Of a DNA stretch of 64,000 bases, positions 1 to 64,000 are shown piece by piece. This DNA comes from Virgisporangium aliadipatigenens. GTDB taxonomy: Bacteria > Actinomycetota > Actinomycetes > Mycobacteriales > Micromonosporaceae. Both the position numbers and the translations under genes were made by a program. Each line of letters begins with the position of its first letter. Position 1 is the first letter of the stretch. The DNA lies in contig NZ_BOPF01000019.1 in assembly GCF_016863615.1 (NCBI RefSeq), positions 62,001-126,000 on the forward strand. The letters are read 5' to 3'. The notes beneath the pieces are model-generated. The model saw nothing but the letters and a program-made list of their open reading frames with translations. It searched no databases and had not been told where the DNA came from.

Positions 1-748
1 CGTCGTCGACCAGACGGCACAGGGGGTCGCCGGTCAGGACCACGAGCCGGGTCGCCACGTCCGGGTACCGCACCAGGAACGGCTCGACGGCCGCGGACAG
101 CACCCGCAGCGCGTGCGGCTCGGTGGCGAAGTGCGTCTCCAACGTCCGTTCGTCGAACCAGTAGTCCCCGGCGGCCGCGGCGGTCACGTGCACCGCGACG
201 AGCGGAAAGTGGTGCACGGTCGCGTACCCGAAGCCGAACGCCAGCGCCGGGGTGTCGACGCCGGAGCCGGCCACCGCGACCGCCACCTGCCCGGCGAACA
301 TCCCGCCGGCGCCGGGGCCGGGACGCACGACGACCACGGGACGCGTGCACCCGACCGCCACCCGCGCCGCCACCGAGGAGACGTCGGATGCCGCCGGGGC
401 GCCGACGACGAGCAGATCCGCCGCGCCGGCGGCCGCGCACAGCTGCGTGGCGGGATCACCCGGAACGAGCCGCAGATCGACCCGTTCGCCGCCGAGCCGC
501 TGTCGTACCGCACGCACCGCGCGGGCGAACGGCGGGTCGAACAGTTCGAGCACCGCTGTGCCCGGGCCGCCGGGCGGTGGTGGGCCGACGCGGCAGACGG
601 TGAGCCGCCCGCCGGTGGCCGTGACCTCGTCGGCCGCCCACGCCAGCGCGTGCCGGCCACCGGCCGAGCAGCCGTCGACCCCGACGACCACGTGTGGTTC
701 CGCGCGCGGCCAACGGCCACGGATCGCCGGAGCCGCCTGGGTACGCAT
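1..748 (-). CDS. Universal stress protein, tandem UspA domains (C-terminus beyond window)
   Basis: The reading frame is open to the left edge, so the C-terminus is missing. The ATG is preceded by GGAGGTGGCG at good spacing. The protein opens with a short N-terminal extension, then a UspA fold whose first strand reads VVVGVDG at about residue 20. A second UspA-like half starts near residue 140. The first domain lacks a clean G-2x-G-9x-G(S/T) ATP motif; the matching stretch reads VVGAPAASD, so nucleotide binding in that half is doubtful. The next gene on the same strand (a CBS protein) ends 20 bases upstream, so the two are probably cotranscribed. USPs of this tandem type are typical of DosR regulons, where they act as cytoplasmic ATP/AMP-responsive stress factors. 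Confidence 0.85.
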   Translation of the reverse strand, partial: MRTQAAPAIRGRWPRAEPHVVVGVDGCSAGGRHALAWAADEVTATGGRLTVCRVGPPPPGGPGTAVLELFDPPFARAVRAVRQRLGGERVDLRLVPGDPATQLCAAAGAADLLVVGAPAASDVSSVAARVAVGCTRPVVVVRPGPGAGGMFAGQVAVAVAGSGVDTPALAFGFGYATVHHFPLVAVHVTAAAAGDYWFDERTLETHFATEPHALRVLSAAVEPFLVRYPDVATRLVVLTGDPLCRLVDD

Positions 749-768
749 CGCCGCCACCTCCTTGACGT

Positions 769-1254
769 TCACGGGTACCAGGGCGGGTCGCAGACGCGGT
801 GGCCGGTGGCGGAACGGGGCGCGATGGTGTCGCGCCGGTAGGCCATGGCGTTCACCACCGACAGCACGCCGTCGACGTGCTCGACGGCGTGCGCGATCCG
901 TTCTCCGACGACGCGTTCCTCCACCGCACCGAGCAGGACGACGACGCGGTGGTGCACGTCGGCCCGTACCTCGTCGGCGTGCCGGCCGAGCATCACCGGC
1001 AGCACCTCGTCGGTGATGTCGCGGCGGATGTCCGCGTCGGAGCGGTTGGCGGCGGCCGCCACGTCACGCCAGGTGATCACGCCGACCTCGCCGCCGCCGT
1101 CGTCCAGGACCCGCAGCCGTTCGACGTGGCCGCTGCGCATCAGACAGACCGCGGTACGCACCGAGTCCCGCGGCGACACGGCCATCGCCGGGACCGGGTC
1201 GGTATCGGCCTCGGCGCGGCGATGCATCAGGTCGGCGACCGTCAACGCGTCCAT
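769..1254 (-). CDS. CBS/BON-type protein with a single CBS motif
   Basis: A 161-residue protein. Residues 1-70 resemble one CBS motif (TVADLM start, then a GVITWRDV strand-helix pair). Residues 90-145 resemble a BON domain (VRADVHHRVVVLLGAVEE). Relatives in this window carry two CBS motifs before BON, so this one appears to have lost or never had the second. CBS pairs bind adenine nucleotides, and a single motif would have to dimerise to form a site. The start has AGGGGG upstream. It sits between a DoxX-like gene and a USP on the same strand, and no regulatory box lies directly ahead of it. The short gap suggests read-through from upstream despite the hairpin there. Confidence 0.75.
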   Translation of the reverse strand: MDALTVADLMHRRAEADTDPVPAMAVSPRDSVRTAVCLMRSGHVERLRVLDDGGGEVGVITWRDVAAAANRSDADIRRDITDEVLPVMLGRHADEVRADVHHRVVVLLGAVEERVVGERIAHAVEHVDGVLSVVNAMAYRRDTIAPRSATGHRVCDPPWYP

Positions 1255-1276
1255 CTCGACCCCCTTCGCGGCTGTC

Positions 1277-1300
1277 GGGCGGTGGGTCGCCCCACCGCCC
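1277..1300 (-). terminator. Hairpin downstream of the DoxX-like gene
   Basis: Perfect 10-bp stem (GGGCGGTGGG paired with CCCACCGCCC) around a 4-base loop, 16 bases past the stop of the minus-strand DoxX-like gene. There is no U-tract, as is common in actinobacteria. Confidence 0.55.
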
Positions 1301-1316
1301 TACCGGCCGGATCCGT

Positions 1317-1877
1317 TCACCAGAGCCAGCCGTTGTTACGCACGAACGGCAGCTTCCGCCACCAGCGGCCGAGCCCCGCGGTGTCACCGGCGCCGACGAG
1401 CGCGAGCGCCACGATCAGGCCGGCGTAGATCAGGTGGTCGTCCATGAAGACGTTGTTCTCCGGGGGCAGCACCGCCGTCCACATGAGAACCAGGAGCAGC
1501 GCACCCGTGGCCGCGGCGATGCGCATGCCGATGCCGAGGATCAGGGCGAGCCCGATACCGAGCAGGCCGATCATGAACAGCCAGTCGGCCCACGCCTGGC
1601 CGGCGATGTCGTTGTAGACGCCCTGGAACGGCCCCTTGGCGGCGTGTGCCAGGAAGCCCTCGGTCGGGTGTCCGCCGTTGATCCAGGCGGCCTTCTCGGC
1701 GGTCTCGTGACCGAGCCCGAACGTCTTGTCCAGGAACGCCCACAGGAAGACCCAGCCGAGCGCGAGCCGCAGCCCGGCGAACAGGTAACGGGTGGCGGTC
1801 GCCGTGGTGGTACCGGCCAAGGCGGCCGCGTCGGAGCGGTTGGATGCGTGGAGCGGTCCGTGGGCGATCGTCGCCAT
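1317..1877 (-). CDS. DoxX-like integral membrane protein
   Basis: A 186-residue membrane protein with about four hydrophobic segments (around residues 33-57, 100-122, 122-140 and 155-175). The pattern of a first helix rich in aromatic residues (LGWVFLWAFLDKTFG) followed by a GIGL-ALILGIGMR helix pair matches the DoxX/DoxD family, small membrane subunits or relatives of quinone-reducing oxidoreductases. The ATG at 1877 was chosen over an upstream frame extension because AAGGGA lies at usable distance and the family begins close to the first helix. It is divergent from a nitroreductase, and a DosR-like box lies between the two. A function in electron flow to quinone is inferred from the family only. 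Confidence 0.75.
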   Translation of the reverse strand: MATIAHGPLHASNRSDAAALAGTTTATATRYLFAGLRLALGWVFLWAFLDKTFGLGHETAEKAAWINGGHPTEGFLAHAAKGPFQGVYNDIAGQAWADWLFMIGLLGIGLALILGIGMRIAAATGALLLVLMWTAVLPPENNVFMDDHLIYAGLIVALALVGAGDTAGLGRWWRKLPFVRNNGWLW

Positions 1878-1973
1878 CAGACTCACTGTCCCTTCGAATC
1901 GGCTCTCGTCGCTGATCCTCACAGCCTCGCCACCCGCCCCGACGGTCGGCAGTGCCGCGTGGATCCACCCGGC

Positions 1974-1987
1974 GGGACGAAGGTCCC
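1974..1987. promoter_or_regulatory. DosR-like box
   Basis: gggacgaaggtccc, an exact match to GGGNCNNNNGNCCC with central AA. It lies between the divergent DoxX-like gene (96 bases from its start) and the nitroreductase (114 bases), so it could serve both. Confidence 0.7.
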
Positions 1988-2101
1988 ACCCCCGGGGGCA
2001 CGTACCGGTGGGGTCCGAATTCGGGTCGAACGGCCCTGATCGACATGCCGGTGCGCGGGCAAGAGTGGTGTTTCGTCAACCGCCGTACCGGGAGAATCGC
2101 C

Positions 2102-3223
2102 ATGCCTGCCTCGATCCAGATCGCGCCGACGAACGCGCGGACGAGCACCCGCAAGAACGTTCTCACCCGCGCGGCCGTCAGCGCGCTCTGCGCGCCGTCG
2201 GTGTTCAACACGCAGCCGTGGCGGTGGCGGATCACCGGTGACACGGCGGAACTGCGGGCCGACCGGTCCCGGCAACTGCCGGTGCTCGACCCGGACGGGC
2301 GGCTGTTGACGGTCAGCTGCGGGGCCGCACTGCACCATTTCCGCACGGCGCTCGCGGTCGACGGGGTCCGCCCCGAGGTGACGGTCCTACCGGATCCCGT
2401 CGGCGACCCGGACGTGCTGGCGGTCATCGCCTGCGGTCCGCACGAGGAGCCGCCGACCGCCGTGATCCGGCTCTTCCGGGCGATGTCGGTGCGGCGCAGC
2501 GATCGGCGGCCGTTCGCCGACGAGCCGGTGCCGCCCGCCGTCCTCGCGCGGCTGTGCGCGGCGGGCCGGATCGGCACCGCCCATGTGCAGCTCGTGCGGG
2601 ACCGCGACGTCGTGGGGCTGGCGGTCGCCGCGGTCCACGCCGCCGGCCGCGAGCTCGCCGATCCGGACTACCGGGCGGAACTTGCCGCCTGGCGCCGCCG
2701 CGGGGACGACACCAGGGGCGACGGCCTTCCCGGATACACCGCGCCGGCGCCGGCGGCACGCCCGGTCCCGGTGCGCGACCTGGCGGCGACCGGCCCGGAG
2801 ACGGCCACGATCCACGACGCGCCGCCGGACGCCGACCGGTTCGCCCGCTATCTGATCGTCCACACCGAGAACGAGGACCCGGTGGCGTGGCTCGACGCGG
2901 GCGAGGCGCTCTCCGCGGTGTTGCTGACCGCCACGGTCGAGGGGCTGTCCGCCTCGCCGATGAGCGATCTGGTCGAGGTTCCCGCGTCCCGGCAGATTCT
3001 CCGGGAACTGCTCGGCGGGCTCGGGCACGCCGCGATCGTGGTGCGGGTGGGCATCACCGAGCACCGCAGGCCCACGGCGACGACACCCCGACGCGGCACC
3101 GACGACGCCGTCGACACCACCGAACGCCGGCTCAGCGCACCACAAGTTCCCGCGCGCGAAGCAACCGGGCCCACCACGGGCGCGGGGCGGCCGGACGCAG
3201 GGCGGGCAACGACGCGCCCTTGA
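2102..3223 (+). CDS. Acg-family nitroreductase-like protein
   Basis: A 373-residue protein of the Acg/Rv3131 group, a nitroreductase-fold family that is FMN-associated or FMN-degenerate and is strongly induced by DosR in mycobacteria. The hallmark APSVFNTQPWRW lies near residue 40, and the conserved WLDAGEALSAVLLTA helix lies near residue 265. The ATG at 2102 follows GGGAGA and matches the N-termini of paralogues; the frame is open upstream. The last 50 or so residues run past the usual family end (TPRR-DD) and overlap a convergent gene by 92 bases. The extension may reflect a lost stop codon or a frameshift. Enzymatic substrate is unknown for this family. Confidence 0.85.
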   Translation: MPASIQIAPTNARTSTRKNVLTRAAVSALCAPSVFNTQPWRWRITGDTAELRADRSRQLPVLDPDGRLLTVSCGAALHHFRTALAVDGVRPEVTVLPDPVGDPDVLAVIACGPHEEPPTAVIRLFRAMSVRRSDRRPFADEPVPPAVLARLCAAGRIGTAHVQLVRDRDVVGLAVAAVHAAGRELADPDYRAELAAWRRRGDDTRGDGLPGYTAPAPAARPVPVRDLAATGPETATIHDAPPDADRFARYLIVHTENEDPVAWLDAGEALSAVLLTATVEGLSASPMSDLVEVPASRQILRELLGGLGHAAIVVRVGITEHRRPTATTPRRGTDDAVDTTERRLSAPQVPAREATGPTTGAGRPDAGRATTRP

Positions 3224-3473
3224 CGCTGATCCACCCCCCGTGCCCCATCCGCACCGAGCCGATCGCCGGCGGCCGGCGCAGCGCGGCCACGCCCACCGCG
3301 GCGGCGGCGACCATGGCGGTGGCCGCGACGCCGTAGCGCGCCAGGCGCTGTACGTCCACTGCGGGACGGAACGCCAAGCGCTCGGCGCTGACGACGAAGA
3401 CGCCCACGGTGGCGTCCGGACCGCAGGGCACCACTACCGGCGCCGGCGCGACGTGCTCGACCTCGACGGACAT
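3132..3473 (-). CDS. Small membrane protein sharing a module with the GerW-like protein at 17863
   Basis: A 113-residue protein with a strong GAGGAGGGG ribosome binding site. It has an N-terminal hydrophilic part with the phrase FRPAVDVQRL, then one hydrophobic segment around residues 50-68, then a basic C-terminus. The RLAFRPAVDVQRL stretch parallels VCWRPALDVNKV just ahead of the membrane helix in the protein at 17863-18231, so the two appear to share a C-terminal module. I do not recognise a named family for this one. It is divergent from the DUF1918 gene with a box between them, and its 3' end overlaps the nitroreductase tail. Confidence 0.65.
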   Translation of the reverse strand: MSVEVEHVAPAPVVVPCGPDATVGVFVVSAERLAFRPAVDVQRLARYGVAATAMVAAAAVGVAALRRPPAIGSVRMGHGGWISVKGASLPALRPAAPRPWWARLLRARELVVR

Positions 3474-3548
3474 GGCCCGCTCCCCTCCTCGCGGGACGCA
3501 CACGCGGCCCGTCCCTCCAGGGTGGCCGTCGCGGCACCCGCCGGTCCC

Positions 3549-3562
3549 GGTCCGAAAGGCCC
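3549..3562. promoter_or_regulatory. DosR-like box, one mismatch
   Basis: ggtccgaaaggccc, which departs from GGGNCNNNNGNCCC at one base. It lies between divergent genes, 75 bases from the minus start and 83 from the plus start. A weaker half-matching palindrome lies at 3571-3584. Confidence 0.55.
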
Positions 3563-3645
3563 AGGCGCGGGGGCCGGTTCGGCCTTGCCCCGCGACCAGT
3601 CCGAGGCCAGATTGGAACACACGCAGCGGACGGAAGGAGCCGGCC

Positions 3646-3840
3646 ATGCTCGCCCATCGCGGTGATCGTCTGATCCTGGAAGGCACGCACGTCGGGGACC
3701 GCCGGCGCACCGGAATGATCATCGAACTGCGCGGCGCGGACGGCGCACCGCCGTACGTGGTGCGCTGGCTCGACACCGACCGCGAGTCGCTGGTGTTCCC
3801 CGGACCCGACGCACGGGTCGAACCGCCCCTTTCCGAGTGA
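3646..3840 (+). CDS. DUF1918 small protein (Rv0569-like)
   Basis: A 64-residue protein beginning MLAHRGDRLILEG, with the tail pattern YVVRWLDTDRESLVFPGPDA typical of DUF1918, a small SH3-like beta-barrel family. Rv0569, a mycobacterial member, is a DosR-regulon protein of unproven biochemical role. AAGGAG lies 6-7 bases ahead of the ATG. It heads a run of three tightly spaced small genes (DUF1918, DUF1876, SHOCT-like) with 13-17 base gaps, so they are likely one operon under the box at 3549. Confidence 0.88.
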   Translation: MLAHRGDRLILEGTHVGDRRRTGMIIELRGADGAPPYVVRWLDTDRESLVFPGPDARVEPPLSE

Positions 3841-3853
3841 CCCGGAGGAGATC

Positions 3854-4123
3854 ATGGCTGGGACGAAACGCTGGACCGTGGAGATCATCATCGACGAGCA
3901 CGAGGGGCGAACGTTCGCCGAGGCGACGCTGTACACCGGCGACGCACCGCCGCTGACCGGCACGGGCCGGGCCCGGCTGAGCCCGGACGACGACGACATC
4001 CCGGAGATCGGCGACGAGGTGGCGGTCGCCCGGGCGTTGAACGCGCTCGGCGAACGGCTGCGGCGCACCACCGCCGAGGACATCGCGTCGGTGACCAGAG
4101 AGCCGGTGCGCCTGCACCGGTGA
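3854..4123 (+). CDS. DUF1876 protein (Rv1738/Rv2632c-like)
   Basis: An 89-residue protein with the DUF1876 fold pattern: WTVEIIIDEHEGRTFAEATL, then LTGTGRARLSP, then IGDEVAVARALNALGERL. The structure of mycobacterial Rv1738 resembles ribosome hibernation-promoting factors, and the gene is among those most strongly induced by hypoxia. A role at the ribosome is therefore the leading guess, but it is unproven. CGGAGGAG lies just ahead of the ATG. It is the second gene of a small-protein operon. Confidence 0.88.
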   Translation: MAGTKRWTVEIIIDEHEGRTFAEATLYTGDAPPLTGTGRARLSPDDDDIPEIGDEVAVARALNALGERLRRTTAEDIASVTREPVRLHR

Positions 4124-4140
4124 GCCCGAGGAGGTGGGCC

Positions 4141-4347
4141 GTGAACGGCATGCATTCCGGCATGGCCGGTTGGAGTCAGCTCGTGGTGCTGTTCGACCTC
4201 GCGGTGTTCACCGCGGTGCTCGGCGCGCTCGTCGCCGTCCTGTCGGGTGGCAAGGTCTCCCGGATCCTCGCGGAACGCTACGCGCGCGGCGAGATCGACG
4301 AGGACGAGTACCACCGCCGCCGGGCGATCCTGCGGCGCGGCCGGTGA
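4141..4347 (+). CDS. Small membrane protein with C-terminal SHOCT domain
   Basis: A 68-residue protein with one membrane segment (about residues 10-35: LVVLFDLAVFTAVLGALVAVL) and a C-terminal SHOCT-type motif ILAERYARGEIDEDEYHRRRAIL. SHOCT stretches are short helical hairpins that mediate oligomerisation. I chose GTG at 4141 because GGAGGTGGGCC sits directly upstream. The GTG at 4120 overlaps the previous stop but has no ribosome binding site. Third gene of the small-protein operon. Confidence 0.8.
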   Translation: MNGMHSGMAGWSQLVVLFDLAVFTAVLGALVAVLSGGKVSRILAERYARGEIDEDEYHRRRAILRRGR

Positions 4348-4349
4348 CC

Positions 4350-4366
4350 CCGGTGCACGGCACCGG
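4350..4366. terminator. Short hairpin between convergent genes
   Basis: A 7-bp stem (CCGGTGC/GCACCGG) with a 3-base loop just after the SHOCT gene. It is short, so termination here is only a suggestion. Confidence 0.3.
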
Positions 4367-4429
4367 CGGCCCGACCGGGGACGGTGGTAGCGCCCCGGCA
4401 GGGACCGGCCGGCGTCCCCGCGGCCTTGT

Positions 4430-5395
4430 TCAGCCCGTGAGCATCGTGGCGATCGAACGCCGCGGGGTGGCCGCACCCGGCAGCCCGTAGCCGATGCGCA
4501 GCAGCACCTGTGGGTACCAGCCGTCCTGCGACACCATCAGCTCGCGCAGGTCCGGCAGTTCGAGGGCCTGCGTCATCGGCTGCGTGGACAGGCCGCGCAC
4601 CGTGGCGGTCAGCAGCACCCGTTGCAGCGCCTGTCCGGCCCGCACCCACCGGGTGATGTCGTCACCGGGCGTGGAGAGCAGCATCAGGCGCGGCCGCGGT
4701 TCGTAGCCGTCCGCGCGCCGGAACCGGTCCGGCCGCACGAGTCCGAAGTCGCGCACCGGCAGCCGCCCGTCGGCGTCGAGGCAGCCGTACGCCTCGGTCG
4801 GCACGCCGTCGGTGCGCCCGCGCCGGTTCGCCGTCCACTCGGCCAGTTCGCGCCGGTACGCAACGGACTCGCGTTGGCGTTCGTCGGCGGCGCGGGTGAG
4901 AGCGAGCACGGCGTCGCGGCGGACCGGGTCCAACGGCGTGAGCCGCGCACCCTCGACGGCCGCGGCGGCGCGCAGTTCCTCGACCACCTGCCACGGGACC
5001 GGTGTGCCGCTGAACGGTGCCCGGGCGGTGTGCCGGCGCGGGATCGCCTCGACGAGCGTGCGCACCGTCGCGTCCGGCACGGCGTGCGGCCCGAACTCGA
5101 CGTAGGCCACCCCGGGCCCGCCCTGCAACACCGGCGTGCGGCCGCGCGCCAGCACCGCCAGGCGCAGGTTCAGCAACGCGGCGCCGACGCTGATCCACGC
5201 CTCGCGCCCGTCCGGGTCGATCGCGGGCAGCAGCCGCGAACGGTCGAGCAGCACGGCGAATCCGCTGTCGTGCACGGCGAAGCGCCACGGTTGGCTGTTG
5301 TGCACCGACGGCGCGGAGGCAGCCGTGCGCAGGCACGCCGTCACCGCCGTGGTGCTGAACAGGTCGTGCCACCCGGGCATCGTCGCGGTGGTCAT
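4430..5395 (-). CDS. Acg-family nitroreductase-like protein
   Basis: A 321-residue member of the same family as the gene at 2102. The hallmark APSVHNSQPWRF falls near residue 30, and the helix WVRAGQALQRVLLTAT near residue 250. It ends in the family-typical GAATPRRSIATML, so the length is normal. The ATG follows GGGGAGGTGAG. It begins 6 bases after the stop of the 71-residue gene upstream, so the two form an operon driven from the divergent region shared with adhE. Cofactor use is unknown; members of this group often lack parts of the canonical FMN site. Confidence 0.87.
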   Translation of the reverse strand: MTTATMPGWHDLFSTTAVTACLRTAASAPSVHNSQPWRFAVHDSGFAVLLDRSRLLPAIDPDGREAWISVGAALLNLRLAVLARGRTPVLQGGPGVAYVEFGPHAVPDATVRTLVEAIPRRHTARAPFSGTPVPWQVVEELRAAAAVEGARLTPLDPVRRDAVLALTRAADERQRESVAYRRELAEWTANRRGRTDGVPTEAYGCLDADGRLPVRDFGLVRPDRFRRADGYEPRPRLMLLSTPGDDITRWVRAGQALQRVLLTATVRGLSTQPMTQALELPDLRELMVSQDGWYPQVLLRIGYGLPGAATPRRSIATMLTG

Positions 5396-5401
5396 CGCGG
5401 C

Positions 5402-5617
5402 TCACCTCCCCGCGTCGAGAACGCGGCGCGCGTCGCGTTCCACCATCAGCGGGACGAACGCGTGCACCTGGCTGCCCAGGTACGGCCGTTGCGCCTCCTC
5501 GACCACCTGCCGGATCGCCTCCGCGGGGTACCGGTCGCCGTAGCGGGCGACCAGCCGGTCCAGCACGAAGTGCACGCCGGTGATCTCGAACTCGACGTCG
5601 AATCCCTGTGTCCGCAT
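5402..5617 (-). CDS. Small helical protein (three-helix bundle type)
   Basis: A 71-residue protein predicted mainly helical, with a LDRLVARYGDRYPAEAIRQVVEEA segment giving two amphipathic helices. It resembles the short three-helix-bundle dimerisation proteins seen beside stress genes in actinobacteria, but that assignment is by general pattern only. AGGAAGG precedes the ATG. First gene of the operon with the downstream nitroreductase, divergent from adhE. Confidence 0.65.
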   Translation of the reverse strand: MRTQGFDVEFEITGVHFVLDRLVARYGDRYPAEAIRQVVEEAQRPYLGSQVHAFVPLMVERDARRVLDAGR

Positions 5618-5672
5618 CGTCCCTCACCTTCCTTCCGGTGCCCATTCAGCACGTCGGAGAACGGCATCGACA

Positions 5673-5686
5673 GGGCCGGAGGTCCC
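5673..5686. promoter_or_regulatory. DosR-like box, minus-side copy
   Basis: gggccggaggtccc, an exact match to GGGNCNNNNGNCCC though without the usual central AA/TT. It is 55 bases ahead of the 71-residue gene on the minus strand. Confidence 0.6.
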
Positions 5687-5707
5687 GGTGCCCGGTCCGC
5701 CGCGGAG

Positions 5708-5721
5708 AGGACCTTCGGCCC
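5708..5721. promoter_or_regulatory. DosR-like box, adhE side
   Basis: aggaccttcggccc, one mismatch at the first base. It lies 95 bases ahead of the adhE start. With the copy at 5673 it gives each divergent unit its own site. Confidence 0.55.
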
Positions 5722-5816
5722 TAGGGAGGCGAGCACTTGCGCCGCAGACGGCCCGACGCCGGGCGGGCGACGATCAGGTCGACATCGCATCGATCCGCAC
5801 GGAAGAGGTGAGTTCA

Positions 5817-8446
5817 GTGACGCACGCGCCGACGCCGATCGAGGTGACGGTCGACTCGCTGGTCGCGAACGGGGTGAAGGCCCTGGCCGACTACGCGACG
5901 TACACCCAGGAACAGGTGGACCAGATCGTCGGAAAGGCATCGGTCGCCGCACTGCACCGGCACGGCGCACTGGCGCAGCTCGCCGTCGCGGAGACCGGGC
6001 GCGGAGTGTTCGAGGACAAGGCGGTGAAGAACATTTTCGCCTGTGAGCACGTCACGAACAACATGGCCGGGCTCAAGACCGTCGGCGTGATCCGCCGGGA
6101 CGAGGTCGACGGCATCGTCGAGATCGCCGACCCGGTCGGGGTCGTGTGCGCCCTCACTCCGGTCACCAACCCGACGTCGACGGTCATCTTCAAGGCGTTG
6201 CTGGCGCTCAAGACGCGCAACCCCGTCGTGTTCGCCTTCCACCCCTCGGCGCAGGAGTGCAGCGCCGAGGCGGCGCGGATCGTGCGGGACGCGGCCGTCG
6301 CCGCCGGCGCGCCCGAGCACTGCGTGCAGTGGATCGCGCAGCCGTCGCTGGAAGCGACCCGTGCGCTCATGCACCACCGGGACGTGTCGGTCATCCTGGC
6401 CACCGGCGGCAGCGGCATGGTGCGCGCGGCGTACTCGGCGGGCAAGCCGGCGCTGGGCGTCGGGCCGGGCAACGTTCCGTCCTATGTGGACTCCACCGCC
6501 GACGTCGGCCGGGCGGTGCACGACATCGTGCTGTCCAAGACGTTCGACAACGGCATGATCTGCGCCTCGGAGCAGGCGGTCATCCTGCACGAGCGGGTCT
6601 ACGACGACGCGATCGCCGGCTTCGAACGGCTGCACGCGCGGGTCGTCACGCCCGAGGAGAAGGCGAAGCTGGAGCGGTTCGTCTTCCCGCGCACCGGCGG
6701 CGGCGACTGCCCGGACGTCGCGCTGAACCACGACGTCGTCGGCCGTTCCCCGGTGTGGATCGCCGAACAGGCCGGCTTCAGCGTGCCGCCGGACACCTCG
6801 ATGCTGCTCGTCGAGGTCGGCTCGGTCGGCGACGCGGAGCCGCTCACCCGCGAGAAGCTCTGCCCCGTGCTGGCGGTCCTGCGTGCGCCCACCCGCGAGG
6901 ACGGCTTCCGCTACGCCGAACAGATGGTCGAGTACCACGGTCTCGGGCACAGCGCCGTCATCCACGCCACCGACGCGGCGGCCGTCGAACAGTACGGGCT
7001 GCGCGTCAAGGCGGTGCGGATCATCTCCAACGCGCCCGCGTCGCAGGGCGGCATCGGTGACATCTACAACGCCTACCTGCCCTCGCTGACCCTCGGCTGC
7101 GGCACCTATGGAGCGAACTCCGTGTCGAACAACGTCTCCGCCGTCAACCTGCTCAACATCAAGCGCATCGGCCGGCGGGTCAACAACATGCAGTGGTTCA
7201 AGGTCCCCCCGAAGATCTACTTCGAGCCGAACGCGATCCGCTACTTCCGCGACATGCCGGACGTGCACCGCATCACCATCGTCACCGACCACACCATGAC
7301 GAAGCTCGGCTACGTCGACCGGATCAGCGGGGTGCTGCGCGAACGCGCGGAGCCGGTCACCATCCAGGTGATCGACGACGTCGAGCCCGAACCGAGCATG
7401 GACACCGTGCAGCGCGGCGCGGCGGTGATGCGTTCGTTCCGGCCGGACACCATCATCGCCCTCGGCGGCGGCTCGCCGATGGACGCGGCGAAGGTGATGT
7501 GGCTGCTGTACGAGCACCCGGACATCGAGTTCGCCGACATGCGGGAGAAGTTCTTCGACATCCGCAAGCGGGCGTTCACGTTCCCGACACTGGGCGCGCT
7601 GGCGCAGCTCGTGTGCGTGCCGACCACGTCGGGCACCGGCGCGGAGGTGACGCCGTTCGCGGTCATCACCGACACCGCCACCGGGCAGAAGTACCCGCTC
7701 GCCGACTACGCCCTCACGCCCAGCGTGGCCGTGGTGGACCCGGTGCTCGCCGCCGACCTGCCGGCCGTGGTGACCGCCGACAGCGGATTCGACGCGCTGA
7801 CCCACGCCACCGAGGCGTACGTGTCGGTGTACGCCAACGACTACACCGACGGGCTCGCGCTGCACGCGATCCGGCTCATCTTCGCCAATCTGGAACGGGC
7901 CGTCCACAGTGGAGCGATCGACCCCGTCGCGCGGGAGAAGATGCACAACGCCGGCACCATCGCCGGGATGGCGTTCGGCAACGCGTTCCTCGGCATCGTG
8001 CACGCGATGGCGCACACGCTCGGTGCGACGTTCCACGTGGCGCACGGGCGCACGAACGCGGTGCTGCTGCCGCACGTCATCCGCTACAACGGCACCGTTC
8101 CCGGCAAGCTCACCGGCTGGCCGAAGTACGAGCGCTACACCGCTCCGGAGCGGTTCCAGGACATCGCGCGCACGCTCGGACTGCCCGCCGCCACACCCGA
8201 GGAGGGCGTCGAGTCCTACGCCCGCGCGGTCGAGCGGCTGCGCGACGCGGTCGGCATCGAACCGTCGTTCCAGAAGATCGGCGTCGACGAACGGCAGTAC
8301 GTCGCGGCGCTGCCGCAACAGGCGATGAACGCCTACCTCGACCAGTGCGCGCCGGCGAACCCGCGCATGCCGATGCTCGACGACATGCGGGAGATCATGC
8401 GGGCCGCCTACTACGGCACCACCTCGGACCGGGACGGAGAAGGATC

Positions 8447-8450
<4 letters not shown>
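5817..8450 (+). CDS. adhE: Bifunctional acetaldehyde/alcohol dehydrogenase
   Basis: An 877-residue AdhE, full length for the family. The N-terminal half is a CoA-acylating aldehyde dehydrogenase (acetyl-CoA to acetaldehyde) with the catalytic cysteine in FDNGMICASEQ at about residue 249. The C-terminal half is an iron-dependent alcohol dehydrogenase (acetaldehyde to ethanol) with GGGSPMDAAK, GFDALTHATEAY and FLGIVHAMAHTLGA carrying the metal-binding His residues. Together they regenerate two NAD+ per acetyl-CoA. GTG at 5817 follows GAAGAGGTGAG, and the frame is open far upstream without a ribosome binding site. Its stop overlaps the ppdK start (ATGA), so the two are translationally coupled. 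Two DosR-like boxes lie upstream. Confidence 0.96.
7903..7913. repeat. Iterated palindrome TCCACAGTGGA
   Basis: One copy of the 11-bp iterated palindrome, inside adhE. Confidence 0.6.
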
Positions 8451-11110
<2,660 letters not shown>

Positions 11111-11120
11111 GGAGGCCGTG

Positions 11121-12338
11121 ATGATGGCCGCCACGACGGCGGGGCTGCGGGTGCGGCTGGCGATCGTGTCGCCGTACCCGCCGCGGCAGTGCGCCGTGTC
11201 CGCCTACACGCAGGAACTGGTGCGGGCCCTGGCGGTCGCGGCACCGCAGATCACCGTCTCGCTGTGGTCGGTCGACAGCACGCCGGTGGCCGATCACCGG
11301 CCGGACGTGGCGGGCGTCATCCCCGCCGCCGACCTCAGCGGGTACCGCCGAGCCGCCCAGAAGCTGATCCGGATCGGCGCAGACGCCGTCCTGGTCGTGC
11401 ATGAGCCCGGCCCGCACGCGCGACACCTGCTCGGCCTGACCGCCGAGCTGACCCGGGCCGGCGTTCCGTACCTGATCGCGCCGCACGAACTGCGGTGGTC
11501 CGTCCGGCCCGACCAGGCCGACACGATCGCCGCCCTGTGCCGGGAGGCGGCCGGCGTCGTCGTGCTGTCGGAAGCGGCCGAGAAGCTCGTGCTCGCCGCG
11601 CGGATGGCGCCGCCCGAGCGGATCGCCGTCATCCCCTACGGCGTGCCGCCGGAACTGACCCGACCGCCGTCGTCGGACGTGGACGTGCGCCCGGAACTCG
11701 CGTACCTGCTCGCCGACCGGGCGCCAGGGCCGTTGCTGGTGACGACCGGGCCGGTGCATCCGGGGCGCGGCGTCGACGTGGCCGTGGCCACCCTGCCGCT
11801 GCTGGTGCGCCGGTTCCCCGGGATCCGGTACGTGGTCGCCGGGGCCGACGACGACCTCAACGCCCCCCTGCCGGGTGCCCGTTATCGCGCGGTGCTGCGC
11901 CGGGCGGCGGCGGCCCGGGGCATCGACGAGCGACTGCACCTGCTCGACGCCGCCCTCGCGCCCCCCGAGACGGCCCTGCTGCTGCACGCCGCGTCCGTCG
12001 CGGTGCTGCCGGACCTGGATCCCGGGATCACCTCCTCCGCGCCGCTCGTCGACGCGCTGGCCGCCGGCCTCCCGGTGGTGACGACGGCACACCCCTTCGC
12101 GCGGGAGACCTCGGGGCGTGCCCCGGGCCACCTGGTTCCCGTTCCCCCGGCAAATCCGGAAGCCCTGGCCGAGGCGGTCGGTGACGTCCTCGACAAGGCC
12201 CGGCGGCGACACAGCCCCAACCGGGAGACGGACACCTCGGTCACGTCGGCCGAGCACCTGGCCGGACTCGTCCATTTTGTCCTGCTGCATCGACGGCACG
12301 CGGGCCGCACGACCGGGGCTCGCGCGACACACCGCTAG
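11121..12338 (+). CDS. Glycosyltransferase, GT4-like
   Basis: A protein of about 405 residues with a two-Rossmann GT-B layout. The N-terminal domain opens LAIVSPYPPRQCAVSAYTQELVRAL. A linker with VIPYGVPPE follows near residue 175. The C-terminal domain has LLVTTGPVHPGRGVDVAVATL and a nucleotide-sugar region around SSAPLVDALAAGLPVVTT. That is the usual GT4 plan, but the classic EX7E glutamate reads S-APLVDALAAGLP, so donor binding may be modified. The start is ambiguous among GTG 11118, ATG 11121 and ATG 11124. I use 11121 because GGAGG is 5 bases away. It lies 10 bases after ppdK in the same operon. Acceptor unknown. Confidence 0.75.
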   Translation: MMAATTAGLRVRLAIVSPYPPRQCAVSAYTQELVRALAVAAPQITVSLWSVDSTPVADHRPDVAGVIPAADLSGYRRAAQKLIRIGADAVLVVHEPGPHARHLLGLTAELTRAGVPYLIAPHELRWSVRPDQADTIAALCREAAGVVVLSEAAEKLVLAARMAPPERIAVIPYGVPPELTRPPSSDVDVRPELAYLLADRAPGPLLVTTGPVHPGRGVDVAVATLPLLVRRFPGIRYVVAGADDDLNAPLPGARYRAVLRRAAAARGIDERLHLLDAALAPPETALLLHAASVAVLPDLDPGITSSAPLVDALAAGLPVVTTAHPFARETSGRAPGHLVPVPPANPEALAEAVGDVLDKARRRHSPNRETDTSVTSAEHLAGLVHFVLLHRRHAGRTTGARATHR

Positions 12339-12347
12339 GAGGCCACG

Positions 12348-12533
12348 ATGGGACGGCAACTGTTCCAGTCCACGACGGCGACGTCCGATATCGCGCTCCG
12401 GCTCCTCCGCCTGGAGGAACGGGTCATGCTGTTGGAGGCCGCCCTGGCTCGACTGGCGGCGGAGACCACGACACCACCGGAGGTCCGACTTGGAGACGAA
12501 CCCGCTGACGGAGGCGCTCGCGACGGCCGCTGA
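12348..12533 (+). CDS. Small coiled-coil-like protein
   Basis: A 61-residue hypothetical protein with a strong GGAGGCCACG ahead of the ATG. Its middle (ALRLLRLEERVMLLEAALARLAAE) has leucine heptads consistent with a short coiled coil. The 3' end overlaps the following nitroreductase start by 44 bases. I do not recognise a family. It sits 9 bases after the glycosyltransferase and is probably an operon member. Confidence 0.55.
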   Translation: MGRQLFQSTTATSDIALRLLRLEERVMLLEAALARLAAETTTPPEVRLGDEPADGGARDGR

Positions 12534-13455
12534 GACGGCCGGCCGGGCCCCGTCCATCCACAACACACAGCCCTGGCGCTGGGTGGTCCGCAACGGCGCC
12601 CTGGAGCTGCACACCGTGCCCGAACGCCGGCTGCACGAACTGGACCCGGAGGGGCACCTGATGCTGCTCAGCTGCGGTGCGGCGCTGTTCCACGCCCGGG
12701 TGTCGCTGGCCGCGCAGGGCCTGTCCCCCACGGTCGAACGCCGGACCGCCGAGCCGCTCGCGGTGATCCGGACGGCGCCGGCGGCGGAGCCCGACGCGCA
12801 CGCCCGCCGGCTGGTCGAGGCCGGCCTGCGCCGCCACACCGACCGCCGACCCACCTCGACCACCCCGGTCGACCCCGACGCGCTGGCGGCCGTCACGGCG
12901 GCGGTGCGGGCGGAGGGCGAGCAGGCGCACGTGCTGCGCGCCGAGCAGGTCCTCGAACTGGCCGCCACCGTCGACCGGGCGGCCCGGGCCGAGGCCACCG
13001 ACGAGCGCCAGCAGGCCGAACTGGGCCGCTGGGTCGGCGGCGAGCGCCCCGACGGCACCGGCATCCCGGACGCCGCGATCCCCGCCGCGCCGCCGCAGAC
13101 CACGGTGCCCGGCCGCGACTTCGGCGTCACCGGGACGCTGCCGGTCGACGCCGGGCACGACACCCAGGCCGTCTACGCGGTCCTCTACGGCGACGGCGAC
13201 GCCCCGGTCGACTGGCTGCGCGCCGGCGAGGCGCTCAGCGCAGCCTGGTTGGAGGCGGTGGACCGCGGCCTGAACCTGCTGCCGCTGAGCGCACCGGTGG
13301 AGATCGCGCACACCCGGCAGCTGCTGCGCCGCATGCTCGCCGACGTCGGCCACCCGCACGCGGTGATCCGGCTGGGCACCGCCGACACCGCGACACCGGG
13401 GCCGCTGACCCCTCGGCTGGCGGCCGACCAACTCATCGACATCGTCACGGACTGA
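12490..13455 (+). CDS. Acg-family nitroreductase-like protein (TTG start)
   Basis: A 321-residue Acg-family protein with APSIHNTQPWRWVV near residue 23 and WLRAGEALSAAWLEAV near residue 240. TTG at 12490 is chosen because a perfect GGAGG lies 6 bases upstream and the resulting N-terminus and length match the paralogue at 4430. It closes the adhE-ppdK operon, which places a nitroreductase-fold redox protein with the fermentation genes. The start overlaps the preceding small ORF. Confidence 0.85.
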   Translation: METNPLTEALATAAETAGRAPSIHNTQPWRWVVRNGALELHTVPERRLHELDPEGHLMLLSCGAALFHARVSLAAQGLSPTVERRTAEPLAVIRTAPAAEPDAHARRLVEAGLRRHTDRRPTSTTPVDPDALAAVTAAVRAEGEQAHVLRAEQVLELAATVDRAARAEATDERQQAELGRWVGGERPDGTGIPDAAIPAAPPQTTVPGRDFGVTGTLPVDAGHDTQAVYAVLYGDGDAPVDWLRAGEALSAAWLEAVDRGLNLLPLSAPVEIAHTRQLLRRMLADVGHPHAVIRLGTADTATPGPLTPRLAADQLIDIVTD

Positions 13456-13491
13456 GACCTCCAGGCCTTTCGGCCCGGGCCGTCGGTCTCA
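13453..13491. terminator. Imperfect hairpin enclosing a box
   Basis: Arms TGAGACC and GGTCTCA bracket GC-rich inner repeats immediately after the nitroreductase stop. It could end the adhE operon. It also encloses the DosR-like box at 13463. Confidence 0.35.
13463..13476. promoter_or_regulatory. DosR-like box, one mismatch
   Basis: aggcctttcggccc, 89 bases ahead of the three-USP operon; it departs from the core only at the first base. Confidence 0.6.
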
Positions 13492-13565
13492 TCGCCTCTG
13501 CACCCGTCGATCCCGCACCGGCACCCTCATATTCGGGACAACCGATCCGATGTGAGGAGACCGCG

Positions 13566-14429
13566 ATGGAGCGCACAGAGGTCATCGTCGGCATCGACCG
13601 ACACGAATCTCACCGGGCGGCGCTGTACTGGGCCGCCGAGGAGGCGGCGCGGCGGGGCGTCGGCCTCCACGTGATCCACGCATACCGCATCGAGTGGCCG
13701 GACGCGGAGTACGCCACGGCCGAGACCGAACGCGTGCTCGCCGGCGAGGCGAAGTCGCTCATCGACTCCGCCCTGTACGACGCGCGCCGGCACACCAGCG
13801 GCCTCACCGTGACCGGAACGTTCGTGCGCGACGGCGCCGCCGGCGCCCTGATCGACGCCGGCAGGACGGCCGTGCTCACCGTCGTGGGCAGCCGGCACCA
13901 CGTCTCCGGGCTCACCGCCACGCTGCTGGGCTCCACGGCGCAGCAGGTCGCGTTGCACAGCACGGGACCGGTCGTGGTCGTGCGCGGCCGCAGCGAGACG
14001 AAGACCGGCCCGGTGGCGGTCGGCGTCGACGGATCGCCCGGTTCGTTCACCGCGCTCGGGGTGGCCTTCGAGGCGGCCGCCGCGCGTGGCGCCCGACTGT
14101 CGGTGGTGCGGGCGTTCCGGCCCGGGACGCCGGCGTGGCCGAAGGACGTTCCGCCGCCGGAGGTGCTCAACGCCGAGACCGCGCACGCGGCCCTCTACGA
14201 CGAACTCGGCCGCGCCGTCTCCACATGGTCGGAGAAGTTCCCGGATGTCGGCGTGGACCGGCTGGTGCTGCCGGGCGACGCGGCCAAGGTGCTCGACGAC
14301 GTGTCCACGGGCGCGCAGCTCGTCGTCGTCGGCTCGCGCGGGCACGGCGGCTTCGCCGGGCTGCTGCTCGGCTCCGTCGGCGGGCATCTCATCCACCACG
14401 CCGACTGCCCCGTGCTGATCGCGCGCTGA
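13566..14429 (+). CDS. Universal stress protein, tandem UspA domains
   Basis: A 287-residue tandem USP. Domain 1 (residues 1-145) starts VIVGIDRHESHRAALYWAA but its nucleotide loop reads GSRHHVSGLTATLLGST, lacking the second glycine of G-2x-G-9x-G(S/T). Domain 2 (150-287) has the canonical GSRGHGGFAGLLLGSVG. So one half is probably ATP-binding and the other degenerate. The start follows GAGGAGACCGCG. It is a close paralogue of the USP at 27591, including the same domain-1 change. First gene of a three-USP operon. Confidence 0.93.
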   Translation: MERTEVIVGIDRHESHRAALYWAAEEAARRGVGLHVIHAYRIEWPDAEYATAETERVLAGEAKSLIDSALYDARRHTSGLTVTGTFVRDGAAGALIDAGRTAVLTVVGSRHHVSGLTATLLGSTAQQVALHSTGPVVVVRGRSETKTGPVAVGVDGSPGSFTALGVAFEAAAARGARLSVVRAFRPGTPAWPKDVPPPEVLNAETAHAALYDELGRAVSTWSEKFPDVGVDRLVLPGDAAKVLDDVSTGAQLVVVGSRGHGGFAGLLLGSVGGHLIHHADCPVLIAR

Positions 14430-14469
14430 CCCGGCTCATCGGCCGGAGGTTCACCCGAGGGAGGTTGCG

Positions 14470-15390
14470 ATGGACAGCGGAGCCGTGGTCGTCGGCATCG
14501 ACGGCTCGCCGGCGAACTGGGTGACGTGGCGGTGGGCGACCGCCGAGGCGGCCCGCCGCGGTGCGCTGCTGCGGCTCGTGTGCGCCTACCGGGCGCCGTG
14601 GCCGTTCGAGAAGTTCATCACCGGCACCGAACTCGGCGACGCCGCCCTGAGCCGGGCGGAGACTGTCGTCACCGAGATGGTGTCGTGGGCACGTTCCGCG
14701 CGGCCAGGACTCGTCGTCACCGGCGAGGCGGTCTGCGGCGACCCCGCCGCGGTGCTGTTCGCGGCGCTGCACGGCAGCACCGTTTCGATGCTGTCCGCGG
14801 TGGCCCAACGCGCCGAGCTGCTTGTCGTCGGCGACCACGGGCAGCGCGGGTTCACCGGCAAGTTGCTCGGCGCGACCGGCCTGCACCTGGCCGTTCACGC
14901 GCGGGTGCCGGTGGCGGTCGTCCGCGGCCGGGCCGACCCCGACACCGGACCGGTGGTCGTGGGCACCGACGGCTCCCCCGGCGCCGACGTGGCGATCGGC
15001 ACGGCGCTGGAGGAGGCGAACCTGCTCGGCTGCGGTCTCACCGTCGCGCACGCCTACCCGGTGCCCGCACCGCCGTGGAACAGCGAGATCGAACCACTCG
15101 TCTACGACCCGCAGCGGCTGCGGGCGGCCGTGCGGGCTGTGACCGAGGAGCAGCTCGCACCGTGGCAAGAGAAGTTCCCCGACGTGCCGGTCGAGATCGT
15201 CGCGGCGCCGGAGGACGCCGCCGGACTGCTGGTCCGGCTGTCCCGGGAGGCCCGGCTCGTCGTCGTGGGCTCCCGCGGGCACGGCGGTTTCGCCGGCCTG
15301 CTCCTCGGATCCGTCGGGCAGAAGCTGCTCCACCACGCCGACTGCCCGGTTCTCATCGCTCGTACGTCCACAGGAGGTCGAGAAACATGA
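14470..15390 (+). CDS. Universal stress protein, tandem UspA domains
   Basis: A 306-residue tandem USP. Domain 1 has GDHGQRGFTGKLLGAT (the final S/T is replaced by A-T), and domain 2 has the canonical GSRGHGGFAGLLLGSVG. The strand starts are VVVGIDGSPANW and VVVGTDGSPGAD. GAGGGAGG precedes the ATG by a few bases. Its stop overlaps the start of the next USP (ATGA), so the two are translationally coupled. Typical cytoplasmic stress-survival protein; direct targets unknown. Confidence 0.93.
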   Translation: MDSGAVVVGIDGSPANWVTWRWATAEAARRGALLRLVCAYRAPWPFEKFITGTELGDAALSRAETVVTEMVSWARSARPGLVVTGEAVCGDPAAVLFAALHGSTVSMLSAVAQRAELLVVGDHGQRGFTGKLLGATGLHLAVHARVPVAVVRGRADPDTGPVVVGTDGSPGADVAIGTALEEANLLGCGLTVAHAYPVPAPPWNSEIEPLVYDPQRLRAAVRAVTEEQLAPWQEKFPDVPVEIVAAPEDAAGLLVRLSREARLVVVGSRGHGGFAGLLLGSVGQKLLHHADCPVLIARTSTGGRET

Positions 15391-15827
15391 CAGACAAGAT
15401 CATCGTCGGGGTGGACGGCTCCGACGGCGGCCGCCGCGCCCTGCGCTGGGCGATGGAGGAGGCCGCCCGCACCGGTCAGCAGCTGGACGTCGTCACGGCC
15501 TGGCACTGGGCCGGTGTGCAGGAGATGGCCCCCGCCGTCAACGGCCCGCAGGAGCAGCGCCACGTCGCCGAAGAGGGCCAGGCCCGGGACATCGCGACCG
15601 TTCGCGCCGAACTCGGCAGCCAACTGCCGGTCACCCAGGTGCTCGTGCAGGGCACCCCCGCCGAGGCGCTGACCGACGCCGCCCGTGGGGCGCGGCTGCT
15701 CGTGCTCGGCAGCCACGGCTACGGCCGGTTGCACCACGCGGTGCTCGGTTCGGTGGCCGAGGAGTGCATCCGGCTCGCCACCTGCCCGGTCGTCGTGGTG
15801 CCGGTGTCCGTCGCGGCAGCCGCCTGA
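15387..15827 (+). CDS. Universal stress protein, single domain
   Basis: A 146-residue single-domain UspA protein beginning KIIVGVDGSDGGRRALRWA, with the ATP loop GSHGYGRLHHAVLGS. Single-domain USPs usually dimerise to form the unit the tandem proteins hold in one chain. GGAGGTCGAGAAAC precedes the ATG, and the start is nested in the previous stop. It ends the operon ahead of a strong hairpin. Confidence 0.93.
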   Translation: MTDKIIVGVDGSDGGRRALRWAMEEAARTGQQLDVVTAWHWAGVQEMAPAVNGPQEQRHVAEEGQARDIATVRAELGSQLPVTQVLVQGTPAEALTDAARGARLLVLGSHGYGRLHHAVLGSVAEECIRLATCPVVVVPVSVAAAA

Positions 15828-15839
15828 AGCACCGCACTG

Positions 15840-15870
15840 ACGTGGCCCGGGACGCCGTCCCGGGCCACGT
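15840..15870. terminator. Strong bidirectional hairpin
   Basis: A perfect 14-bp inverted repeat with a 3-base loop, between the plus-strand USP operon and the convergent CBS gene. Confidence 0.8.
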
Positions 15871-15881
15871 TCCCGTAGCGC

Positions 15882-16493
15882 TCATGCGGCCGCGGCCGCG
15901 TCGACCATCCGCACGGTGCCGATGCCGGCGATGGTGCGGGCCATCACCGACACGACCGTCTTCTCCACGTCGTCGTCGAACACCCCGGTCACCGTGCACG
16001 CCCCGTCGACGACGGAGACGTTCCAGCGCAGGTGCTCACCCGCGTACTCGTCGAGCCGGTGCTGGAGTTCGGCGCGCAGCACCTCGTCCGTGCGCACCGC
16101 GGCGCGCACGACGTCGCGCCGGCTGACTATGCCGACGATCTGGCCGCCCTCGATCACGGGCAGGCTGCGGACGTTGCAGTCCAACATGACCTGCGCCACG
16201 TCCGAGATGTCCTCGGCCGGCCAAGCCGTGGCGACCGCGCGGGTCATCACATCGGCCGCCGTACGGGGACGGCTCGCCGGATCCGGCACCGGCCACAGGT
16301 GGGCGGTCGGATCCGCCGGCACCCGCCGGCGCAGCAGGTCCCCCTCGCTGACGATGCCGATCAGGTCACCGTCGGCGTCGACCACCGGCGCGGCGGTGAT
16401 GGCGTGGGTGGTCAGCACCTCCGCCACCGTCTCGATGGGGTCGTCCGGTCCGACCGTGTGCACCGGCCGGCTCATGATGTCACGTACTCGCAT
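15882..16493 (-). CDS. CBS-pair plus BON domain protein
   Basis: A 203-residue protein with two CBS motifs (residues 1-60: MRVRDIMSRPVHTV to GIVSEGDLLRRR; residues 80-135: ADVMTRAVATAW to GIVSRRDVVRAA) and a C-terminal BON domain (140-195: LQHRLDEYAGEHLRWNVSVVDGACTVTG). CBS pairs bind adenosine nucleotides and BON modules are associated with membranes. The ATG at 16493 follows GAGGAGGCGATCGCC; the frame is open upstream but lacks any better site. Convergent with the USP operon. Confidence 0.9.
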   Translation of the reverse strand: MRVRDIMSRPVHTVGPDDPIETVAEVLTTHAITAAPVVDADGDLIGIVSEGDLLRRRVPADPTAHLWPVPDPASRPRTAADVMTRAVATAWPAEDISDVAQVMLDCNVRSLPVIEGGQIVGIVSRRDVVRAAVRTDEVLRAELQHRLDEYAGEHLRWNVSVVDGACTVTGVFDDDVEKTVVSVMARTIAGIGTVRMVDAAAAA

Positions 16494-16521
16494 GGCGATC
16501 GCCTCCTCACGGCGTCGGATG

Positions 16522-16532
16522 TCCACTGTGGA
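16522..16532. repeat. Iterated palindrome TCCACTGTGGA
   Basis: Intergenic copy, about 30 bases upstream of the CBS gene start. Confidence 0.6.
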
Positions 16533-16589
16533 GCGCGGGAACGGCACATCCGCCCTCCCGATGGTGCGCGGCCTGCCGGCGGTCCGGCA

Positions 16590-16603
16590 GGGCCGGAATA
16601 CCC
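16590..16603. promoter_or_regulatory. DosR-like box, one mismatch
   Basis: gggccggaataccc, 96 bases ahead of the minus-strand CBS gene; position 10 is T instead of G. Confidence 0.45.
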
Positions 16604-16624
16604 GCGCCGGACGGGCCGTTCCCG

Positions 16625-16643
16625 ACTGTCCATAATGGACAGT
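16625..16643. repeat. Perfect 19-bp palindrome
   Basis: actgtccataatggacagt: nine-base arms around one base, lying between the nitroreductase stop and the CBS promoter region. It is an AT-centred relative of the iterated TCCAC-GTGGA palindrome and could be an operator or a weak terminator. Confidence 0.5.
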
Positions 16644-16649
16644 CCGGAG

Positions 16650-17654
16650 TCATGCCTCGCCGGGAAGTCCCACCACATCGCTACCGCTACGGCGGGCGCT
16701 GCGCGGCGGAGGTTCGGACGTCCCCGGACGACCGATCCGCATCGCGATCGCCGGAACGCCCGTCCAGGCGAGCAGCCGGCGCAACGCGGCCCGCGCCTGC
16801 GGCACCTCGACCACCTCGCTGATCGGCGAGGCCGCGAGGCCCCGGGCGGTCAGCGTCAGCCACACGTCCGACAGTGCCTCGCCGGCGGCCAACCAGTCGG
16901 CGCGCTCGTCGCCGCTCGTGGCCAGTACCGCGTACACCGTGCCGCCGTCGGTGCCGTCGCCCGCCGCGAGTCCCGGTGCGCGGCCCTGCGCGAAGTCGCG
17001 CGGCGGTACCCGGTGCCGGCCGGGGGCGGGCACGTCGTTCAGGGCCACGCCGTCGCCGCTGGAGCGCGCGCGGTCACTCCACTCGGTTACGTCGCGCGCG
17101 TAGGCGGGAATCTCCCGCTCGGCCGCCGCGGCCAGCGCCACGATCTGCGCGAACGACTCCACTTGCGCGGCCGTCACGAAGGTCAGCACGACGCCGTGCC
17201 GCCGGGCGGCGGCGCATAGCGCGTCGAGGTCGTCCGGTGCCGGCGGTGCGTCGGCGAACGGCCGCCGGTCCGTGCGCCGCCGGTACACGGCCTCGTACGC
17301 GGTCCGCTCCGGCGTCATGACGGGACCGAGCCGCAACCGCGCCACCAGCTCCGGCGCTTCGCCCGCGGGTAGCCGCGTGACGTGGCCGGCGAATCCCGAC
17401 GCGGCGAGTCCGGTCAACGCGTGGTGCAGAGCGATACCGCAGCTCAGCGTCTCCAGCCGGCCGGCCGGGTCCACCCGGTGCAGGCGACGGGCCGGGTCGA
17501 CCCGCAGTTCGACGTCGTCGTTGCGGACCCGCCACCGCCACGGCTGCGAGTTGAGGATCGACGGGGCCCGCAACGACACCAATGTCGCCTGCGTCAACGT
17601 GTCCAGCGCGGCACGCCCGTCGTCGACCTTCGTGGGAACCGTCTCGGGTGTCAT
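16650..17654 (-). CDS. Acg-family nitroreductase-like protein
   Basis: A 334-residue Acg-family member with APSILNSQPWRWRV near residue 31, YRRRTDRRPFADAP near residue 126 and WLAAGEALSDVWLTLT near residue 260. The last 25 residues (PPPRSARRSGSDVV) are slightly longer than in the paralogues. The start is ATG 17654 with only a weak purine stretch upstream. It is divergent from a GerW-like gene with three candidate boxes between them. The fourth Acg-type copy in the window. Confidence 0.85.
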   Translation of the reverse strand: MTPETVPTKVDDGRAALDTLTQATLVSLRAPSILNSQPWRWRVRNDDVELRVDPARRLHRVDPAGRLETLSCGIALHHALTGLAASGFAGHVTRLPAGEAPELVARLRLGPVMTPERTAYEAVYRRRTDRRPFADAPPAPDDLDALCAAARRHGVVLTFVTAAQVESFAQIVALAAAAEREIPAYARDVTEWSDRARSSGDGVALNDVPAPGRHRVPPRDFAQGRAPGLAAGDGTDGGTVYAVLATSGDERADWLAAGEALSDVWLTLTARGLAASPISEVVEVPQARAALRRLLAWTGVPAIAMRIGRPGTSEPPPRSARRSGSDVVGLPGEA

Positions 17655-17733
17655 CTGTGCTCACCGTCCTCTCCGCCGTACCGGCGCGGCGCCGGTGGGT
17701 AGCGAGCCTGCCGGCCGCCGGCACGGCGCACCA

Positions 17734-17747
17734 GGGCCGAACGGCAC
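17734..17747. promoter_or_regulatory. DosR-like box, one mismatch
   Basis: gggccgaacggcac, 79 bases ahead of the minus-strand nitroreductase; position 13 differs. Confidence 0.5.
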
Positions 17748-17781
17748 CGCCCGACGGGACCCCGGGACGGCCGGGGTCGCA

Positions 17782-17795
17782 GGTCCGGTCGTCCC
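17782..17795. promoter_or_regulatory. DosR-like box, one mismatch
   Basis: ggtccggtcgtccc, directly abutting the next site; 67 bases ahead of the GerW-like gene. Confidence 0.4.
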
Positions 17796-17809
17796 GGGAC
17801 CTTCTCCCC
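17796..17809. promoter_or_regulatory. DosR-like box, one mismatch
   Basis: gggaccttctcccc, 53 bases ahead of the GerW-like gene. The tandem arrangement with 17782 would allow cooperative binding. Confidence 0.45.
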
Positions 17810-17862
17810 GTTGCCCGCATCCCGCGTCCCCGCAGCCTGTTCACGTGAGGAGGGTGAGGACG

Positions 17863-18231
17863 ATGAGCGAACCGACGGTTCTCGACGAGGCGTGGGTGGA
17901 CGTCGCGCGGAAGATGGTCGGCGATGCCGGCGGCGGGGCGGTGTTCGGCCCGGCGGTGGTCCGGGACGACGTGACGATGGTGCCGGTGGCGCGGGTCTCG
18001 GTCTGGTCCGGCGGGGAGACCGCCGACGGTGGCGGCGAGCGGCCGGCGAGCGCGGCCCGGATCACGGCGCGACCGCTCGGCGCCCTGGTCGTCACGCACG
18101 GGAAGGTGTGCTGGCGCCCGGCCCTGGACGTCAACAAGGTGATCCTCGGCGGTCAGGTCGTGGCCGTGGTCGCGCTGCTCGTCGCGGGCGCGGTCCTGGG
18201 TTCCCGGCGACGTTGCCCGGGAACGGGCTGA
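17863..18231 (+). CDS. GerW/YtfJ-like protein with C-terminal membrane helix
   Basis: A 122-residue protein. Residues 1-100 follow the GerW (YtfJ) sporulation-protein pattern: a glycine-rich VFGPAVVRDDVTMVPVARVSVWSGGE, then ARPLGALVVTHGKVCWRPALDV. One membrane helix lies at about residues 96-115. GAGGAGGG precedes the ATG. The role is unknown in actinobacteria, where the family often sits with stress genes. Its stop overlaps the next start (TGATG). Confidence 0.75.
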   Translation: MSEPTVLDEAWVDVARKMVGDAGGGAVFGPAVVRDDVTMVPVARVSVWSGGETADGGGERPASAARITARPLGALVVTHGKVCWRPALDVNKVILGGQVVAVVALLVAGAVLGSRRRCPGTG

Positions 18232-18563
18232 TGGCGCACCGCCCGGCCGCACCACCGGTCGACATGAACGGTGACCCGTCCGCGCTGACCGTCGCGTGCG
18301 CCGTCGAGGGCACCACGACGGTGCTGACCGTGCGCGGCGCGCTCGACCCGCAGCGGTGCACCACGCTCTCCGACGGCATCGAGACGGCGTTCGCACTGCG
18401 GCACACCGGTGCCGTCGTCGTGGACCTCTCGGCCGCCGTGCCGATCCCGCTCGCGGCGCTGGCGCTGCTGCGCCGTTCCGCCGAGGAGGCGCGGCGCGCC
18501 GGCCGGAGCCTCATCGTGCGGCCGTTCCCGATCTCCGGCCCGACGGATCGGCCGGCCTGGTGA
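18231..18563 (+). CDS. STAS-domain-like protein
   Basis: A 110-residue protein whose core (TTVLTVRGALDPQRCTTLSDGI, then AVVVDLSAAVPIPLAALALLRRSAEEARRAGRSLIV) fits the STAS fold of anti-sigma antagonists. The usual phosphorylatable serine in the VDLS-V turn is present as DLSAAVPI, but the following threonine/serine pattern is poor, so regulation by phosphorylation is uncertain. It begins inside the stop of the GerW-like gene, hence coupled to it. No anti-sigma kinase is nearby. Confidence 0.65.
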   Translation: MAHRPAAPPVDMNGDPSALTVACAVEGTTTVLTVRGALDPQRCTTLSDGIETAFALRHTGAVVVDLSAAVPIPLAALALLRRSAEEARRAGRSLIVRPFPISGPTDRPAW

Positions 18564-18590
18564 ACCGGAGCCGGAGGTCTTGCGGGCGGC

Positions 18591-18604
18591 GGGTCGTTCG
18601 GCCC
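18591..18604. promoter_or_regulatory. DosR-like box
   Basis: gggtcgttcggccc, an exact match to the core with central TT, 61 bases ahead of the flavodoxin gene. Confidence 0.7.
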
Positions 18605-18665
18605 TTGGGGTGCCGTGCGCGGCGGAGCACGCTGGCCTCGACGTGAGCCGAAGGAGGGGACACAG

Positions 18666-19190
18666 ATGCGTGCCCTGGTGGTGTACGAGTCGATGTTCGG
18701 CAACACCCGCGCGATCGCGAACGCGGTGGCCGAAGGACTGGCGACCGGGATGCCGGTCGACGTGACCGAGGTGGGCGCCGCGCCCGCGACGTTCGACGCC
18801 GAACTGGTGGTGATCGGCGGGCCGACACACGCGTTCTCGATGAGCCGGCCGGCGACCCGGCGCGACGCGGCGCAGAAGGCGGACGGCGCGATCGTCTCGA
18901 CCGGCATCGGTGTCCGGGAGTGGCTCGACCGTCAACGCTCCACATTGGAGGGTCGGCAGGTCGCCGCGTTCGGCACCCGGATGGACAGCTTCATGTCCGG
19001 CTCGGCGGCGAAGTCGTTGCAGCGCCGGCTGGGCCGCCTCGGCGCACGCGTCGCGGTGCCGTTCGGCGACTTCCACGTCGAGGGGATGCAGGGACCGCTG
19101 CCGGAGGGCGAACTCGACCGGGCCCGCCGCTGGGGCGAGGTCCTGGCCGCCGCGGTGACCACGACCGGAACGACCGGAACGAGGAGGTAG
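18666..19190 (+). CDS. Flavodoxin-family protein
   Basis: A 174-residue flavodoxin-like protein. The FMN phosphate loop is clear at the N-terminus (VYESMFGNTRAIANAVAEGL), and a second loop reads VIGGPTHAFSMSRPATR near residue 60. It is likely a cytoplasmic FMN electron carrier that could replace ferredoxin. Pyruvate formate-lyase activase commonly takes its electron from flavodoxin, so PflA at 53615 is a plausible partner (inference). GAAGGAGGGG precedes the ATG. It is 4 bases upstream of a CBS/BON gene in one operon. Confidence 0.85.
   Translation: MRALVVYESMFGNTRAIANAVAEGLATGMPVDVTEVGAAPATFDAELVVIGGPTHAFSMSRPATRRDAAQKADGAIVSTGIGVREWLDRQRSTLEGRQVAAFGTRMDSFMSGSAAKSLQRRLGRLGARVAVPFGDFHVEGMQGPLPEGELDRARRWGEVLAAAVTTTGTTGTRR
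18939..18949. repeat. Variant iterated palindrome TCCACATTGGA
   Basis: A near-copy of the iterated palindrome inside the flavodoxin gene; the same variant occurs at 9368-9378 in ppdK. Confidence 0.35.
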
Positions 19191-19194
19191 GACG

Positions 19195-19899
19195 ATGAGC
19201 ACGCCCACGGTGGAGACCGTGATGACCCGCGACGTGGTGACGGCGCGGCTGGACACCCCGTTCAAGGAACTGGTGGAACTGCTGGCGACCCACCGGATCG
19301 GCGCACTGCCGGTCGTCAACGGCGGACGGGTCGTCGGGGTGGTCTCCCAGACGGACCTGGTGCACAAGCTCGACCTGCCCGTCGACGGCCCCGGGATGCG
19401 CCTGTTCGGCCGGCACCGCGAGGCCCGCATCAAGGCCGCCGGTGACATCGCCGGCGACCTCATGACCACCCCGGCGATCACCGTCACCGCCGGCACCACA
19501 CTGGCCGCGGCCGCCCGGATCATGGACCGCCGCCGGGTGACCCACCTGCCGGTCGTCGACGGCGGGGACCGGCTCGTCGGCATCGTCGCCCGGCACGACC
19601 TGCTCACCCCGTACCGGCGCACCGACGACGACCTCCGCGCGGAGATCCGCCAGGAGATCGTGGAACGCAGCCTGCTGCTCGAACCGACCGACATCGCCGT
19701 CACGGTGGACGACGGCGTCGTCACCCTCACCGGCACCGTCGACCGCCGCTCCACGGCCCGGATCGCGGTGAGCCTCACGCGCGCGTTCGCCGGTGTGGTG
19801 GACGTCGTCGACGGGCTCACGTGGAAGTACGACGACTCGGAGGAGATCCGGCGGCGGTACGGCTTCGACGCCCAGATCGGCCCGGTCGTGCGGTTGTGA
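19195..19899 (+). CDS. CBS-pair plus BON domain protein
   Basis: A 234-residue protein: CBS1 (about 5-65, ETVMTRDVVTARLD to GVVSQTDLVHKL), CBS2 (90-140, GDLMTTPAITVTAG to GIVARHDLLTPY) and BON (145-210, IVERSLLLEPTDIAVTVDDG). CGAGGAGGTAGGACG precedes the ATG. Codons for residues 153-208 (bases 19652-19816) occur a second time, with only four differences, as an isolated fragment at 49078-49242. Cotranscribed with the flavodoxin gene. Probably a nucleotide-sensing membrane-associated protein, by family. Confidence 0.9.
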   Translation: MSTPTVETVMTRDVVTARLDTPFKELVELLATHRIGALPVVNGGRVVGVVSQTDLVHKLDLPVDGPGMRLFGRHREARIKAAGDIAGDLMTTPAITVTAGTTLAAAARIMDRRRVTHLPVVDGGDRLVGIVARHDLLTPYRRTDDDLRAEIRQEIVERSLLLEPTDIAVTVDDGVVTLTGTVDRRSTARIAVSLTRAFAGVVDVVDGLTWKYDDSEEIRRRYGFDAQIGPVVRL

Positions 19900-19910
19900 C
19901 CCTGGAACCG

Positions 19911-19942
19911 GAGCGTGGCGCCCGTCATCGGGCGCCACGCTC
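19911..19942. terminator. Strong bidirectional hairpin
   Basis: A perfect 13-bp stem (GAGCGTGGCGCCC and its complement) with a 6-base loop between the CBS gene and a convergent 2TM gene. Confidence 0.8.
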
Positions 19943-19952
19943 GGTCGTGCGG

Positions 19953-20237
19953 CTACTTGCGCGAAAGCCGGTTCATCTCCCGTTCGATCCGCTCCTCGCT
20001 CGGCCCGGGCGCGGCGTAGACGTCGTAGGCGTGGAAAACCAGGCCCATCCCCCACAGTGCCAACGGGAACATCGGCCAGAAGAACCCGCCCGGCATCGTC
20101 ACCAGCCAGATCACGACCAGCACCGAGTTCATCACCGTGTACACGAAGAAGTGCTGGTGCAGGTCCCGGCGCTTGCGGAGCCGGGTGACCGCCTGCTGGC
20201 GCAGGTCGTCCCGGTCGGCCGGCAGTTCAGTGCTCAT
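19953..20237 (-). CDS. 2TM-domain small membrane protein
   Basis: A 94-residue protein with a basic helical start (RQQAVTRLRKRRDLHQHFFVYTVMNS) followed by two membrane helices (about 33-50 and 56-74), the plan of the 2TM domain family. ATG 20237 is preferred over 20255 because GGGGAGGTACGTG sits just upstream. The function is unknown; members often neighbour two-component or stress genes. A box lies 54 bases ahead. Confidence 0.8.
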   Translation of the reverse strand: MSTELPADRDDLRQQAVTRLRKRRDLHQHFFVYTVMNSVLVVIWLVTMPGGFFWPMFPLALWGMGLVFHAYDVYAAPGPSEERIEREMNRLSRK

Positions 20238-20291
20238 CACGTACCTCCCCTCCACTCCTGTGACGCTCCGCCCGCGGCGCGGCGGCGGCAG

Positions 20292-20305
20292 GGGTCCTCC
20301 GTCCC
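20292..20305. promoter_or_regulatory. DosR-like box
   Basis: gggtcctccgtccc matches GGGNCNNNNGNCCC but has a GC-rich centre; 54 bases ahead of the 2TM gene. Confidence 0.5.
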
Positions 20306-20325
20306 CTGTGCCCGGGTCGAGCGGC

Positions 20326-21507
20326 CTACCAGCGCAGAACGGCGGCCGCCCCGTCCGCCTCCGCCAGCGGGCCGGCGTCGGCGGCGTCGAGCAGCGTGAC
20401 GGCCGCGCCCTGCCGGAGCGCCGCGACTATCATCCGTTCGCCGAGATGGGCATCGGGGCGCAACGCCGCCTCCGGCACACCCGGCACCGCAACGAACTCC
20501 GGATACAGCGCCCCGTCCGGACCGCTGCGCCCGCGCCACTCCCGATCGGCGGCCAGCAGCAGGTGCCGCACCTGCCCCTGGGCCAGCGCGGTGAGCACGT
20601 CGGCGAGGCCCAGGGCGCCGGCGCCCCCGGCGTGCGCGGCGCTCACCGCGTTCTCGACGAGGGAGCGGACGACGCCGCGGCGGCCGGCACGCAGGTGGGA
20701 TGCGACCGCCGCGTACACCTCCGCCGCCGAGAGCCCGGCCAGTTGACGGGGCACCGACACCGTGTGCGCGGCCACCTCCAGCGGGAGCCGGGCCGTCAGC
20801 TCCCTGACCTTCACGGGTTCCCCGCAGACGACGAGCCGCTCCCAGCCCAGTTCCGTCGCGCGGCCGGCGACCGTGTCCGCCGCGCCGTGCAGGAAGCGGC
20901 CGAGGTGGTCCGCGGCGTGCTGCGCGGCGACGTCGTGAGCGGCGACGCCGTGCGATGTCGTGGACGTGTGTGAGGCGTCGAGGTGTTCGACCGCGCGCGG
21001 GGTGTACACCACGAGTTCGACGTCGGTGGCGTGATCGAGCCGCACGTCGATCAGGCGGACACCGCGGCCGTCGACGGTCACCACGCCGGCGGGCGGGAAC
21101 GCGCTGAGCGCCGCGACGAGCGGTCGCAGGTGTGCCGCCGGCCCGAGTTCGACGAACTCCCCGAGAAGTGCCTGGGTCGCGAGCCGTCGCACCGGGCCGC
21201 CGTTCAGCGGCACGAACAGGGCCCGTCCGCGGCCGGTGCGCGTGGTGTCGATCAGCGCCTTCAGTTCACCCTCCACATCGGACAGTCGTTCGGCGAGCAG
21301 CGCGGCCCGGTCGGCATCACCCTCCCTGGCCAGCCGCCGTTCGAGTGCGACGAGTTCGTTGACGATGCGGACCTGCCAGGCGGGGACGGCGGAACCGGTG
21401 CCCGGATCGGCCGTCGCGTACACCGACAGCACACCGGCCGGATCGGTCAGCTCGGCGAGTTCGCGCAGCACCCGGCAATCGACCAGATTCCTCGCATCAG
21501 TTGTCAT
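20326..21507 (-). CDS. eRF1-family ribosome-associated protein (Rv2629-like, baeRF type)
   Basis: A 393-residue protein similar in plan to Rv2629, a DosR-regulon member. It has an N-terminal region with VLSVYATADPGTG and a middle alpha/beta domain with FVPLNGGPVRRLATQALLGEFVELGPAAHLRPL. The C-terminal part (ERLVVCGEPVKVRELTARL, then RHLLLAADREWRGRS) has the archaeal/bacterial eRF1 domain-3 look. These bacterial eRF1-like proteins are thought to act on ribosomes or peptidyl-tRNA. There is no clear ribosome binding site at ATG 21507, so it may be leaderless or the start may differ. Divergent from the P-type ATPase with a shared box. Confidence 0.75.
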   Translation of the reverse strand: MTTDARNLVDCRVLRELAELTDPAGVLSVYATADPGTGSAVPAWQVRIVNELVALERRLAREGDADRAALLAERLSDVEGELKALIDTTRTGRGRALFVPLNGGPVRRLATQALLGEFVELGPAAHLRPLVAALSAFPPAGVVTVDGRGVRLIDVRLDHATDVELVVYTPRAVEHLDASHTSTTSHGVAAHDVAAQHAADHLGRFLHGAADTVAGRATELGWERLVVCGEPVKVRELTARLPLEVAAHTVSVPRQLAGLSAAEVYAAVASHLRAGRRGVVRSLVENAVSAAHAGGAGALGLADVLTALAQGQVRHLLLAADREWRGRSGPDGALYPEFVAVPGVPEAALRPDAHLGERMIVAALRQGAAVTLLDAADAGPLAEADGAAAVLRW

Positions 21508-21542
21508 TGCGCCAGCGTGTCGCCGGATCCGGAGGACGGTCA

Positions 21543-21556
21543 GGGCACAAGGACCC
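21543..21556. promoter_or_regulatory. DosR-like box, one mismatch
   Basis: gggcacaaggaccc (position 5 is A), 35 bases ahead of the minus gene and 82 ahead of the P-type ATPase. Confidence 0.5.
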
Positions 21557-21638
21557 GGCCGCGCGGGACCGCACGCCTCTGCCCGCGCCGCCGTCGGCGG
21601 AGCACTCTCGGCTGGACAAGCCTGCGGAAGGGTCAGCG

Positions 21639-24188
21639 ATGGCGAGCGATCTCCGGACTCACACGGCAGACCGAGGCCTCTCCGAGGCGCAGGCGCAAAG
21701 CCGCCTCGAAGTCGACGGGCCCAACGCGCTGCCCGCCGCGCCGCACGTTCCTGCGTGGCGCCGCGTATCGGCACAACTGCGCGACCCGCTCATCCTGGTC
21801 CTGTTGGTCGCCATCGCGCTGACCGTCGCCACCGGCGACTGGACGGACGCGGCGGTCATCGCCCTCGTGATCGTCGTCAACACCTCGGTCGGCGTCGCCC
21901 AGGAGATCAAGGCGGACCGCGCCATCGCCGCCCTCGCCGGGCTGACCGCACCGGAGGCACGCGTCCTGCGCGACGGCGGGCAGCGGCTCGTACCGGCGGC
22001 CGAGGTAGTCGTGGGAGACGTCCTGGTCCTGGCCGAGGGCGACATCGTCGCGGCCGACGCCACCGTCGCCGCGGGGGCCGCGCTGCTGGTCGACGAGGCC
22101 GCGCTCACCGGGGAGTCGGTGCCGGTCGACAAGGATGCCGGCGACACGGTTTCCGCCGGCACCGTCGTCGTGCGCGGCCGCGGTGTCGCCGAGGTGGTCG
22201 CGACCGGTGCGGCGAGCGCCATGGGGCGTATCGCGGCGCTGATGTCGACCCGGTCGCAACGCACACCCCTGCAGCGCCGGTTGATGGGCGTCGGCCGGGC
22301 ACTGGCCGTCGTCGCCGTGGTGCTGTGCACGGTCGTGCTCGTCCTGGGGCTGCTGCGCGGCGAGTCCGTGGAACTGATGGCCGTCACGGCGATCAGCCTC
22401 GTGGTGGCGGCCGTTCCGGAGTCGCTGCCGGCCGTGGTGACGCTGGCGCTGGCGCTGGGCGCGCGCCGGATGGCCGCCCGACGCGCCCTCGTGCGGCGGC
22501 TTCCTGCGGTGGAGACGCTCGGATCGGTGACGGTGCTCGCCACCGACAAGACGGGCACGCTGACCGAGGGAAGCATGGCCGTCCGTCTACTGTGGACACC
22601 CGTCGGCGAGGGCGTGGTCGACGGCAACGGATACGCGCCGCACGGCACGGTCCGCCGGGCCGGCCGGCCGGTCAACTGCGACGGCGCGCCGGACCTCGCC
22701 GGGCTGCTCCGCGCCGCACTGTTGTGCAGCGACGCGGAGCTGCGGGCGCCAGATACTCCCGAGGCGGCGTGGACGGCCCTCGGCGACCCCACCGAGGCGG
22801 CGCTCGTCGCGGCCGCCCCCAAGCTGGGGCTGGCGCCGGGAGAGGTCAGGGCGTCGCTGCCCCGCATCGACGAACGCCCGTTCGACAGCGTCAGTAAGAG
22901 AATGACCACCGTCCACCGGAGACCGGATGGCGGCGTCCGGGTGATCTGCAAGGGCGCCCCGGAGGTCCTGCTGCACCCGCGCCTCCTCTACGAGCCCACG
23001 GACCTGATCGAACTCGCGACCGCGAAGGCAGACGAGCTCGCCACCCACGGATACCGCGTCCTGGCCGTCACCGCCGCCGACCACGACACCGACGCCCGTT
23101 CGCAGGACTGGGACGCGGAACTGCGGCTGGTCGGCCTGATCGGCATCCAGGACCCGGCCCGCCCGGCGGCCGCCGGCACGATCGCGGCCTGCCGGGACGC
23201 CGGCATCACCCCGGTCCTCATCACCGGCGACCATCCGGCGACCGCCCGGGCCGTCGCGGTCGACGCCGGCGTCATCCCCGCCGACGGCGAGGTCGTCGAC
23301 TGCCGCCGCCTGGTCGCGGCCGGGGAGGACGGCATGCGGCGCGCGCGGGTGTTCGCCCGCGCCACCCCGGAGCAGAAGCTCGACATCATCTCGGCCCGGC
23401 AGCGGGCGGGCGACATCGTCGCGATGACCGGCGACGGTGTGAACGACGGGCCCGCGCTGCGCCGCGCCGACATCGGTGTCGCGATGGGCAAGCGGGGCAC
23501 CGAGGTCGCCCGCCAGGCCGCCGATCTCGTGCTCGCCGACGACGACCTCGGGACGCTGGTCGCCGCCGCGGAGGAGGGCCGGCGGGTCTACGCCAACATC
23601 CGCCGGTTCCTGCTCTACGCCCTGTCGGGCGGCGCCGCCGAGATCGCCGTCATGCTCGCCGGGCCGTTCCTGGGGCTGCCGCTGGTGCTGCTGCCGGCGC
23701 AGATCCTCTGGGTCAACCTGCTCACCCACGGGCTGCCGGGCGTGGCGATGGGCGGCGAACCCGCCCCGCCGGACGTGATGCGGAACCCGCCCCGCCCGCC
23801 CGCCGAGTCCGTGCTGGGCGCCGGGCTGTGGCAACGGGTGCTGCGGGTGGGCGCCGTCATCGCCGCGCTCACCCTCGGCGTGGCCGTGTGGGCGGAGGCG
23901 ACCGGGCGGCCGTGGCAGAGCATGGCGTTCTTCACCCTGGGTGCCACGCAGCTCGCCGTCGCGCTCGGCTCCCGGGCCCGTCCGGGCAGCCGCACCAACC
24001 CGATGCTCCCGGTCGCCGTCGCCGGCGCCCTGGCGTTGCAGCTCGCGGGTCTGTACGCGCCGGTGCTCAACGACCTGCTCGGCACGGTGCCGGTCGCGCT
24101 TCCCGACCTGTTGGTCGTGGGTGTCCTGTCCGGGCTCGGCTACGCCGCGATCCGGCTGGACCGATTGGTCCGTCGGTCGTCGTCGTGA
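21639..24188 (+). CDS. ctpF: P2-type cation-transporting ATPase (CtpF-like)
   Basis: An 849-residue P-type ATPase. It has the actuator motif LTGESVPVDKDAG, the TM4 ion-site motif PESLP, the phosphorylated Asp in DKTGTLTEG at about residue 303, KGAPEVLL in the nucleotide domain, TGDGVNDGPALRRADIG at the hinge, and a C-terminal membrane block with LWVNLLTHGLPGVAMGGEP. The PESLP and the N-terminal cation-ATPase domain point to Ca2+/Na+-type P2 pumps. Mycobacterial CtpF (Rv1997) is a DosR-regulon Ca2+ pump, so export of Ca2+ is the best guess. GGAAGGG lies ahead of ATG 21639. Monocistronic as far as seen. Confidence 0.9.
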   Translation: MASDLRTHTADRGLSEAQAQSRLEVDGPNALPAAPHVPAWRRVSAQLRDPLILVLLVAIALTVATGDWTDAAVIALVIVVNTSVGVAQEIKADRAIAALAGLTAPEARVLRDGGQRLVPAAEVVVGDVLVLAEGDIVAADATVAAGAALLVDEAALTGESVPVDKDAGDTVSAGTVVVRGRGVAEVVATGAASAMGRIAALMSTRSQRTPLQRRLMGVGRALAVVAVVLCTVVLVLGLLRGESVELMAVTAISLVVAAVPESLPAVVTLALALGARRMAARRALVRRLPAVETLGSVTVLATDKTGTLTEGSMAVRLLWTPVGEGVVDGNGYAPHGTVRRAGRPVNCDGAPDLAGLLRAALLCSDAELRAPDTPEAAWTALGDPTEAALVAAAPKLGLAPGEVRASLPRIDERPFDSVSKRMTTVHRRPDGGVRVICKGAPEVLLHPRLLYEPTDLIELATAKADELATHGYRVLAVTAADHDTDARSQDWDAELRLVGLIGIQDPARPAAAGTIAACRDAGITPVLITGDHPATARAVAVDAGVIPADGEVVDCRRLVAAGEDGMRRARVFARATPEQKLDIISARQRAGDIVAMTGDGVNDGPALRRADIGVAMGKRGTEVARQAADLVLADDDLGTLVAAAEEGRRVYANIRRFLLYALSGGAAEIAVMLAGPFLGLPLVLLPAQILWVNLLTHGLPGVAMGGEPAPPDVMRNPPRPPAESVLGAGLWQRVLRVGAVIAALTLGVAVWAEATGRPWQSMAFFTLGATQLAVALGSRARPGSRTNPMLPVAVAGALALQLAGLYAPVLNDLLGTVPVALPDLLVVGVLSGLGYAAIRLDRLVRRSSS

Positions 24189-24373
24189 ACTCGTAACCGC
24201 CCGAAGCGGAACTCGTCCCGACGACCACGCCGTGCGCGTCGACGGCCAGGGCGCTCGCCGTGCCGGAGAGCGGGACCGCCGTATCGTTCTTCGCCGACGC
24301 CCGCCCCGGTCGCATCGGAAGGGAGCCCCGCCGACCGGGCGGAAGGCCGCCGGCCGGCGGGGTGACCGGAGTG

Positions 24374-25198
24374 CTACGGCTCCAGGGAGATCGGGACGGA
24401 GTCGCTCTGCCCGACCGGTTGCTCGGTGCGACCGCACGGGTCGAAGATCTTCACGAACCGCACCGAGGGGAACTGCTTGAGCGTCGGCATGATCTCGTTC
24501 GCGATCGAGACGGTCGAGCCGTCGCAGGCGCACCCGTCGGTCAGGATCACCCGGGCGACGCCGTCCTCGATCGTCACGCCGGCGAAGCCACCGGCGTGCG
24601 AGTCGACGAAGCGCAGCCCGGCTTTGCGTTCGTCCTCCGTCGGGCCGGCGAACAGCCGCTGCAACGCGCCCCGCGAGGTGGCCGGCGGGATCACCGGCCG
24701 GCTCACCGACCGGGACCGCTGCTGCGCGGCGTCGTCGACGAAGTACACCTGCACCGGCACCGTGCGCGCCGGCCGGTCGACGTCGATGACGATCCGGCTC
24801 GGCACCAGCAACGTGGTGACCCGGAACGCCGTCGCCTGCGCCAGCCCGACCACGAACGTCAGCACCGCCTCGTAGTCGCCGGCGGCGTTGACCTGGATGA
24901 GGTTCGGCAGCGAGAACGTGCGCCGCTCCGGCCCGAAGGTACCGACGAGCCCGTCGCCGTGACCCGTCGCCGGGTAGAACGTCACCCGCAGGAACGCATC
25001 ACCGGCGGTCGGCTCCGGCGCGCCGGAGCCGTCGGCGACCACCTGCGACACGAAGCGCACCTCGTTGTCGAACGGCGGCGGGCCGTCGAACTCGAACACG
25101 AGCCGGTCGAACGTGCCGTGGTCGGCGGCGCGCACGTCGACCAGTGTGGACACGACGGGCGGCGCCGCGTCGTCGCACAGGACCGGAATCTGCACCAT
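24374..25198 (-). CDS. AMIN-like plus GerMN domain protein without signal peptide
   Basis: A 274-residue protein with an AMIN-like beta domain (about 10-145: DVRAADHGTFDRLVFEF, FRVTTLLVPSRIVIDV) and a C-terminal GerMN domain (175-270: SRGALQRLFAGPTEDERKAG, GVTIEDGVARVILTDG, FPSVRFVKIFDPCG). Homologues with this pairing are usually exported lipoproteins. This one begins MVQIPVLCDD without a hydrophobic signal sequence or lipobox, so it looks cytoplasmic or uses another route. GGAGGGGG precedes the ATG. It lies 19 bases downstream of the SPFH gene in one operon. Confidence 0.75.
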   Translation of the reverse strand: MVQIPVLCDDAAPPVVSTLVDVRAADHGTFDRLVFEFDGPPPFDNEVRFVSQVVADGSGAPEPTAGDAFLRVTFYPATGHGDGLVGTFGPERRTFSLPNLIQVNAAGDYEAVLTFVVGLAQATAFRVTTLLVPSRIVIDVDRPARTVPVQVYFVDDAAQQRSRSVSRPVIPPATSRGALQRLFAGPTEDERKAGLRFVDSHAGGFAGVTIEDGVARVILTDGCACDGSTVSIANEIMPTLKQFPSVRFVKIFDPCGRTEQPVGQSDSVPISLEP

Positions 25199-25217
25199 GG
25201 CTGTCCACCCCCTCCGC

Positions 25218-26033
25218 TCAGCTCAACGCGCGCAGGTCATCGGGCACCGTCGGCGCCTGCTCGGCCGCCTTCGCCTCGGTCAACTGCGCGAAGAAGCGCA
25301 GCAGTTCCACCGGGAACGGCATGACGAGCGTGCTGTTCTTCTCCGCCGCGACGTCCACCACGGTCTGCAACAGCCGCAGCTGGAACGCCCCCGGAGTGGC
25401 CGCCATCGCGCGGGAGGCGTCGGCCAGCCGGCGTGACGCCTGGTACTCGCCGTCGGCGGCGATGACGCGGGCGCGACGTTCCCGTTCCGCCTCGGCCTGC
25501 CGGGACATCGAACGCTTCATCGAGTCCGGCAGCGCGACGTCCTTCACCTCGACCCGTTCGATCAGAACGCCCCACGGCTTCTCGGTGGGTGCGTCGATCG
25601 CGGCCTTGAGCTCGGTGTTGATCCGCTCCCGGTCGCTGAGCAGGGTGTCCAGGTCGGCCCGGCCGATGACCGAACGCAGCGACGTCTGTGCCACCTGGAG
25701 GACGGCGCGCCCGTAGTCGCGCACGTTCACCAGCGCCTTGATCGGGTCGACGACGCGGAAGTAGACGACGGCGTCGACCGTCAGGGTCACGTTGTCCCTG
25801 GTGATCGCCCCCTGTGCCGGCACCGGCATCACGACCGTCTGCATGGTCACCTTCGCCATCCGGTCGACGATCGGGATGATCACCCGGAGTCCGGGCTGCC
25901 GCACCTTCTCCAGCACCCGGCCGAACCGGAACACGATGCCGCGCTGGTACTGCTGCACCAGCCGCAGGCTCGCCATCGCCGTCAGCAGCAGCACACTCAG
26001 CACGACGACCGTCCACGCGAGTGGGGTACTCAT
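25218..26033 (-). CDS. SPFH/stomatin-like membrane protein
   Basis: A 271-residue protein with an N-terminal membrane helix (about 6-25) followed by a Band-7/SPFH domain (VQQYQRGIVFRFGRVLEKVRQPG, then ITRDNVTLTVDAVVYFRVVDP) and a charged helical C-terminal part (RQAEAERERRARVIAADGEYQA). Such proteins form oligomeric membrane scaffolds that affect proteases or membrane order. ATG 26033 is used because GGAGGCGGCC is adjacent; an alternative Met is four codons earlier. No NfeD partner is next to it. Divergent from a USP with a perfect box between them. Confidence 0.88.
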   Translation of the reverse strand: MSTPLAWTVVVLSVLLLTAMASLRLVQQYQRGIVFRFGRVLEKVRQPGLRVIIPIVDRMAKVTMQTVVMPVPAQGAITRDNVTLTVDAVVYFRVVDPIKALVNVRDYGRAVLQVAQTSLRSVIGRADLDTLLSDRERINTELKAAIDAPTEKPWGVLIERVEVKDVALPDSMKRSMSRQAEAERERRARVIAADGEYQASRRLADASRAMAATPGAFQLRLLQTVVDVAAEKNSTLVMPFPVELLRFFAQLTEAKAAEQAPTVPDDLRALS

Positions 26034-26108
26034 GGCCGCCTCCATTCGTCATGAGACGTCGACACATGTCGACATCCGTAGCGTCCATCCGCCGGCAGCG
26101 CGGGTGCG

Positions 26109-26122
26109 GGGCCGAAGGTCCC
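26109..26122. promoter_or_regulatory. DosR-like box
   Basis: gggccgaaggtccc, an exact core match identical to the site at 45196. It lies between the divergent SPFH gene (75 bases) and USP (90 bases). Confidence 0.75.
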
Positions 26123-26130
26123 CGGGACAG

Positions 26131-26144
26131 GTGCCGACCGGCCC
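26131..26144. promoter_or_regulatory. Second DosR-like box, one mismatch
   Basis: gtgccgaccggccc, eight bases beyond the perfect site and 68 ahead of the USP; possibly a cooperative secondary site. Confidence 0.35.
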
Positions 26145-26212
26145 TGAGGCCGACGACCGCATCCGCGACACCCTGAACCATCACCGCTCCTGCGCAACCC
26201 CGGGAGGACGTC

Positions 26213-27046
26213 ATGGCCGAGACCGAGATCGTCGTCGGGGTGGACGGTTCCGTGCCGAGCCTGAGCGCGCTGCGCCTCGCCGCGGCGGAGGCCGAACGGC
26301 ACCGCTCCCGGCTGCGCGTGATCACCGCCTACGGTCGGGATCCGCGCACCGCACGGGAAGTGCGCCAGCACTACACCGGTGTGGTCTCCGACGCCCTCCG
26401 GGAGATCCGCATCATCGCGCCGGGCGTGTCCGTTGCCGGGCAGGCCGTCGAGGGCGACCCGACGCACGTGCTGCTGCGGGCCGCGCGCGGCGCCCGGATG
26501 CTCGTCGTGGGCAGCCGCGGCGGCGGCGGGTTCCGCGATCTCCTGCTCGGCTCGGTGAGCCAACGGGTCGCGACGCACGCCACGGTTCCGGTCCTGGTCG
26601 TGCGCGGCGGCCCGAACACCGTCGGCCGGAAGGTCGTCGTCGGGGTGGACCGCTCCGCGGGCAGCAGCCTCGTGCTGGACGCGGCGTTCGAGGAGGCGGC
26701 GGCGCGCGGGGTGGCGCTGCACGCGGTGCGCGCGTACGGCTTCCCGGTGCCACCGATCCCGGCCGCCATCACCCCGTTGCCGTACGACCCGCCCGTCGTC
26801 CGCCGTCACGAGTGCGAGGGCCTGCGGGAAACGCTGGCGCCGTGGCGGGAGAAGTTCCCCGAGGTCGCGATCCTCAGTACGGTCAGCCAGGCGGGTCCGG
26901 CCCGGATCCTCATGGAACTCTCGGCCGGTGCCGGCGTCGTGGTCGTCGGCTCGCACGGTCACAGCGCCGTCGTCGGCACCCTGCTCGGCTCCGTCGGCCT
27001 CCAACTCCTGCACCATGCCGCGTGCCCCGTCCTGATCGCCCGTTGA
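26213..27046 (+). CDS. Universal stress protein, tandem UspA domains
   Basis: A 277-residue tandem USP with both ATP loops intact: GSRGGGGFRDLLLGSVS in domain 1 and GSHGHSAVVGTLLGSVG in domain 2. The strands start EIVVGVDGSVPS and VVVGVDRSAGSS. GGGAGGACGTC precedes the ATG. It stands alone under the divergent box region and ends 12 bases from the convergent GNAT gene. Confidence 0.93.
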   Translation: MAETEIVVGVDGSVPSLSALRLAAAEAERHRSRLRVITAYGRDPRTAREVRQHYTGVVSDALREIRIIAPGVSVAGQAVEGDPTHVLLRAARGARMLVVGSRGGGGFRDLLLGSVSQRVATHATVPVLVVRGGPNTVGRKVVVGVDRSAGSSLVLDAAFEEAAARGVALHAVRAYGFPVPPIPAAITPLPYDPPVVRRHECEGLRETLAPWREKFPEVAILSTVSQAGPARILMELSAGAGVVVVGSHGHSAVVGTLLGSVGLQLLHHAACPVLIAR

Positions 27047-27058
27047 GGACAGCCGGCC

Positions 27059-27427
27059 TCACCGCCGCGGGGCGAGGTCGACGATCCTGCGGTCCAGCAG
27101 GGTGGCGATGCCCGCGCCGTGGTACCGGTCGTCGACGAGGACATGCGTGTGCGCCCGGTCCGGGCACTGCGCCCGCACCGCGACCGCGACGATGGCACCG
27201 TCGTGCTCGGCGACGAGCGCGACGTGGTCACGACCCGGCGGACGCAGGACGGACAGCAGCACGTCGAACGAGACGGCGGCGGCGCCGAACACGCGCAGGA
27301 ACTCCGGGCTGTCCCGGACCCGCTCGTGCAGCCGGCGCAACGCCGTCAGGTCGCCGTCGCACAGCGGTCGGACGCGCAGCGGCAGGCCACTGCCCGTCAG
27401 GTCCGATTGCTGGTCGACGGCTGCCAT
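27059..27427 (-). CDS. Small GNAT-family acetyltransferase
   Basis: A 122-residue protein starting RVRPLCDGDLTALRRLHERV, with the acetyl-CoA pyrophosphate loop in LVDDRYHGAGIATLLDRRIV near residue 105. The usual R/Q-x-x-G-x-G/A reads Y-H-G-A-G-I-A, a reasonable variant. It is shorter than most GNATs (about 150) and stops soon after motif A, so the final strands are missing or it pairs with another chain. GAGGAGGTGCGTC precedes the ATG. Acetylation target unknown; lysine acetyltransferases often sit beside USPs in mycobacteria. Confidence 0.75.
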   Translation of the reverse strand: MAAVDQQSDLTGSGLPLRVRPLCDGDLTALRRLHERVRDSPEFLRVFGAAAVSFDVLLSVLRPPGRDHVALVAEHDGAIVAVAVRAQCPDRAHTHVLVDDRYHGAGIATLLDRRIVDLAPRR

Positions 27428-27489
27428 GACGCACCTCCTCGTGGGCGCCGTACAGGTCCACTGTCGCCCCCCGCGCCGCCGCGCGCTCA

Positions 27490-27503
27490 GGGCCGTTCGG
27501 CCC
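27490..27503. promoter_or_regulatory. DosR-like box, perfect palindrome
   Basis: gggccgttcggccc, an exact core match between the divergent GNAT (62 bases) and USP (87 bases). Confidence 0.75.
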
Positions 27504-27590
27504 GGCCGACACGGTCGTGACGGCCCTACGCCCGACCGCCGTCCCGCGCGACGCTCGGCCCGGACTCCCGATCCGACCGAGGAGACAGCA

Positions 27591-28466
27591 ATGGGACGCA
27601 ACGAGGTCATCGTCGGGATCGATGGCGACAAGACGCACCGGGCCGCGTTGTACTGGGCCGCCGACGAGGCGACCCGACGCGGCGTCGGGCTCCGCATCAT
27701 CCACGCCTACCTGTCCGAGTGGCCGGACACCGACCTCGCCCTGCGCCGCGCCGCGCGGGCACTGGAGCCGCTCGCCGAGGAGGTACTCGCCGCGGCGGTG
27801 AACGACATCCACGCCTACACGCCCGACCTTCCGGTCACCGCCGCCGTGGAACGCAGCGGTCCGGCCTCGGCGCTGATCGGCGCGGCCGACCCGGGCGACC
27901 TCCTCGTGGTCGGCAGCCGGCACGACGCCGCCGGCCTCACCGCGACGCTGCTGGGTTCCACCGCCCAGCAGGTCGCCCTGCACAGCACGACCTCCGTGGC
28001 GGTGGTGCGGGGCCGCGACGACACCGTGGGCACCGACGCCACGGGGCCGGTCGTGGTCGGCGTGGACGGCTCGGCCGCGTCGAGGACAGCGCTCGGCGTG
28101 GCGTTCGAGGCGGCCGCCGCGCGCGGCGCCAGGCTGTCGATCGTCCGGGCGTTCCGCCCCGGGTCGCCGCCGTGGCCGCGGGACGTCGCGCCGTCGCTGC
28201 TCCGCGACGTCACGACCACCCGTGCCGCGCACCTTAAGGAACTGGGCCTCGCCGCGGCCGCCTGGTCCGAGAAGTTCCCCGACGTCGGCGTGGACATGTT
28301 CGTCCTGCCGGGCTATGCCGCCGAGGTGCTCGACGACGCGACCGGCAACGCGCAGCTCGTCGTGGTCGGTTCGCGGGGTCACGGCGGGTTCGCCGGCCTT
28401 CTGCTCGGCTCCGTCGGCCTGCATCTGATCCACCACGCAGACTGCCCGGTGCTCATCGCCCGTTGA
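27591..28466 (+). CDS. Universal stress protein, tandem UspA domains
   Basis: A 291-residue tandem USP, close paralogue of the gene at 13566: both begin VIVGID...HRAALYWAA and both have a degenerate domain-1 loop (here GSRHDAAGLTATLLGST) and canonical domain 2 (GSRGHGGFAGLLLGSVG). GAGGAGACAGC precedes the ATG. The conserved loss in both suggests an old duplication of an already specialised USP. Confidence 0.93.
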   Translation: MGRNEVIVGIDGDKTHRAALYWAADEATRRGVGLRIIHAYLSEWPDTDLALRRAARALEPLAEEVLAAAVNDIHAYTPDLPVTAAVERSGPASALIGAADPGDLLVVGSRHDAAGLTATLLGSTAQQVALHSTTSVAVVRGRDDTVGTDATGPVVVGVDGSAASRTALGVAFEAAAARGARLSIVRAFRPGSPPWPRDVAPSLLRDVTTTRAAHLKELGLAAAAWSEKFPDVGVDMFVLPGYAAEVLDDATGNAQLVVVGSRGHGGFAGLLLGSVGLHLIHHADCPVLIAR

Positions 28467-28511
28467 CGGTGCGGGGCTTTGCGCCGTGGCGCGCGTTACC
28501 GGCCACGGTCA

Positions 28512-28525
28512 GGGCCGAACGTCCC
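28512..28525. promoter_or_regulatory. DosR-like box
   Basis: gggccgaacgtccc, an exact core match, 147 bases ahead of the USP at 28673, the longest leader among the sites. Confidence 0.7.
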
Positions 28526-28672
28526 GTCGTCGAACGGCCGGCGAGCCCTGTGCATCGAGACCGTAGCGGAGTGTGCTGGAGGAAGCCGGTGAGGCGAGGC
28601 TCCGCCGTTCCCGCGAAGCCGTTGCCGCGAAACCGTTCCGGCAACCACCGGCGCAGCCTGAGGAGGTGCACG

Positions 28673-29557
28673 ATGACGGGCCTGATCGTCGTCGGCGTCG
28701 ACGGCTCCCGCCACGCGTCGCGCGCCGTCGAACTCGCGGCCGACGCGGCCGCACGACGTGGCGCCGAACTCCAGGTGATCCACGCGTTCACCTGGCCGCT
28801 GATCCACCCACCGCTGGTACCGGACACCTCGACCGAGTACCTCGACCCCCGGCGGCGCGCCTGGGTCATCGTCGACGCGGCCGAGTGCGCCGCCGTGCAG
28901 CGGCATCCCGAACTCGTCCTCGACGGCCGGGTCGTCAACGGAGCCGCCCCGGGCGTGCTGGTCGAGGCCTCGCGACATGCCGACGTCCTGTACGTGGGCC
29001 ACCGCGGCCTCAGCGGTTTCAACGAACTCGTGATGGGTTCCGTCGGAGTGGCCGCGATCATTGACGCCTACTGCCCGGTCGTGGTGGTGCGCGGCGAGCC
29101 CTCGGCCCCGGACGCACCGGTGATCGTGGGCATCGACGGCTCGAACAGCGCGTACGTGGCGGCCCGGGCCGGCTTCGAGGAGGCCCGGCTGCGCGGTGCC
29201 GACCTGGTCGCCGCATGGGTGCGGACGCCGGGTCTCGGCCGACGCGCCGCCGAGTGGGACGCCGACGCGACGGCTCTGCCCGGCATCGCACAGGGGTTCC
29301 CGGGCGTCAGGTGGACGACCCACCTCGGGTACGACCAGTCGGCTCCCGAGTACCTGGAACGGCTCGCCAAGAGGACCGGTGCGGGCCTGCTGGTGGTCGG
29401 CTCGCACGGTATCGGAGGGCTGCGCGGGCTGTTGCTCGGCGGCACCTGCCGCCACCTCGTGGACCATGCGCCCTGCCCGGTCCTGGTGACCCGGCCGAAG
29501 GTCGAGCAGCGCACGGCGGTGGGGAAGGCCGCGACCGGCACGTCGCCGACCGCCTGA
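28673..29557 (+). CDS. Universal stress protein, tandem UspA domains
   Basis: A 294-residue tandem USP with domain 1 loop GHRGLSGFNELVMGSVG and domain 2 loop GSHGIGGLRGLLLGGT. The start follows GAGGAGGTGCACG, and the frame continues upstream without a site. The C-terminus has a 20-residue Thr/Ala-rich tail. Own box upstream, and another box 20 bases after its stop serving the patatin remnant. Confidence 0.92.
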   Translation: MTGLIVVGVDGSRHASRAVELAADAAARRGAELQVIHAFTWPLIHPPLVPDTSTEYLDPRRRAWVIVDAAECAAVQRHPELVLDGRVVNGAAPGVLVEASRHADVLYVGHRGLSGFNELVMGSVGVAAIIDAYCPVVVVRGEPSAPDAPVIVGIDGSNSAYVAARAGFEEARLRGADLVAAWVRTPGLGRRAAEWDADATALPGIAQGFPGVRWTTHLGYDQSAPEYLERLAKRTGAGLLVVGSHGIGGLRGLLLGGTCRHLVDHAPCPVLVTRPKVEQRTAVGKAATGTSPTA

Positions 29558-29577
29558 ATCGGCGCCGGCCCGGCACA

Positions 29578-29591
29578 GGGCCGAACGACCC
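29578..29591. promoter_or_regulatory. DosR-like box ahead of a broken gene
   Basis: gggccgaacgaccc, an exact core match. The only plus-strand coding sequence that follows is a patatin fragment lacking its start, so this may be a relic promoter. Confidence 0.6.
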
Positions 29592-29616
29592 TGCCGGCAC
29601 GCCCGCCGGCGCCGCA

Positions 29617-30003
29617 CCGTGGAAGCGGCACCGGCGGGTCGTCTTCGGCCGACCCGGCGGGCCGTCACCCGACGTGTCGGCGGTCGTCGCCGCCTCCTGC
29701 GCCGTCCCCGGCTACTTCACCCCGATCGAGATCGGCGGTGTCGAGTACGTCGACGGCGGGGTCCATTCCCCGACCAACGCCGACCTGCCCATCAGGCTGT
29801 GGTTCCGTCATCTCCTGCGCCAGGAACTGTGGACGCTGCGCCGGCCCGGTCTGCGGCTGGGGACCGTCGAGCCGGACCGGGCGACGTTACGGGCGATGGG
29901 CCTGAACGTGATGCGCGCACACCGCCTCGACCGCATCGAAGCGGCCGCCTACGCACTCGCCCGCCGACGGCTCACCGAGACGCCGGGCCCGGGACGTTCC
30001 TGA
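29617..30003 (+). pseudogene. Patatin-like phospholipase, C-terminal fragment
   Basis: The translated frame gives about 129 residues of the C-terminal half of a patatin-like phospholipase: RVVFGRPGGP, then AASCAVPGYFTPIEI and the catalytic aspartate motif YVDGGVHSPTNADL. The N-terminal half with the oxyanion GGxxKG and the GxSxG nucleophile is absent; upstream lies only a USP stop and a DosR-like box. There is no credible start codon or ribosome binding site in frame (a GTG at 29674 is possible but unsupported). The 3' end overlaps the convergent acyltransferase. Most likely a deletion remnant. Confidence 0.7.
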
Positions 30004-31409
30004 GCCGTGGCCCGCTTCCTGGGCGGCTTCGGGACGGTGTCGACGAGTGCCCTGACCTCGTCGGCGAGCGCCGCGGTGAAAAGTCCGATCTCGGGCACCG
30101 AGTCGAAGTCGGTGGTGATGCCGAAGACGGCCTGGCCACCGAAGGTGAACACGGACACGCCGGTACGCAACCCGTTGCCGATCGGCACGTAGGGGAGGAT
30201 CTCCCGGACCGGCCGGCCGAGCGCGTAGAGCCGCTGGCGCGGCCCGGGCACGTTCGTGACGACCGTGACGACGGAGCGCTGACGCAGCCGCAGCACCATC
30301 CGCACCCCCATCGCGATCGGGGCGAACGGCTCGTAGCGCGCCAGCGCCGTCATCGACGCGTGCGCCTCGCTCTCCTTGCCGCGCTTGAGCCGCATGACCC
30401 GTTGGTGCACGGAGTGCAGGCGGTTCAACGGATCCACGAACTCCACCGGCAGGCTCGGCAGCAGCACGGAGATCCGGTTGTCGAGGATGCCGGCCTCGCT
30501 CCCGGCGCGGACGTTCACCGGTACCAGGGTGCGGATGCTGCCCGGCACCGGCGCCTCGCCCCGCGCGAGCATGAGCCGGCGGAAGGCGCCGGTCACCGCG
30601 GCGAGCACCACGTCGTTGACGGTGACGCCGTGCGCCTTCGCGACCGCCACCACGTCGGCGAGCGGAACCCGGCTGACCGCCCAGCGCCGGCTCGTGCCGA
30701 CCGGCCCGCCGAGCGACGTGGGCGTGCCCGGCCACATCCCGGCCGCCAGCGTGCCGAGCCCCAGGGCGGTCTCCCCGGCGCGGCGGGCCAGCACGCCCGG
30801 TGCCCGCAGCGCGCGCCCGACGAGGCGCACCTGGTCGGCGGGCATGCGCGCCAGCCGCACGAGCGCGTCGGCGGTCAACCGGAAGGTGGTAGGGGCCGGG
30901 CACGGCCGCTGGGCGTCGGCGACGGCGTCGCGCGGCTCCGGTGTCGCGTCGAACAGCAGCCGGTACAACTCGTTGCCCGAGACCCCGTCGACCATGCAGT
31001 GGTGCACCTTCGACAGCAGTGCCCACCGCCCCTCCGGCAGCCCTTCGATCACCCAGTACTCCCACAGCGGCCGCGAACGGTCGAGCCGGTGCGACATGAT
31101 CCGGGCCACCACGCGGCACAGGTCCTCCTCGGTGGCGCCGGCCGGAAGGGCGGTGCGCCGGACATGGAAGTCGAGATCGACGCCCTCGACATCGACCCAC
31201 ACCGGTGGCCCCAGATCGAACGGCACCCGCCGCACCACCTGCCGGTAGCGCGGGATCAGCGGCAGGCGCCCGGCGATCGCCGCCTGGAACTCGGCGTGTG
31301 CCGGCGCGGGTCCGTCGATCACCGCGACCGAGGCGATGGCCATCGACAGGTGTGCGTCCTCGTCCTCGGCGTCCAGGAACGTGGCGTCCAACACGCTCAA
31401 CTCGTCCAT
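29949..31409 (-). CDS. Wax ester synthase/diacylglycerol acyltransferase (WS/DGAT)
   Basis: A 486-residue WS/DGAT enzyme that esterifies acyl-CoA to diacylglycerol or alcohols. It has the catalytic HHCMVDG at residues 136-142, the N-terminal LSVLDATFLDAEDEDAHLSM, and the C-terminal TNVPGPRQRLYALGRPV and GNGLRTGVSVFTFGGQAVFGI motifs. Mycobacterial Tgs1 (Rv3130c) is the DosR-regulated triacylglycerol synthase of hypoxic dormancy, so lipid storage is the inferred role. ATG 31409 follows GAGGAG; a GTG two codons earlier is too close. The 3' end overlaps the patatin remnant by 55 bases. Confidence 0.93.
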   Translation of the reverse strand: MDELSVLDATFLDAEDEDAHLSMAIASVAVIDGPAPAHAEFQAAIAGRLPLIPRYRQVVRRVPFDLGPPVWVDVEGVDLDFHVRRTALPAGATEEDLCRVVARIMSHRLDRSRPLWEYWVIEGLPEGRWALLSKVHHCMVDGVSGNELYRLLFDATPEPRDAVADAQRPCPAPTTFRLTADALVRLARMPADQVRLVGRALRAPGVLARRAGETALGLGTLAAGMWPGTPTSLGGPVGTSRRWAVSRVPLADVVAVAKAHGVTVNDVVLAAVTGAFRRLMLARGEAPVPGSIRTLVPVNVRAGSEAGILDNRISVLLPSLPVEFVDPLNRLHSVHQRVMRLKRGKESEAHASMTALARYEPFAPIAMGVRMVLRLRQRSVVTVVTNVPGPRQRLYALGRPVREILPYVPIGNGLRTGVSVFTFGGQAVFGITTDFDSVPEIGLFTAALADEVRALVDTVPKPPRKRATAQERPGPGVSVSRRRASA

Positions 31410-31471
31410 GATCACTCCTCGGGGTGGCGGGTGTACGCAGGCACCGTCCCGCCACCCCGAGGTCGCCGCAC

Positions 31472-31485
31472 GGGTCCAACGTCCC
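31472..31485. promoter_or_regulatory. DosR-like box
   Basis: gggtccaacgtccc, an exact core match 62 bases ahead of the acyltransferase. It overlaps the hairpin at 31480. Confidence 0.7.
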
Positions 31486-31511
31486 GGCCCGCGGGGCCGT
31501 GGGCCGGGACG
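31480..31511 (-). terminator. Hairpin after the membrane-anchored protein gene
   Basis: An 11-bp stem (CGTCCCGGCCC with its complement) and 10-base loop, starting 5 bases past the stop of the upstream minus gene. It shares six bases with the acyltransferase box. Confidence 0.65.
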
Positions 31512-31516
31512 CGCGT

Positions 31517-32695
31517 TCAGCCGGTCTCGCGCACGGTCACCGACGCACCGTTGTTGAACGGGTCGGACTCGCTCAGGCCGGTGCCGTCGGCCCGGACACC
31601 GCCCACGCGCGCACCCGCCTCGCCGCCGCTCTGGGTGGCCGGCCGCCGGAACGCGAAGCTGACCGAGTTGGTGCCGCCGAGCGCCGGTGGCGGGACCTCC
31701 AGAACGACCTCACCGTTCTTGACCTGTGGCTCGGCGGCGCCGTCGGCCTCCACCCCGGCCGGGACGTTCACCGTCACCACGAGGTGGTCCGGCCGCGCAC
31801 CACGCCGGTACGAGACCGTCACGGTCAGGACGCCTCGGCGCACGCCGCTGATCGGCGCACCGAAGACCAGGTCACCGGCGGTGAGACCGGTCTCGGTCAC
31901 CGACGGGTTCACCGGGAACGCGGTGGGGCCGCTCACCTGGCGGAAGCGCTGCCCGTTCCAGGCGTAGCCGCGGGTCTGCCACAGCTGCGGTGTCTCGTCG
32001 CCGCAGCAGCGCTGGAAGTCGCCCACCTTGACCCGCACCACATGGTCGGCGGTGACCGACACCGTGTCGAAGACCCGGATCTCGCCGGTGGTGGCGACGA
32101 CCGTGCCGAGGGTCACGATGCGACCCGAGCGGTCCCGGTCCAGCGCCAGCAGTTGTCCGCTGCCGCCCTGGACCACGCAGTACAACGGCACCACCGTCTC
32201 GCGCGCGCCGTCACGGTCGACGTCGCCGTAGACGGGGTCGCCGAAGAACATGTACCGCGGGAAGTCGAACCGATCGTCCGGGGGGACGGTCAGGGTCGAG
32301 CCGGGGAACTTGACCCAGCCGGAAAGCCCGGTCAGGTTGTCCTGCGGCCACGGCGGCACCTGGATCGTGGAACGCATCAGTTCCTCTCTCGAGATGCGCC
32401 CGTCCGGGGCGCCTGTCCCCGGGCGGGTCGACGGCGTGGCACCACCGCTGCCACCGGTCGCGCCGGGCGACGCCGACTCCGAGGCGCCCACCGACGGTGC
32501 GACGCCCGGCTCCGGCGGGGTGGAGTCACCGCGGAGCAGGACGAACAGCCCCAGCGGCAACAGGATCACGACGGCGACCAGTGCGGACAACAACGCCACG
32601 CGCCGCAGGTGGCGATGCCGTTCCACCCGTTCCGGCGGAATCGGCGGGCCCAACTCCTCCGGAGGCGGCATGGGCTGCGTGGGGAACTCCGACAT
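31517..32695 (-). CDS. Membrane-anchored protein with large extracellular domain, family not recognised
   Basis: A 392-residue protein with a Pro-rich cytoplasmic start (residues 1-30), one membrane helix (about 33-54: VALLSALVAVVILLPLGLFVLL), a Ser/Gly/Pro linker to about residue 95, then an extracellular domain. This domain has an FG-GAP-like phrase YGDVDRDGARETVVPLYC and later beta-rich sequence with VGDFQRCCGDETPQLWQTRGY, which brings together two adjacent Cys. Similar Pro-rich-TM-linker-domain proteins are common actinobacterial surface proteins. GAGGAGGTGTGAC precedes the ATG. Divergent from GAPDH with boxes between them, so it is likely part of the regulon. Confidence 0.7.
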   Translation of the reverse strand: MSEFPTQPMPPPEELGPPIPPERVERHRHLRRVALLSALVAVVILLPLGLFVLLRGDSTPPEPGVAPSVGASESASPGATGGSGGATPSTRPGTGAPDGRISREELMRSTIQVPPWPQDNLTGLSGWVKFPGSTLTVPPDDRFDFPRYMFFGDPVYGDVDRDGARETVVPLYCVVQGGSGQLLALDRDRSGRIVTLGTVVATTGEIRVFDTVSVTADHVVRVKVGDFQRCCGDETPQLWQTRGYAWNGQRFRQVSGPTAFPVNPSVTETGLTAGDLVFGAPISGVRRGVLTVTVSYRRGARPDHLVVTVNVPAGVEADGAAEPQVKNGEVVLEVPPPALGGTNSVSFAFRRPATQSGGEAGARVGGVRADGTGLSESDPFNNGASVTVRETG

Positions 32696-32778
32696 GTCAC
32701 ACCTCCTCGTTCCTGACGGCCGACCACGCGGTACGACCGTTCACCCATCAGCGTGTGCCGGAAGGACCCGTGCGACCC

Positions 32779-32792
32779 GGGCCGAAAGTCCG
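32779..32792. promoter_or_regulatory. DosR-like box, one mismatch
   Basis: gggccgaaagtccg, 83 bases ahead of the membrane-anchored protein. Confidence 0.55.
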
Positions 32793-32829
32793 TGTCCGCA
32801 CGCGGGTTGCCGACAGTCCGCGGGCGGGC

Positions 32830-32843
32830 GGGACCAACGTCCT
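32830..32843. promoter_or_regulatory. DosR-like box, one mismatch
   Basis: gggaccaacgtcct, 81 bases ahead of the GAPDH gene. A weaker right-half match lies at 32853-32866. Confidence 0.55.
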
Positions 32844-32924
32844 CCCGGCCCCGATCGGTTCGGCCCTGCCCGCTCCCGGCACGACCCGGAATGGTCGGGG
32901 AGGAAGCGATGACAGGAGGACGTG

Positions 32925-33935
32925 ATGACGTACCGGGTGGCGATCAACGGTTTCGGCCGGATCGGCCGGAACTACGTGCGGGCCGCGCTGGAGCGGGGCC
33001 TGTTCGACGACGGAGGCGTGGAGATCGTCGCGGTCAACGACCTGTGGCCGGCGGCGACGCTCGCGCACCTGCTCGCGCACGACTCGACGTTCGGGCCGCT
33101 GCGCGCCCCAGTGTCGGTCGAGGGGCAGACACTCACCGTGGCGGGCCACGACATCACCCTTTTCGGCGAACGCGACCCGGCCGCCCTCCCCTGGGCGACG
33201 CTCGGCGTCGACCTCGTGATCGAGTCCACCGGCCGGTTCCGCACGCGCGACGACGCCGCCCTGCACCTGAAGGCCGGCGCCCGCCGGGTGCTCATCTCCG
33301 CCCCCGGCAAGAACGTCGACGCCACGATCGTGCTCGGCGTCAACACCGGCGCGCTGGACCCGGCGAACGAGGTCGTCTCGGCCGCCTCCTGCACCACGAA
33401 CTGCGTGGCTCCCATGGTGAAGGTGCTGCACGAGGCGTTCGGGCTGGAACACGGCTTCCTCACCACCGTGCACGCCTACACCAACGACCAGGTCGTGCTC
33501 GACACCCCGCACAAGGATCCGCGCCGCGCCCGGGCGGCCGGCGTGAACATGATCCCGACCAGCACCGGCGCCGCGAAGGCCGTCGGCCTGGTGCTGCCGG
33601 AACTGGCCGGCCGGCTGGGCGGCGTCGCCGTGCGCGTGCCGGTGGAGAACGGTTCGCTGACCGACCTGACCGCGAAGCTCGCCGTGCCGGTGACGGCCGC
33701 CGAGGTCAACCACGCGTTCGCGGCCGCCGGTGCGGAGGGTCCCCTCGCCGGGATCCTGCGCTACACCGAGGCTCCGCTGGTCTCCCGCGACATCGTCGGC
33801 GACGCGGCCTCGTGCGTGTTCGACGCGAACCTGACCCAGGCCGACGGCGACCTGGTGAAGGTCTTCGGCTGGTACGACAACGAGTGGGGCTACACCAACC
33901 GGTTGCTCGACCTGACGGTGCTGATGGCCGGGTGA
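32925..33935 (+). CDS. gap: Glyceraldehyde-3-phosphate dehydrogenase
   Basis: A 336-residue GAPDH. It has the Rossmann start VAINGFGRIGRNYVRA, the catalytic Cys in SAASCTTNCVAP at about residue 156, and the C-terminal [15 protein letters not shown]. It oxidises glyceraldehyde-3-phosphate with NAD(P)+ and Pi. The nucleotide-selecting acidic residue after the second strand reads VNDLW, consistent with NAD preference. ATG 32925 is 5 bases after GGAGG; the GTG at 32922 is too close. It stands outside the usual gap-pgk-tpi operon, suggesting a second, hypoxia-linked copy (inference). Confidence 0.95.
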   Translation: MTYRVAINGFGRIGRNYVRAALERGLFDDGGVEIVAVNDLWPAATLAHLLAHDSTFGPLRAPVSVEGQTLTVAGHDITLFGERDPAALPWATLGVDLVIESTGRFRTRDDAALHLKAGARRVLISAPGKNVDATIVLGVNTGALDPANEVVSAASCTTNCVAPMVKVLHEAFGLEHGFLTTVHAYTNDQVVLDTPHKDPRRARAAGVNMIPTSTGAAKAVGLVLPELAGRLGGVAVRVPVENGSLTDLTAKLAVPVTAAEVNHAFAAAGAEGPLAGILRYTEAPLVSRDIVGDAASCVFDANLTQADGDLVKVFGWYDNEWGYTNRLLDLTVLMAG

Positions 33936-34804
33936 TCCGGGCGCGACGGCCGCCGGTCCCCGGTTCGCCGGGGGCCGGCGGCGCTGCGGTCCGCTCCGCC
34001 CGCCGCCGCCAGCCGACACAACTGCCCGCGGACCCGTTCGATCCCGGGGCGGCACACCGGATCGGGTTGGAGCATGCGCCGGATCAACGGCCACAGCGGA
34101 CCGGCCCGGTGCGGCGGATCGGGCACGCCCCCGGCCACCGCGATCAGCGTCGCGTGCACCGAACGGCGCAGGTGCGGTGGCCGGCCCTCGACCGCGGTGT
34201 ACAGCGTCGCACCGAGCGACCAGACGTCGCCGGCGGCGAGGGAGACGCCGCGGAGCAGGCGTTCCGGTGGGGCGTAGGCGGGTGTGCCGAGCACCTCGCC
34301 CCCGTCGTCGCCGGGACCGATGTGGGCGATGCCGAAGTCGGTCAGCACCACCCGGCGTCCGGACGCGACGAGGACGTTCGAGGGTTTGACGTCGCGGTGC
34401 AGCACGCCGGCCCGGTGTACCGCGGCCAACGCCGCCGCGAGTTCGGCACCGACGGCGGCCACGTAGCCGGGAGGCAGCAGGCCGGCGTTGTCCACCAGTT
34501 CCCGTAACGAACGCGCCGGCACGTACTCGCCGACGATGGCCGGAAAGCCGCCGAGGTCGACGAGATCGTACAGGCGCGCCACCCCGGGGTGGTTCACCCG
34601 CGCGGCCGCCCGTGCCTCGTGTTCGGCGTACCGACGGATGCCGGCCAGATCGTCGGCGGCCACGCACGGCGCGGCGGTGATGTGCTTGACCGCGATGTCG
34701 CGCTGCAACACCCGGTCCCACGCCCGCCACACCTGCGCGGTACCGCCGGAGCCGACGATCTCTTGCAGTTCGTACCGTTGCCCGGGCGCTCTGAGCCCCG
34801 TCAT
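33890..34804 (-). CDS. Serine/threonine protein kinase, soluble
   Basis: A 304-residue Hanks-type kinase: glycine loop [15 protein letters not shown], catalytic Lys about residue 40 (IAVKHI), [18 protein letters not shown], and GTPAYAPPE in the activation segment. There is no membrane helix or PASTA/sensor domain after the kinase core, so it is cytoplasmic. ATG 34804 follows GGGGGAGGCGC, and the frame is open upstream. Its 3' end overlaps GAPDH by 46 bases tail-to-tail and contains the GAPDH hairpin. Candidate targets include the regulon proteins, as mycobacterial DosR is phosphorylated by such kinases; this is inference only. Confidence 0.9.
33949..33982 (+). terminator. Long hairpin after GAPDH
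   Basis: A 15-bp stem with one G-U pair and a 4-base loop, 13 bases past the GAPDH stop. It lies inside the antisense 3' codons of the kinase gene. Confidence 0.7.
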
Positions 34805-34983
34805 GGCGCCTCCCCCGCCCGACTGCCGGGGCGCCCGCCGGCGATCGGTCACGGTGGCGGCTGCCCATCTTGGCGATGGTGGGTCTACGGTGCGTGGACC
34901 GTCGTCTCCAATTCCGCCACCGGAGGTCCGTCCAGTCCGGCGGGCGCACGGTCATGCTGCCTCCCCGGGGGGCGTGGTGATCA

Positions 34984-34997
34984 GGGGCATTCGGCCC
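34984..34997. promoter_or_regulatory. DosR-like box, kinase side
   Basis: ggggcattcggccc, matching the core; 179 bases ahead of the kinase start. Confidence 0.55.
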
Positions 34998-35040
34998 TTG
35001 TGTTCGCGCCGCCGACCGCACCCGGGCGTCGCACCGCCGC

Positions 35041-35054
35041 GGGACGAAGGTCCC
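35041..35054. promoter_or_regulatory. DosR-like box, hypF side
   Basis: gggacgaaggtccc, identical to the site at 1974; 57 bases ahead of the chosen hypF start. Confidence 0.75.
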
Positions 35055-35111
35055 TCGCCACCGGTCCTGCGGGCACTGTGCACGCCCGACGGCAGCGTGC
35101 ACGGTGGCACC

Positions 35112-37397
35112 GTGGCCGCGGACCGCAGCGTGGAGATCGAGGTGCGGGGAACCGTCCAGGGGGTCGGTTTCCGGCCGTTCGTGCACCGGCTCGCCACCGC
35201 GCACGGGCTCGCCGGCGACGTGCGCAACGCGGGCGGCACCGTCGTCATCCGGTTGCGCGGAGACGGTGCCGGCGTGGCGTCGTTTCTTCGGCGGCTGGCG
35301 GCCGAGGCCCCGTCGGCGGCCCGTGTCGGCGACGTCCGCGCACGGGATCTGCCGGTCGGTGCCGTGCCGGTGGGCGGGTTCCGCATCGGCGGGTCCACCA
35401 CGAGCGCCGTGGGCGTCCGGGAGGTGCCGCCGGACCTTGCGACCTGCCCGGACTGCCGCGCCGAACTCGCCGATCCGACCGACCGGCGCTACCGGTACCC
35501 CTTCGTGAACTGCACGGCCTGTGGCCCGCGCGCCACGATCATCGACGACCTGCCCTACGACCGGGTCCGCACGGCGATGTCGACGTTCCCGCTCTGCGCC
35601 GCGTGCGCGGCCGAGTACGCCGCACCGGCCGATCGCCGGTTCCACGCCGAACCGGTGGCCTGCCCGGACTGCGGTCCCCGGCTGTGCTGGTGGCCCGGCG
35701 GGGTGGAGGGCGCCGAGGCGTTCGCGGCCGCGGTGGCCGCGCTCGAGGCCGGCAGCGTGGTCGCGGTCAAGGGAATCGGCGGCTACCAACTGCTGTGCGA
35801 CGCCGCCGATGCGCACGCCGTCGCCCACCTGCGCGCGGCAAAGCACCGGCCGCGCAAGCCGTTCGCGGTGATGGTGCCGGATCTCGCCGCCGCGCGCCGG
35901 CTCGCCGCGCTCTCCCCCGCGCAGGAACGGGTACTGTCCGGACCCGCCGCGCCGATCGTGCTCGCCGTCCGACGCCCCGGCACGCCGCTGGCCGCCGGGG
36001 TATGCGGCGGTTCCGCGGAGATCGGGCTCTTCCTGCCCTACAGTCCGCTGCACCATCTGCTGCTCGCCGCGCTGGACCGGCCGCTGGTCGTCACGAGCGG
36101 CAACGTCTCGGGTGCGCCGATCGTCGTCGACGACGCCGTGGCGAGGGCGGCGCTCGGCACGTTCGCCGCCGGCATCCTGGGGCACGACCGGCCGATCCGG
36201 TCCCGTTACGACGACTCGGTGGTGCGGCTCCTCGGCGACCGCACGACCGTGTTGCGGCGCGCCCGCGGGTTGGCGCCCGCACCGGTACCGCTTCCCGTTC
36301 CGGCGCGGGAACCGGTGCTTGCCGTCGGCGCCCAGCTCAAGCACACCGTCACGCTGGCCGTCGGCACCCGTGCCGTGCCCGGCCCGCACACCGGCGACCT
36401 GTCCGACGCGGCCGCGTACCAGGCGTTCACCGACACGGTGGAACGACTGTGCCGCTGGCACGCCGTCACCCCGCACGTCGTGGCGCACGACCTGCACCCC
36501 GGATACCTGTCGACCCGCTTCGCCCGTTCCCACGAAGGCAGGCGGATCGCGGTTCAGCACCATCACGCCCACGTCGCCGCGGTGGCCGCCGAGCACGGCA
36601 TCACCGGGCCGGTGCTCGGCGTGGCCTACGACGGGCTCGGCCTCGGCGACGACGGAACGCTGTGGGGCGGCGAGATCCTCCTCGCCACGCTCACCGGCTA
36701 CCGCCGCCTGGCCCGCTTCGCCCGCGCGCCCTTGCCCGGCGGCGAGTCAGCCGTCCGCCACCCCGCCCGAACGGCGCTCGGCCACCTGTACGGCGCGGAG
36801 GAACTCGGCGGCGCCCGGCCGGACCCGCGCGACGCCGCCGTCCTGTGGCACACCGTCGACCCGCGCACGGCGGCGACGGTACGCGAGCTGGTGGCGCGCC
36901 GGGTCAACGCGCCGCTCGCATCGAGCGCGGGCCGCCTGTTCGACACCGTCTCGGCCCTGCTCGGTCTCTGCGCGACGGCCACCTACGAGGGCGAGGCGGC
37001 GGTCCTGCTGGAGACGGCCGCCGCGCCGTACGGCCCGGTGCCCGCGCTGCCCTGGCGGCTGGCGAACCGGGACGGGCTGCTGGTCTACGACCCCGCGCCG
37101 ACGCTGCGGGCGGTGCTCGCGCACGGCGGGGCCGCGGGCGAGGTGGCGGCGGCGTTCCACACCACCGTCGCCGAGGTGACCGAGGCGCTGCTGACCGAGG
37201 CCGCCCGCGCGACCGGGGTCCGCACGGTGTGCCTCGGCGGCGGGGTCTTCGCCAACCGGCGTCTCACCACCGACCTGCTGGACCGGCTGCCCCGCGCCGG
37301 GTTCACCGTCCACATCGGAGCGTCGGTCCCCAGCAACGACGGCGGGATCAGCTACGGACAGGCGGCCGTCGCGGCGGCCCTGAGCGCGAAGGAGTGA
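35112..37397 (+). CDS. hypF: Carbamoyltransferase HypF, [NiFe] hydrogenase maturation
   Basis: A 761-residue HypF, which makes the carbamoyl group later turned into the CN ligands. It has an acylphosphatase domain ([18 protein letters not shown], about 9-90), two Cys-X2-Cys zinc-finger pairs (CPDC/CTAC and CAAC/CPDC, about 110-190), a YrdC domain ([23 protein letters not shown]) and a Kae1-like domain with the metal motif HHHAHVAAV near residue 480. GTG 35112 gives the standard length; GTG 35097 is possible. The ribosome binding site is weak (GGTGGC). First gene of hypFCDE. Confidence 0.95.
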
Positions 37398-37400
37398 CCC

Positions 37401-37664
37401 ATGTGCCTCGGCATCCCGGGCCGGATCGTCGACCTGTGCACCGACGGCGGCGATCCCCTGCTGCGCACCGGCACTGTCGACTTCGACGGCGTACGCCGTC
37501 GCGTCTGCCTCGCCTACACGCCCGACGCGACACCCGGCGACTACGTGATCGTGCACGTCGGGTTCGCGATCAGCGTCGTCGACGCCGACGAGGCCGCGCG
37601 CACCCTGGCCGTCCTGCGGGCGATGCCCGACGTTCTCGCGCGGGAACTGGAGGCCGGGCCGTGA
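37401..37664 (+). CDS. hypC: Hydrogenase maturation chaperone HypC
   Basis: An 87-residue HypC with the invariant N-terminal MCLGIPG, whose Cys2 carries the Fe(CN)2CO unit between HypD and the large subunit, and the central [23 protein letters not shown] precedes the ATG. The start is 3 bases after hypF, and its stop overlaps the hypD GTG. Confidence 0.96.
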
Positions 37665-38773
37665 GATACCTCGACGAGTACCGCGACCCCGTGCTGGCCC
37701 GGCGGCTCCTGGCGGAGCTGCGTGCGCTCGCCACCCGCCCGTGGCGGTTGATGGAGGTGTGCGGCGGCCAGACCCACACGATCGTGCGGCAGGGCATCGA
37801 CGAGATGCTGCCGGCCGGTATCCGGATGGTGCACGGCCCCGGCTGCCCGGTCTGCGTCACGCCGCTGTCCACAGTGGACCGTGCGGTGGCGATCGCCGAA
37901 CGCCCGGACGTCATCTTCACCAGCTACGGCGACATGCTCCGGGTGCCCGGCAGCGGGGGCAGCCTGCTGGAGGTACGCGCGCGGGGCGGTGACGTGCGGG
38001 CGGTGTACTCGCCGCTCGACGCGGTGCGCATCGCCGTCGCCGAACCCGACCGGCAGGTGGTGTTCTTCGCGGTCGGGTTCGAGACGACGGCACCGGCCAA
38101 CGCCGCCGCGGTGCGCCACGCCGCCCTGGCCGGGTTGCGGAACTTCTCGGTGCTGGTCAGCCACGCGCTGGTGCCACCGGCGTTGACCACGATCCTCGAC
38201 GCGCCGGACACCGGCATCGACGCCGTACTGGCCGCCGGGCACGTCTGCGCGGTGATGGGCTGGACCGAGTACGAGCCGATCGCCGCGCGCTACCGACTGC
38301 CGATCGTCGTCACCGGGTTCGAGCCGCTGGACCTGCTGGAGGGGATCACGATGGCGGTGCGCCAGCTGGAGGAGGGCCGCGCCGAGGTCGAGAACCAGTA
38401 CCGCCGCGCAGTCCGGCGCACCGGCAACACCGCCGCGCAGGCCGCCGTGCGGGAGGTGTTCACGGTCGGGCCGCGAACGTGGCGCGGCATCGGCGCCATC
38501 CCCGACAGCGGCCTCGTGCTCACCGAGGCGTACGCCCGCTTCGACGCCGAACGCCGCTTCGGGGTCACGCACCTGGCCGCCGCCGAACATCCGGCGTGCA
38601 TCGCCGGCGACGTGCTGCGCGGTACCCGCCTGCCGACCGAGTGCCCCGAGTACGGCCGCGGTTGCACCCCACGCCACCCACTCGGCGCGCCGATGGTCTC
38701 CAGCGAGGGCACCTGCGCGGCGTTCCACGCGGCCGGCCGCACCGCTCCGTCCACAGTGGAGGAACGACGATGA
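37661..38773 (+). CDS. hypD: Hydrogenase maturation protein HypD
   Basis: A 370-residue HypD, the iron-sulfur scaffold on which the Fe(CN)2CO cofactor is assembled. It has [48 protein letters not shown] and the C-terminal Cys-rich [26 protein letters not shown] 37661 is embedded in the hypC stop and follows GGAGG. Its last codons overlap hypE. Confidence 0.96.
37868..37878. repeat. Iterated palindrome TCCACAGTGGA
   Basis: Copy inside hypD. Confidence 0.6.
38750..38760. repeat. Iterated palindrome TCCACAGTGGA
   Basis: Copy at the hypD/hypE junction; its right arm runs into GGAGG, the hypE ribosome binding site. Confidence 0.6.
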
Positions 38774-39810
38774 ACCCCCAGGCATGCACCGACTGCACCC
38801 GGCCGTCCGTGGACCAGGAACGGATCCTGCTCGGACACGGCGCCGGCGGCCAGCTCATGGCCGAGCTGCTGAACGACGTGATCACTCCGCACCTCGCGGC
38901 ACCGGTAGAGGACGCCGCCGTGGTGCCGTTCGGCGCGGCGCGCGCGGTGCTGTCCACCGACGGCTTCGTGGTCACGCCGCGCTTCTTCCCCGGTGGTGAC
39001 ATCGGCTCGCTGGCCGTGCACGGCACCGTGAACGACCTGGCGATGCGCGGTGCCGCACCGGTGGCGCTCTGCCTGGCCTACGTGATCGAGGAGGGCCTGC
39101 CGACCGCCGAACTGCGCGCCGTGACGGCCTCGGTGGCGGCCGCCGCCCGTGCCGTCGGCGTGCCGGTGGTCACCGGTGACACCAAGGTGGTGAACCGGGG
39201 CTGCGCCGACGGGCTATTCGTCACCACCACCGGGTTGGGCCGGCTGCACCCCGCCGCGCGGGTCTCCGCCACCCGAGGCCGGCGCGGCGACGTGGTGCTG
39301 CTGTCCGGGCCGATCGGCGCCCACGGCACGGCCATCCTCACCGCCCGCGAGGGCCTGGGGTTGGCCTCCGACGTGGCCTCCGACAGCCGCCCGCTGCACC
39401 GCCTCGTCGCGGCGATGCTCGACGCCGGCGGCGAGGACGTGCACGCGCTGCGCGACCCGACGCGGGGCGGGCTGGCCGCCGCGCTCAACGAACTGGCGGC
39501 GGCCGGCCGCATCGGCATCGAGTGCGACGAGCCGGCCGTTCCGGTGCCGGCGGCGGTCGCATCCGCCTGTGACCTGCTCGGCCTCGACCCGTTCGAGGTG
39601 GCGAACGAGGGCTGCCTCGTGGCGCTCGTGCACCCCCGGGCGGCGCAACGGGTGCTCGCGGCGATGCGCGCCAGGCCCGAGGGCGCCGACGCCACGGTCA
39701 TCGGCGAGGCGACCGCCGGCCCGCCGGGCAGGGTCACCGCCCGAACCCTGGTCGGCTCGCACCGCATCGTCGACCTGCCGCTCGGCGAGCAGCTTCCGCG
39801 CATCTGCTGA
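38770..39810 (+). CDS. hypE: Hydrogenase maturation protein HypE
   Basis: A 346-residue HypE of the AIR-synthase fold, which dehydrates the C-terminal thiocarboxamide to thiocyanate, the CN donor. It has [15 protein letters not shown] near the N-terminus, [27 protein letters not shown] and the essential C-terminal Cys in LPRIC. ATG 38770 overlaps the hypD stop. Last gene of hypFCDE; a perfect box follows for the hydrogenase operon. Confidence 0.96.
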
Positions 39811-39816
39811 GCCGTA

Positions 39817-39830
39817 GGGCCGATCGGCCC
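39817..39830. promoter_or_regulatory. DosR-like box, perfect palindrome
   Basis: gggccgatcggccc, an exact core match 75 bases ahead of the hydrogenase operon, directly after hypE. Confidence 0.78.
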
Positions 39831-39905
39831 CGGTCGGTCCGGGACCGACGCCCCTGACATGCATCACCGGCGCGGCGGACCGTGGCACCGAAGGGAGGAT
39901 CCGGC

Positions 39906-40988
39906 ATGTTCCAACTTCCCGATCTCGACGGCCTCTTCGCCGCCCTGCACGCGGACGGGTACCGCATCGTCGGCCCGACCGTCTCGGCCGGCGCGATCGT
40001 GCTGGCCGAACTCGACCGGCCGGCCCACCTGCCGTACGGCGTGCGCGTGGAGACGGCGCCCGGGCACTACCGGCTGCGCCCCGGCCCGGCCCGGCAGGCG
40101 TTCACCCACACCGCCGGCCCGCAGGCGTGGAAGGAGTTCCTGCAACCGTCGCCCGAACGGCTGTGGCGGGGCACGCGCGACGACGAGGGCTTCCGCGTCG
40201 ACGCCGCCGAGGAGCCGCCGCGTCCCACCGCCCTGCTCGGTGTGCGCCCGTGCGACCTGCGCGCACTCGGCATCCTGGACGGTGTTCTCGGCGACGGCGA
40301 ACGGTACGCCCGGCGCCGGGCAGCCAGCCTGGTCATCGCCGTGGACTGCACCGAGCCCGGGGAGGCCTGCTTCTGCGTCAGTGCCGGCGGCGGCCCGGCC
40401 GCGCGGTCGGGGTTCGACATCGGGCTCGTCGAACGCCCCGACGGCGGCTACCTCGCCCGCGCCGCGACCGACCGCGGCACCGACCTGCTCGCCCGGCTGG
40501 CGGCGCCGGAGGCGAGCGACGTGGAGGTGACGACCGCGCGCAAGGCGGTCGACGAGGCGGCCGCGCGGATGGGTCGCCGGCTGCCCGAGGTCGACCTGCG
40601 CGACCTGCTGACCCGCCACCGCACCGACGACACCTACTGGTCGGCGATCGCCGAGCGCTGCCTTGCCTGCGCCAACTGCACGATGGTCTGCCCCACCTGC
40701 TTCTGCGCGCGGGTCACCGACGTCACCGACCTGACAGGCGAACACGCCGAACGGTGGCAGCGGGCGGACTCCTGCTTCGACCCCGACTTCAGCTACGTGC
40801 ACGGGGGTCCGGTCCGCTCGTCGACGGGCGCCCGGTACCGGCAGTGGATCAGCCACAAGTTCGCCACCTGGCACGACCAGTTCGGCGGCTCCGGCTGTGT
40901 CGGCTGCGGCCGCTGCGTGGTGTGGTGCCCGGTCGGCATCGACATCACCGCGGAACTGCACGCGCTCGCGCAGCGGGACCGGTCATGA
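39906..40988 (+). CDS. hydB: Group 3b hydrogenase beta subunit (4Fe-4S electron transfer)
   Basis: A 360-residue subunit with two C-terminal ferredoxin-type clusters: CLACANCTMVCPTCFC near residue 254 and CVGCGRCVVWCPVGID near residue 332. Upstream is the GVRPCDLRALGILD region typical of the sulfhydrogenase/anaerobic sulfite reductase A family. It passes electrons between the hydrogenase module and the flavin subunit. AGGGAGG precedes ATG 39906. First of four overlapping genes in the order beta-gamma-small-large, the hydBGDA order of sulfhydrogenases. Confidence 0.93.
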   Translation: MFQLPDLDGLFAALHADGYRIVGPTVSAGAIVLAELDRPAHLPYGVRVETAPGHYRLRPGPARQAFTHTAGPQAWKEFLQPSPERLWRGTRDDEGFRVDAAEEPPRPTALLGVRPCDLRALGILDGVLGDGERYARRRAASLVIAVDCTEPGEACFCVSAGGGPAARSGFDIGLVERPDGGYLARAATDRGTDLLARLAAPEASDVEVTTARKAVDEAAARMGRRLPEVDLRDLLTRHRTDDTYWSAIAERCLACANCTMVCPTCFCARVTDVTDLTGEHAERWQRADSCFDPDFSYVHGGPVRSSTGARYRQWISHKFATWHDQFGGSGCVGCGRCVVWCPVGIDITAELHALAQRDRS

Positions 40989-41803
40989 ACACCGACCCGG
41001 CCCCGCACCGCTACCGCGTCGTCGTCAACCGCGCCGAGACGCCCGACACCTCGACGCTCACGCTCCGGCCGGTCGACGCGCCGCTGCCGGCGTTCCTGCC
41101 GGGTCAGTTCGCGATGCTCTACGCCTTCGGGATCGGTGAGATCCCGGTGTCGGTGAGTGGGCGGTGCGGCGCCGGCGGCCTGATGCACACCGTCCGCGCC
41201 GTCGGAGCGGTCTCCCGCGCCGTGCACGACTGCCCGCCCGGTGGGTTCCTCGGCGTGCGTGGCCCGTTCGGGCGGCCGTGGACGCTGCCGGCCCCCCGCG
41301 ACGCGGACGTCGTGGTCGTCGCCGGTGGCCTGGGCCTGGCGCCGCTGCACCCCCTGGTGCGTCACCTGCGCGACCACCGCGTCCGCTACCGCAGCGTGGC
41401 GGTCCTCATCGGCGCCCGGACCCCGGACGACCTTCTGTACCGCGCCGAGTACCGGCGCTGGCGCGCCGACGGTCTGGACGTGCGGGTCACGGTGGACCGG
41501 CCGCTGCCGGGGTGGAACGGCGCCACCGGGCTGGTCACCGCGTTGTTGACGGGGCTGAGGCCGCAGCCCGGCCGGTGCGCCGGATACGTGTGCGGGCCGG
41601 AGGTGATGATGCGTCCGGTCGTGCGGAGCCTCGCCACGATCGGTATGCCCACGTCCCGCGTCGAACTGTCGCTGGAACGCAACATGCAGTGCGGTACCGG
41701 CCACTGTGGACACTGCCAGCTCGGGCCGCTGTTCGTCTGTCGCGACGGGCCGGTCGTCCCGGCGACCGCCGCGGAGAACCTTCTCGCCGTCCGGGAGTTG
41801 TGA
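40985..41803 (+). CDS. hydG: Group 3b hydrogenase gamma subunit (FAD/NAD(P)-binding)
   Basis: A 272-residue diaphorase subunit of the ferredoxin-NADP reductase fold. It has the FAD-binding [22 protein letters not shown], the NAD(P) loop [16 protein letters not shown], and a C-terminal 2Fe-2S cluster in [17 protein letters not shown]. It links NAD(P)H with the iron-sulfur subunit. Its ATG is nested in the hydB stop, and its own stop overlaps the next start. Confidence 0.93.
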
Positions 41804-42588
41804 TGGCCACCGAGCCCGCGCGCCCCTCGCTCGCCGTCTGGAAGTTCGCCTCCTGCGACGGCTGCCAGCTCACCCTGCTCGACTGCGGCGACGCGCTCCT
41901 CACCCTGGCGGCGCGGCTGCACATCGCCGCGTTCCCCGAGGCCAGCAGCATGATCGAACCGGGGCCTTACGACGTGTCGCTGGTCGAGGGTTCGATCACC
42001 ACCGAGGAGGACGCCGCCCGCATCCGGGACATCCGCGCGCGGTCGACGCTGCTCGTGGCGATCGGCGCCTGCGCCACGGCCGGCGGTATCCAGGCGCTGC
42101 GCGACCTCGCCGACGTCGACGAGTTCCGCGCGCAGGTCTACCCGCATCCCGAGTACGTGCGGAGCCTGGCGACGGCCACGCCGATCTCGGCCCACGTGCC
42201 GGTGGACCTCGAACTGCACGGCTGCCCGATCGACCGCGGTCAACTCGTGGAGGTACTCGGCGCGCTGCTCGCCGGCCGCAAGCCGGACCTGCCCGTGCAC
42301 AGCGTCTGCGCGCAGTGCAAGGCGCGCGGCACGCCGTGCCTGCCGGTCGTCGCCGGCGTGCCCTGCCTGGGGCCGGTGACGCGGGCCGGCTGCGGCGCGC
42401 TGTGCCCGGCCTACGGGCGCGGCTGCTTCGGTTGTTTCGGTCCGGTCGAGCGACCGAACACCCGCGCCCTCGTCGCGCTGCTGCGCCACCAGGGCATGTC
42501 ACCGGCCGACATCGGTCGGGTGTTCCGCACCTACACCGCCACGACGGCGCAGTTCCGCGCCGCTGCCGAAGAGGGGGCGCGGTCATGA
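41803..42588 (+). CDS. hydD: Group 3b [NiFe] hydrogenase small subunit
   Basis: A 261-residue small subunit of the group 3b type. The proximal-cluster cysteines lie in [13 protein letters not shown] near residue 18 and GACATAGG near residue 87. ELHGCPID and the C-terminal block with [26 protein letters not shown] and [10 protein letters not shown] supply the further 4Fe-4S clusters. There is no Tat signal, so the enzyme is cytoplasmic. ATG within TGATG of hydG. Confidence 0.95.
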
Positions 42589-43883
42589 CCCACCGTTCGC
42601 GCCGCCTGCTGAAGGTGCCCGCGCTGACCCGGGTCGAGGGTGAGGGCGCCCTGCACGTGGAACTGACCGGCGACACGGTCACCGAACTGCGGCTGGACAT
42701 CTACGAACCGCCGCGCTACTTCGAGGCGCTGCTACGCGGTCGCCGGTACACGGAACCGCCCGACATCACCGCCCGTATCTGCGGCATCTGCCCGGTGGCG
42801 TACCAGATGAGCGCGTGCGCCGCGATCGAGGACGCCTGTGGCGTGGAGGTCGACGACCGGGTGGCCGAACTGCGCCGGCTACTCTACTGCGGGGAATGGA
42901 TCGCCAGCCACGCCCTGCACATCCACCTGTTGCACGCACCGGACTTCCTCGGCTGCGCGAACGTCGTCGAGCTGGCCCGCCGGCACCGGCCGGAGGTGGA
43001 GCGCGGGCTGGCCCTCAAACAGGCCGGCAACGCGGTGCTGGAACTGGTCGGCGGGCGGGCGATCCATCCGTTCAACGTGCGCCTGGGCGGGTTCCACCGG
43101 GCGCCGTCCGCGGCCGAGTTGCGCACGCTCGCCGAGCAGACCCTGCGTCCGGCGCGCGACGCCGCGCTCGCCTGCGTGGAGTGGGTGTCCACGTTCGACT
43201 TCCCGGATGTCGCGGCCACGCCGGAACTGCTGGCGCTGACCGACCGCCGCTATCCGCTGGACCGCGGCTCGCCGCGCACCTCCTCCGCCGTGGCCTTCCC
43301 GGTGCGCGCGTTCGAGGAGCACGTCGTCGAGGAGCAGGTGCCGCACTCCACCGCACTGCACGCCCGGCTGGTGGGCGGCGGCGCGTACCTGACCGGCCCG
43401 CTGGCCCGCTACGCCCTCAACCGCGGCGTGTTGTCCCCGCTGGCCCGCGAGGCCGCCGACGCCGCGGGGCTCGGTGCGCGGTGCGACAACCCGTTCCGCA
43501 GCATCGTCGTGCGCGCCGTGGAACTCGTCTACGCGATCGACGAGGCCCTGCGCATCATCGACGCCTACGAGCCGCCGCGACCGCCGGCGATCGACGTGGC
43601 GCCGCGCGCCGGCATCGGCTACGGCGCCACCGAGGCTCCCCGGGGCGTCCTGTTCCACCGCTACGAACTGGCCGCCGACGGGTCGGTGCGCACGGCGCGC
43701 ATCGTGCCGCCGACGGCGCAGAACCAGGCGACGATCGAGGCCGACCTGCGCGCGTTCGTCCAGGAGAACCTCGACATGCCCGACGACGACCTCGCCGCCG
43801 CATGCGAACGGGTGGTCCGCAACCACGACCCGTGCATCTCCTGCGCCACCCACTTCCTGCGCCTGACCAGGACCCACCGCTGA
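42585..43883 (+). CDS. hydA: Group 3b [NiFe] hydrogenase large subunit
   Basis: A 432-residue catalytic subunit. The nickel ligands are in [11 protein letters not shown] near residue 65 and DPCISCATH near the C-terminus. Only nine residues follow the final His (FLRLTRTHR), a short tail for the maturation protease to remove. The group 3b enzymes evolve or oxidise H2 with NAD(P)H. In Mycobacterium smegmatis the homologous Hyh is hypoxia-induced and DosR-controlled, which fits the box upstream. hypA, hypB and a maturation protease are not in the window. Confidence 0.95.
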
Positions 43884-43904
43884 CGGTACGGAAGGAGGTG
43901 AACC

Positions 43905-44174
43905 ATGGAGATCACCGGCATCATCTCGGCATTGGTGATCGGGCTCATCATCGGTGCGCTCGGCCGCCTCGTCGTACCCGGCCGGCAGCACCTGGCGTTG
44001 TGGCTCACGCTCGTCATCGGCGTCGTCGCCGCGCTGCTCGGCACACTGCTCGCGGCGGCCCTCGGCGTCGCCGACACGGCGGGCGTCGACTGGATCGAAC
44101 TCCTGCTCCAGGTCGGTCTGGCCGCGCTCGGTGTGAGCGTCCTCGCCGGTACGACGGGCCGACGCACCGGCTGA
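43905..44174 (+). CDS. GlsB/YeaQ/YmgE-family membrane protein
   Basis: An 89-residue small membrane protein with three hydrophobic segments and the family phrase SALVIGLIIGALGRLVVPGRQ near the start. The family (old name transglycosylase-associated protein) is stress-induced, with unclear function. AAGGAGGTGAACC precedes the ATG. It lies 21 bases after the hydrogenase large subunit, so it may be transcribed with it. Confidence 0.85.
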   Translation: MEITGIISALVIGLIIGALGRLVVPGRQHLALWLTLVIGVVAALLGTLLAAALGVADTAGVDWIELLLQVGLAALGVSVLAGTTGRRTG

Positions 44175-44191
44175 GTCGCCCTTCCGAACGG

Positions 44192-44223
44192 CGGCGTGCC
44201 CGGCACCGAAGCCGGGCACGCCG
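44192..44223. terminator. Strong bidirectional hairpin
   Basis: A perfect 13-bp stem (CGGCGTGCCCGGC and complement) with a 6-base loop, between the GlsB-like gene and the convergent aldolase. Confidence 0.8.
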
Positions 44224-44228
44224 TCACA

Positions 44229-44237
44229 TTGTCCACA
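44229..44237 (+). other. DnaA-box-like nonamer in a palindrome
   Basis: TTGTCCACA, the actinobacterial DnaA-box consensus, embedded in attgtccacaat beside the aldolase stop. It is a single copy, so it is not an origin; it also matches the iterated TCCAC-TGGA theme. Confidence 0.3.
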
Positions 44238-44246
44238 ATGGACTAT

Positions 44247-45137
44247 CTACCGTGGATACTTCACGAGCACCTCGCGCAGTTTCGTGACGAAGCGCATCGA
44301 CTCGTCGTGCGGGCGCTGCCACACGTTGCGGCCGAAGATCAGCCCGGTGGCACCGGCCTCCATCGACTCGCGCGCCTTCTCGATCATCGCCCCGTCACCG
44401 GCCTTCTCGCCGCCGGAAATCAACACCAGGGTCCGGTTGGCCGAGCGGACCACCGAGTCCACCGCCCGCTGGCTGCTGAACTCGGCGTCGTACTCGGGCT
44501 TCACGCCGGTGCGCTTGTCCGGACGCGGGAAGTTCACCTTCACCACGTCGGCGCCGAGTTCGCTCGCCGTGCGGGCCGCGTAGTCGACGGCGTAGAACGA
44601 GTTCTTGCCGCCCTTGGCCTCGATCGCGTCGCCGCGCGGGTAGGCCCACACCACCAGCGGCATCCCGTAGCGGTGGGCGTCCTCGCGGACCTGCCGGTAC
44701 TGGGCGAAGTCCTGTTCCTGCGCCCGGGTTCCGACGTACATGGTGTATCCCACCGCGTCCGCCCCTAGTCGCACCGCCTCGGCCACCGAGGCGTGCAGCG
44801 GCGACAGCGCCGCGTCGTCGGGTGGGATGTCGGTCTTGCCGTTGAGCTTCAGCAGCAACGGCACCTCCCCGGCGAAGTCCCAGAAGAACTTCTCGGCGAG
44901 ACCGATCTGCACGGCGATGCCGTTGAAACCACCCTCGACGGCCAATTTGAGGATGTACCGCGGGTCGCCCGCGGCCGGGTTGGCGAAGAAGTCCCGCGGG
45001 CCGTGTTCGAGGCCCTGGTCGTACGGCAGGAACAGCGCCGTGCCATTGGCGATCCCGTGCTTGTACAGGATCCGGTGCAGCCGGGCCTTCTTCCCCGGCC
45101 CGAGGCCGAGGCGGCCGAGCGTGTCGCCGTTGGTCAT
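44247..45137 (-). CDS. fbaB: Class I fructose-bisphosphate aldolase (DhnA/FbaB type)
   Basis: A 296-residue aldolase of the DhnA/FbaB family, cleaving fructose-1,6-bisphosphate through a Schiff-base lysine. It has LFLPYDQGLEHGPRDFF near residue 36, VKVNFPRPDKRTG around residue 200 (likely Schiff-base region), LVLISGGEKAGDG and GATGLIFGRNVWQR. ATG 45137 is 5 bases after GGAGG; the ATG one codon earlier is too close. A metal-independent aldolase fits reducing or metal-limited conditions; most actinobacteria also carry a class II enzyme elsewhere (inference). Confidence 0.93.
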   Translation of the reverse strand: MTNGDTLGRLGLGPGKKARLHRILYKHGIANGTALFLPYDQGLEHGPRDFFANPAAGDPRYILKLAVEGGFNGIAVQIGLAEKFFWDFAGEVPLLLKLNGKTDIPPDDAALSPLHASVAEAVRLGADAVGYTMYVGTRAQEQDFAQYRQVREDAHRYGMPLVVWAYPRGDAIEAKGGKNSFYAVDYAARTASELGADVVKVNFPRPDKRTGVKPEYDAEFSSQRAVDSVVRSANRTLVLISGGEKAGDGAMIEKARESMEAGATGLIFGRNVWQRPHDESMRFVTKLREVLVKYPR

Positions 45138-45195
45138 CATGCCCTCCTTCGATGGATGTCACGCCCGAGTCTCGTCATCGCCCGAACCGGCGGCA

Positions 45196-45209
45196 GGGCC
45201 GAAGGTCCC
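45196..45209. promoter_or_regulatory. DosR-like box
   Basis: gggccgaaggtccc, an exact core match 58 bases ahead of the aldolase gene; it lies just before the CorA-like stop. Confidence 0.75.
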
Positions 45210-45215
45210 GTGCGT

Positions 45216-45710
45216 TCAGAGCCGGTCCCGGCGCCGGAGAACCGTGTACAGCGCGAGGGAGGACGCCACCATCAGACCGATCGACGCCACCACGCCGGCC
45301 GGCTGACCGGAACCCGGGAAGGGCACGTTCTGCCCGTAGAAACCGGTGATGGCGGTCGGCACCGCAATGATGGCCGCGACCGGCGAGACTCGGGGGCGGC
45401 CGAGCCGCGCGGCGATCGGATACGCGGTGACGAACAGGTGTGTGCCGTAGCGGCGCAGGCTCGGCCGGTCCGGCCCTTCGAGGGCGTCGACCAACGCCAG
45501 GTCGTGCAGGTCCGGCGCGGGGTCGAGCGCCTCGATGTCGTCGGTGCCGGCATCGACGACGTCCAGCCACGCCGTGGCGCCCGGTTCACGGGCCGCGTGC
45601 ACAGCGTCGGCCAGTGTGCCGCCGTCGCGGGCCGAGACACCGCCGCGGTACAGCCGAATCCGCGCCGACCCGCCGGCGGTCGGACCCGCGACGGATGCCC
45701 CGGCCCGCAT
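45216..45710 (-). CDS. CorA-like Mg2+ transporter with a large internal deletion
   Basis: A 164-residue protein joining the N-terminal soluble start of a CorA family protein (RIRLYRGGVSARDGG to RRYGTHLFVTAYPIAARLG, about residues 18-105) directly to the CorA C-terminus (AAIIAVPTAITGFYGQNVPFPG followed by one membrane helix). The long central helices and most of the first membrane helix, roughly half of a normal 320-370 residue CorA, are absent without a frame break. The pore motif reads YGQN in place of YGMN. GGAGG lies 8 bases from ATG 45710. Probably unable to form the normal funnel. Confidence 0.65.
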   Translation of the reverse strand: MRAGASVAGPTAGGSARIRLYRGGVSARDGGTLADAVHAAREPGATAWLDVVDAGTDDIEALDPAPDLHDLALVDALEGPDRPSLRRYGTHLFVTAYPIAARLGRPRVSPVAAIIAVPTAITGFYGQNVPFPGSGQPAGVVASIGLMVASSLALYTVLRRRDRL

Positions 45711-45904
45711 GACTCGAGCCTCCACCGGCCCGCACGCACCGGCAAGGGCCACCCGACCCGGTCACCGTACGGCTGTTCGTCCTGGCCCGCCGCCACCACC
45801 CGGCGGCGCCGAGCCAGACCGGCGGCTTCCGGTGCCGCGACGGCCCGGACCCTCTCGTCCCGGATCCAGGCGAATGTGGCTCAGGCCGGGCAGCCGGGTC
45901 GGCC

Positions 45905-45918
45905 GGGACGTTCGGCCC
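45905..45918. promoter_or_regulatory. DosR-like box
   Basis: gggacgttcggccc, an exact core match with central TT, 58 bases ahead of the site-2 protease gene. Confidence 0.72.
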
Positions 45919-45976
45919 TCATGGCGCGGGCCGGCCGGGGCGACGGTCGAGGTGTCACGCGACCGGGGAGGACACG

Positions 45977-47131
45977 ATGAAGCAGACGGTGCGCATGGGC
46001 CGTGTCGCCGGGATTCCGATCGGGTTGCACTGGTCCGTGCTGGTCATCATGTTCCTGCTGGCGCAGGGTCTGGCGATGGTGGCGTTGCCCACCGGTGCGC
46101 CCGGCCGGCCCGCGTGGCTCTACTGGGGCGTCGCGCTGGGCACCGCCGCGCTGTTCCTCGCCTCGCTGCTGGCCCACGAGTTGGCCCACGCGCTGGTGGC
46201 ACGTCACTACGGGATCCCCGTGCGGCGGGTGACCCTGTGGCTGCTCGGCGGAGTGGCCGAACTCGACGGCGACCCGCCGACGCCGACCGCCGACCTGCGG
46301 GTCGCGGCCGTCGGACCGTTGACCAGCGCCGGTATCGGCGGCGTCTGCTTCGCCGCGGCGCTCGCCGTTCGGTCGCTCGTGTCGCCGGTCCCGGTCACCG
46401 CACTCGCCTGGCTGGCGACCATCAATCTGTTGCTGGCCGTGTTCAACATGATTCCGGCCGCGCCGTTGGACGGTGGACGGGTGCTGCGCGCGGCACTGTG
46501 GCGCTGGCGCGGCGACCGGGCCCGCGCGGTGGTGGCCGCCGCCCGCGCCGGGAGCTTCGTCGGCGGTGCGCTCGTGGTCTCCGGCCTGATCGTCATGGTT
46601 CTCGGCGACCTGTCCGGGCTGTGGCTCATCCTGGTGGGCTGGTTCGTGGCCGGGGCGGCACGGGCGGAGGAGCGTGCGGCGCGGGTCGACCGTCTGCTCG
46701 GCCCGCTGCCGGTGCGCGCGGCGATGGATCCGTGTCCACCCACAGTCGCCGACGACGTGAGCATCGCCGAGTTCGTCGACGCCGTCGCGGCGCGCTCGCG
46801 GCACCGGACCTTCTTCGTCGTGGACGCCGGCGGCCATCCGGTCGGCACGGTCGACCTGGAGTCCTGCGGACGGTTCTCCGCGTGGGACCGGCGCACGATG
46901 TCGATCGGCGCGGCCAGCCGGCCCGTGCACGGCGCGTTCGCTCCCGACCTGCCGCTGTCGATGGCCGTCCCGTCCGTGCTGTCGCGGCTCGGTCCGCTGC
47001 CGGTCGTCGACGGCGAGGTGCTGGTCGGGCAGCTGGCCGCCCGCGACATCGAACGGATGCTGGAGTTGACCGCCCTGGGGGTGCGCCCCGGCGCGCACGA
47101 CCCGGGGGCATCGTCTCGGAGGTCGTCATGA
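45977..47131 (+). CDS. Site-2 protease family membrane metalloprotease with CBS region (Rip3-like)
   Basis: A 384-residue intramembrane zinc protease. HELAH at residues 67-71 supplies two zinc ligands, and NMIPAAPLDGGRVL at 157-170 supplies the third. Six hydrophobic segments run to about residue 225, followed by a CBS-like region (PVRAAMDPCPPTVADDVSIAEF onward). This is the plan of Rv2625c (Rip3), a DosR-regulon member. A role in cleaving membrane-bound regulators is inferred from the family. GGGGAGGACACG precedes the ATG. Its stop overlaps the beta-CASP nuclease start. Confidence 0.9.
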   Translation: MKQTVRMGRVAGIPIGLHWSVLVIMFLLAQGLAMVALPTGAPGRPAWLYWGVALGTAALFLASLLAHELAHALVARHYGIPVRRVTLWLLGGVAELDGDPPTPTADLRVAAVGPLTSAGIGGVCFAAALAVRSLVSPVPVTALAWLATINLLLAVFNMIPAAPLDGGRVLRAALWRWRGDRARAVVAAARAGSFVGGALVVSGLIVMVLGDLSGLWLILVGWFVAGAARAEERAARVDRLLGPLPVRAAMDPCPPTVADDVSIAEFVDAVAARSRHRTFFVVDAGGHPVGTVDLESCGRFSAWDRRTMSIGAASRPVHGAFAPDLPLSMAVPSVLSRLGPLPVVDGEVLVGQLAARDIERMLELTALGVRPGAHDPGASSRRSS

Positions 47132-48525
47132 ACACCGCCGTGAGTTTTCTGGGCGCCGCGCGCACCGTCACCGGCAGCCGCTTCGCCGTCACCGCGCCGT
47201 CCGGCCGGACCGTGCTCGTCGACTGCGGGATGTACCAGGGCGCGCGGGAACTGCGCCGGCGCAACTGGTCGCCGTTCCCGCTGCGGGTGGAGGGCATCGA
47301 CGCGGTCGTGCTGAGCCACGCCCACCTCGATCACTGCGGCTGGCTGCCGCGCCTCGTGCGCCACGGCTACCACGGTCCGGTGCTGTGTTCGCCGCGCACC
47401 GCCGAGGTCGCCGCGATCGTGCTGCGCGACGCGGCACACCTGCAGGAGGAGGACGCCGCCCACGCCACCCGGCGCGGGTCGAGCCGACACACCCCGGCGC
47501 TGCCGCTGTTCGACACCGCCGACGCGGAGAAGGCGATCGACCTGTTCCGGCCGGTGCCGTTCGACCGGATGACGCCGATCGGGGCGGACGCCCGGGTCCG
47601 ACTGCGCCCGGCCGGCCACATCCTCGGATCGTCCACTGTGGAACTGGAGTCCGGCGGGCGGACCGTCGTCTTCAGCGGCGACCTCGGCCGCGACGACCAT
47701 CCGCTGCTGTGCCCGCCGCAGCCGCCACCGGCCGCCGACGCCGTCGTCGTGGAGTCGACCTACGGCGATCGCCGGCACCCGCCACGCACGCTGCACCACC
47801 TCGCTGAACATGTGGAGCGCGCGCTCGCCCGCGGCGGCACGGTGCTCGTGCCGGCGTTCGCGGTCGACCGCACGGCCGTGCTGCTGATGGCGCTGCGCGA
47901 CCTGATGCGCTCCGGCGCGCTGCCGACGGTGCCGGTGTACGTGGACAGCCCGATGGCACAGGCCGCCCTGGAGGTGTACCGCGCCGCCGTGCGCGCCGGC
48001 GACCTGCAGATCCGGGACGAGGTGCGCGGCCGCGCGCACGACCCGTTCGACCCGGGGGAACTGCGGTTGGCCCACAGCCCGCAGGAGTCCGCGGCACTGG
48101 ACCGGCTGACCACGCCGTCGATCCTCGTCTCCGCCTCCGGGATGGCCACCGGTGGTCGCGTCCTGCACCACCTCGTACACCTCGCGCCGAACGCCCGGAA
48201 CCTGATCCTGCTACCCGGCTTCCAGGTACCCGGCACGCGGGGCCGCGCCATGCTCGACGGCGCCGCCGCCATCAAGATCTTCGGCGAGTACGTGCCGGTG
48301 CGGGCCGAGGTGGCCGGCCTGGACGACCTGTCCGCGCACGCCGACGCCGAGGGTCTCCTCGCGTGGCTGCGCGGGATGCCGGCACCGCCGCACACCTGCT
48401 ACGTGGTGCACGGCGAACCGGCCGCCGCCGCAGCGCTCACCGCCCGGATCCGGCACGACCTCGGCTGGTGCGCCGTCGTGCCGGAGCTGGGCGAACGGGT
48501 GCTCGTCCAGGGTCGAGCGGCCTAG
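47128..48525 (+). CDS. Metallo-beta-lactamase/beta-CASP ribonuclease-like protein
   Basis: A 465-residue protein of the beta-CASP nuclease family. It opens SFLGAARTVTGSRF and has the zinc motif HAHLDHCG at residues 64-71, GHILGSSTVEL, FSGDLGRDDHPLL, and the C-terminal SASGMATGGRVLHHL and LSAHADAEGLLAWL motifs. Such enzymes process RNA; members of this branch are often linked to stress RNA turnover. GGAGG lies 5 bases ahead of ATG 47128, which is nested in the protease stop, so the two are coupled. Confidence 0.92.
   Translation: MNTAVSFLGAARTVTGSRFAVTAPSGRTVLVDCGMYQGARELRRRNWSPFPLRVEGIDAVVLSHAHLDHCGWLPRLVRHGYHGPVLCSPRTAEVAAIVLRDAAHLQEEDAAHATRRGSSRHTPALPLFDTADAEKAIDLFRPVPFDRMTPIGADARVRLRPAGHILGSSTVELESGGRTVVFSGDLGRDDHPLLCPPQPPPAADAVVVESTYGDRRHPPRTLHHLAEHVERALARGGTVLVPAFAVDRTAVLLMALRDLMRSGALPTVPVYVDSPMAQAALEVYRAAVRAGDLQIRDEVRGRAHDPFDPGELRLAHSPQESAALDRLTTPSILVSASGMATGGRVLHHLVHLAPNARNLILLPGFQVPGTRGRAMLDGAAAIKIFGEYVPVRAEVAGLDDLSAHADAEGLLAWLRGMPAPPHTCYVVHGEPAAAAALTARIRHDLGWCAVVPELGERVLVQGRAA
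47632..47642. repeat. Iterated palindrome TCCACTGTGGA
   Basis: Copy inside the beta-CASP nuclease gene. Confidence 0.6.
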
Positions 48526-48532
48526 CCACGCA

Positions 48533-48546
48533 CGGGCCTTCCGCCC
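48533..48546. promoter_or_regulatory. Degenerate DosR-like palindrome
   Basis: cgggccttccgccc, a one-base-shortened palindrome ahead of the Hsp20 gene. It does not fit the 14-bp core cleanly. Confidence 0.3.
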
Positions 48547-48605
48547 TGTCCGCCGGCCGGTACCGCGGATGCAATGGAGACAACAGGCGAATGGAGGTGT
48601 TATCG

Positions 48606-49004
48606 ATGGCTCCGCTGCTGCCCCGTCTCTTCGCCGACGTCGGCGGACTGTTCGAACCCGAGTTCCCGTTCCGGCTCTCCTCGATGATGCGGGTGGAAGA
48701 CACCCTGACCGACGAGGAGTACACGGTTCGCGCCGAACTGCCCGGCCTCGACCCGGAGAAGGACGTCACGCTCACGGTGACGGACGGCATGCTGGTGATC
48801 CACGCGGAGCGCCGTGAGGAGGAGAGGACGTCGACCCGTTCCGAGTTCCGTTACGGCGTCTTCCAGCGAACGATCCGGCTCCCCGCGAACGCCGACGAGG
48901 AGAAGATCGCCGCGGCCTACGACAAAGGGATCCTGACGGTGACCGTGCCGTTGACCGCGCCGACGGCGAGCAAACGGGAGATTCCGATCGGCAAGACCGG
49001 TTGA
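48606..49004 (+). CDS. Small heat shock protein, Hsp20/alpha-crystallin
   Basis: A 132-residue alpha-crystallin chaperone: VEDTLTDEEYTVRAELPGLDPEKDVTLTV opens the beta-sandwich near residue 28, FQRTIRLPANADEEKIAAAYDKGILTVTVP closes it, and a C-terminal I-P-I appears in REIPIG for oligomer contacts. It resembles HspX (Rv2031c), the best-known DosR target. GGAGG is 8 bases ahead of ATG 48606. It follows the nuclease by 80 bases and may share its transcript. Confidence 0.93.
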   Translation: MAPLLPRLFADVGGLFEPEFPFRLSSMMRVEDTLTDEEYTVRAELPGLDPEKDVTLTVTDGMLVIHAERREEERTSTRSEFRYGVFQRTIRLPANADEEKIAAAYDKGILTVTVPLTAPTASKREIPIGKTG

Positions 49005-49077
49005 TCCCGAGCGCGCAACCGCCGGTCGACCGTTCCGGTCGGCCGGCGGCCGTATTCGGAGGCAGGCAATGTCCGAT

Positions 49078-49242
49078 AGGAGATCGTGGAACGGAGCCTG
49101 CTGCTCGAACCGACCGACATCGCCGTCACGGTCGACGACGGCGTCGTCACCCTCACCGGCACCGTCGACCGCCGCTCCACGGCCCGGATCGCGGTGAGCC
49201 TCACGCGCGCGTTCGCCGGCGTGGTGGACGTCGTGGACGGGC
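49078..49242 (+). pseudogene. BON-domain fragment, near-identical copy of 19652-19816
   Basis: 165 bases matching the 3' BON-coding part of the CBS/BON gene at 19195 with four substitutions (my alignment by eye). Neither the CBS part nor the original stop is present. The reading frame is kept across the fragment (VERSLLLEPTDIAVTVDDG) but then enters unrelated sequence. The fragment ends 8 bases before the stop of a small antisense ORF. It looks like a recent ectopic duplication rather than a gene. Confidence 0.75.
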
Positions 49243-49250
49243 CGCGGCCG

Positions 49251-49370
49251 TCAGTCCAGGTACTTCTGGCCCAGACACAGCACGAACAGCACCGCGAGCG
49301 TGCTGAACAGCAGAATGATCGACCAGCCCAGGACGCGCCCGCGGTGCGGGTCTTCCGGTTCCCCCGACAT
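49251..49370 (-). CDS. Possible 39-residue single-pass membrane protein
   Basis: A short frame reading MSGEPEDPHRGRVLGWS, then a clean hydrophobic helix (IILLFSTLAVLFVLCLG) and the end QKYLD. Composition and charge order fit a real small membrane protein, with the N-terminus carrying the acidic/basic mix. No ribosome binding site is visible before ATG 49370, so expression is uncertain. It lies between the BON remnant and a CBS gene on the same strand. Confidence 0.4.
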   Translation of the reverse strand: MSGEPEDPHRGRVLGWSIILLFSTLAVLFVLCLGQKYLD

Positions 49371-49519
49371 CGGTCGATCGTTACACACTCGTCGATGGGC
49401 CGCTGCCCGGGCCGCACCGTCACGTGCCTGCGAAGTCCGTTCGCCGGACCGGGCCCGGGTCGCGACGCGGCCTCCGACACCGCCACCCGCGCTCGTCGAC
49501 GCCGGCCGGTCGAGCCGAC

Positions 49520-50185
49520 TCAGCCGAGGCCGACACTTGCCAGCGGGCCGTCGTCGTGGCGCCACGCGATGCGGTTCTCCACCGCGACGACGCCCTCGAC
49601 GCTGCCGGCCGCCTCGGCGACGTCGTTCGCCGTGGAGCGCAGCCGCACCTCGCCGTCGAGCGCCACGACGCCGTCGTGCACCTCGGCCGTGACGTCGTCG
49701 CCCGCCCCGGCCGGCAGCGCGTCGGCCGTGACGTCGCGGGCGATGTCTCCCTCCGGCCGCAGGAACACCCGCAGCAGGTCGCGCCGGGTCACCATGCCGA
49801 CGAGCCGGCCCAGGTCGTTGACGACGGGCAGCCGGTGCACACCGGTCGACTCCATCAGGTGCACGGCGGCCTTGACGGAACTGCTCGACGACACCGACAC
49901 CGCCGGTGCGCTCATCAGGTCCCCGGCCACCACACCGGCCGCCTTCGCCGCCTCCTGGCGGTGCGTCAGGCGTTCCCACAGCCGGGGCCGCTCGACGGCG
50001 AACTCCAGCTTGTACATCAGGTCCGTCTCGGACACGATGCCGAGCACCCGGTTGTCCCGGTCCACCACCGGAACGGCGCTGACCGACGCGGCGTCCATGG
50101 CGTCGACCACGGTCCGGAACGGCGTGTCCGCGGTCACCGACACGACATTGGTGGACATGACGTCGGTAACGGCAAAGCCGCTCAT
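49520..50185 (-). CDS. CBS-pair plus BON domain protein
   Basis: A 221-residue protein: CBS1 (VTDVMSTNVVSVTADTPFRT to GIVSETDLMYKLEF, about 5-62), CBS2 (GDLMSAPAVSVSSSSSVKAAVH to GMVTRRDLLRVF, 85-140) and BON (150-205, ARDVTADALPAGAGDDVTAEVH). GAGGAGGTCGTC precedes ATG 50185; the frame is open upstream. Divergent from the USP-pfl operon across a region with three box candidates. The layout is the same as the proteins at 15882 and 19195. Confidence 0.9.
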   Translation of the reverse strand: MSGFAVTDVMSTNVVSVTADTPFRTVVDAMDAASVSAVPVVDRDNRVLGIVSETDLMYKLEFAVERPRLWERLTHRQEAAKAAGVVAGDLMSAPAVSVSSSSSVKAAVHLMESTGVHRLPVVNDLGRLVGMVTRRDLLRVFLRPEGDIARDVTADALPAGAGDDVTAEVHDGVVALDGEVRLRSTANDVAEAAGSVEGVVAVENRIAWRHDDGPLASVGLG

Positions 50186-50274
50186 GACGACCTCCTCGAA
50201 GGCTTTCGATGCTTCCGCCGTGACGCTAACGGCGCGTCCGCCCACGGCGTCAGTGCTGCTGGTCCCCGCGCGCC

Positions 50275-50288
50275 CGGACCTTGGTCCG
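50275..50288. promoter_or_regulatory. DosR-like palindrome with altered outer bases
   Basis: cggaccttggtccg, a perfect palindrome sharing GGACCTTGGTCC with the cydA site at 54449; 89 bases ahead of the CBS gene. Confidence 0.4.
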
Positions 50289-50299
50289 CCGCCTCCGTA

Positions 50300-50313
50300 G
50301 GGCCGATGTGCCC
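50300..50313. promoter_or_regulatory. DosR-like box, one mismatch
   Basis: gggccgatgtgccc, 114 bases ahead of the CBS gene in the divergent region. Confidence 0.5.
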
Positions 50314-50384
50314 TGGGCGTGAGCGTGCGCGAGGAACGGCGCGGTCGTCACCTCCGACGGCGGTTGGAGGGCCTGATCGGGTTC

Positions 50385-50398
50385 GGGTCCAAAGTCCC
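50385..50398. promoter_or_regulatory. DosR-like box
   Basis: gggtccaaagtccc, an exact core match closest in sequence to the mycobacterial box; 86 bases ahead of the USP-pflB-pflA operon. Confidence 0.75.
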
Positions 50399-50484
50399 CC
50401 CGCCCGATGGCGGTCGGCCCTGCGGGGATCGACGCCGCCGGATCAGGCTGGAGGCGAAGAGCGCGAGTCCCGAGGGAGGACGCC

Positions 50485-51333
50485 ATGGAGCGCAACGAGA
50501 TCGTCGTCGGGGTGGACGGTTCCACCCAGAGCCGCGCCGCACTGCGCTTCGCGGCCGCCGAGGCCGCCCGTCACGACGCGGCGCTGCGCATCGTCGCGGC
50601 GTACGAGACGGACGTCCGGGCGGCCCGGTTCGGTGGGGCGGAACGGCTGGAGCAGGTCGTCCGCGAGCTCTCCGAGGAGATCGTCGCCGAGGCCGTGGCG
50701 GAGGTCCGCACCGCAACGGCCACCGGCGCCGCGATCGCGGGAACGCCCGGGCACGTGCTCCTGGACGCCTCGCGCGGCGCGCGCCTGCTGGTCGTCGGCA
50801 ACCGCGGCCACGGCGGCTTCGGCAGCCTGCTGCTCGGCTCGGTGAGCCAGCACGTGGCGCTGAACGCACAGGTGCCGGTCGTCGTGGTGCGCGGCAACGC
50901 CGAACCGGCCGGCCGTCCGGTCATCGCCGGCGTGGACACGCTCGAGCGCGCCGACGCCGTCCTGGGCGTCGCCTTCGCGGAGGCTGCCGCGCGCGGCACG
51001 GGTGTCGTGGCGGTGCACGCCTACCGGGTGCCGGTGCCGGCGTGGACCATCACGTACGCGCCGATCCCGGGCGAGGCCGAGGCGATCCGCCAGGCGGCAG
51101 CCGAGGACCTGGACACCGCGCTGGCGTCGTGGCGGGAGAAGTACCCGAGCGTGCCGGTGGAGGCGTTGGTGGGCCGGGGCAGCGCCGCCCGCATGCTGGT
51201 CGACATCTCGCACAGCGGCGCCCTGGTCGTGGTCGGCTCGCGCGGCCACAACGCGACCGTCGGTGCCCTGCTGGGCTCGGTCGCGACGCAGCTGCTGCAC
51301 CACTCCGACAGCCCCGTGCTGATCGCGCACTGA
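50485..51333 (+). CDS. Universal stress protein, tandem UspA domains
   Basis: A 282-residue tandem USP with both loops intact: GNRGHGGFGSLLLGSVS and GSRGHNATVGALLGSVA. It starts EIVVGVDGSTQSRAALRFAA after GAGGGAGGACGCC. Only 29 bases separate it from pflB, and there is no box in that gap, so it is the first gene of a USP-pflB-pflA operon. The pairing may link energy status (ATP/AMP binding) to the fermentation enzyme, but that is speculation. Confidence 0.93.
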   Translation: MERNEIVVGVDGSTQSRAALRFAAAEAARHDAALRIVAAYETDVRAARFGGAERLEQVVRELSEEIVAEAVAEVRTATATGAAIAGTPGHVLLDASRGARLLVVGNRGHGGFGSLLLGSVSQHVALNAQVPVVVVRGNAEPAGRPVIAGVDTLERADAVLGVAFAEAAARGTGVVAVHAYRVPVPAWTITYAPIPGEAEAIRQAAAEDLDTALASWREKYPSVPVEALVGRGSAARMLVDISHSGALVVVGSRGHNATVGALLGSVATQLLHHSDSPVLIAH

Positions 51334-51336
51334 CCC

Positions 51337-51347
51337 TCCACTGTGGA
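51337..51347. repeat. Iterated palindrome TCCACTGTGGA
   Basis: Copy in the short USP-pflB spacer. Confidence 0.6.
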
Positions 51348-51362
51348 TAGAAGGGCTGACCG

Positions 51363-53618
51363 ATGACCGAGACCGTGACCACCGTCGCACCCACCGCCTG
51401 GCGCGGGTTCCAGGGCGGCCGCTGGCGGGACCGCGTCGACGTGGCCGACTTCGTGCGCGCCAACGTGCGCCCGTACAGCGGCGACGCGGCTTTCCTGGCC
51501 GGGCCGACCGGCCGCACGAGCGCGCTGTGGAACGCCCTCACGGCGATGTTCCCCGTCGAGCGCGAACGCGGTGTGTACGACGTGGACGCCACGACCCCGG
51601 CGGCCATCACCGCGCACGCGCCCGGCTACATCGACCGGGACAACGAGCTCATCGTCGGCCTGCAGACCGACGCGCCGCTGAAGCGGGCCATCATGCCGTT
51701 CGGCGGGCTGCGCATGGTCGAGTCGTCGCTGGCCGCCTACGGCTACGAACTGGACCCGACGCTGCGGCGCGTCTTCACCGAGTACCGCAAGACGCACAAC
51801 GCCGGCGTGTTCGACGCCTACACGCCGCAGATCCTGGCCGCGCGCAAGGCCGGCATCGTCACCGGCCTGCCGGACGCCTACGGCCGGGGTCGCATCATCG
51901 GCGACTACCGGCGGGTGGCGCTGTACGGCGTGGACTTCCTCGTCGAGGCGAAGCGGCTGGAGAAGTCGGGGCTGGACGAGCGCCCGGCCATCGCCGACGT
52001 GATCCGTGACCGCGAGGAGCTGTCCGAGCAGATCCGCGCATTGGGCGAACTGAAGCAGATGGCCGCCTCGTACGGGTTCGACATCTCCGGGCCGGCGCGC
52101 ACCGCGCACGAGGCGGTGCAGTGGCTGTACTTCGCCTACCTCGCGGCGACCAAGGAGCAGAACGGCGCGGCCATGTCGCTCGGCCGCACGGCGACGTTCC
52201 TCGACTGCTACCTCGAACGGGACATCGCCGAGGGGCGCCTCACCGAGGAACGCGCGCAGGAGCTCATCGACGACCTCGTCATCAAGCTGCGCATCATCCG
52301 GTTCCTGCGCACGCCCGAGTACGACCAGCTCTTCTCCGGCGATCCCACGTGGGTCACCGAGTCGCTGGGCGGCATGTCGGACGACGGCCGCACGCTGGTG
52401 ACCCGCACGTCGTTCCGCTATCTGCAGACGCTCTACAACCTGGGGCCGGCTCCGGAGCCGAACCTGACCGTGCTGTGGTCGCCCTCGCTGCCGGCCGGCT
52501 TCAAGCGGTTCTGCGCCCAGGTGTCGCTGGACACCAGCGCCATCCAGTACGAGAACGACGAACTGCTGCGCCCCTACCTCGGCGACGACGCGGCGATCGC
52601 CTGCTGCGTCTCGGGCATGCGCGTCGGGCGGGACATGCAGTTCTTCGGCGCCCGGGTGAACGCGGCCAAGGCGCTGCTGTACGCGGTCAACGGCGGGCGC
52701 GACGAGGTGAGCGGCGCACAGGTGGCCCCGCCGAGCGCACCGTTGACCGGTGACGTGCTCGAATACGACGCGGTGCTGGCCGCCTACGACCGCACGCTCG
52801 ACTGGCTCGCCGCGACGTATGTCGACGCCCTCAACACCATCCACTACATGCACGACAGGTACGACTACGAACGCCTCGAGATGGCGCTGCACGACTACCC
52901 CGTGCGCCGCTTCCTGGCGTGCGGCATCGCCGGCCTCTCCGTCGCGGTCGACAGCCTCTCGGCCATCCGCTACGCGACGGTCACGCCGGTGCGCGACGCG
53001 GCCAGCGGCCTCGTCGTCGACTACGTGGTCGACGGGGAGTTCCCGACGTACGGCAACGACGACGACCGCGCGGACGACATCGCGGTGTGGCTGGTGCAGG
53101 CGTTCATGGACAAGGTGCGCAGCCGCCCCACCTACCGGGACGCCATCCACACCCAGTCGGTGCTGACCATCACGTCGAACGTCGTCTACGGCCGGCACAC
53201 CGGCAACACGCCCGACGGCCGGCGGGCCGGCGAGCCGTTCGCCCCGGGCGCCAACCCGATGAACGGCCGCGACCGCCACGGGCTCGTCGCCAGCGCCGTG
53301 TCGGTGGCGAAGCTGCCGTTCGAGAGCGCGCGCGACGGCATCTCGCTGACGAGCACCATCACCCCGGACGGCCTCGGCCGCACCCGGGACGAGCGGATCA
53401 CCAACCTGGTCGGCGTGCTCGACGGCTACACCACCGCCGGCGGCTTCCACATGAACGTCAACGTGCTCGACCGGGAGACCCTGCTCGACGCGATGGCCCA
53501 TCCGGAGAAGTACCCCCAGCTGACCGTGCGCGTCTCCGGCTACGCCGTCAACTTCGTGCGCCTCACCCCGGAACAGCAGCGCGACGTCATCAACCGCACG
53601 TTCCACGACAAGTCATGA
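51363..53618 (+). CDS. pflB: Formate acetyltransferase (pyruvate formate-lyase)
   Basis: A 751-residue glycyl-radical enzyme converting pyruvate and CoA to acetyl-CoA and formate. The catalytic cysteine pair sits in IACCVSGM (residues 414-415), and the glycyl radical site in RVSGYAVNF (Gly about 726, 25 residues from the end). [21 protein letters not shown] and [23 protein letters not shown] are also classic PflB features. The enzyme is oxygen-labile, which is striking in an actinomycete. AGAAGGG lies ahead of ATG 51363. pflA overlaps its stop. Confidence 0.97.
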
Positions 53619-54361
53619 CCGCACGCACGTGGCGCGAGGTCCCGGGAGTGCTGCACTCCTGGGACCTCTCCACCGGCGTCGACGGGCCGGGCACCAGGTT
53701 CGTGGCGTTCCTCGCCGGGTGCCCGTTGCGCTGCCTCTACTGCCAGAACCCGGACACGTGGCACATCCGCGACGGCGATGCCACCAACGCCGGTCAGGTC
53801 ATCGACCGCGCCGCCCGCTACGGCCCGTTCACGACCCGGGGCGGCGGGCTCACGCTCAGCGGCGGCGAACCGCTGCGCCAGCCGGAGTTCGCCGGGGCGC
53901 TGCTGACCGGCGCGAAGGAGGCCGGCCTGCACACCGCCCTGGACACCTCCGGCTTCCTCGGCGCGCGGGCGAGCGACGCTCTTCTCTCGCACACGGATCT
54001 GGTGCTGCTGGACATCAAGTCCTGGAATCCCGTCACCTACAAACGGGTCACCGGCGTCGAACTCGAACCCACGCTCGCCTTCGCCGAACGCGTCGCCGGC
54101 CTGGGTGTGCCGATGTGGATCCGGTTCGTCCTCGTGCCGGGGCTCACCGACGCGCCGGAGAACGTCGCCGGGCTCGCCCGCTTCGCCGCCGGACTGTCCA
54201 CAGTGGAACGCGTGGACGTGTTGCCGTTCCACCGGATGGGCGCCGCCAAGTACGAACGCCTCGGAATACCGTTTCCACTCGAGGACGTGGCGCCTCCCCG
54301 TTCCGAGCTGATCGCCCGCGTGCGCGAACAGTTCGCCGCGGCGGGGCTCGTCGTCAGCTGA
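53615..54361 (+). CDS. pflA: Pyruvate formate-lyase activating enzyme
   Basis: A 248-residue radical SAM enzyme that installs the glycyl radical on PflB. The cluster motif is CPLRCLYC near residue 34, with [18 protein letters not shown] for SAM binding and [13 protein letters not shown] near the end. ATG 53615 is nested in the pflB stop (ATGA). It needs a one-electron donor; the flavodoxin at 18666 is a candidate within the same island. Confidence 0.96.
54197..54207. repeat. Iterated palindrome TCCACAGTGGA
   Basis: Copy inside pflA. Confidence 0.6.
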
Positions 54362-54448
54362 CCGGGTCGCCAACCGGATCACATCAGTGACAGGCCGCGG
54401 CAGCCCCTTCGGAGGTCGCGGTCGACAGCACGGCGGTCCGTGGCGGAC

Positions 54449-54462
54449 GGGACCTTGGTCCC
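54449..54462. promoter_or_regulatory. DosR-like box, perfect palindrome
   Basis: gggaccttggtccc, an exact core match 57 bases ahead of the cydA start; it supports GTG 54520 over the upstream GTG 54472, which would leave only 9 bases after the box. Confidence 0.78.
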
Positions 54463-54519
54463 GCGCCCTCGGTGCGGGTGACTCTGGGGACGGCCGCGGT
54501 CGTTGTTGATCCTGATCGG

Positions 54520-55917
54520 GTGGATGCCTTGGACCTGGCGCGGTGGCAGTTCGGCATCACCACCGTGTACCACTTCATTTTCGTGCCGATCACCATCGGA
54601 CTGTCGGCGCTCGTCGCCGGCCTGCAGACCGCGTGGGTGCGGACCGGGAAGGTCGAGTACCTGCGGGCGACGAAGTTCTGGGGGAAGCTGTTCCTGATCA
54701 ACTTCGCCATGGGCGTAGTGACGGGCATCGTGCAGGAGTTCCAGTTCGGGATGAACTGGTCCGCCTACTCGCGCTTCGTCGGCGACATCTTCGGCGCGCC
54801 GCTGGCGATCGAGGGGCTGCTGGCGTTCTTCCTCGAGTCGACGTTCCTCGGATTGTGGATCTTCGGGTGGGACCGGCTGCCCAAGAGGCTGCACCTCGCG
54901 GCGATCTGGCTCGCCTCGATCGGCACCCTGCTGTCGGCGTACTTCATCCTCGCGGCGAATTCCTGGATGCAGCACCCGGTCGGGTACCGCTTCAACGCCG
55001 ACACCGGCCGCGCCGAACTGACCGACTTCTGGGCCGTCCTGACGAATTCCACCACGCTGGTCACGTTCCCGCACACCGTCACCGCGTGTTTCCTGACGGC
55101 CGGCGCGCTGATGCTGGCCGTGAGCGCGTGGCACCTGCGGCGCGGCCGGCAGCCGGAGGTGTTCCGCCCGGGGCTGCGCCTCGGCGCCTGGGTCGTCATC
55201 GTGGCGGCGATCGGCGTCTTCGTCACCGGTGACCTGCAGGCGCGCATCATGACCGAACAGCAGCCGATGAAGATGGCCGCCGCGGAGGCGCTCTACGAGA
55301 CGGACAAACCGGCGAGCTTCTCCATCTTCACGATCGGCTCGCTGGACGGGCGCGAGGAGGTCGCGAGCGTGCGCATCCCGTCGCTGTTGTCGTTCATGGC
55401 GACCGGGTCGCCGTCCGGCGAGGTCGAGGGCATCAACGACATCCAGGCGCAGTACGCGGCGCGGTACGGCGAGGGTGACTACGTGCCCTACGTTCCCGTC
55501 ACGTACTGGTCGTTCCGGCTGATGATCGGGTTCGGGGCGTTGGCCGCGCTGATCGCCGCGCTGGCGCTGTGGCGGACCCGACGCGGACGGGTCCACAGTG
55601 GACGATGGCTGTGGATCGCGGCGACGTGGGCCGTGTCGTTGCCGCTGCTGGCCAACTCCTTCGGCTGGATCTTCACGGAGATGGGCCGCCAGCCGTGGTC
55701 GGTGTTCGGGGTGTTCAGGACCGCGGACGGGGTGTCGCCGAGCGTCTCCCCCGGCGAGGCCGCCACGTCGCTGACCGTGCTGACGCTGCTCTACGGGGTC
55801 CTGGCCGTCGTGGAGTTCGGGCTGCTGCTGCGCTACTCGCGCGCGGGCGCGCCCGAGATCGAATCCCCGGCGGAGTCGGACGACGAGGCCGACCGTCCCC
55901 TCGCGTTCGCGTACTGA
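54520..55917 (+). CDS. cydA: Cytochrome bd oxidase subunit I
   Basis: A 465-residue subunit I of the bd-type quinol oxidase, holding hemes b558, b595 and d. It has DALDLARWQFGITTVYHFIFVPITIG at the N-terminus (heme-ligand His), the QEFQFGMNWSAYSRFVGDIFG helix, the quinol-site region around EQQPMKMAAAEALYETD (short Q-loop) and GRQPWSVFGV near the C-terminus. GTG 54520 matches the family start although no clear ribosome binding site precedes it. It takes O2 to water with very high affinity. Confidence 0.96.
   Translation: MDALDLARWQFGITTVYHFIFVPITIGLSALVAGLQTAWVRTGKVEYLRATKFWGKLFLINFAMGVVTGIVQEFQFGMNWSAYSRFVGDIFGAPLAIEGLLAFFLESTFLGLWIFGWDRLPKRLHLAAIWLASIGTLLSAYFILAANSWMQHPVGYRFNADTGRAELTDFWAVLTNSTTLVTFPHTVTACFLTAGALMLAVSAWHLRRGRQPEVFRPGLRLGAWVVIVAAIGVFVTGDLQARIMTEQQPMKMAAAEALYETDKPASFSIFTIGSLDGREEVASVRIPSLLSFMATGSPSGEVEGINDIQAQYAARYGEGDYVPYVPVTYWSFRLMIGFGALAALIAALALWRTRRGRVHSGRWLWIAATWAVSLPLLANSFGWIFTEMGRQPWSVFGVFRTADGVSPSVSPGEAATSLTVLTLLYGVLAVVEFGLLLRYSRAGAPEIESPAESDDEADRPLAFAY
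55592..55602. repeat. Iterated palindrome TCCACAGTGGA
   Basis: Copy inside cydA. Confidence 0.6.
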
Positions 55918-55929
55918 GGAGCCTTTGCG

Positions 55930-56934
55930 ATGGAACTGACAACCGTCTGGTTCGCCCTCATCGGGGTGCTGTGGGCCGGGTACTTCGTGCTCGAGGGGTT
56001 CGACTTCGGGGTGGGCATGCTGCTGCCCCTGCTCGGCCGCGACGAGACCCGCCGGCGCGTGCTCATCAACACGATCGGCCCGGTCTGGGACGGCAACGAG
56101 GTGTGGGTGCTGGTGGCCGGCGGTGCCACCTTCGCGGCGTTCCCCGAGTGGTACGCCACCCTCTTCTCCGGCTTCTACCTGCCGCTGCTGCTCATCCTGG
56201 TGGCGCTGATCCTGCGCGGCGTCGCCTTCGAGTACCGCGGCAAGGTGGACAGTCCACAGTGGAGACGGCGCTGGGACGCGTGCATCATCGGCGGGAGCCT
56301 CGTGCCGGCCCTGCTGTGGGGTGTGGCGTTCGGCAACATCCTGCGCGGAGTCCGGCTCGACGCGCGGCACGAGTACGTCGGCGGCTTCTTCGACCTCCTC
56401 AACCCCTATGCGCTGCTCGGCGGTGCCACGACGTTGACGCTGTTCCTCTTGCACGGCACCGTCTTCGTGGCGTTGAAGACCGACGGGCCGATCCGCCGGG
56501 ACGCCGCGCGCCTCGCCGTCCGCCTGGCCGGCCCGACCGTGGTGATCGCCGCCGGGTTCCTGCTCTGGACGCAGCTGCGCGACGACGACACCGGCGGCTG
56601 GATCCTCTCCGGCCTCGCGGCGCTCGTCCTGCTCGCGGCCGTCGCCGCGATCCTGCGCGAACGCGAGGGGCTCGCCTTCGTCGGCACCGCCCTGACGATC
56701 GTGCTCGCCACGGCGGCGCTGTTCGTCACCCTGTTCCCCCAAGTGATGCCGACGACGCTGCCCGGCGGCGAAGGGCTGACGGTGACCAACGCGGCCTCGA
56801 CGCCCTACACCCTCACGATCATGACCTGGGTCGCGATCGTCTTCACCCCGCTCGTGCTGTGCTACCAGGCGTGGACGTACTGGGTGTTCCGCAAGCGGAT
56901 CACCGTCGAGCAGATCCCGCCGGTGCACGCGTGA
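55930..56934 (+). CDS. cydB: Cytochrome bd oxidase subunit II
   Basis: A 334-residue subunit II with about eight membrane helices. It begins TVWFALIGVLWAGYFVLEGFDFGVGMLLPLLGR and includes GPVWDGNEVWVLVAGGATFAAFPEWYATLFSGFYLP. GAGGAGCC precedes the ATG, 12 bases after cydA. Its stop overlaps the cydD GTG. Confidence 0.96.
   Translation: MELTTVWFALIGVLWAGYFVLEGFDFGVGMLLPLLGRDETRRRVLINTIGPVWDGNEVWVLVAGGATFAAFPEWYATLFSGFYLPLLLILVALILRGVAFEYRGKVDSPQWRRRWDACIIGGSLVPALLWGVAFGNILRGVRLDARHEYVGGFFDLLNPYALLGGATTLTLFLLHGTVFVALKTDGPIRRDAARLAVRLAGPTVVIAAGFLLWTQLRDDDTGGWILSGLAALVLLAAVAAILREREGLAFVGTALTIVLATAALFVTLFPQVMPTTLPGGEGLTVTNAASTPYTLTIMTWVAIVFTPLVLCYQAWTYWVFRKRITVEQIPPVHA
56253..56263. repeat. Iterated palindrome TCCACAGTGGA
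   Basis: Copy inside cydB. Confidence 0.6.
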
Positions 56935-58571
56935 AGCCCCTCGACCCCCGGCTGTTGCGCCACGCCGGGGCGAGCCGCGGATTCCTGATCCTGTCGGTCG
57001 TGCTCGGCGTGACGCTCGCCGGACTCGTGGTGGCCCAGGCGAGCCTGCTCGCCACCGGCATCACCGCCGTCTTCCTGGACGGGGCGCAGGTGTCCGCTCT
57101 CGGTCCCGTGCTCGCCGGCCTCGCCGCCGTCGTCGTCGCCCGCGCGGCGGTGGCGTGGGCGCAGGAGGTCGCGGCGGTCCGGGCGAGCGCGGCGGTCAAG
57201 AGCCAACTGCGGCGGGCGTTGCTGGCGCGGCTCGTCGCGGACGGGCCGGCCGGCAGCGGTCGCAGCGGCGAACTGGCCACGCTCGCCGTGCGCGGCCTCG
57301 ACGCGCTCGACGGCTACTTCGCGCGTTACCTGCCGCAGCTCGTGCTCGCCCTCGCGGTGCCGGCCGTCGTGCTCACCCGCATCGCGCCGGCCGACCTGCT
57401 CGCCGCCGCCACGATCGTGCTGACGCTGCCGCTGATCCCGCTGTTCATGGCGCTCGTCGGCATGCACACCGAGGCGACGAACCGGCGGCAGTTCCGGACT
57501 CTGGCCCGGCTGTCGCACCACTTCCTCGACGTGGTCGCGGGCCTGCCGACGCTGCGCGTCTTCGGCCGGGCCCGGGCCCAGGAGGCGACCATCCGCGAGG
57601 CCGGCGAGCAGTACCGGCGGCTGACCGTGCGCACGTTGCGGGTCGCGTTCCTGTCGGCTCTGGTGCTGGAGCTGCTCGCCACCCTTTCCGTCGCGCTCGT
57701 CGCGGTCGGCATCGGGTTGCGGTTGGTATCGGGGGAACTGACGTTGCACACCGCGCTCGTCGTGCTGATCCTGGCGCCCGAGGCGTACCTGCCGCTGCGG
57801 CAGGTCGGGGCCCAGTTCCACGCGAGCGCGGAGGGCCTGGCGGCGGCGAACGACGTCTTCGCGGTCCTCGACGCGCCCCCCGCACCCTCCGGCACCGCGC
57901 CAGCATCCTTCGGCGCAATCCGCTTCGACTGCGTCACGGTCGAACGCGCCGGGCGGGACCGGCCGGGCCTGCCACCGTTCAGCGCCACGGTGCTCCCCGG
58001 TGAGTTCGTGGCGCTGACCGGGCCGAGCGGCTGCGGCAAGTCCACGGTGCTCGACGTGCTGCTCGGCTTCACCGCGCCGAGCGATGGCGCCGTGACCGTC
58101 GACGGACGACCACTGTCCGAAGTGGACACCGCTGCCTGGCGCCGGACGGTCGCGTGGCTCCCCCAGCGTCCCACCCTCTTCGCCGGGACGATCCGCGACA
58201 ACATCCGCCTCGGCGACCCGCACGCCGCCCCGCGACAGGTCCGCACCGCGGCCGCGTCGGCCGGTGCGCTGGAGTTCGTCTCCGCCCTGCCGAACGGCTT
58301 CGACACGGTGCTCGCCGACGACGGGGCGGGGCTGTCGGCCGGGCAGCGCCAGCGGATCGCGCTCGCAAGGGTGTTCCTGCGTGACGCCCCGCTGGTGCTG
58401 CTCGACGAGCCGACCGCGAACCTCGACGCCGAGACCGCCGCCGTCGTGCGCGACGGCATCCGCCGGCTCGCGGTCGGGCGTACCGTCATCATGGCCGCAC
58501 ACCGGCCGGACCTGATCGCGCTTGCCGACCGGGAACTCCGCGTCGGCGCGGTCGCGGAGCCGGCCCGATGA
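56931..58571 (+). CDS. cydD: ABC transporter CydD, cytochrome bd assembly
   Basis: A 546-residue half-transporter with a six-helix membrane domain (1-310) and an ATPase domain: Walker A GPSGCGKST, signature LSAGQRQR, Walker B LVLLDEPT. With CydC it forms the heterodimer needed for bd oxidase assembly, exporting cysteine/glutathione in E. coli. GTG 56931 overlaps the cydB stop; its own stop overlaps cydC. Part of cydABDC. Confidence 0.94.
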   Translation: MKPLDPRLLRHAGASRGFLILSVVLGVTLAGLVVAQASLLATGITAVFLDGAQVSALGPVLAGLAAVVVARAAVAWAQEVAAVRASAAVKSQLRRALLARLVADGPAGSGRSGELATLAVRGLDALDGYFARYLPQLVLALAVPAVVLTRIAPADLLAAATIVLTLPLIPLFMALVGMHTEATNRRQFRTLARLSHHFLDVVAGLPTLRVFGRARAQEATIREAGEQYRRLTVRTLRVAFLSALVLELLATLSVALVAVGIGLRLVSGELTLHTALVVLILAPEAYLPLRQVGAQFHASAEGLAAANDVFAVLDAPPAPSGTAPASFGAIRFDCVTVERAGRDRPGLPPFSATVLPGEFVALTGPSGCGKSTVLDVLLGFTAPSDGAVTVDGRPLSEVDTAAWRRTVAWLPQRPTLFAGTIRDNIRLGDPHAAPRQVRTAAASAGALEFVSALPNGFDTVLADDGAGLSAGQRQRIALARVFLRDAPLVLLDEPTANLDAETAAVVRDGIRRLAVGRTVIMAAHRPDLIALADRELRVGAVAEPAR

Positions 58572-60436
58572 CCCGACCCGTGGCTCCGCGGCAGGCGGCT
58601 GCCACCGCCGCCACGACCACTGCCCCCGACCCGGCCGGCAAGGCGAGCCCGGCGCACACGCCCGACGAGATGACAGCGAGCGGGGCAACGGCTGACCCGA
58701 GCGGGGCGACCACGGACATGAGCCCGCCGACGGTTGACGCGAGCGGGGTGACCGCGGGCGCGAGCGGGGTGACGCGTGTCGCCGGCGGGTGGGCCGGTGT
58801 GCTCCTGACCGCCGCGCGGCCGGCCGGGCCGATGCTCGTGCTCGCCGTCGTCGCGGGGGTGGGCGCGGCGGGTGCCGCGATCGGGCTCATCGCCACATCC
58901 GCGTGGCTCATCTCGCGCGCCGCGCTGCACCCGCCGGTGCTGCACCTGATGGTGGCGATCGTGGCCGTGCGGGCGTTCGGGATCTCCCGGGGCGTACTGC
59001 GCTACCTGGAACGACTCGTCGGGCACGACGCGGCGCTGCGCACACTGACCGAGCTGCGGGTGCGGGTGTTCAGGGCGCTGGCCGAGCGCGCGCCGGCCGG
59101 GCTGGCGGCGTTCCGGCGGGCGGATCTGGTGCAGCGCCTCGTCGCCGATGTCGACGCCGTCGTGGACGTCCTGGTGCGGGTGCTGCTGCCGGTGACGATC
59201 GCCGCCGTCGTCGGTGCCGGTTCGGTGCTGCTGGTGGGCTCGATGCTGCCGGCCGCCGGGGTCGCGCTGGCCGTGGGGCTGCTCGTCGTGTGCGTCGGGG
59301 TGCCGCTGCTCCAGGGGCTGGTCGCGCGGCGCGCCGACGGCCTGCTGGCGCCGCTGCGCGCCGAACTTTCCACCGGCGTCGTGGACCTGCTGCACGGCCT
59401 GCCCGACCTGATCGCCCACGGCGCGGCCGGGGCCCGGCTGGCGGCGGTGGCGGACACCGACGCGCGGCTGCGCGCCGCCGAACGCCGCTCGGCCGCGGCC
59501 ACCGGCGTCGGCGCGGCGGTGACCGTGCTGAGTTCCGGGATCGGCATGCTCGTCGGGCTGGTCGCCGGCGCGGTGGCCGTGCGTGCCGGGCGGCTCGACG
59601 GCGAACTACTCGCCGTCGTCGTGCTCACGCCGCCTGCCGTGTTCGAGGCGGTCTCCGGTGTGCCCGCCGCCGCGCAGCGCCTCGCCGGGGCACGGGAGGC
59701 GTTGCGCCGCATCGCCGCCGTCTTTGCCGCACCACTGCCCGCGACCGAACCCGCCGACCCCGCGCCGCTGCCGACCGGTCCGCACACCCTGCGGCTGGCG
59801 GGGGTGCACGCCGGCTGGTCCGCCGACCGGCCGGTGCTGCGCGGGTTCGACCTGACGCTCGAACCCGGGCAGCGGATCGCGCTCGTCGGGCCGAGCGGAG
59901 CCGGCAAGAGCACCGTGGCTGCGCTGCTCGTGCGCTTCCTCGACCCGACCGCCGGCCGGATCACCCTCGACGGCGTGGACCTGCGCGACCTGCGCGGCGA
60001 TGACGTGCGCCAGGTGATCGGATATCTCGGCGAGGACGCCTATCTCTTCGACACCACGGTCGAACGCAACCTGCGCGTCGCGCGCGCCGACGCCACCACG
60101 GCCGAGTTGGAGGAGGCGCTACGCGCCGCGCGGCTGCTCGACTGGGCGCGTGCGCTCCCGCAGGGCCTCGGCACCCCGGTCGGCGAGCACGGCGTGCTGC
60201 TGTCCGGCGGCGAACAGCGGCGGCTCGCACTGGCCCGTGCGCTGCTGATGCCGTTCCCCATCATGATCTTGGACGAGCCGACGGAACACCTCGACGAACG
60301 GACGGCGGCCGAACTGACCGCGGACCTGTTGAGGGCCACGCGCGGGCGGACCGTGCTGCTCATCACCCACCGTACCGAGGGTCTGTCCGATGTGGACAGT
60401 GTGGTCCACGTCGGACGGGGATGCGCGCCGAGGTAG
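58568..60436 (+). CDS. cydC: ABC transporter CydC, cytochrome bd assembly, with N-terminal repeat region
   Basis: A 622-residue half-transporter: membrane domain from about residue 78 to 390, then ATPase with GPSGAGKST, LSGGEQRR and MILDEPT. The first 75 residues are a hydrophilic Ala/Thr/Ser/Pro segment absent from typical CydC. It is encoded in part by four copies of a GC-rich 14-mer and reads as repeated (A/P)SG(A/V)T units. The real start could lie later in this region, but ATG 58568 is nested in the cydD stop. Confidence 0.92.
   Translation: MTRPVAPRQAAATAATTTAPDPAGKASPAHTPDEMTASGATADPSGATTDMSPPTVDASGVTAGASGVTRVAGGWAGVLLTAARPAGPMLVLAVVAGVGAAGAAIGLIATSAWLISRAALHPPVLHLMVAIVAVRAFGISRGVLRYLERLVGHDAALRTLTELRVRVFRALAERAPAGLAAFRRADLVQRLVADVDAVVDVLVRVLLPVTIAAVVGAGSVLLVGSMLPAAGVALAVGLLVVCVGVPLLQGLVARRADGLLAPLRAELSTGVVDLLHGLPDLIAHGAAGARLAAVADTDARLRAAERRSAAATGVGAAVTVLSSGIGMLVGLVAGAVAVRAGRLDGELLAVVVLTPPAVFEAVSGVPAAAQRLAGAREALRRIAAVFAAPLPATEPADPAPLPTGPHTLRLAGVHAGWSADRPVLRGFDLTLEPGQRIALVGPSGAGKSTVAALLVRFLDPTAGRITLDGVDLRDLRGDDVRQVIGYLGEDAYLFDTTVERNLRVARADATTAELEEALRAARLLDWARALPQGLGTPVGEHGVLLSGGEQRRLALARALLMPFPIMILDEPTEHLDERTAAELTADLLRATRGRTVLLITHRTEGLSDVDSVVHVGRGCAPR
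58676..58773 (+). repeat. Four-copy 14-mer repeat within cydC
   Basis: Copies near gcgagcggggtgac at 58676, 58697, 58739 and 58760, each encoding an SG(A/V)T phrase. The last two copies are identical. Confidence 0.65.
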
Positions 60437-60499
60437 TGCGATCACCCGACGACACGGGTCCACGTGGCGTTTCTCCGCCGCGCGGCCTACAGTTCCCGG

Positions 60500-61462
60500 A
60501 TGCTCGACCGGCTCGGACTGACCGACCTGCAGGAACGGCTCTACCGTTCGCTGCTCGACGAACCGTCCTCAGTGGACGCTCTGGCGCGCAGGCTGGCCGT
60601 CACACCGGCGGACGTGACGAACGCCGCCGAAACCCTGCAGGACCACGGACTGATCACCCTCGACGACGGGTTCGCCCGGGCGGCTCCGCCCGACCTCGCC
60701 ATCGACTCGCTGATCCTGCACCGCATGCACACGTTGCAGGAGGCCCGCGTCGAACTGCGCCGCTGGGCCGAACAGCACACCAGCATCCGCATCAGCGAGC
60801 CGGGCCTGCAGGCGGTGGTCGGCGGCCCGGCGATCCTGCGGGCGTTCGAACGGTTCCAGCGTTCGACCCGCACCGAGATGCTCGGCTTCGACCGGCCGCC
60901 GTACGCCGCGAAGCAGTACGACAACCCGATCCAGCACGAACTGCTCTCCCGCGGCGTCGTGTACCGCATCGTCTACGACCGGCGCGCGCTGGAACAGCCC
61001 GACGCCGCTACGAAGATCGGCCGCCTCGTCGCCCTCGGCGAGCAGGCCCGCGCCGCGCTCGACGTACCCTGCAAACTCGCCGTCTCCGACCGCCGCTCGG
61101 CGCTGCTGTCGTTCCCCCGGCCCGGCGCGGGCGGCGAGCCGTGGGCGCTGCAGGTGCAGGGTGACGCCTGGGTCGAGGTGCTCGTCGCACTCTTCACCCA
61201 GGTGTGGGAGCGGGCCAGCCCGCTGCGCCTGGCGCCCGCCGGCGACGCCGTCGAGGACCTGGACCGCTGGGCGGTGCCGACGCCGATGGACCGGCGCGTC
61301 CTGTCGCTGCTGATGACCGGCCTGCCGGACAAGGCGGTCGCGTCGCAGTTGGGGATGTCGCTGCGGACCGTGCAGCGCCGCCTGCGCCAGCTGATGGACG
61401 TCACCGGCAGCGCCACGCGCATGCAGCTGGGCTGGTACGTGGCGAAGAACGACTGGCTCTAG
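60500..61462 (+). CDS. TrmB-like/LuxR-type transcriptional regulator
   Basis: A 320-residue regulator with an N-terminal TrmB-type winged helix (GLTDLQERLYRSLLDEPSSVDALARRLAVTPADV) and a C-terminal LuxR/GerE helix-turn-helix (MTGLPDKAVASQLGMSLRTVQRRLRQLMDVTGSATRMQLG). This two-HTH plan is common among actinobacterial regulators with unknown effector. ATG 60500 fits the family N-terminus; GTG 60464 is an alternative. There is no ribosome binding site, so it may be leaderless. It lies 63 bases after cydC and could share transcription; no DosR-like box precedes it. Confidence 0.8.
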   Translation: MLDRLGLTDLQERLYRSLLDEPSSVDALARRLAVTPADVTNAAETLQDHGLITLDDGFARAAPPDLAIDSLILHRMHTLQEARVELRRWAEQHTSIRISEPGLQAVVGGPAILRAFERFQRSTRTEMLGFDRPPYAAKQYDNPIQHELLSRGVVYRIVYDRRALEQPDAATKIGRLVALGEQARAALDVPCKLAVSDRRSALLSFPRPGAGGEPWALQVQGDAWVEVLVALFTQVWERASPLRLAPAGDAVEDLDRWAVPTPMDRRVLSLLMTGLPDKAVASQLGMSLRTVQRRLRQLMDVTGSATRMQLGWYVAKNDWL

Positions 61463-61474
61463 GTGGACAACTGC

Positions 61475-61864
61475 TCAGGCCGGCTGGCAGGCGTCGACGC
61501 GGCGGGCGGCCGGACTGCCCGCGCCGGCGATGATGGCGTCCAACACGCGGCGGGCGGCCTGAAGGTCGTCGATGGCCTCGGTCAGCCGCTCGCGGTCCTG
61601 GAGCAGGACGGTCGACAGCTCGGGGCAGGCGGGGACGAGCGCCTCGCCGTCCGTCACCATGCACGGCAACACCTCGCCGATCGTGACGGTGTTGAGCCCG
61701 GCGGCCAGCAGGGTCCGGATGTTGCGCACGGTACGCACATCGGTCTCCACGTACTCCCGGTAGCCGCTGGGCCGCCGCGCCGGGCGCAGGAGATCCTGCT
61801 CCTCGTAGTAGCGCAGGGCCCGTTCGGTCGTGCCGGTACGGCGGGCGAGTTCACCGATTCGCAT
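61475..61864 (-). CDS. MerR-family transcriptional regulator
   Basis: A 129-residue MerR protein: MRIGELARRTGTTERALRYYEEQDLLRPARRPSGYREY is the winged-helix DNA-binding part, followed by a dimerisation helix (CPELSTVLLQDRERLTEAIDDLQAARRVLDAII). One Cys lies at position 80 and one near the C-terminus, but there is no typical metal-binding Cys set, so a small-molecule inducer is more likely. GGGGGT precedes the ATG. Divergent from the dehydrogenase that it probably controls. Confidence 0.92.
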   Translation of the reverse strand: MRIGELARRTGTTERALRYYEEQDLLRPARRPSGYREYVETDVRTVRNIRTLLAAGLNTVTIGEVLPCMVTDGEALVPACPELSTVLLQDRERLTEAIDDLQAARRVLDAIIAGAGSPAARRVDACQPA

Positions 61865-61884
61865 GTGACCCCCAACACTGCTGA

Positions 61885-61916
61885 TTGACTCTGACGTCCA
61901 CGTGAAACTCTACGTT
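61885..61916 (+). promoter_or_regulatory. MerR-type promoter with stretched spacer
   Basis: TTGACT at 61885 and TACGTT at 61911 are separated by 20 bases, the elongated spacing typical of MerR-controlled promoters. An inverted repeat CGTGAA-N8-TTCACG (61901-61920) overlaps the -10. The dehydrogenase ATG follows 7 bases later, implying a leaderless mRNA. Confidence 0.55.
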
Positions 61917-61923
61917 CACGGCC

Positions 61924-62838
61924 ATGACCGAACCTTCCCGCTCCGGCGATGACCGTTCAGCCGTCACGATTCTCGGCCTCGGCCGGATGGGCACGGCCCT
62001 TGCCGGCGCTCTGCTGTCCGCCGGGTACCGGACGACCGTGTGGAACCGTACCCCCGGCCGCTCCGCCGACCTTGTGGCCCGCGGCGCCGCCGAGGCCGAA
62101 TCCGCCACGGCCGCCGTACTCGCCAGCCCGTTGGTACTCGTCACGCTGCTGGATTACGACGGCGTCGCCGAACTCCTCACGCGCACCGCGCAGGCGCTTC
62201 CCGGCCGCACCGTCGTCAACCTCACGACCGGCACCCCGGACCAGGCACGGGCCATGGCAGCACGGTGGGAAGAGCGGGGCGCACGGTACGTCGACGGTGC
62301 GATGATGGCCGTGCCGCAGACCGTGGCCACACCCGAAGCATTCTTCCTCTACAGCGGCAGCCGGGAAGGCTTCGAATCGCACCGGCACGTGTTGGACCGC
62401 TTGGCCGCCGGCCACTACCTGGGCCCCGACCCCGCCGCCGCCGAACTGTGGGACACGGCGTTGCTCGGCAGCGGCTACGCCGCCCTCACCGGATTCCTGC
62501 ACGGCGCCGCCCTGCTCGACACCGTCGGCGTCCCGGCGGCACGCTTCGTCCCGCTCGTCACGCAATGGCTCGAGGGAATCGCCGCGTTCATGACCGACCT
62601 GGCGACCGAGATCGACTCGGGCGCCTACGCGGAGAGTTTCTCGCCGGTCGGAATGAACCGGATCGCGGTGGCCAACATCGTCGGAGTCAGCCGGAGCCAG
62701 GGCGTCGACGCGGAGGTGCACGCCCCGCTGCGCGCGCTGCTTGACCGGCGCGTCGCCGACGGCCACGGTGACGACAGCTTCGCCAGCCTGTTCGAGCTGT
62801 TGCGCAGTCGGGCTGCGCCGTGGTCGGGCGGTGCATGA
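61924..62838 (+). CDS. NAD(P)-dependent beta-hydroxyacid dehydrogenase/imine reductase-like protein
   Basis: A 304-residue protein with an N-terminal Rossmann domain (VTILGLGRMGTALAGALLSAGYRTTVWNRTPGR) and an all-helical C-terminal dimerisation domain. The WNRTP after strand 2 indicates NADPH preference. The catalytic lysine position of classic beta-hydroxyacid dehydrogenases (G-x-x-x-K near residue 175) reads LLGSGYAAL, with no Lys, as in imine reductases. Divergent MerR control is common for this group. Physiological substrate unknown. Confidence 0.85.
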   Translation: MTEPSRSGDDRSAVTILGLGRMGTALAGALLSAGYRTTVWNRTPGRSADLVARGAAEAESATAAVLASPLVLVTLLDYDGVAELLTRTAQALPGRTVVNLTTGTPDQARAMAARWEERGARYVDGAMMAVPQTVATPEAFFLYSGSREGFESHRHVLDRLAAGHYLGPDPAAAELWDTALLGSGYAALTGFLHGAALLDTVGVPAARFVPLVTQWLEGIAAFMTDLATEIDSGAYAESFSPVGMNRIAVANIVGVSRSQGVDAEVHAPLRALLDRRVADGHGDDSFASLFELLRSRAAPWSGGA

Positions 62839-62857
62839 GATTCCCGCCGCAGCCGTG

Positions 62858-62868
62858 TCCACAGTGGA
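62858..62868. repeat. Iterated palindrome TCCACAGTGGA
   Basis: Intergenic copy 20 bases after the dehydrogenase stop. Confidence 0.6.
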
Positions 62869-62873
62869 TGGTC

Positions 62874-62904
62874 GGGCGGGGCGTCTCCCCAGACCGCCCC
62901 GCCC
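62874..62904. terminator. First of two tandem hairpins
   Basis: GGGCGGGGCG paired with CGCCCCGCCC, with extra TCT/AGA pairing inside around a CCCC loop; between convergent genes. Confidence 0.7.
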
Positions 62905-62930
62905 GCTTCCCCACCACCCCCTGGTGTACG

Positions 62931-62975
62931 GCCGGGGCGGGGCGGCCTCCCCAGACCGCCTCGCCCCGCCCCGGC
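62931..62975. terminator. Second of two tandem hairpins
   Basis: A 14-bp stem GCCGGGGCGGGGCG with its complement; the loop contains tccccagaccgcc, also found in the first hairpin. Confidence 0.7.
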
Positions 62976-63021
62976 CCGATGCGGCCGTCCGGGTGGCGGG
63001 GCCCGGACGGACGCCGTTCCA

Positions 63022-64000
63022 TCAGGTCATGCGCGAACCCACCACCACCGTGATCGTGATCGGGGTGGCCGGCGTGCGTGGCGTGTCGTTGCCGACCATC
63101 ACCACCGCGGTGTACGTGCCCGGTGCGAGGCCAGTGGTGTCGACCGTCAGGGTCAGGTCGGCGTGGCCGTCGGCGGGTACCGTGCCGGCGTTCCGGCCGA
63201 GGGTCAGCCAGGGGACGTCGCTGTAGGCGGGCGTGGCGCCGTCGATGCGGTACACGCTGCCGGTTTCCAGTGCGGTGCGGCGGCCGGCGAGCCAGATGTT
63301 CCCGGACGGGTCGAGGTCCATGCCGGCGGCGCTGCGGTCCGCGGGGTCCGGGTCGGCCACCGAGCCCTGCACCGCGCAGGTGTCCGGGTCCAGCGCCCAG
63401 ATGCGTTCCTTGTCGGGGTCGACGTCCTGGTTGTTGGCCCACAGGAGGTGCTTGTCGGCGTTGTAGGCCAGGCCGCGCACCTCCTGCACGCCGGCCGGTT
63501 TGCAGGAGGAGAGGACCGCCCCCGGTTCGGGGTGGGACAGGCCCGCGATGCGAAGGATTGTCTGCTGCGAGGAGTCCGCGAGGTAGAACGTGTCGTCCGC
63601 CGCCCGGTACGCCAGCCCGAAGTTGAAGTCGCCGCCCCAGTCGCCGTCGAGCGTGGACACGAGTTCCAGCGTCTCCGGATTGAAGCACTGGATCGGGAAC
63701 CGGAACTCGATGGTCTGGTTCACCCCGCACATCAGGTCCCGCCCCGGCACGTACGCCAGGTCGCCGAGCTTCGCCTCGAACCCGGTCTGCCCGATGCCGA
63801 TGAGCTTCCCGTCGAGCGTGTACCGGCCGATGCGCCGCCACACGAACGAGTCCGGGATCCACAGTTCGCCGTTGCGGTAGGCGACGCCGCCCGCGCGCTC
63901 GATGGCCGGCACCGGCATCGTCTGCAACACCTTGCCGGGCTCGGTGGCCGGCGGCACCGGTGCGTTGATCTCCTGTGCGGTCCAGGCGGTCGGCATGCCG
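63022..64000 (-). CDS. Secreted-type beta-propeller protein, C-terminal part (start beyond window)
   Basis: The frame is open to the right edge; the last 326 residues are seen. They contain propeller-like repeats (GGVAYRNGELWIPDSF, GDLAYVPGRDLMCGVNQ, GLAYRAADDTFYLADSS, GLAYNADKHLLWANNQD, GMDLDPSGNIWLAG) and end with an immunoglobulin-like domain (VPADGHADLTLTVDTTGLAPGTYTAVVMVGNDTP). Two or three Cys may form disulfides. Such tails are found on large secreted subtilisin-like peptidases of actinobacteria, but the catalytic part is not visible, so the function is open. No link to the dormancy island. Confidence 0.75.
   Translation of the reverse strand, partial: GMPTAWTAQEINAPVPPATEPGKVLQTMPVPAIERAGGVAYRNGELWIPDSFVWRRIGRYTLDGKLIGIGQTGFEAKLGDLAYVPGRDLMCGVNQTIEFRFPIQCFNPETLELVSTLDGDWGGDFNFGLAYRAADDTFYLADSSQQTILRIAGLSHPEPGAVLSSCKPAGVQEVRGLAYNADKHLLWANNQDVDPDKERIWALDPDTCAVQGSVADPDPADRSAAGMDLDPSGNIWLAGRRTALETGSVYRIDGATPAYSDVPWLTLGRNAGTVPADGHADLTLTVDTTGLAPGTYTAVVMVGNDTPRTPATPITITVVVGSRMT

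Follow-up and report, generated by a model that had tools for sequence, protein, structure and literature searches.

The 64,000-nt stretch of Virgisporangium aliadipatigenens DNA analysed here (hereafter the window; assembly GCF_016863615.1, contig NZ_BOPF01000019.1, positions 62,001-126,000) encodes an oxygen-labile enzyme, pyruvate formate-lyase (PFL), directly behind a universal stress protein (USP) gene. The question raised by this locus is how such an enzyme is controlled and what purpose it serves. We propose, with a probability of about 0.8, that USP, pflB and pflA form one unit induced at low oxygen by a DosR-type regulator, and that, within a large DosR-type hypoxia island, this unit provides a fermentation set with its pyruvate-splitting step.

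The USP-pflB-pflA genes and their upstream box

All three genes lie on the forward strand. The first (50485..51333) encodes a USP with two Usp stretches (PF00582, 151 bits). Its start was picked from the sequence: position 50485 was preferred over the first ATG at 50407, and an RBS-like GAGGGAGG lies immediately 5′ of it. The second gene, pflB (51363..53618), encodes a 751-residue PFL (formate C-acetyltransferase; TIGR01255, 1150 bits, cut-off 994.2), and the third, pflA (53615..54361), the PFL-activating radical-SAM enzyme (TIGR02493, 288.8 bits, cut-off 231.75). Both proteins exceed these equivalog cut-offs over their full length. PflB aligns with E. coli PFL (PDB 1h16) over residues 10-748 with 1045 bits, which places the adjacent catalytic pair Cys414-Cys415 within the segment 'aiaccvs' and the glycyl-radical residue Gly726, near the C-terminus, within 'rvsgya'. 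PflA carries the CX3CX2C motif CPLRCLYC and matches the PFL activase structures 8fo0 and 3c8f. Both genes are intact and the coding character of pflB is strong. An earlier note on this DNA had credited the two genes with all catalytic motifs, and this is borne out: a complete PFL and activase pair is encoded, for which enzyme activity is predicted.

The stop of the USP gene at 51333 and the start of pflB at 51363 leave 29 bases between them, and pflB and pflA overlap by 4 bases (ATGA). Such a gap leaves little space for a separate promoter. The gap given in the earlier note is exact, and its statement that pflB has no promoter of its own agrees with our scan of positions 50250-54600, in which neither sigma-70-like promoter nor terminator patterns were found, although such a scan has little power at high GC content. 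The same close coupling of USP and pflB is present in two relatives from the family (L168 and L175), where boxes lie some 540-560 bp before pflB. A USP-pflBA operon is thus a prediction for which genome and comparison both give good support.

A palindromic box of the DosR/DevR/OsdR type, GGGTCCAAAGTCCC, is located at 50385..50398, 87 bp upstream of the USP start codon. It has the top score in the window and matches 16 of the 20 letters of the DosR consensus; no site scored 16 or more in 20 random sequences of the same length as the window, generated with a first-order model. With its palindrome intact, the site merits the description 'near-canonical' that it had been given. The frame of the consensus AGGGCCGATCGGCCCT, reported in the available part of PMC5069765 for OsdR (SCO0204), a functional DevR orthologue, also matches the box. 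The distance from the box to pflB is 978 bp, compared with mostly 50-250 bp in relatives that carry a box near pflB, so that read-through from the USP gene has to be assumed. Even so, genome and comparison strongly support the prediction of DosR-type control of USP-pflBA.

The main competitor of this reading, which we consider unlikely, is that a separate promoter within the USP gene, or another regulator of the Rex or Crp/FNR type, governs pflBA, and that only the USP depends on the DosR box. Several Streptomyces relatives, including L005, L044, L116 and L120, have a pflB box of their own between USP and pflB, so pfl is not always driven by the USP promoter. A weak CRP-like site with 2/10 mismatches, one of four such in the window, is found at 51374, just inside pflB, and weak FNR-like (2/10 mismatches, 54506) and Rex-like (5/14, 54367) sites precede cydA. 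However, across 50245-51370 Rex sites match at best with 6/14 mismatches, and CRP and FNR sites with 4/10. Furthermore, the stretch from the 50385 box to pflB holds no other DosR-type site with 0 or 1 mismatch, the 29-base gap is tight for a promoter, and a DosR-type box at pflB is kept in relatives. Control by Rex, CRP or FNR was rejected, as only weak sites were found.

The surrounding island and its regulators

Boxes were counted in two forms, the A/T-centred pattern GGGNCNWWNGNCCC and a looser pattern, with the reversed pattern and other palindromes as controls. Of the 71 A/T-centred boxes in the genome, 15 fall within the window (binomial P 5e-19). The reversed pattern occurs 49 times genome-wide, so many single A/T-centred sites are background. 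In its looser form the box occurs 22 times in the window, compared with 5 for the reversed pattern, and for 14 of these 22 sites a gene begins no more than 320 bp downstream, the starts being our own ORF choices.

The next transcription unit (54520..60436, forward strand) comprises cydA, cydB and two ABC transporter genes, that is, a cytochrome bd oxidase with its assembly transporter. A DosR-type box, GGGACCTTGGTCCC, lies at 54449..54462, 58 bp upstream of GTG 54520, the likely cydA start; the names cydD and cydC for the transporter genes are likewise presumptive. Genes for a [NiFe]-hydrogenase resembling group 3b (Hyd3-like; 39882..43883, forward strand) matched sulfhydrogenase alpha models below their cut-offs and have two boxes, 39817 and 39841, just upstream. 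Hyd3 and cytochrome bd both rise in hypoxia in M. smegmatis, according to the portion of PMC2799521 available. A bifunctional acetaldehyde/alcohol dehydrogenase, adhE (5580..8450, forward strand; NF010378, 1353 bits, cut-off 951), is followed by a pyruvate, phosphate dikinase gene (PPDK; 8453..11110, forward strand; TIGR01828, 1243 bits, cut-off 843). AdhE is the usual sink for PFL-derived acetyl-CoA. Its true start probably lies downstream of 5580, given that the family match sets in only at residue 88; the gene is 43 kb from pflB, and the nearest strict site, 5673, is inside the called ORF and may or may not precede that start. Acetate kinase is also encoded in the genome (PF00871, 419 bits, C6:57363) and makes up, together with AdhE, part of an enterobacterial-type mixed-acid set.

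A devR orthologue is located 57 kb away (C19:55629-56264); it matches DevR (PDB 3c3w) with 265 bits, the next best match being VraR with 153. A second devR, a paralogue 89% identical to it, is found at C3:421315-421944. The gene L150:8051-9802 encodes a DevS-like kinase with two GAF stretches, HisKA_3 and HATPase domains, and among solved GAF domains the first GAF is best matched by 2vzw and DevS 2y8h. A DevS-like GAF sensor kinase is thus present in the genome, and it may bind heme.

The island resembles the mycobacterial DosR/DevR system in its orthologous regulator (3c3w) and DevS-like kinase, and in the USP, WS/DGAT, HSP20 and nitroreductase genes that belong to the mycobacterial regulon and are found here as well. 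It differs in that PFL appears rare there, being present in 2 genomes (G259 and G347) of family f2, presumably the mycobacterial family. In enterobacteria, focA-pflB-pflA is controlled, with yfiD, by FNR/ArcA. The enzyme pair and the PFL-AdhE chemistry are the same here, but a DosR-type box takes the place of FNR/ArcA and a USP that of FocA upstream, and FocA and YfiD are absent. The locus is also close to the OsdR regulon of S. coelicolor and S. lividans, where, in the part of PMC6302529 available, a DevR-type regulator, USPs, a nitroreductase, PPDK and a putative PFL share one island. The S. lividans gene for this putative PFL, SLIV_36865 (SCO0206), belongs to the OsdR-correlated group, and its RNA tracks that of osdR (same source). 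PFL in a DosR-type regulon is thus already known in kind from S. lividans co-expression, and the present operon is a well-preserved case of it. It differs from the OsdR system in that pflB and pflA are both intact directly behind the USP, with AdhE and the Hyd3-like hydrogenase in the same island.

PFL and its box among Actinomycetes

PFL had been called unusual in an actinomycete. This was overstated: it is present in 48 of 393 Actinomycetes genomes and in 46 of 150 from the family, and is a minority gene, not an oddity. Conservation of the box was followed in 126 of 129 loci; L106, L107 and L109, with less than 400 bp upstream, were dropped here but kept in the 48-locus looser-box count and in the devR association. 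Filtering at less than 90% identity, which also deals with the partial overlap of named and unnamed loci, left 80 divergent actinomycete pflB loci. In 24 of these the A/T-centred box lay no more than 300 bp from pflB, compared with 1 in the next 300 bp upstream and 0 in two coding stretches. In the same 80 loci, 15 other palindromes of equal make-up gave 0 or 1 each; the 16 palindromes were ranked in falling order, and counts below the six highest are bounds derived from that order. The A/T-centred box is absent within 300 bp in 56/80 loci and the looser form in 47/80. The looser form is less specific, as other palindromes reach 10/80 and 9/48, and it is also present at -1500 to -1200 in 7/48 loci.

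Boxes near pflB occur in Streptomycetaceae, Micromonosporaceae (the family of the window), Cellulomonadaceae, Microbacteriaceae and others. The family set covers 40 of 49 pflB places; outside it are G000, G082 and G175, whose loci the analysis covered already, the broken G501 (two pieces) and G536, and the intact G396, G456 and G533. Among the 47 other PFL genomes, a looser box within 300 bp was found in 16 of 38 with a devR match and in none of 9 without one (one-sided P 0.015), a figure that ignores relatedness, depends on an E-value cut of 1e-55 and includes a devR-less genome (G048) with only about 216 bp upstream. A tree of 96 PflB rows, 57 of them from actinomycetes, sets these 57 apart with one label change, at a branch support of 50. 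The single label change speaks against a recent transfer of pflB from Bacillota or Pseudomonadota, whereas a support of only 50 neither excludes nor proves a single actinomycete origin of PflB.

In our literature searches, a conserved DosR-type box at pflB was not found described; searching for PFL with DosR in actinobacteria returned, in the text available, PFL named only under FNR, and searching for PFL with DevR and dormancy returned nothing. The box near pflB in several families, and its absence from the 9 devR-less PFL genomes, lead us to the tentative suggestion, held at somewhat less than even odds, that PFL fermentation is an ancestral DosR/DevR target across Actinomycetes, with a role like that of FNR/ArcA in enterobacteria, and that the mycobacterial dormancy regulon is what remained once the fermentative arm was lost.

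Formate and the proposed fermentation

The earlier note saw no formate dehydrogenase gene, which is correct for the window but not for the genome, where one alpha subunit exceeds its cut-off on another contig. The enzyme is probably of the NAD-linked type, and its presence makes the fate of formate less open than previously stated. It may belong to an oxalate pathway, as the TPP enzyme and MFS transporter beside it matched oxalate models, though with scores under the cut-offs. No A/T-centred box was found in the 18 kb around the dehydrogenase gene, and a formate dehydrogenase over cut-off is present in only 6 of the family's 46 PFL genomes (19/150 overall; 0/2 genus mates), so formate excretion is still likely. 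The suggested genome search for focA gave no FocA-family match (PF01226), 3 of 14 control genomes being positive, E. coli included; FNT-family matches occur in 8 of 48 PFL genomes of the class, most of which thus share this lack, and in 68/393 overall. As neither FNT nor formate dehydrogenase is enriched among PFL genomes, a dedicated formate outlet was rejected. The noted lack of a spare glycyl-radical protein extends beyond the window: in a genome-wide search the domain (PF01228) was found in PflB alone, with no YfiD/GrcA-type spare, and none of the 48 PFL genomes of the class has a Gly_radical match outside the PFL frame, which makes this a general trait.

This want of dedicated formate disposal would also suit a PFL that feeds biosynthesis or the C1 pool (formate for purines), or one that works in the opposite direction, and anabolic use of PFL is known in other bacteria. 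We nevertheless regard this as improbable, the gene being placed within a hypoxia island with AdhE, PPDK, hydrogenase and cyd, in a genome with acetate kinase. Close linkage of adhE to pflB argues in the same direction in 7/48 class and 11/40 named loci (within about 10 kb; the sets overlap), but it holds in only 2/40 family loci (within about 9.5 kb). That the operon is a silent, unused remnant is very improbable: decay does occur elsewhere, as in the S. lividans activase, an N-terminal fragment and putative pseudogene (PMC6302529, in the part available), in G501 and G536 (C-terminal part only) of the family, and in G016 of the class sample, where the PFL match ends at query residue 651 and no Gly_radical match is found, but here genes, motifs, pflB coding character and box are all preserved.

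The preferred reading, low-oxygen induction of a fermentative USP-pflBA unit, would operate as follows. Loss of oxygen from its sensor GAF domain would lead the DevS-like kinase to phosphorylate DevR; DevR would bind the palindrome at 50385 and direct transcription through the USP gene into pflBA. PflA, using SAM and a [4Fe-4S] cluster, would place the glycyl radical on Gly726, and PflB would convert pyruvate and CoA to acetyl-CoA and formate without producing NADH. Part of the acetyl-CoA would be reduced to ethanol by AdhE with re-oxidation of NADH, and acetate kinase could turn another share into acetate and ATP. Further reductant may leave as H2 through the Hyd3-like hydrogenase. Most of the formate would be released from the cell, unless the separate formate dehydrogenase is expressed and oxidises it. 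CydABDC, with its own box, would lower residual oxygen and in this way may protect PFL, which is oxygen-labile. Genes, motifs, spacing, boxes, regulator genes and conservation among relatives are seen directly in the sequences, whereas the induction and co-transcription of the unit, the flux through it, the binding of heme by the kinase and the protection offered by Cyd and USP are inferred.

Work on DosR has mostly dealt with its part in dormancy. Should it also drive PFL, formate, ethanol and H2 may be produced at low oxygen by many actinomycetes regarded as strict aerobes. The dormancy response would then be a metabolic programme that can be tested through simple products, and the recurring pflB box provides a ready list of candidate strains.

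The USP-pflB-pflA operon and its DosR-type box

Profile matches place the operon at window positions 50485-54361 on the forward strand. Its first gene encodes a USP in which two stretches match Usp (PF00582); judging from the sequence, GAGGGAGG precedes its most likely start, 50485, which is preferred over 50407. By the NCBIfam cut-offs, pflB is classed as a true pyruvate formate-lyase (PFL; TIGR01255, 1150 bits against a cut-off of 994) and pflA as a true activase (TIGR02493, 289 bits against 232). The catalytic residues of E. coli PFL align with Cys414-Cys415 and Gly726 of PflB, and the CPLRCLYC motif is present in PflA. A gap of 29 bases separates the USP stop from the pflB start, and pflB shares four bases with pflA. 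These results confirm the gene layout and catalytic motifs described in the earlier note.

The palindrome at 50385 scores 16/20 against the DosR consensus and is the top-scoring site of the window; no site scoring 16 or more occurred in 20 first-order random sequences of window length. It shares the frame GGGNC-N4-GNCCC with the OsdR consensus AGGGCCGATCGGCCCT published in PMC5069765. This frame occurs 22 times in the window, against 5 for the reversed pattern. A called gene start lies within 320 bp downstream of 14 of the 22 sites and of none of the remaining 8; the genes behind them include [NiFe]-hydrogenase, WS/DGAT, aldolase, flavodoxin, USP and cydA. Genome-wide, 71 sites of the stricter A/T-centred form were found against 49 for the reversed control, so that many of them are probably background. 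Their clustering in the window is not: 15 of the 71 fall within these 64 kb (binomial P ~5e-19).

Regulator genes and the surrounding gene set

The genome (10.29 Mb) encodes a response regulator at C19:55629-56264 that scores 265 bits with PDB DevR and 153 with the next family. It lies ~6 kb left of the window (C19:62001-126000) and 57 kb from pflB. A devR paralogue at C3:421315-421944 is 89% identical to this copy. The kinase nearby carries two GAF stretches, HisKA_3 and HATPase; the best solved-domain matches of its first GAF are the DevS GAF and that of 2vzw, annotated as a probable histidine kinase response regulator. Therefore, both two-component parts needed by the box are present. In the same stretch (L150:8051-13483; C3, ~419-424.5 kb), a divergent phosphoketolase gene is preceded by a box sited between it and this second devR, and a glycogen phosphorylase gene adjoins. 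The DosR-like box of the earlier note is thus borne out by the best site of the window, the clustering and the regulator genes, and DosR-type control of the operon is a strongly supported prediction.

The window also encodes AdhE, PPDK, four nitroreductase-like proteins, five further USPs, CBS and BON proteins, flavodoxin, WS/DGAT, GAPDH, HSP20, HypF, an AIRS-domain (HypE-like) protein and a [NiFe]-hydrogenase similar to those of group 3b, together with cydABDC, which has its own box at 54449. Acetate kinase is encoded elsewhere in the genome. This gene set would suit low-oxygen fermentation to ethanol, acetate and formate with release of H2, as a flux predicted from gene content. Left of the window and beside devR (L093:3663-10942 and L093:16272-19145; C19, 43-60 kb) are genes for a PorAB-like 2-oxoacid:ferredoxin oxidoreductase (scores below the model cut-offs), a PntA-like transhydrogenase (read by eye) and an acyl-CoA synthetase with a fused GNAT domain. 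Through this group of genes, the response could also include acetate formation that yields ATP. L151:6787-9087 (C3, ~461.8-464.1 kb) encodes a molybdopterin oxidoreductase related both to nitrate reductases and to formate dehydrogenases, with scores below the cut-offs; a DosR-like site ~150 bp ahead of it falls within a different reading frame. Very large adjoining reading frames, some with a common GVYVHTGPM-like start, occupy L101:1605-13999 (C16, ~37.6-50 kb).

PFL among actinomycetes and the fate of formate

The earlier note called PFL unusual in an actinomycete, which overstates its rarity: 48 of the 393 genomes sampled from Actinomycetes have it (18/123 genera), as do 46 of the 150 from the same family (15/42 genera). 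All three listed genomes of the genus have it, two of them with 7 and 10% contamination. Actinomycetota account for 40 of the 80 PFL loci kept from named genomes, as counted from titles. In a tree of 96 PflB rows, the 57 actinomycete rows group with one label change, with weak basal support. Eight Streptomycetaceae loci (L008, L015, L021, L022, L034, L038, L039, L052) make up a pflB clade of their own, the second in that family (branch support 86), with adhE directly upstream in L008 and a box near pflB in L039 and L052. Signs of decay were seen in G501 (pflB in two pieces), G536 (C-terminal part only) and G016 (match without the glycyl-radical end).

The earlier note saw no formate dehydrogenase gene, but the genome has one: an alpha subunit is encoded at C7:194350-196371 (913 bits, cut-off 666). 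It is probably NAD-linked, since a Nuo51-type subunit adjoins it; the 18 kb around it contain no A/T-centred box. Formate dehydrogenase exceeds the cut-off in only 6 of 46 family genomes with PFL (19/150 overall), and excretion is therefore the simplest reading of the fate of formate. The genome search recommended earlier gave no FNT/FocA match, and the lack of a spare glycyl-radical subunit stated there held, the only such domain being that of PflB. Neither absence is special among PFL actinomycetes. In the class sample, 8 of 48 PFL genomes have an FNT match; Gly_radical matches, found in 47, all lie within PFL frames (two as split matches; G086 has two PFLs), and the PFL match of the remaining genome, G016, ends early.

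The box at pflB in relatives

In 4/48 class and 6/40 named loci (overlapping sets), and in 8/40 family loci, the 450 bp ahead of pflB contain the end of a same-strand USP frame. Nine of the class and named cases were measured, the named ones being Streptomyces: the gap always exceeds 140 bp and contains a box in eight. By comparison, USP extends up to or into the pflB start in family loci L168 and L175, whose nearest boxes lie ~540-560 bp upstream of pflB. USP and pflB are thus a recurring pair that is coupled more tightly in the window, where the box precedes USP.

The window, the named loci and the class and family samples together supplied 129 actinomycete pflB loci. Three were removed because their upstream DNA was too short, and each 90% protein-identity cluster was represented by one locus, leaving 80. 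In 24 of these, an A/T-centred box is no further than 300 bp from pflB, against 1 in the next 300 bp upstream, 0 in two coding stretches, and 0 or 1 for each of 15 other palindromes of equal make-up. The window itself counts as a miss because its box precedes USP. Clustering at 80% identity gave 11/29 loci against 0 for the other palindromes. The looser form (33/80) is a weaker test, as other palindromes reach up to 10. Leaving out the window's own genome, the class sample has 47 with PFL, and a looser box lies within 300 bp in 16/38 with a devR match and 0/9 without (one of these, G048, with only ~216 bp upstream; one-sided P 0.015, ignoring kinship). Within one family, f34, the counts are 2/3 and 0/5. 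Overall, the DosR interpretation has strong support and has been extended.

PFL under a DosR-type regulon is already a known kind: PMC6302529 places SLIV_36865 (SCO0206) of S. lividans, a 'putative pyruvate formate-lyase' with a locus number near that of osdR, in an OsdR-correlated group. The S. lividans PFL activase is listed there as an N-terminal fragment, a putative pseudogene. In M. smegmatis, hypoxia raises Hyd3 and cytochrome bd (PMC2799521). No description of a recurring pflB box across the class was found in the open-licence full texts searched. If experiments bore it out, a class-wide link of the DosR-type box to pflB would be of real interest.
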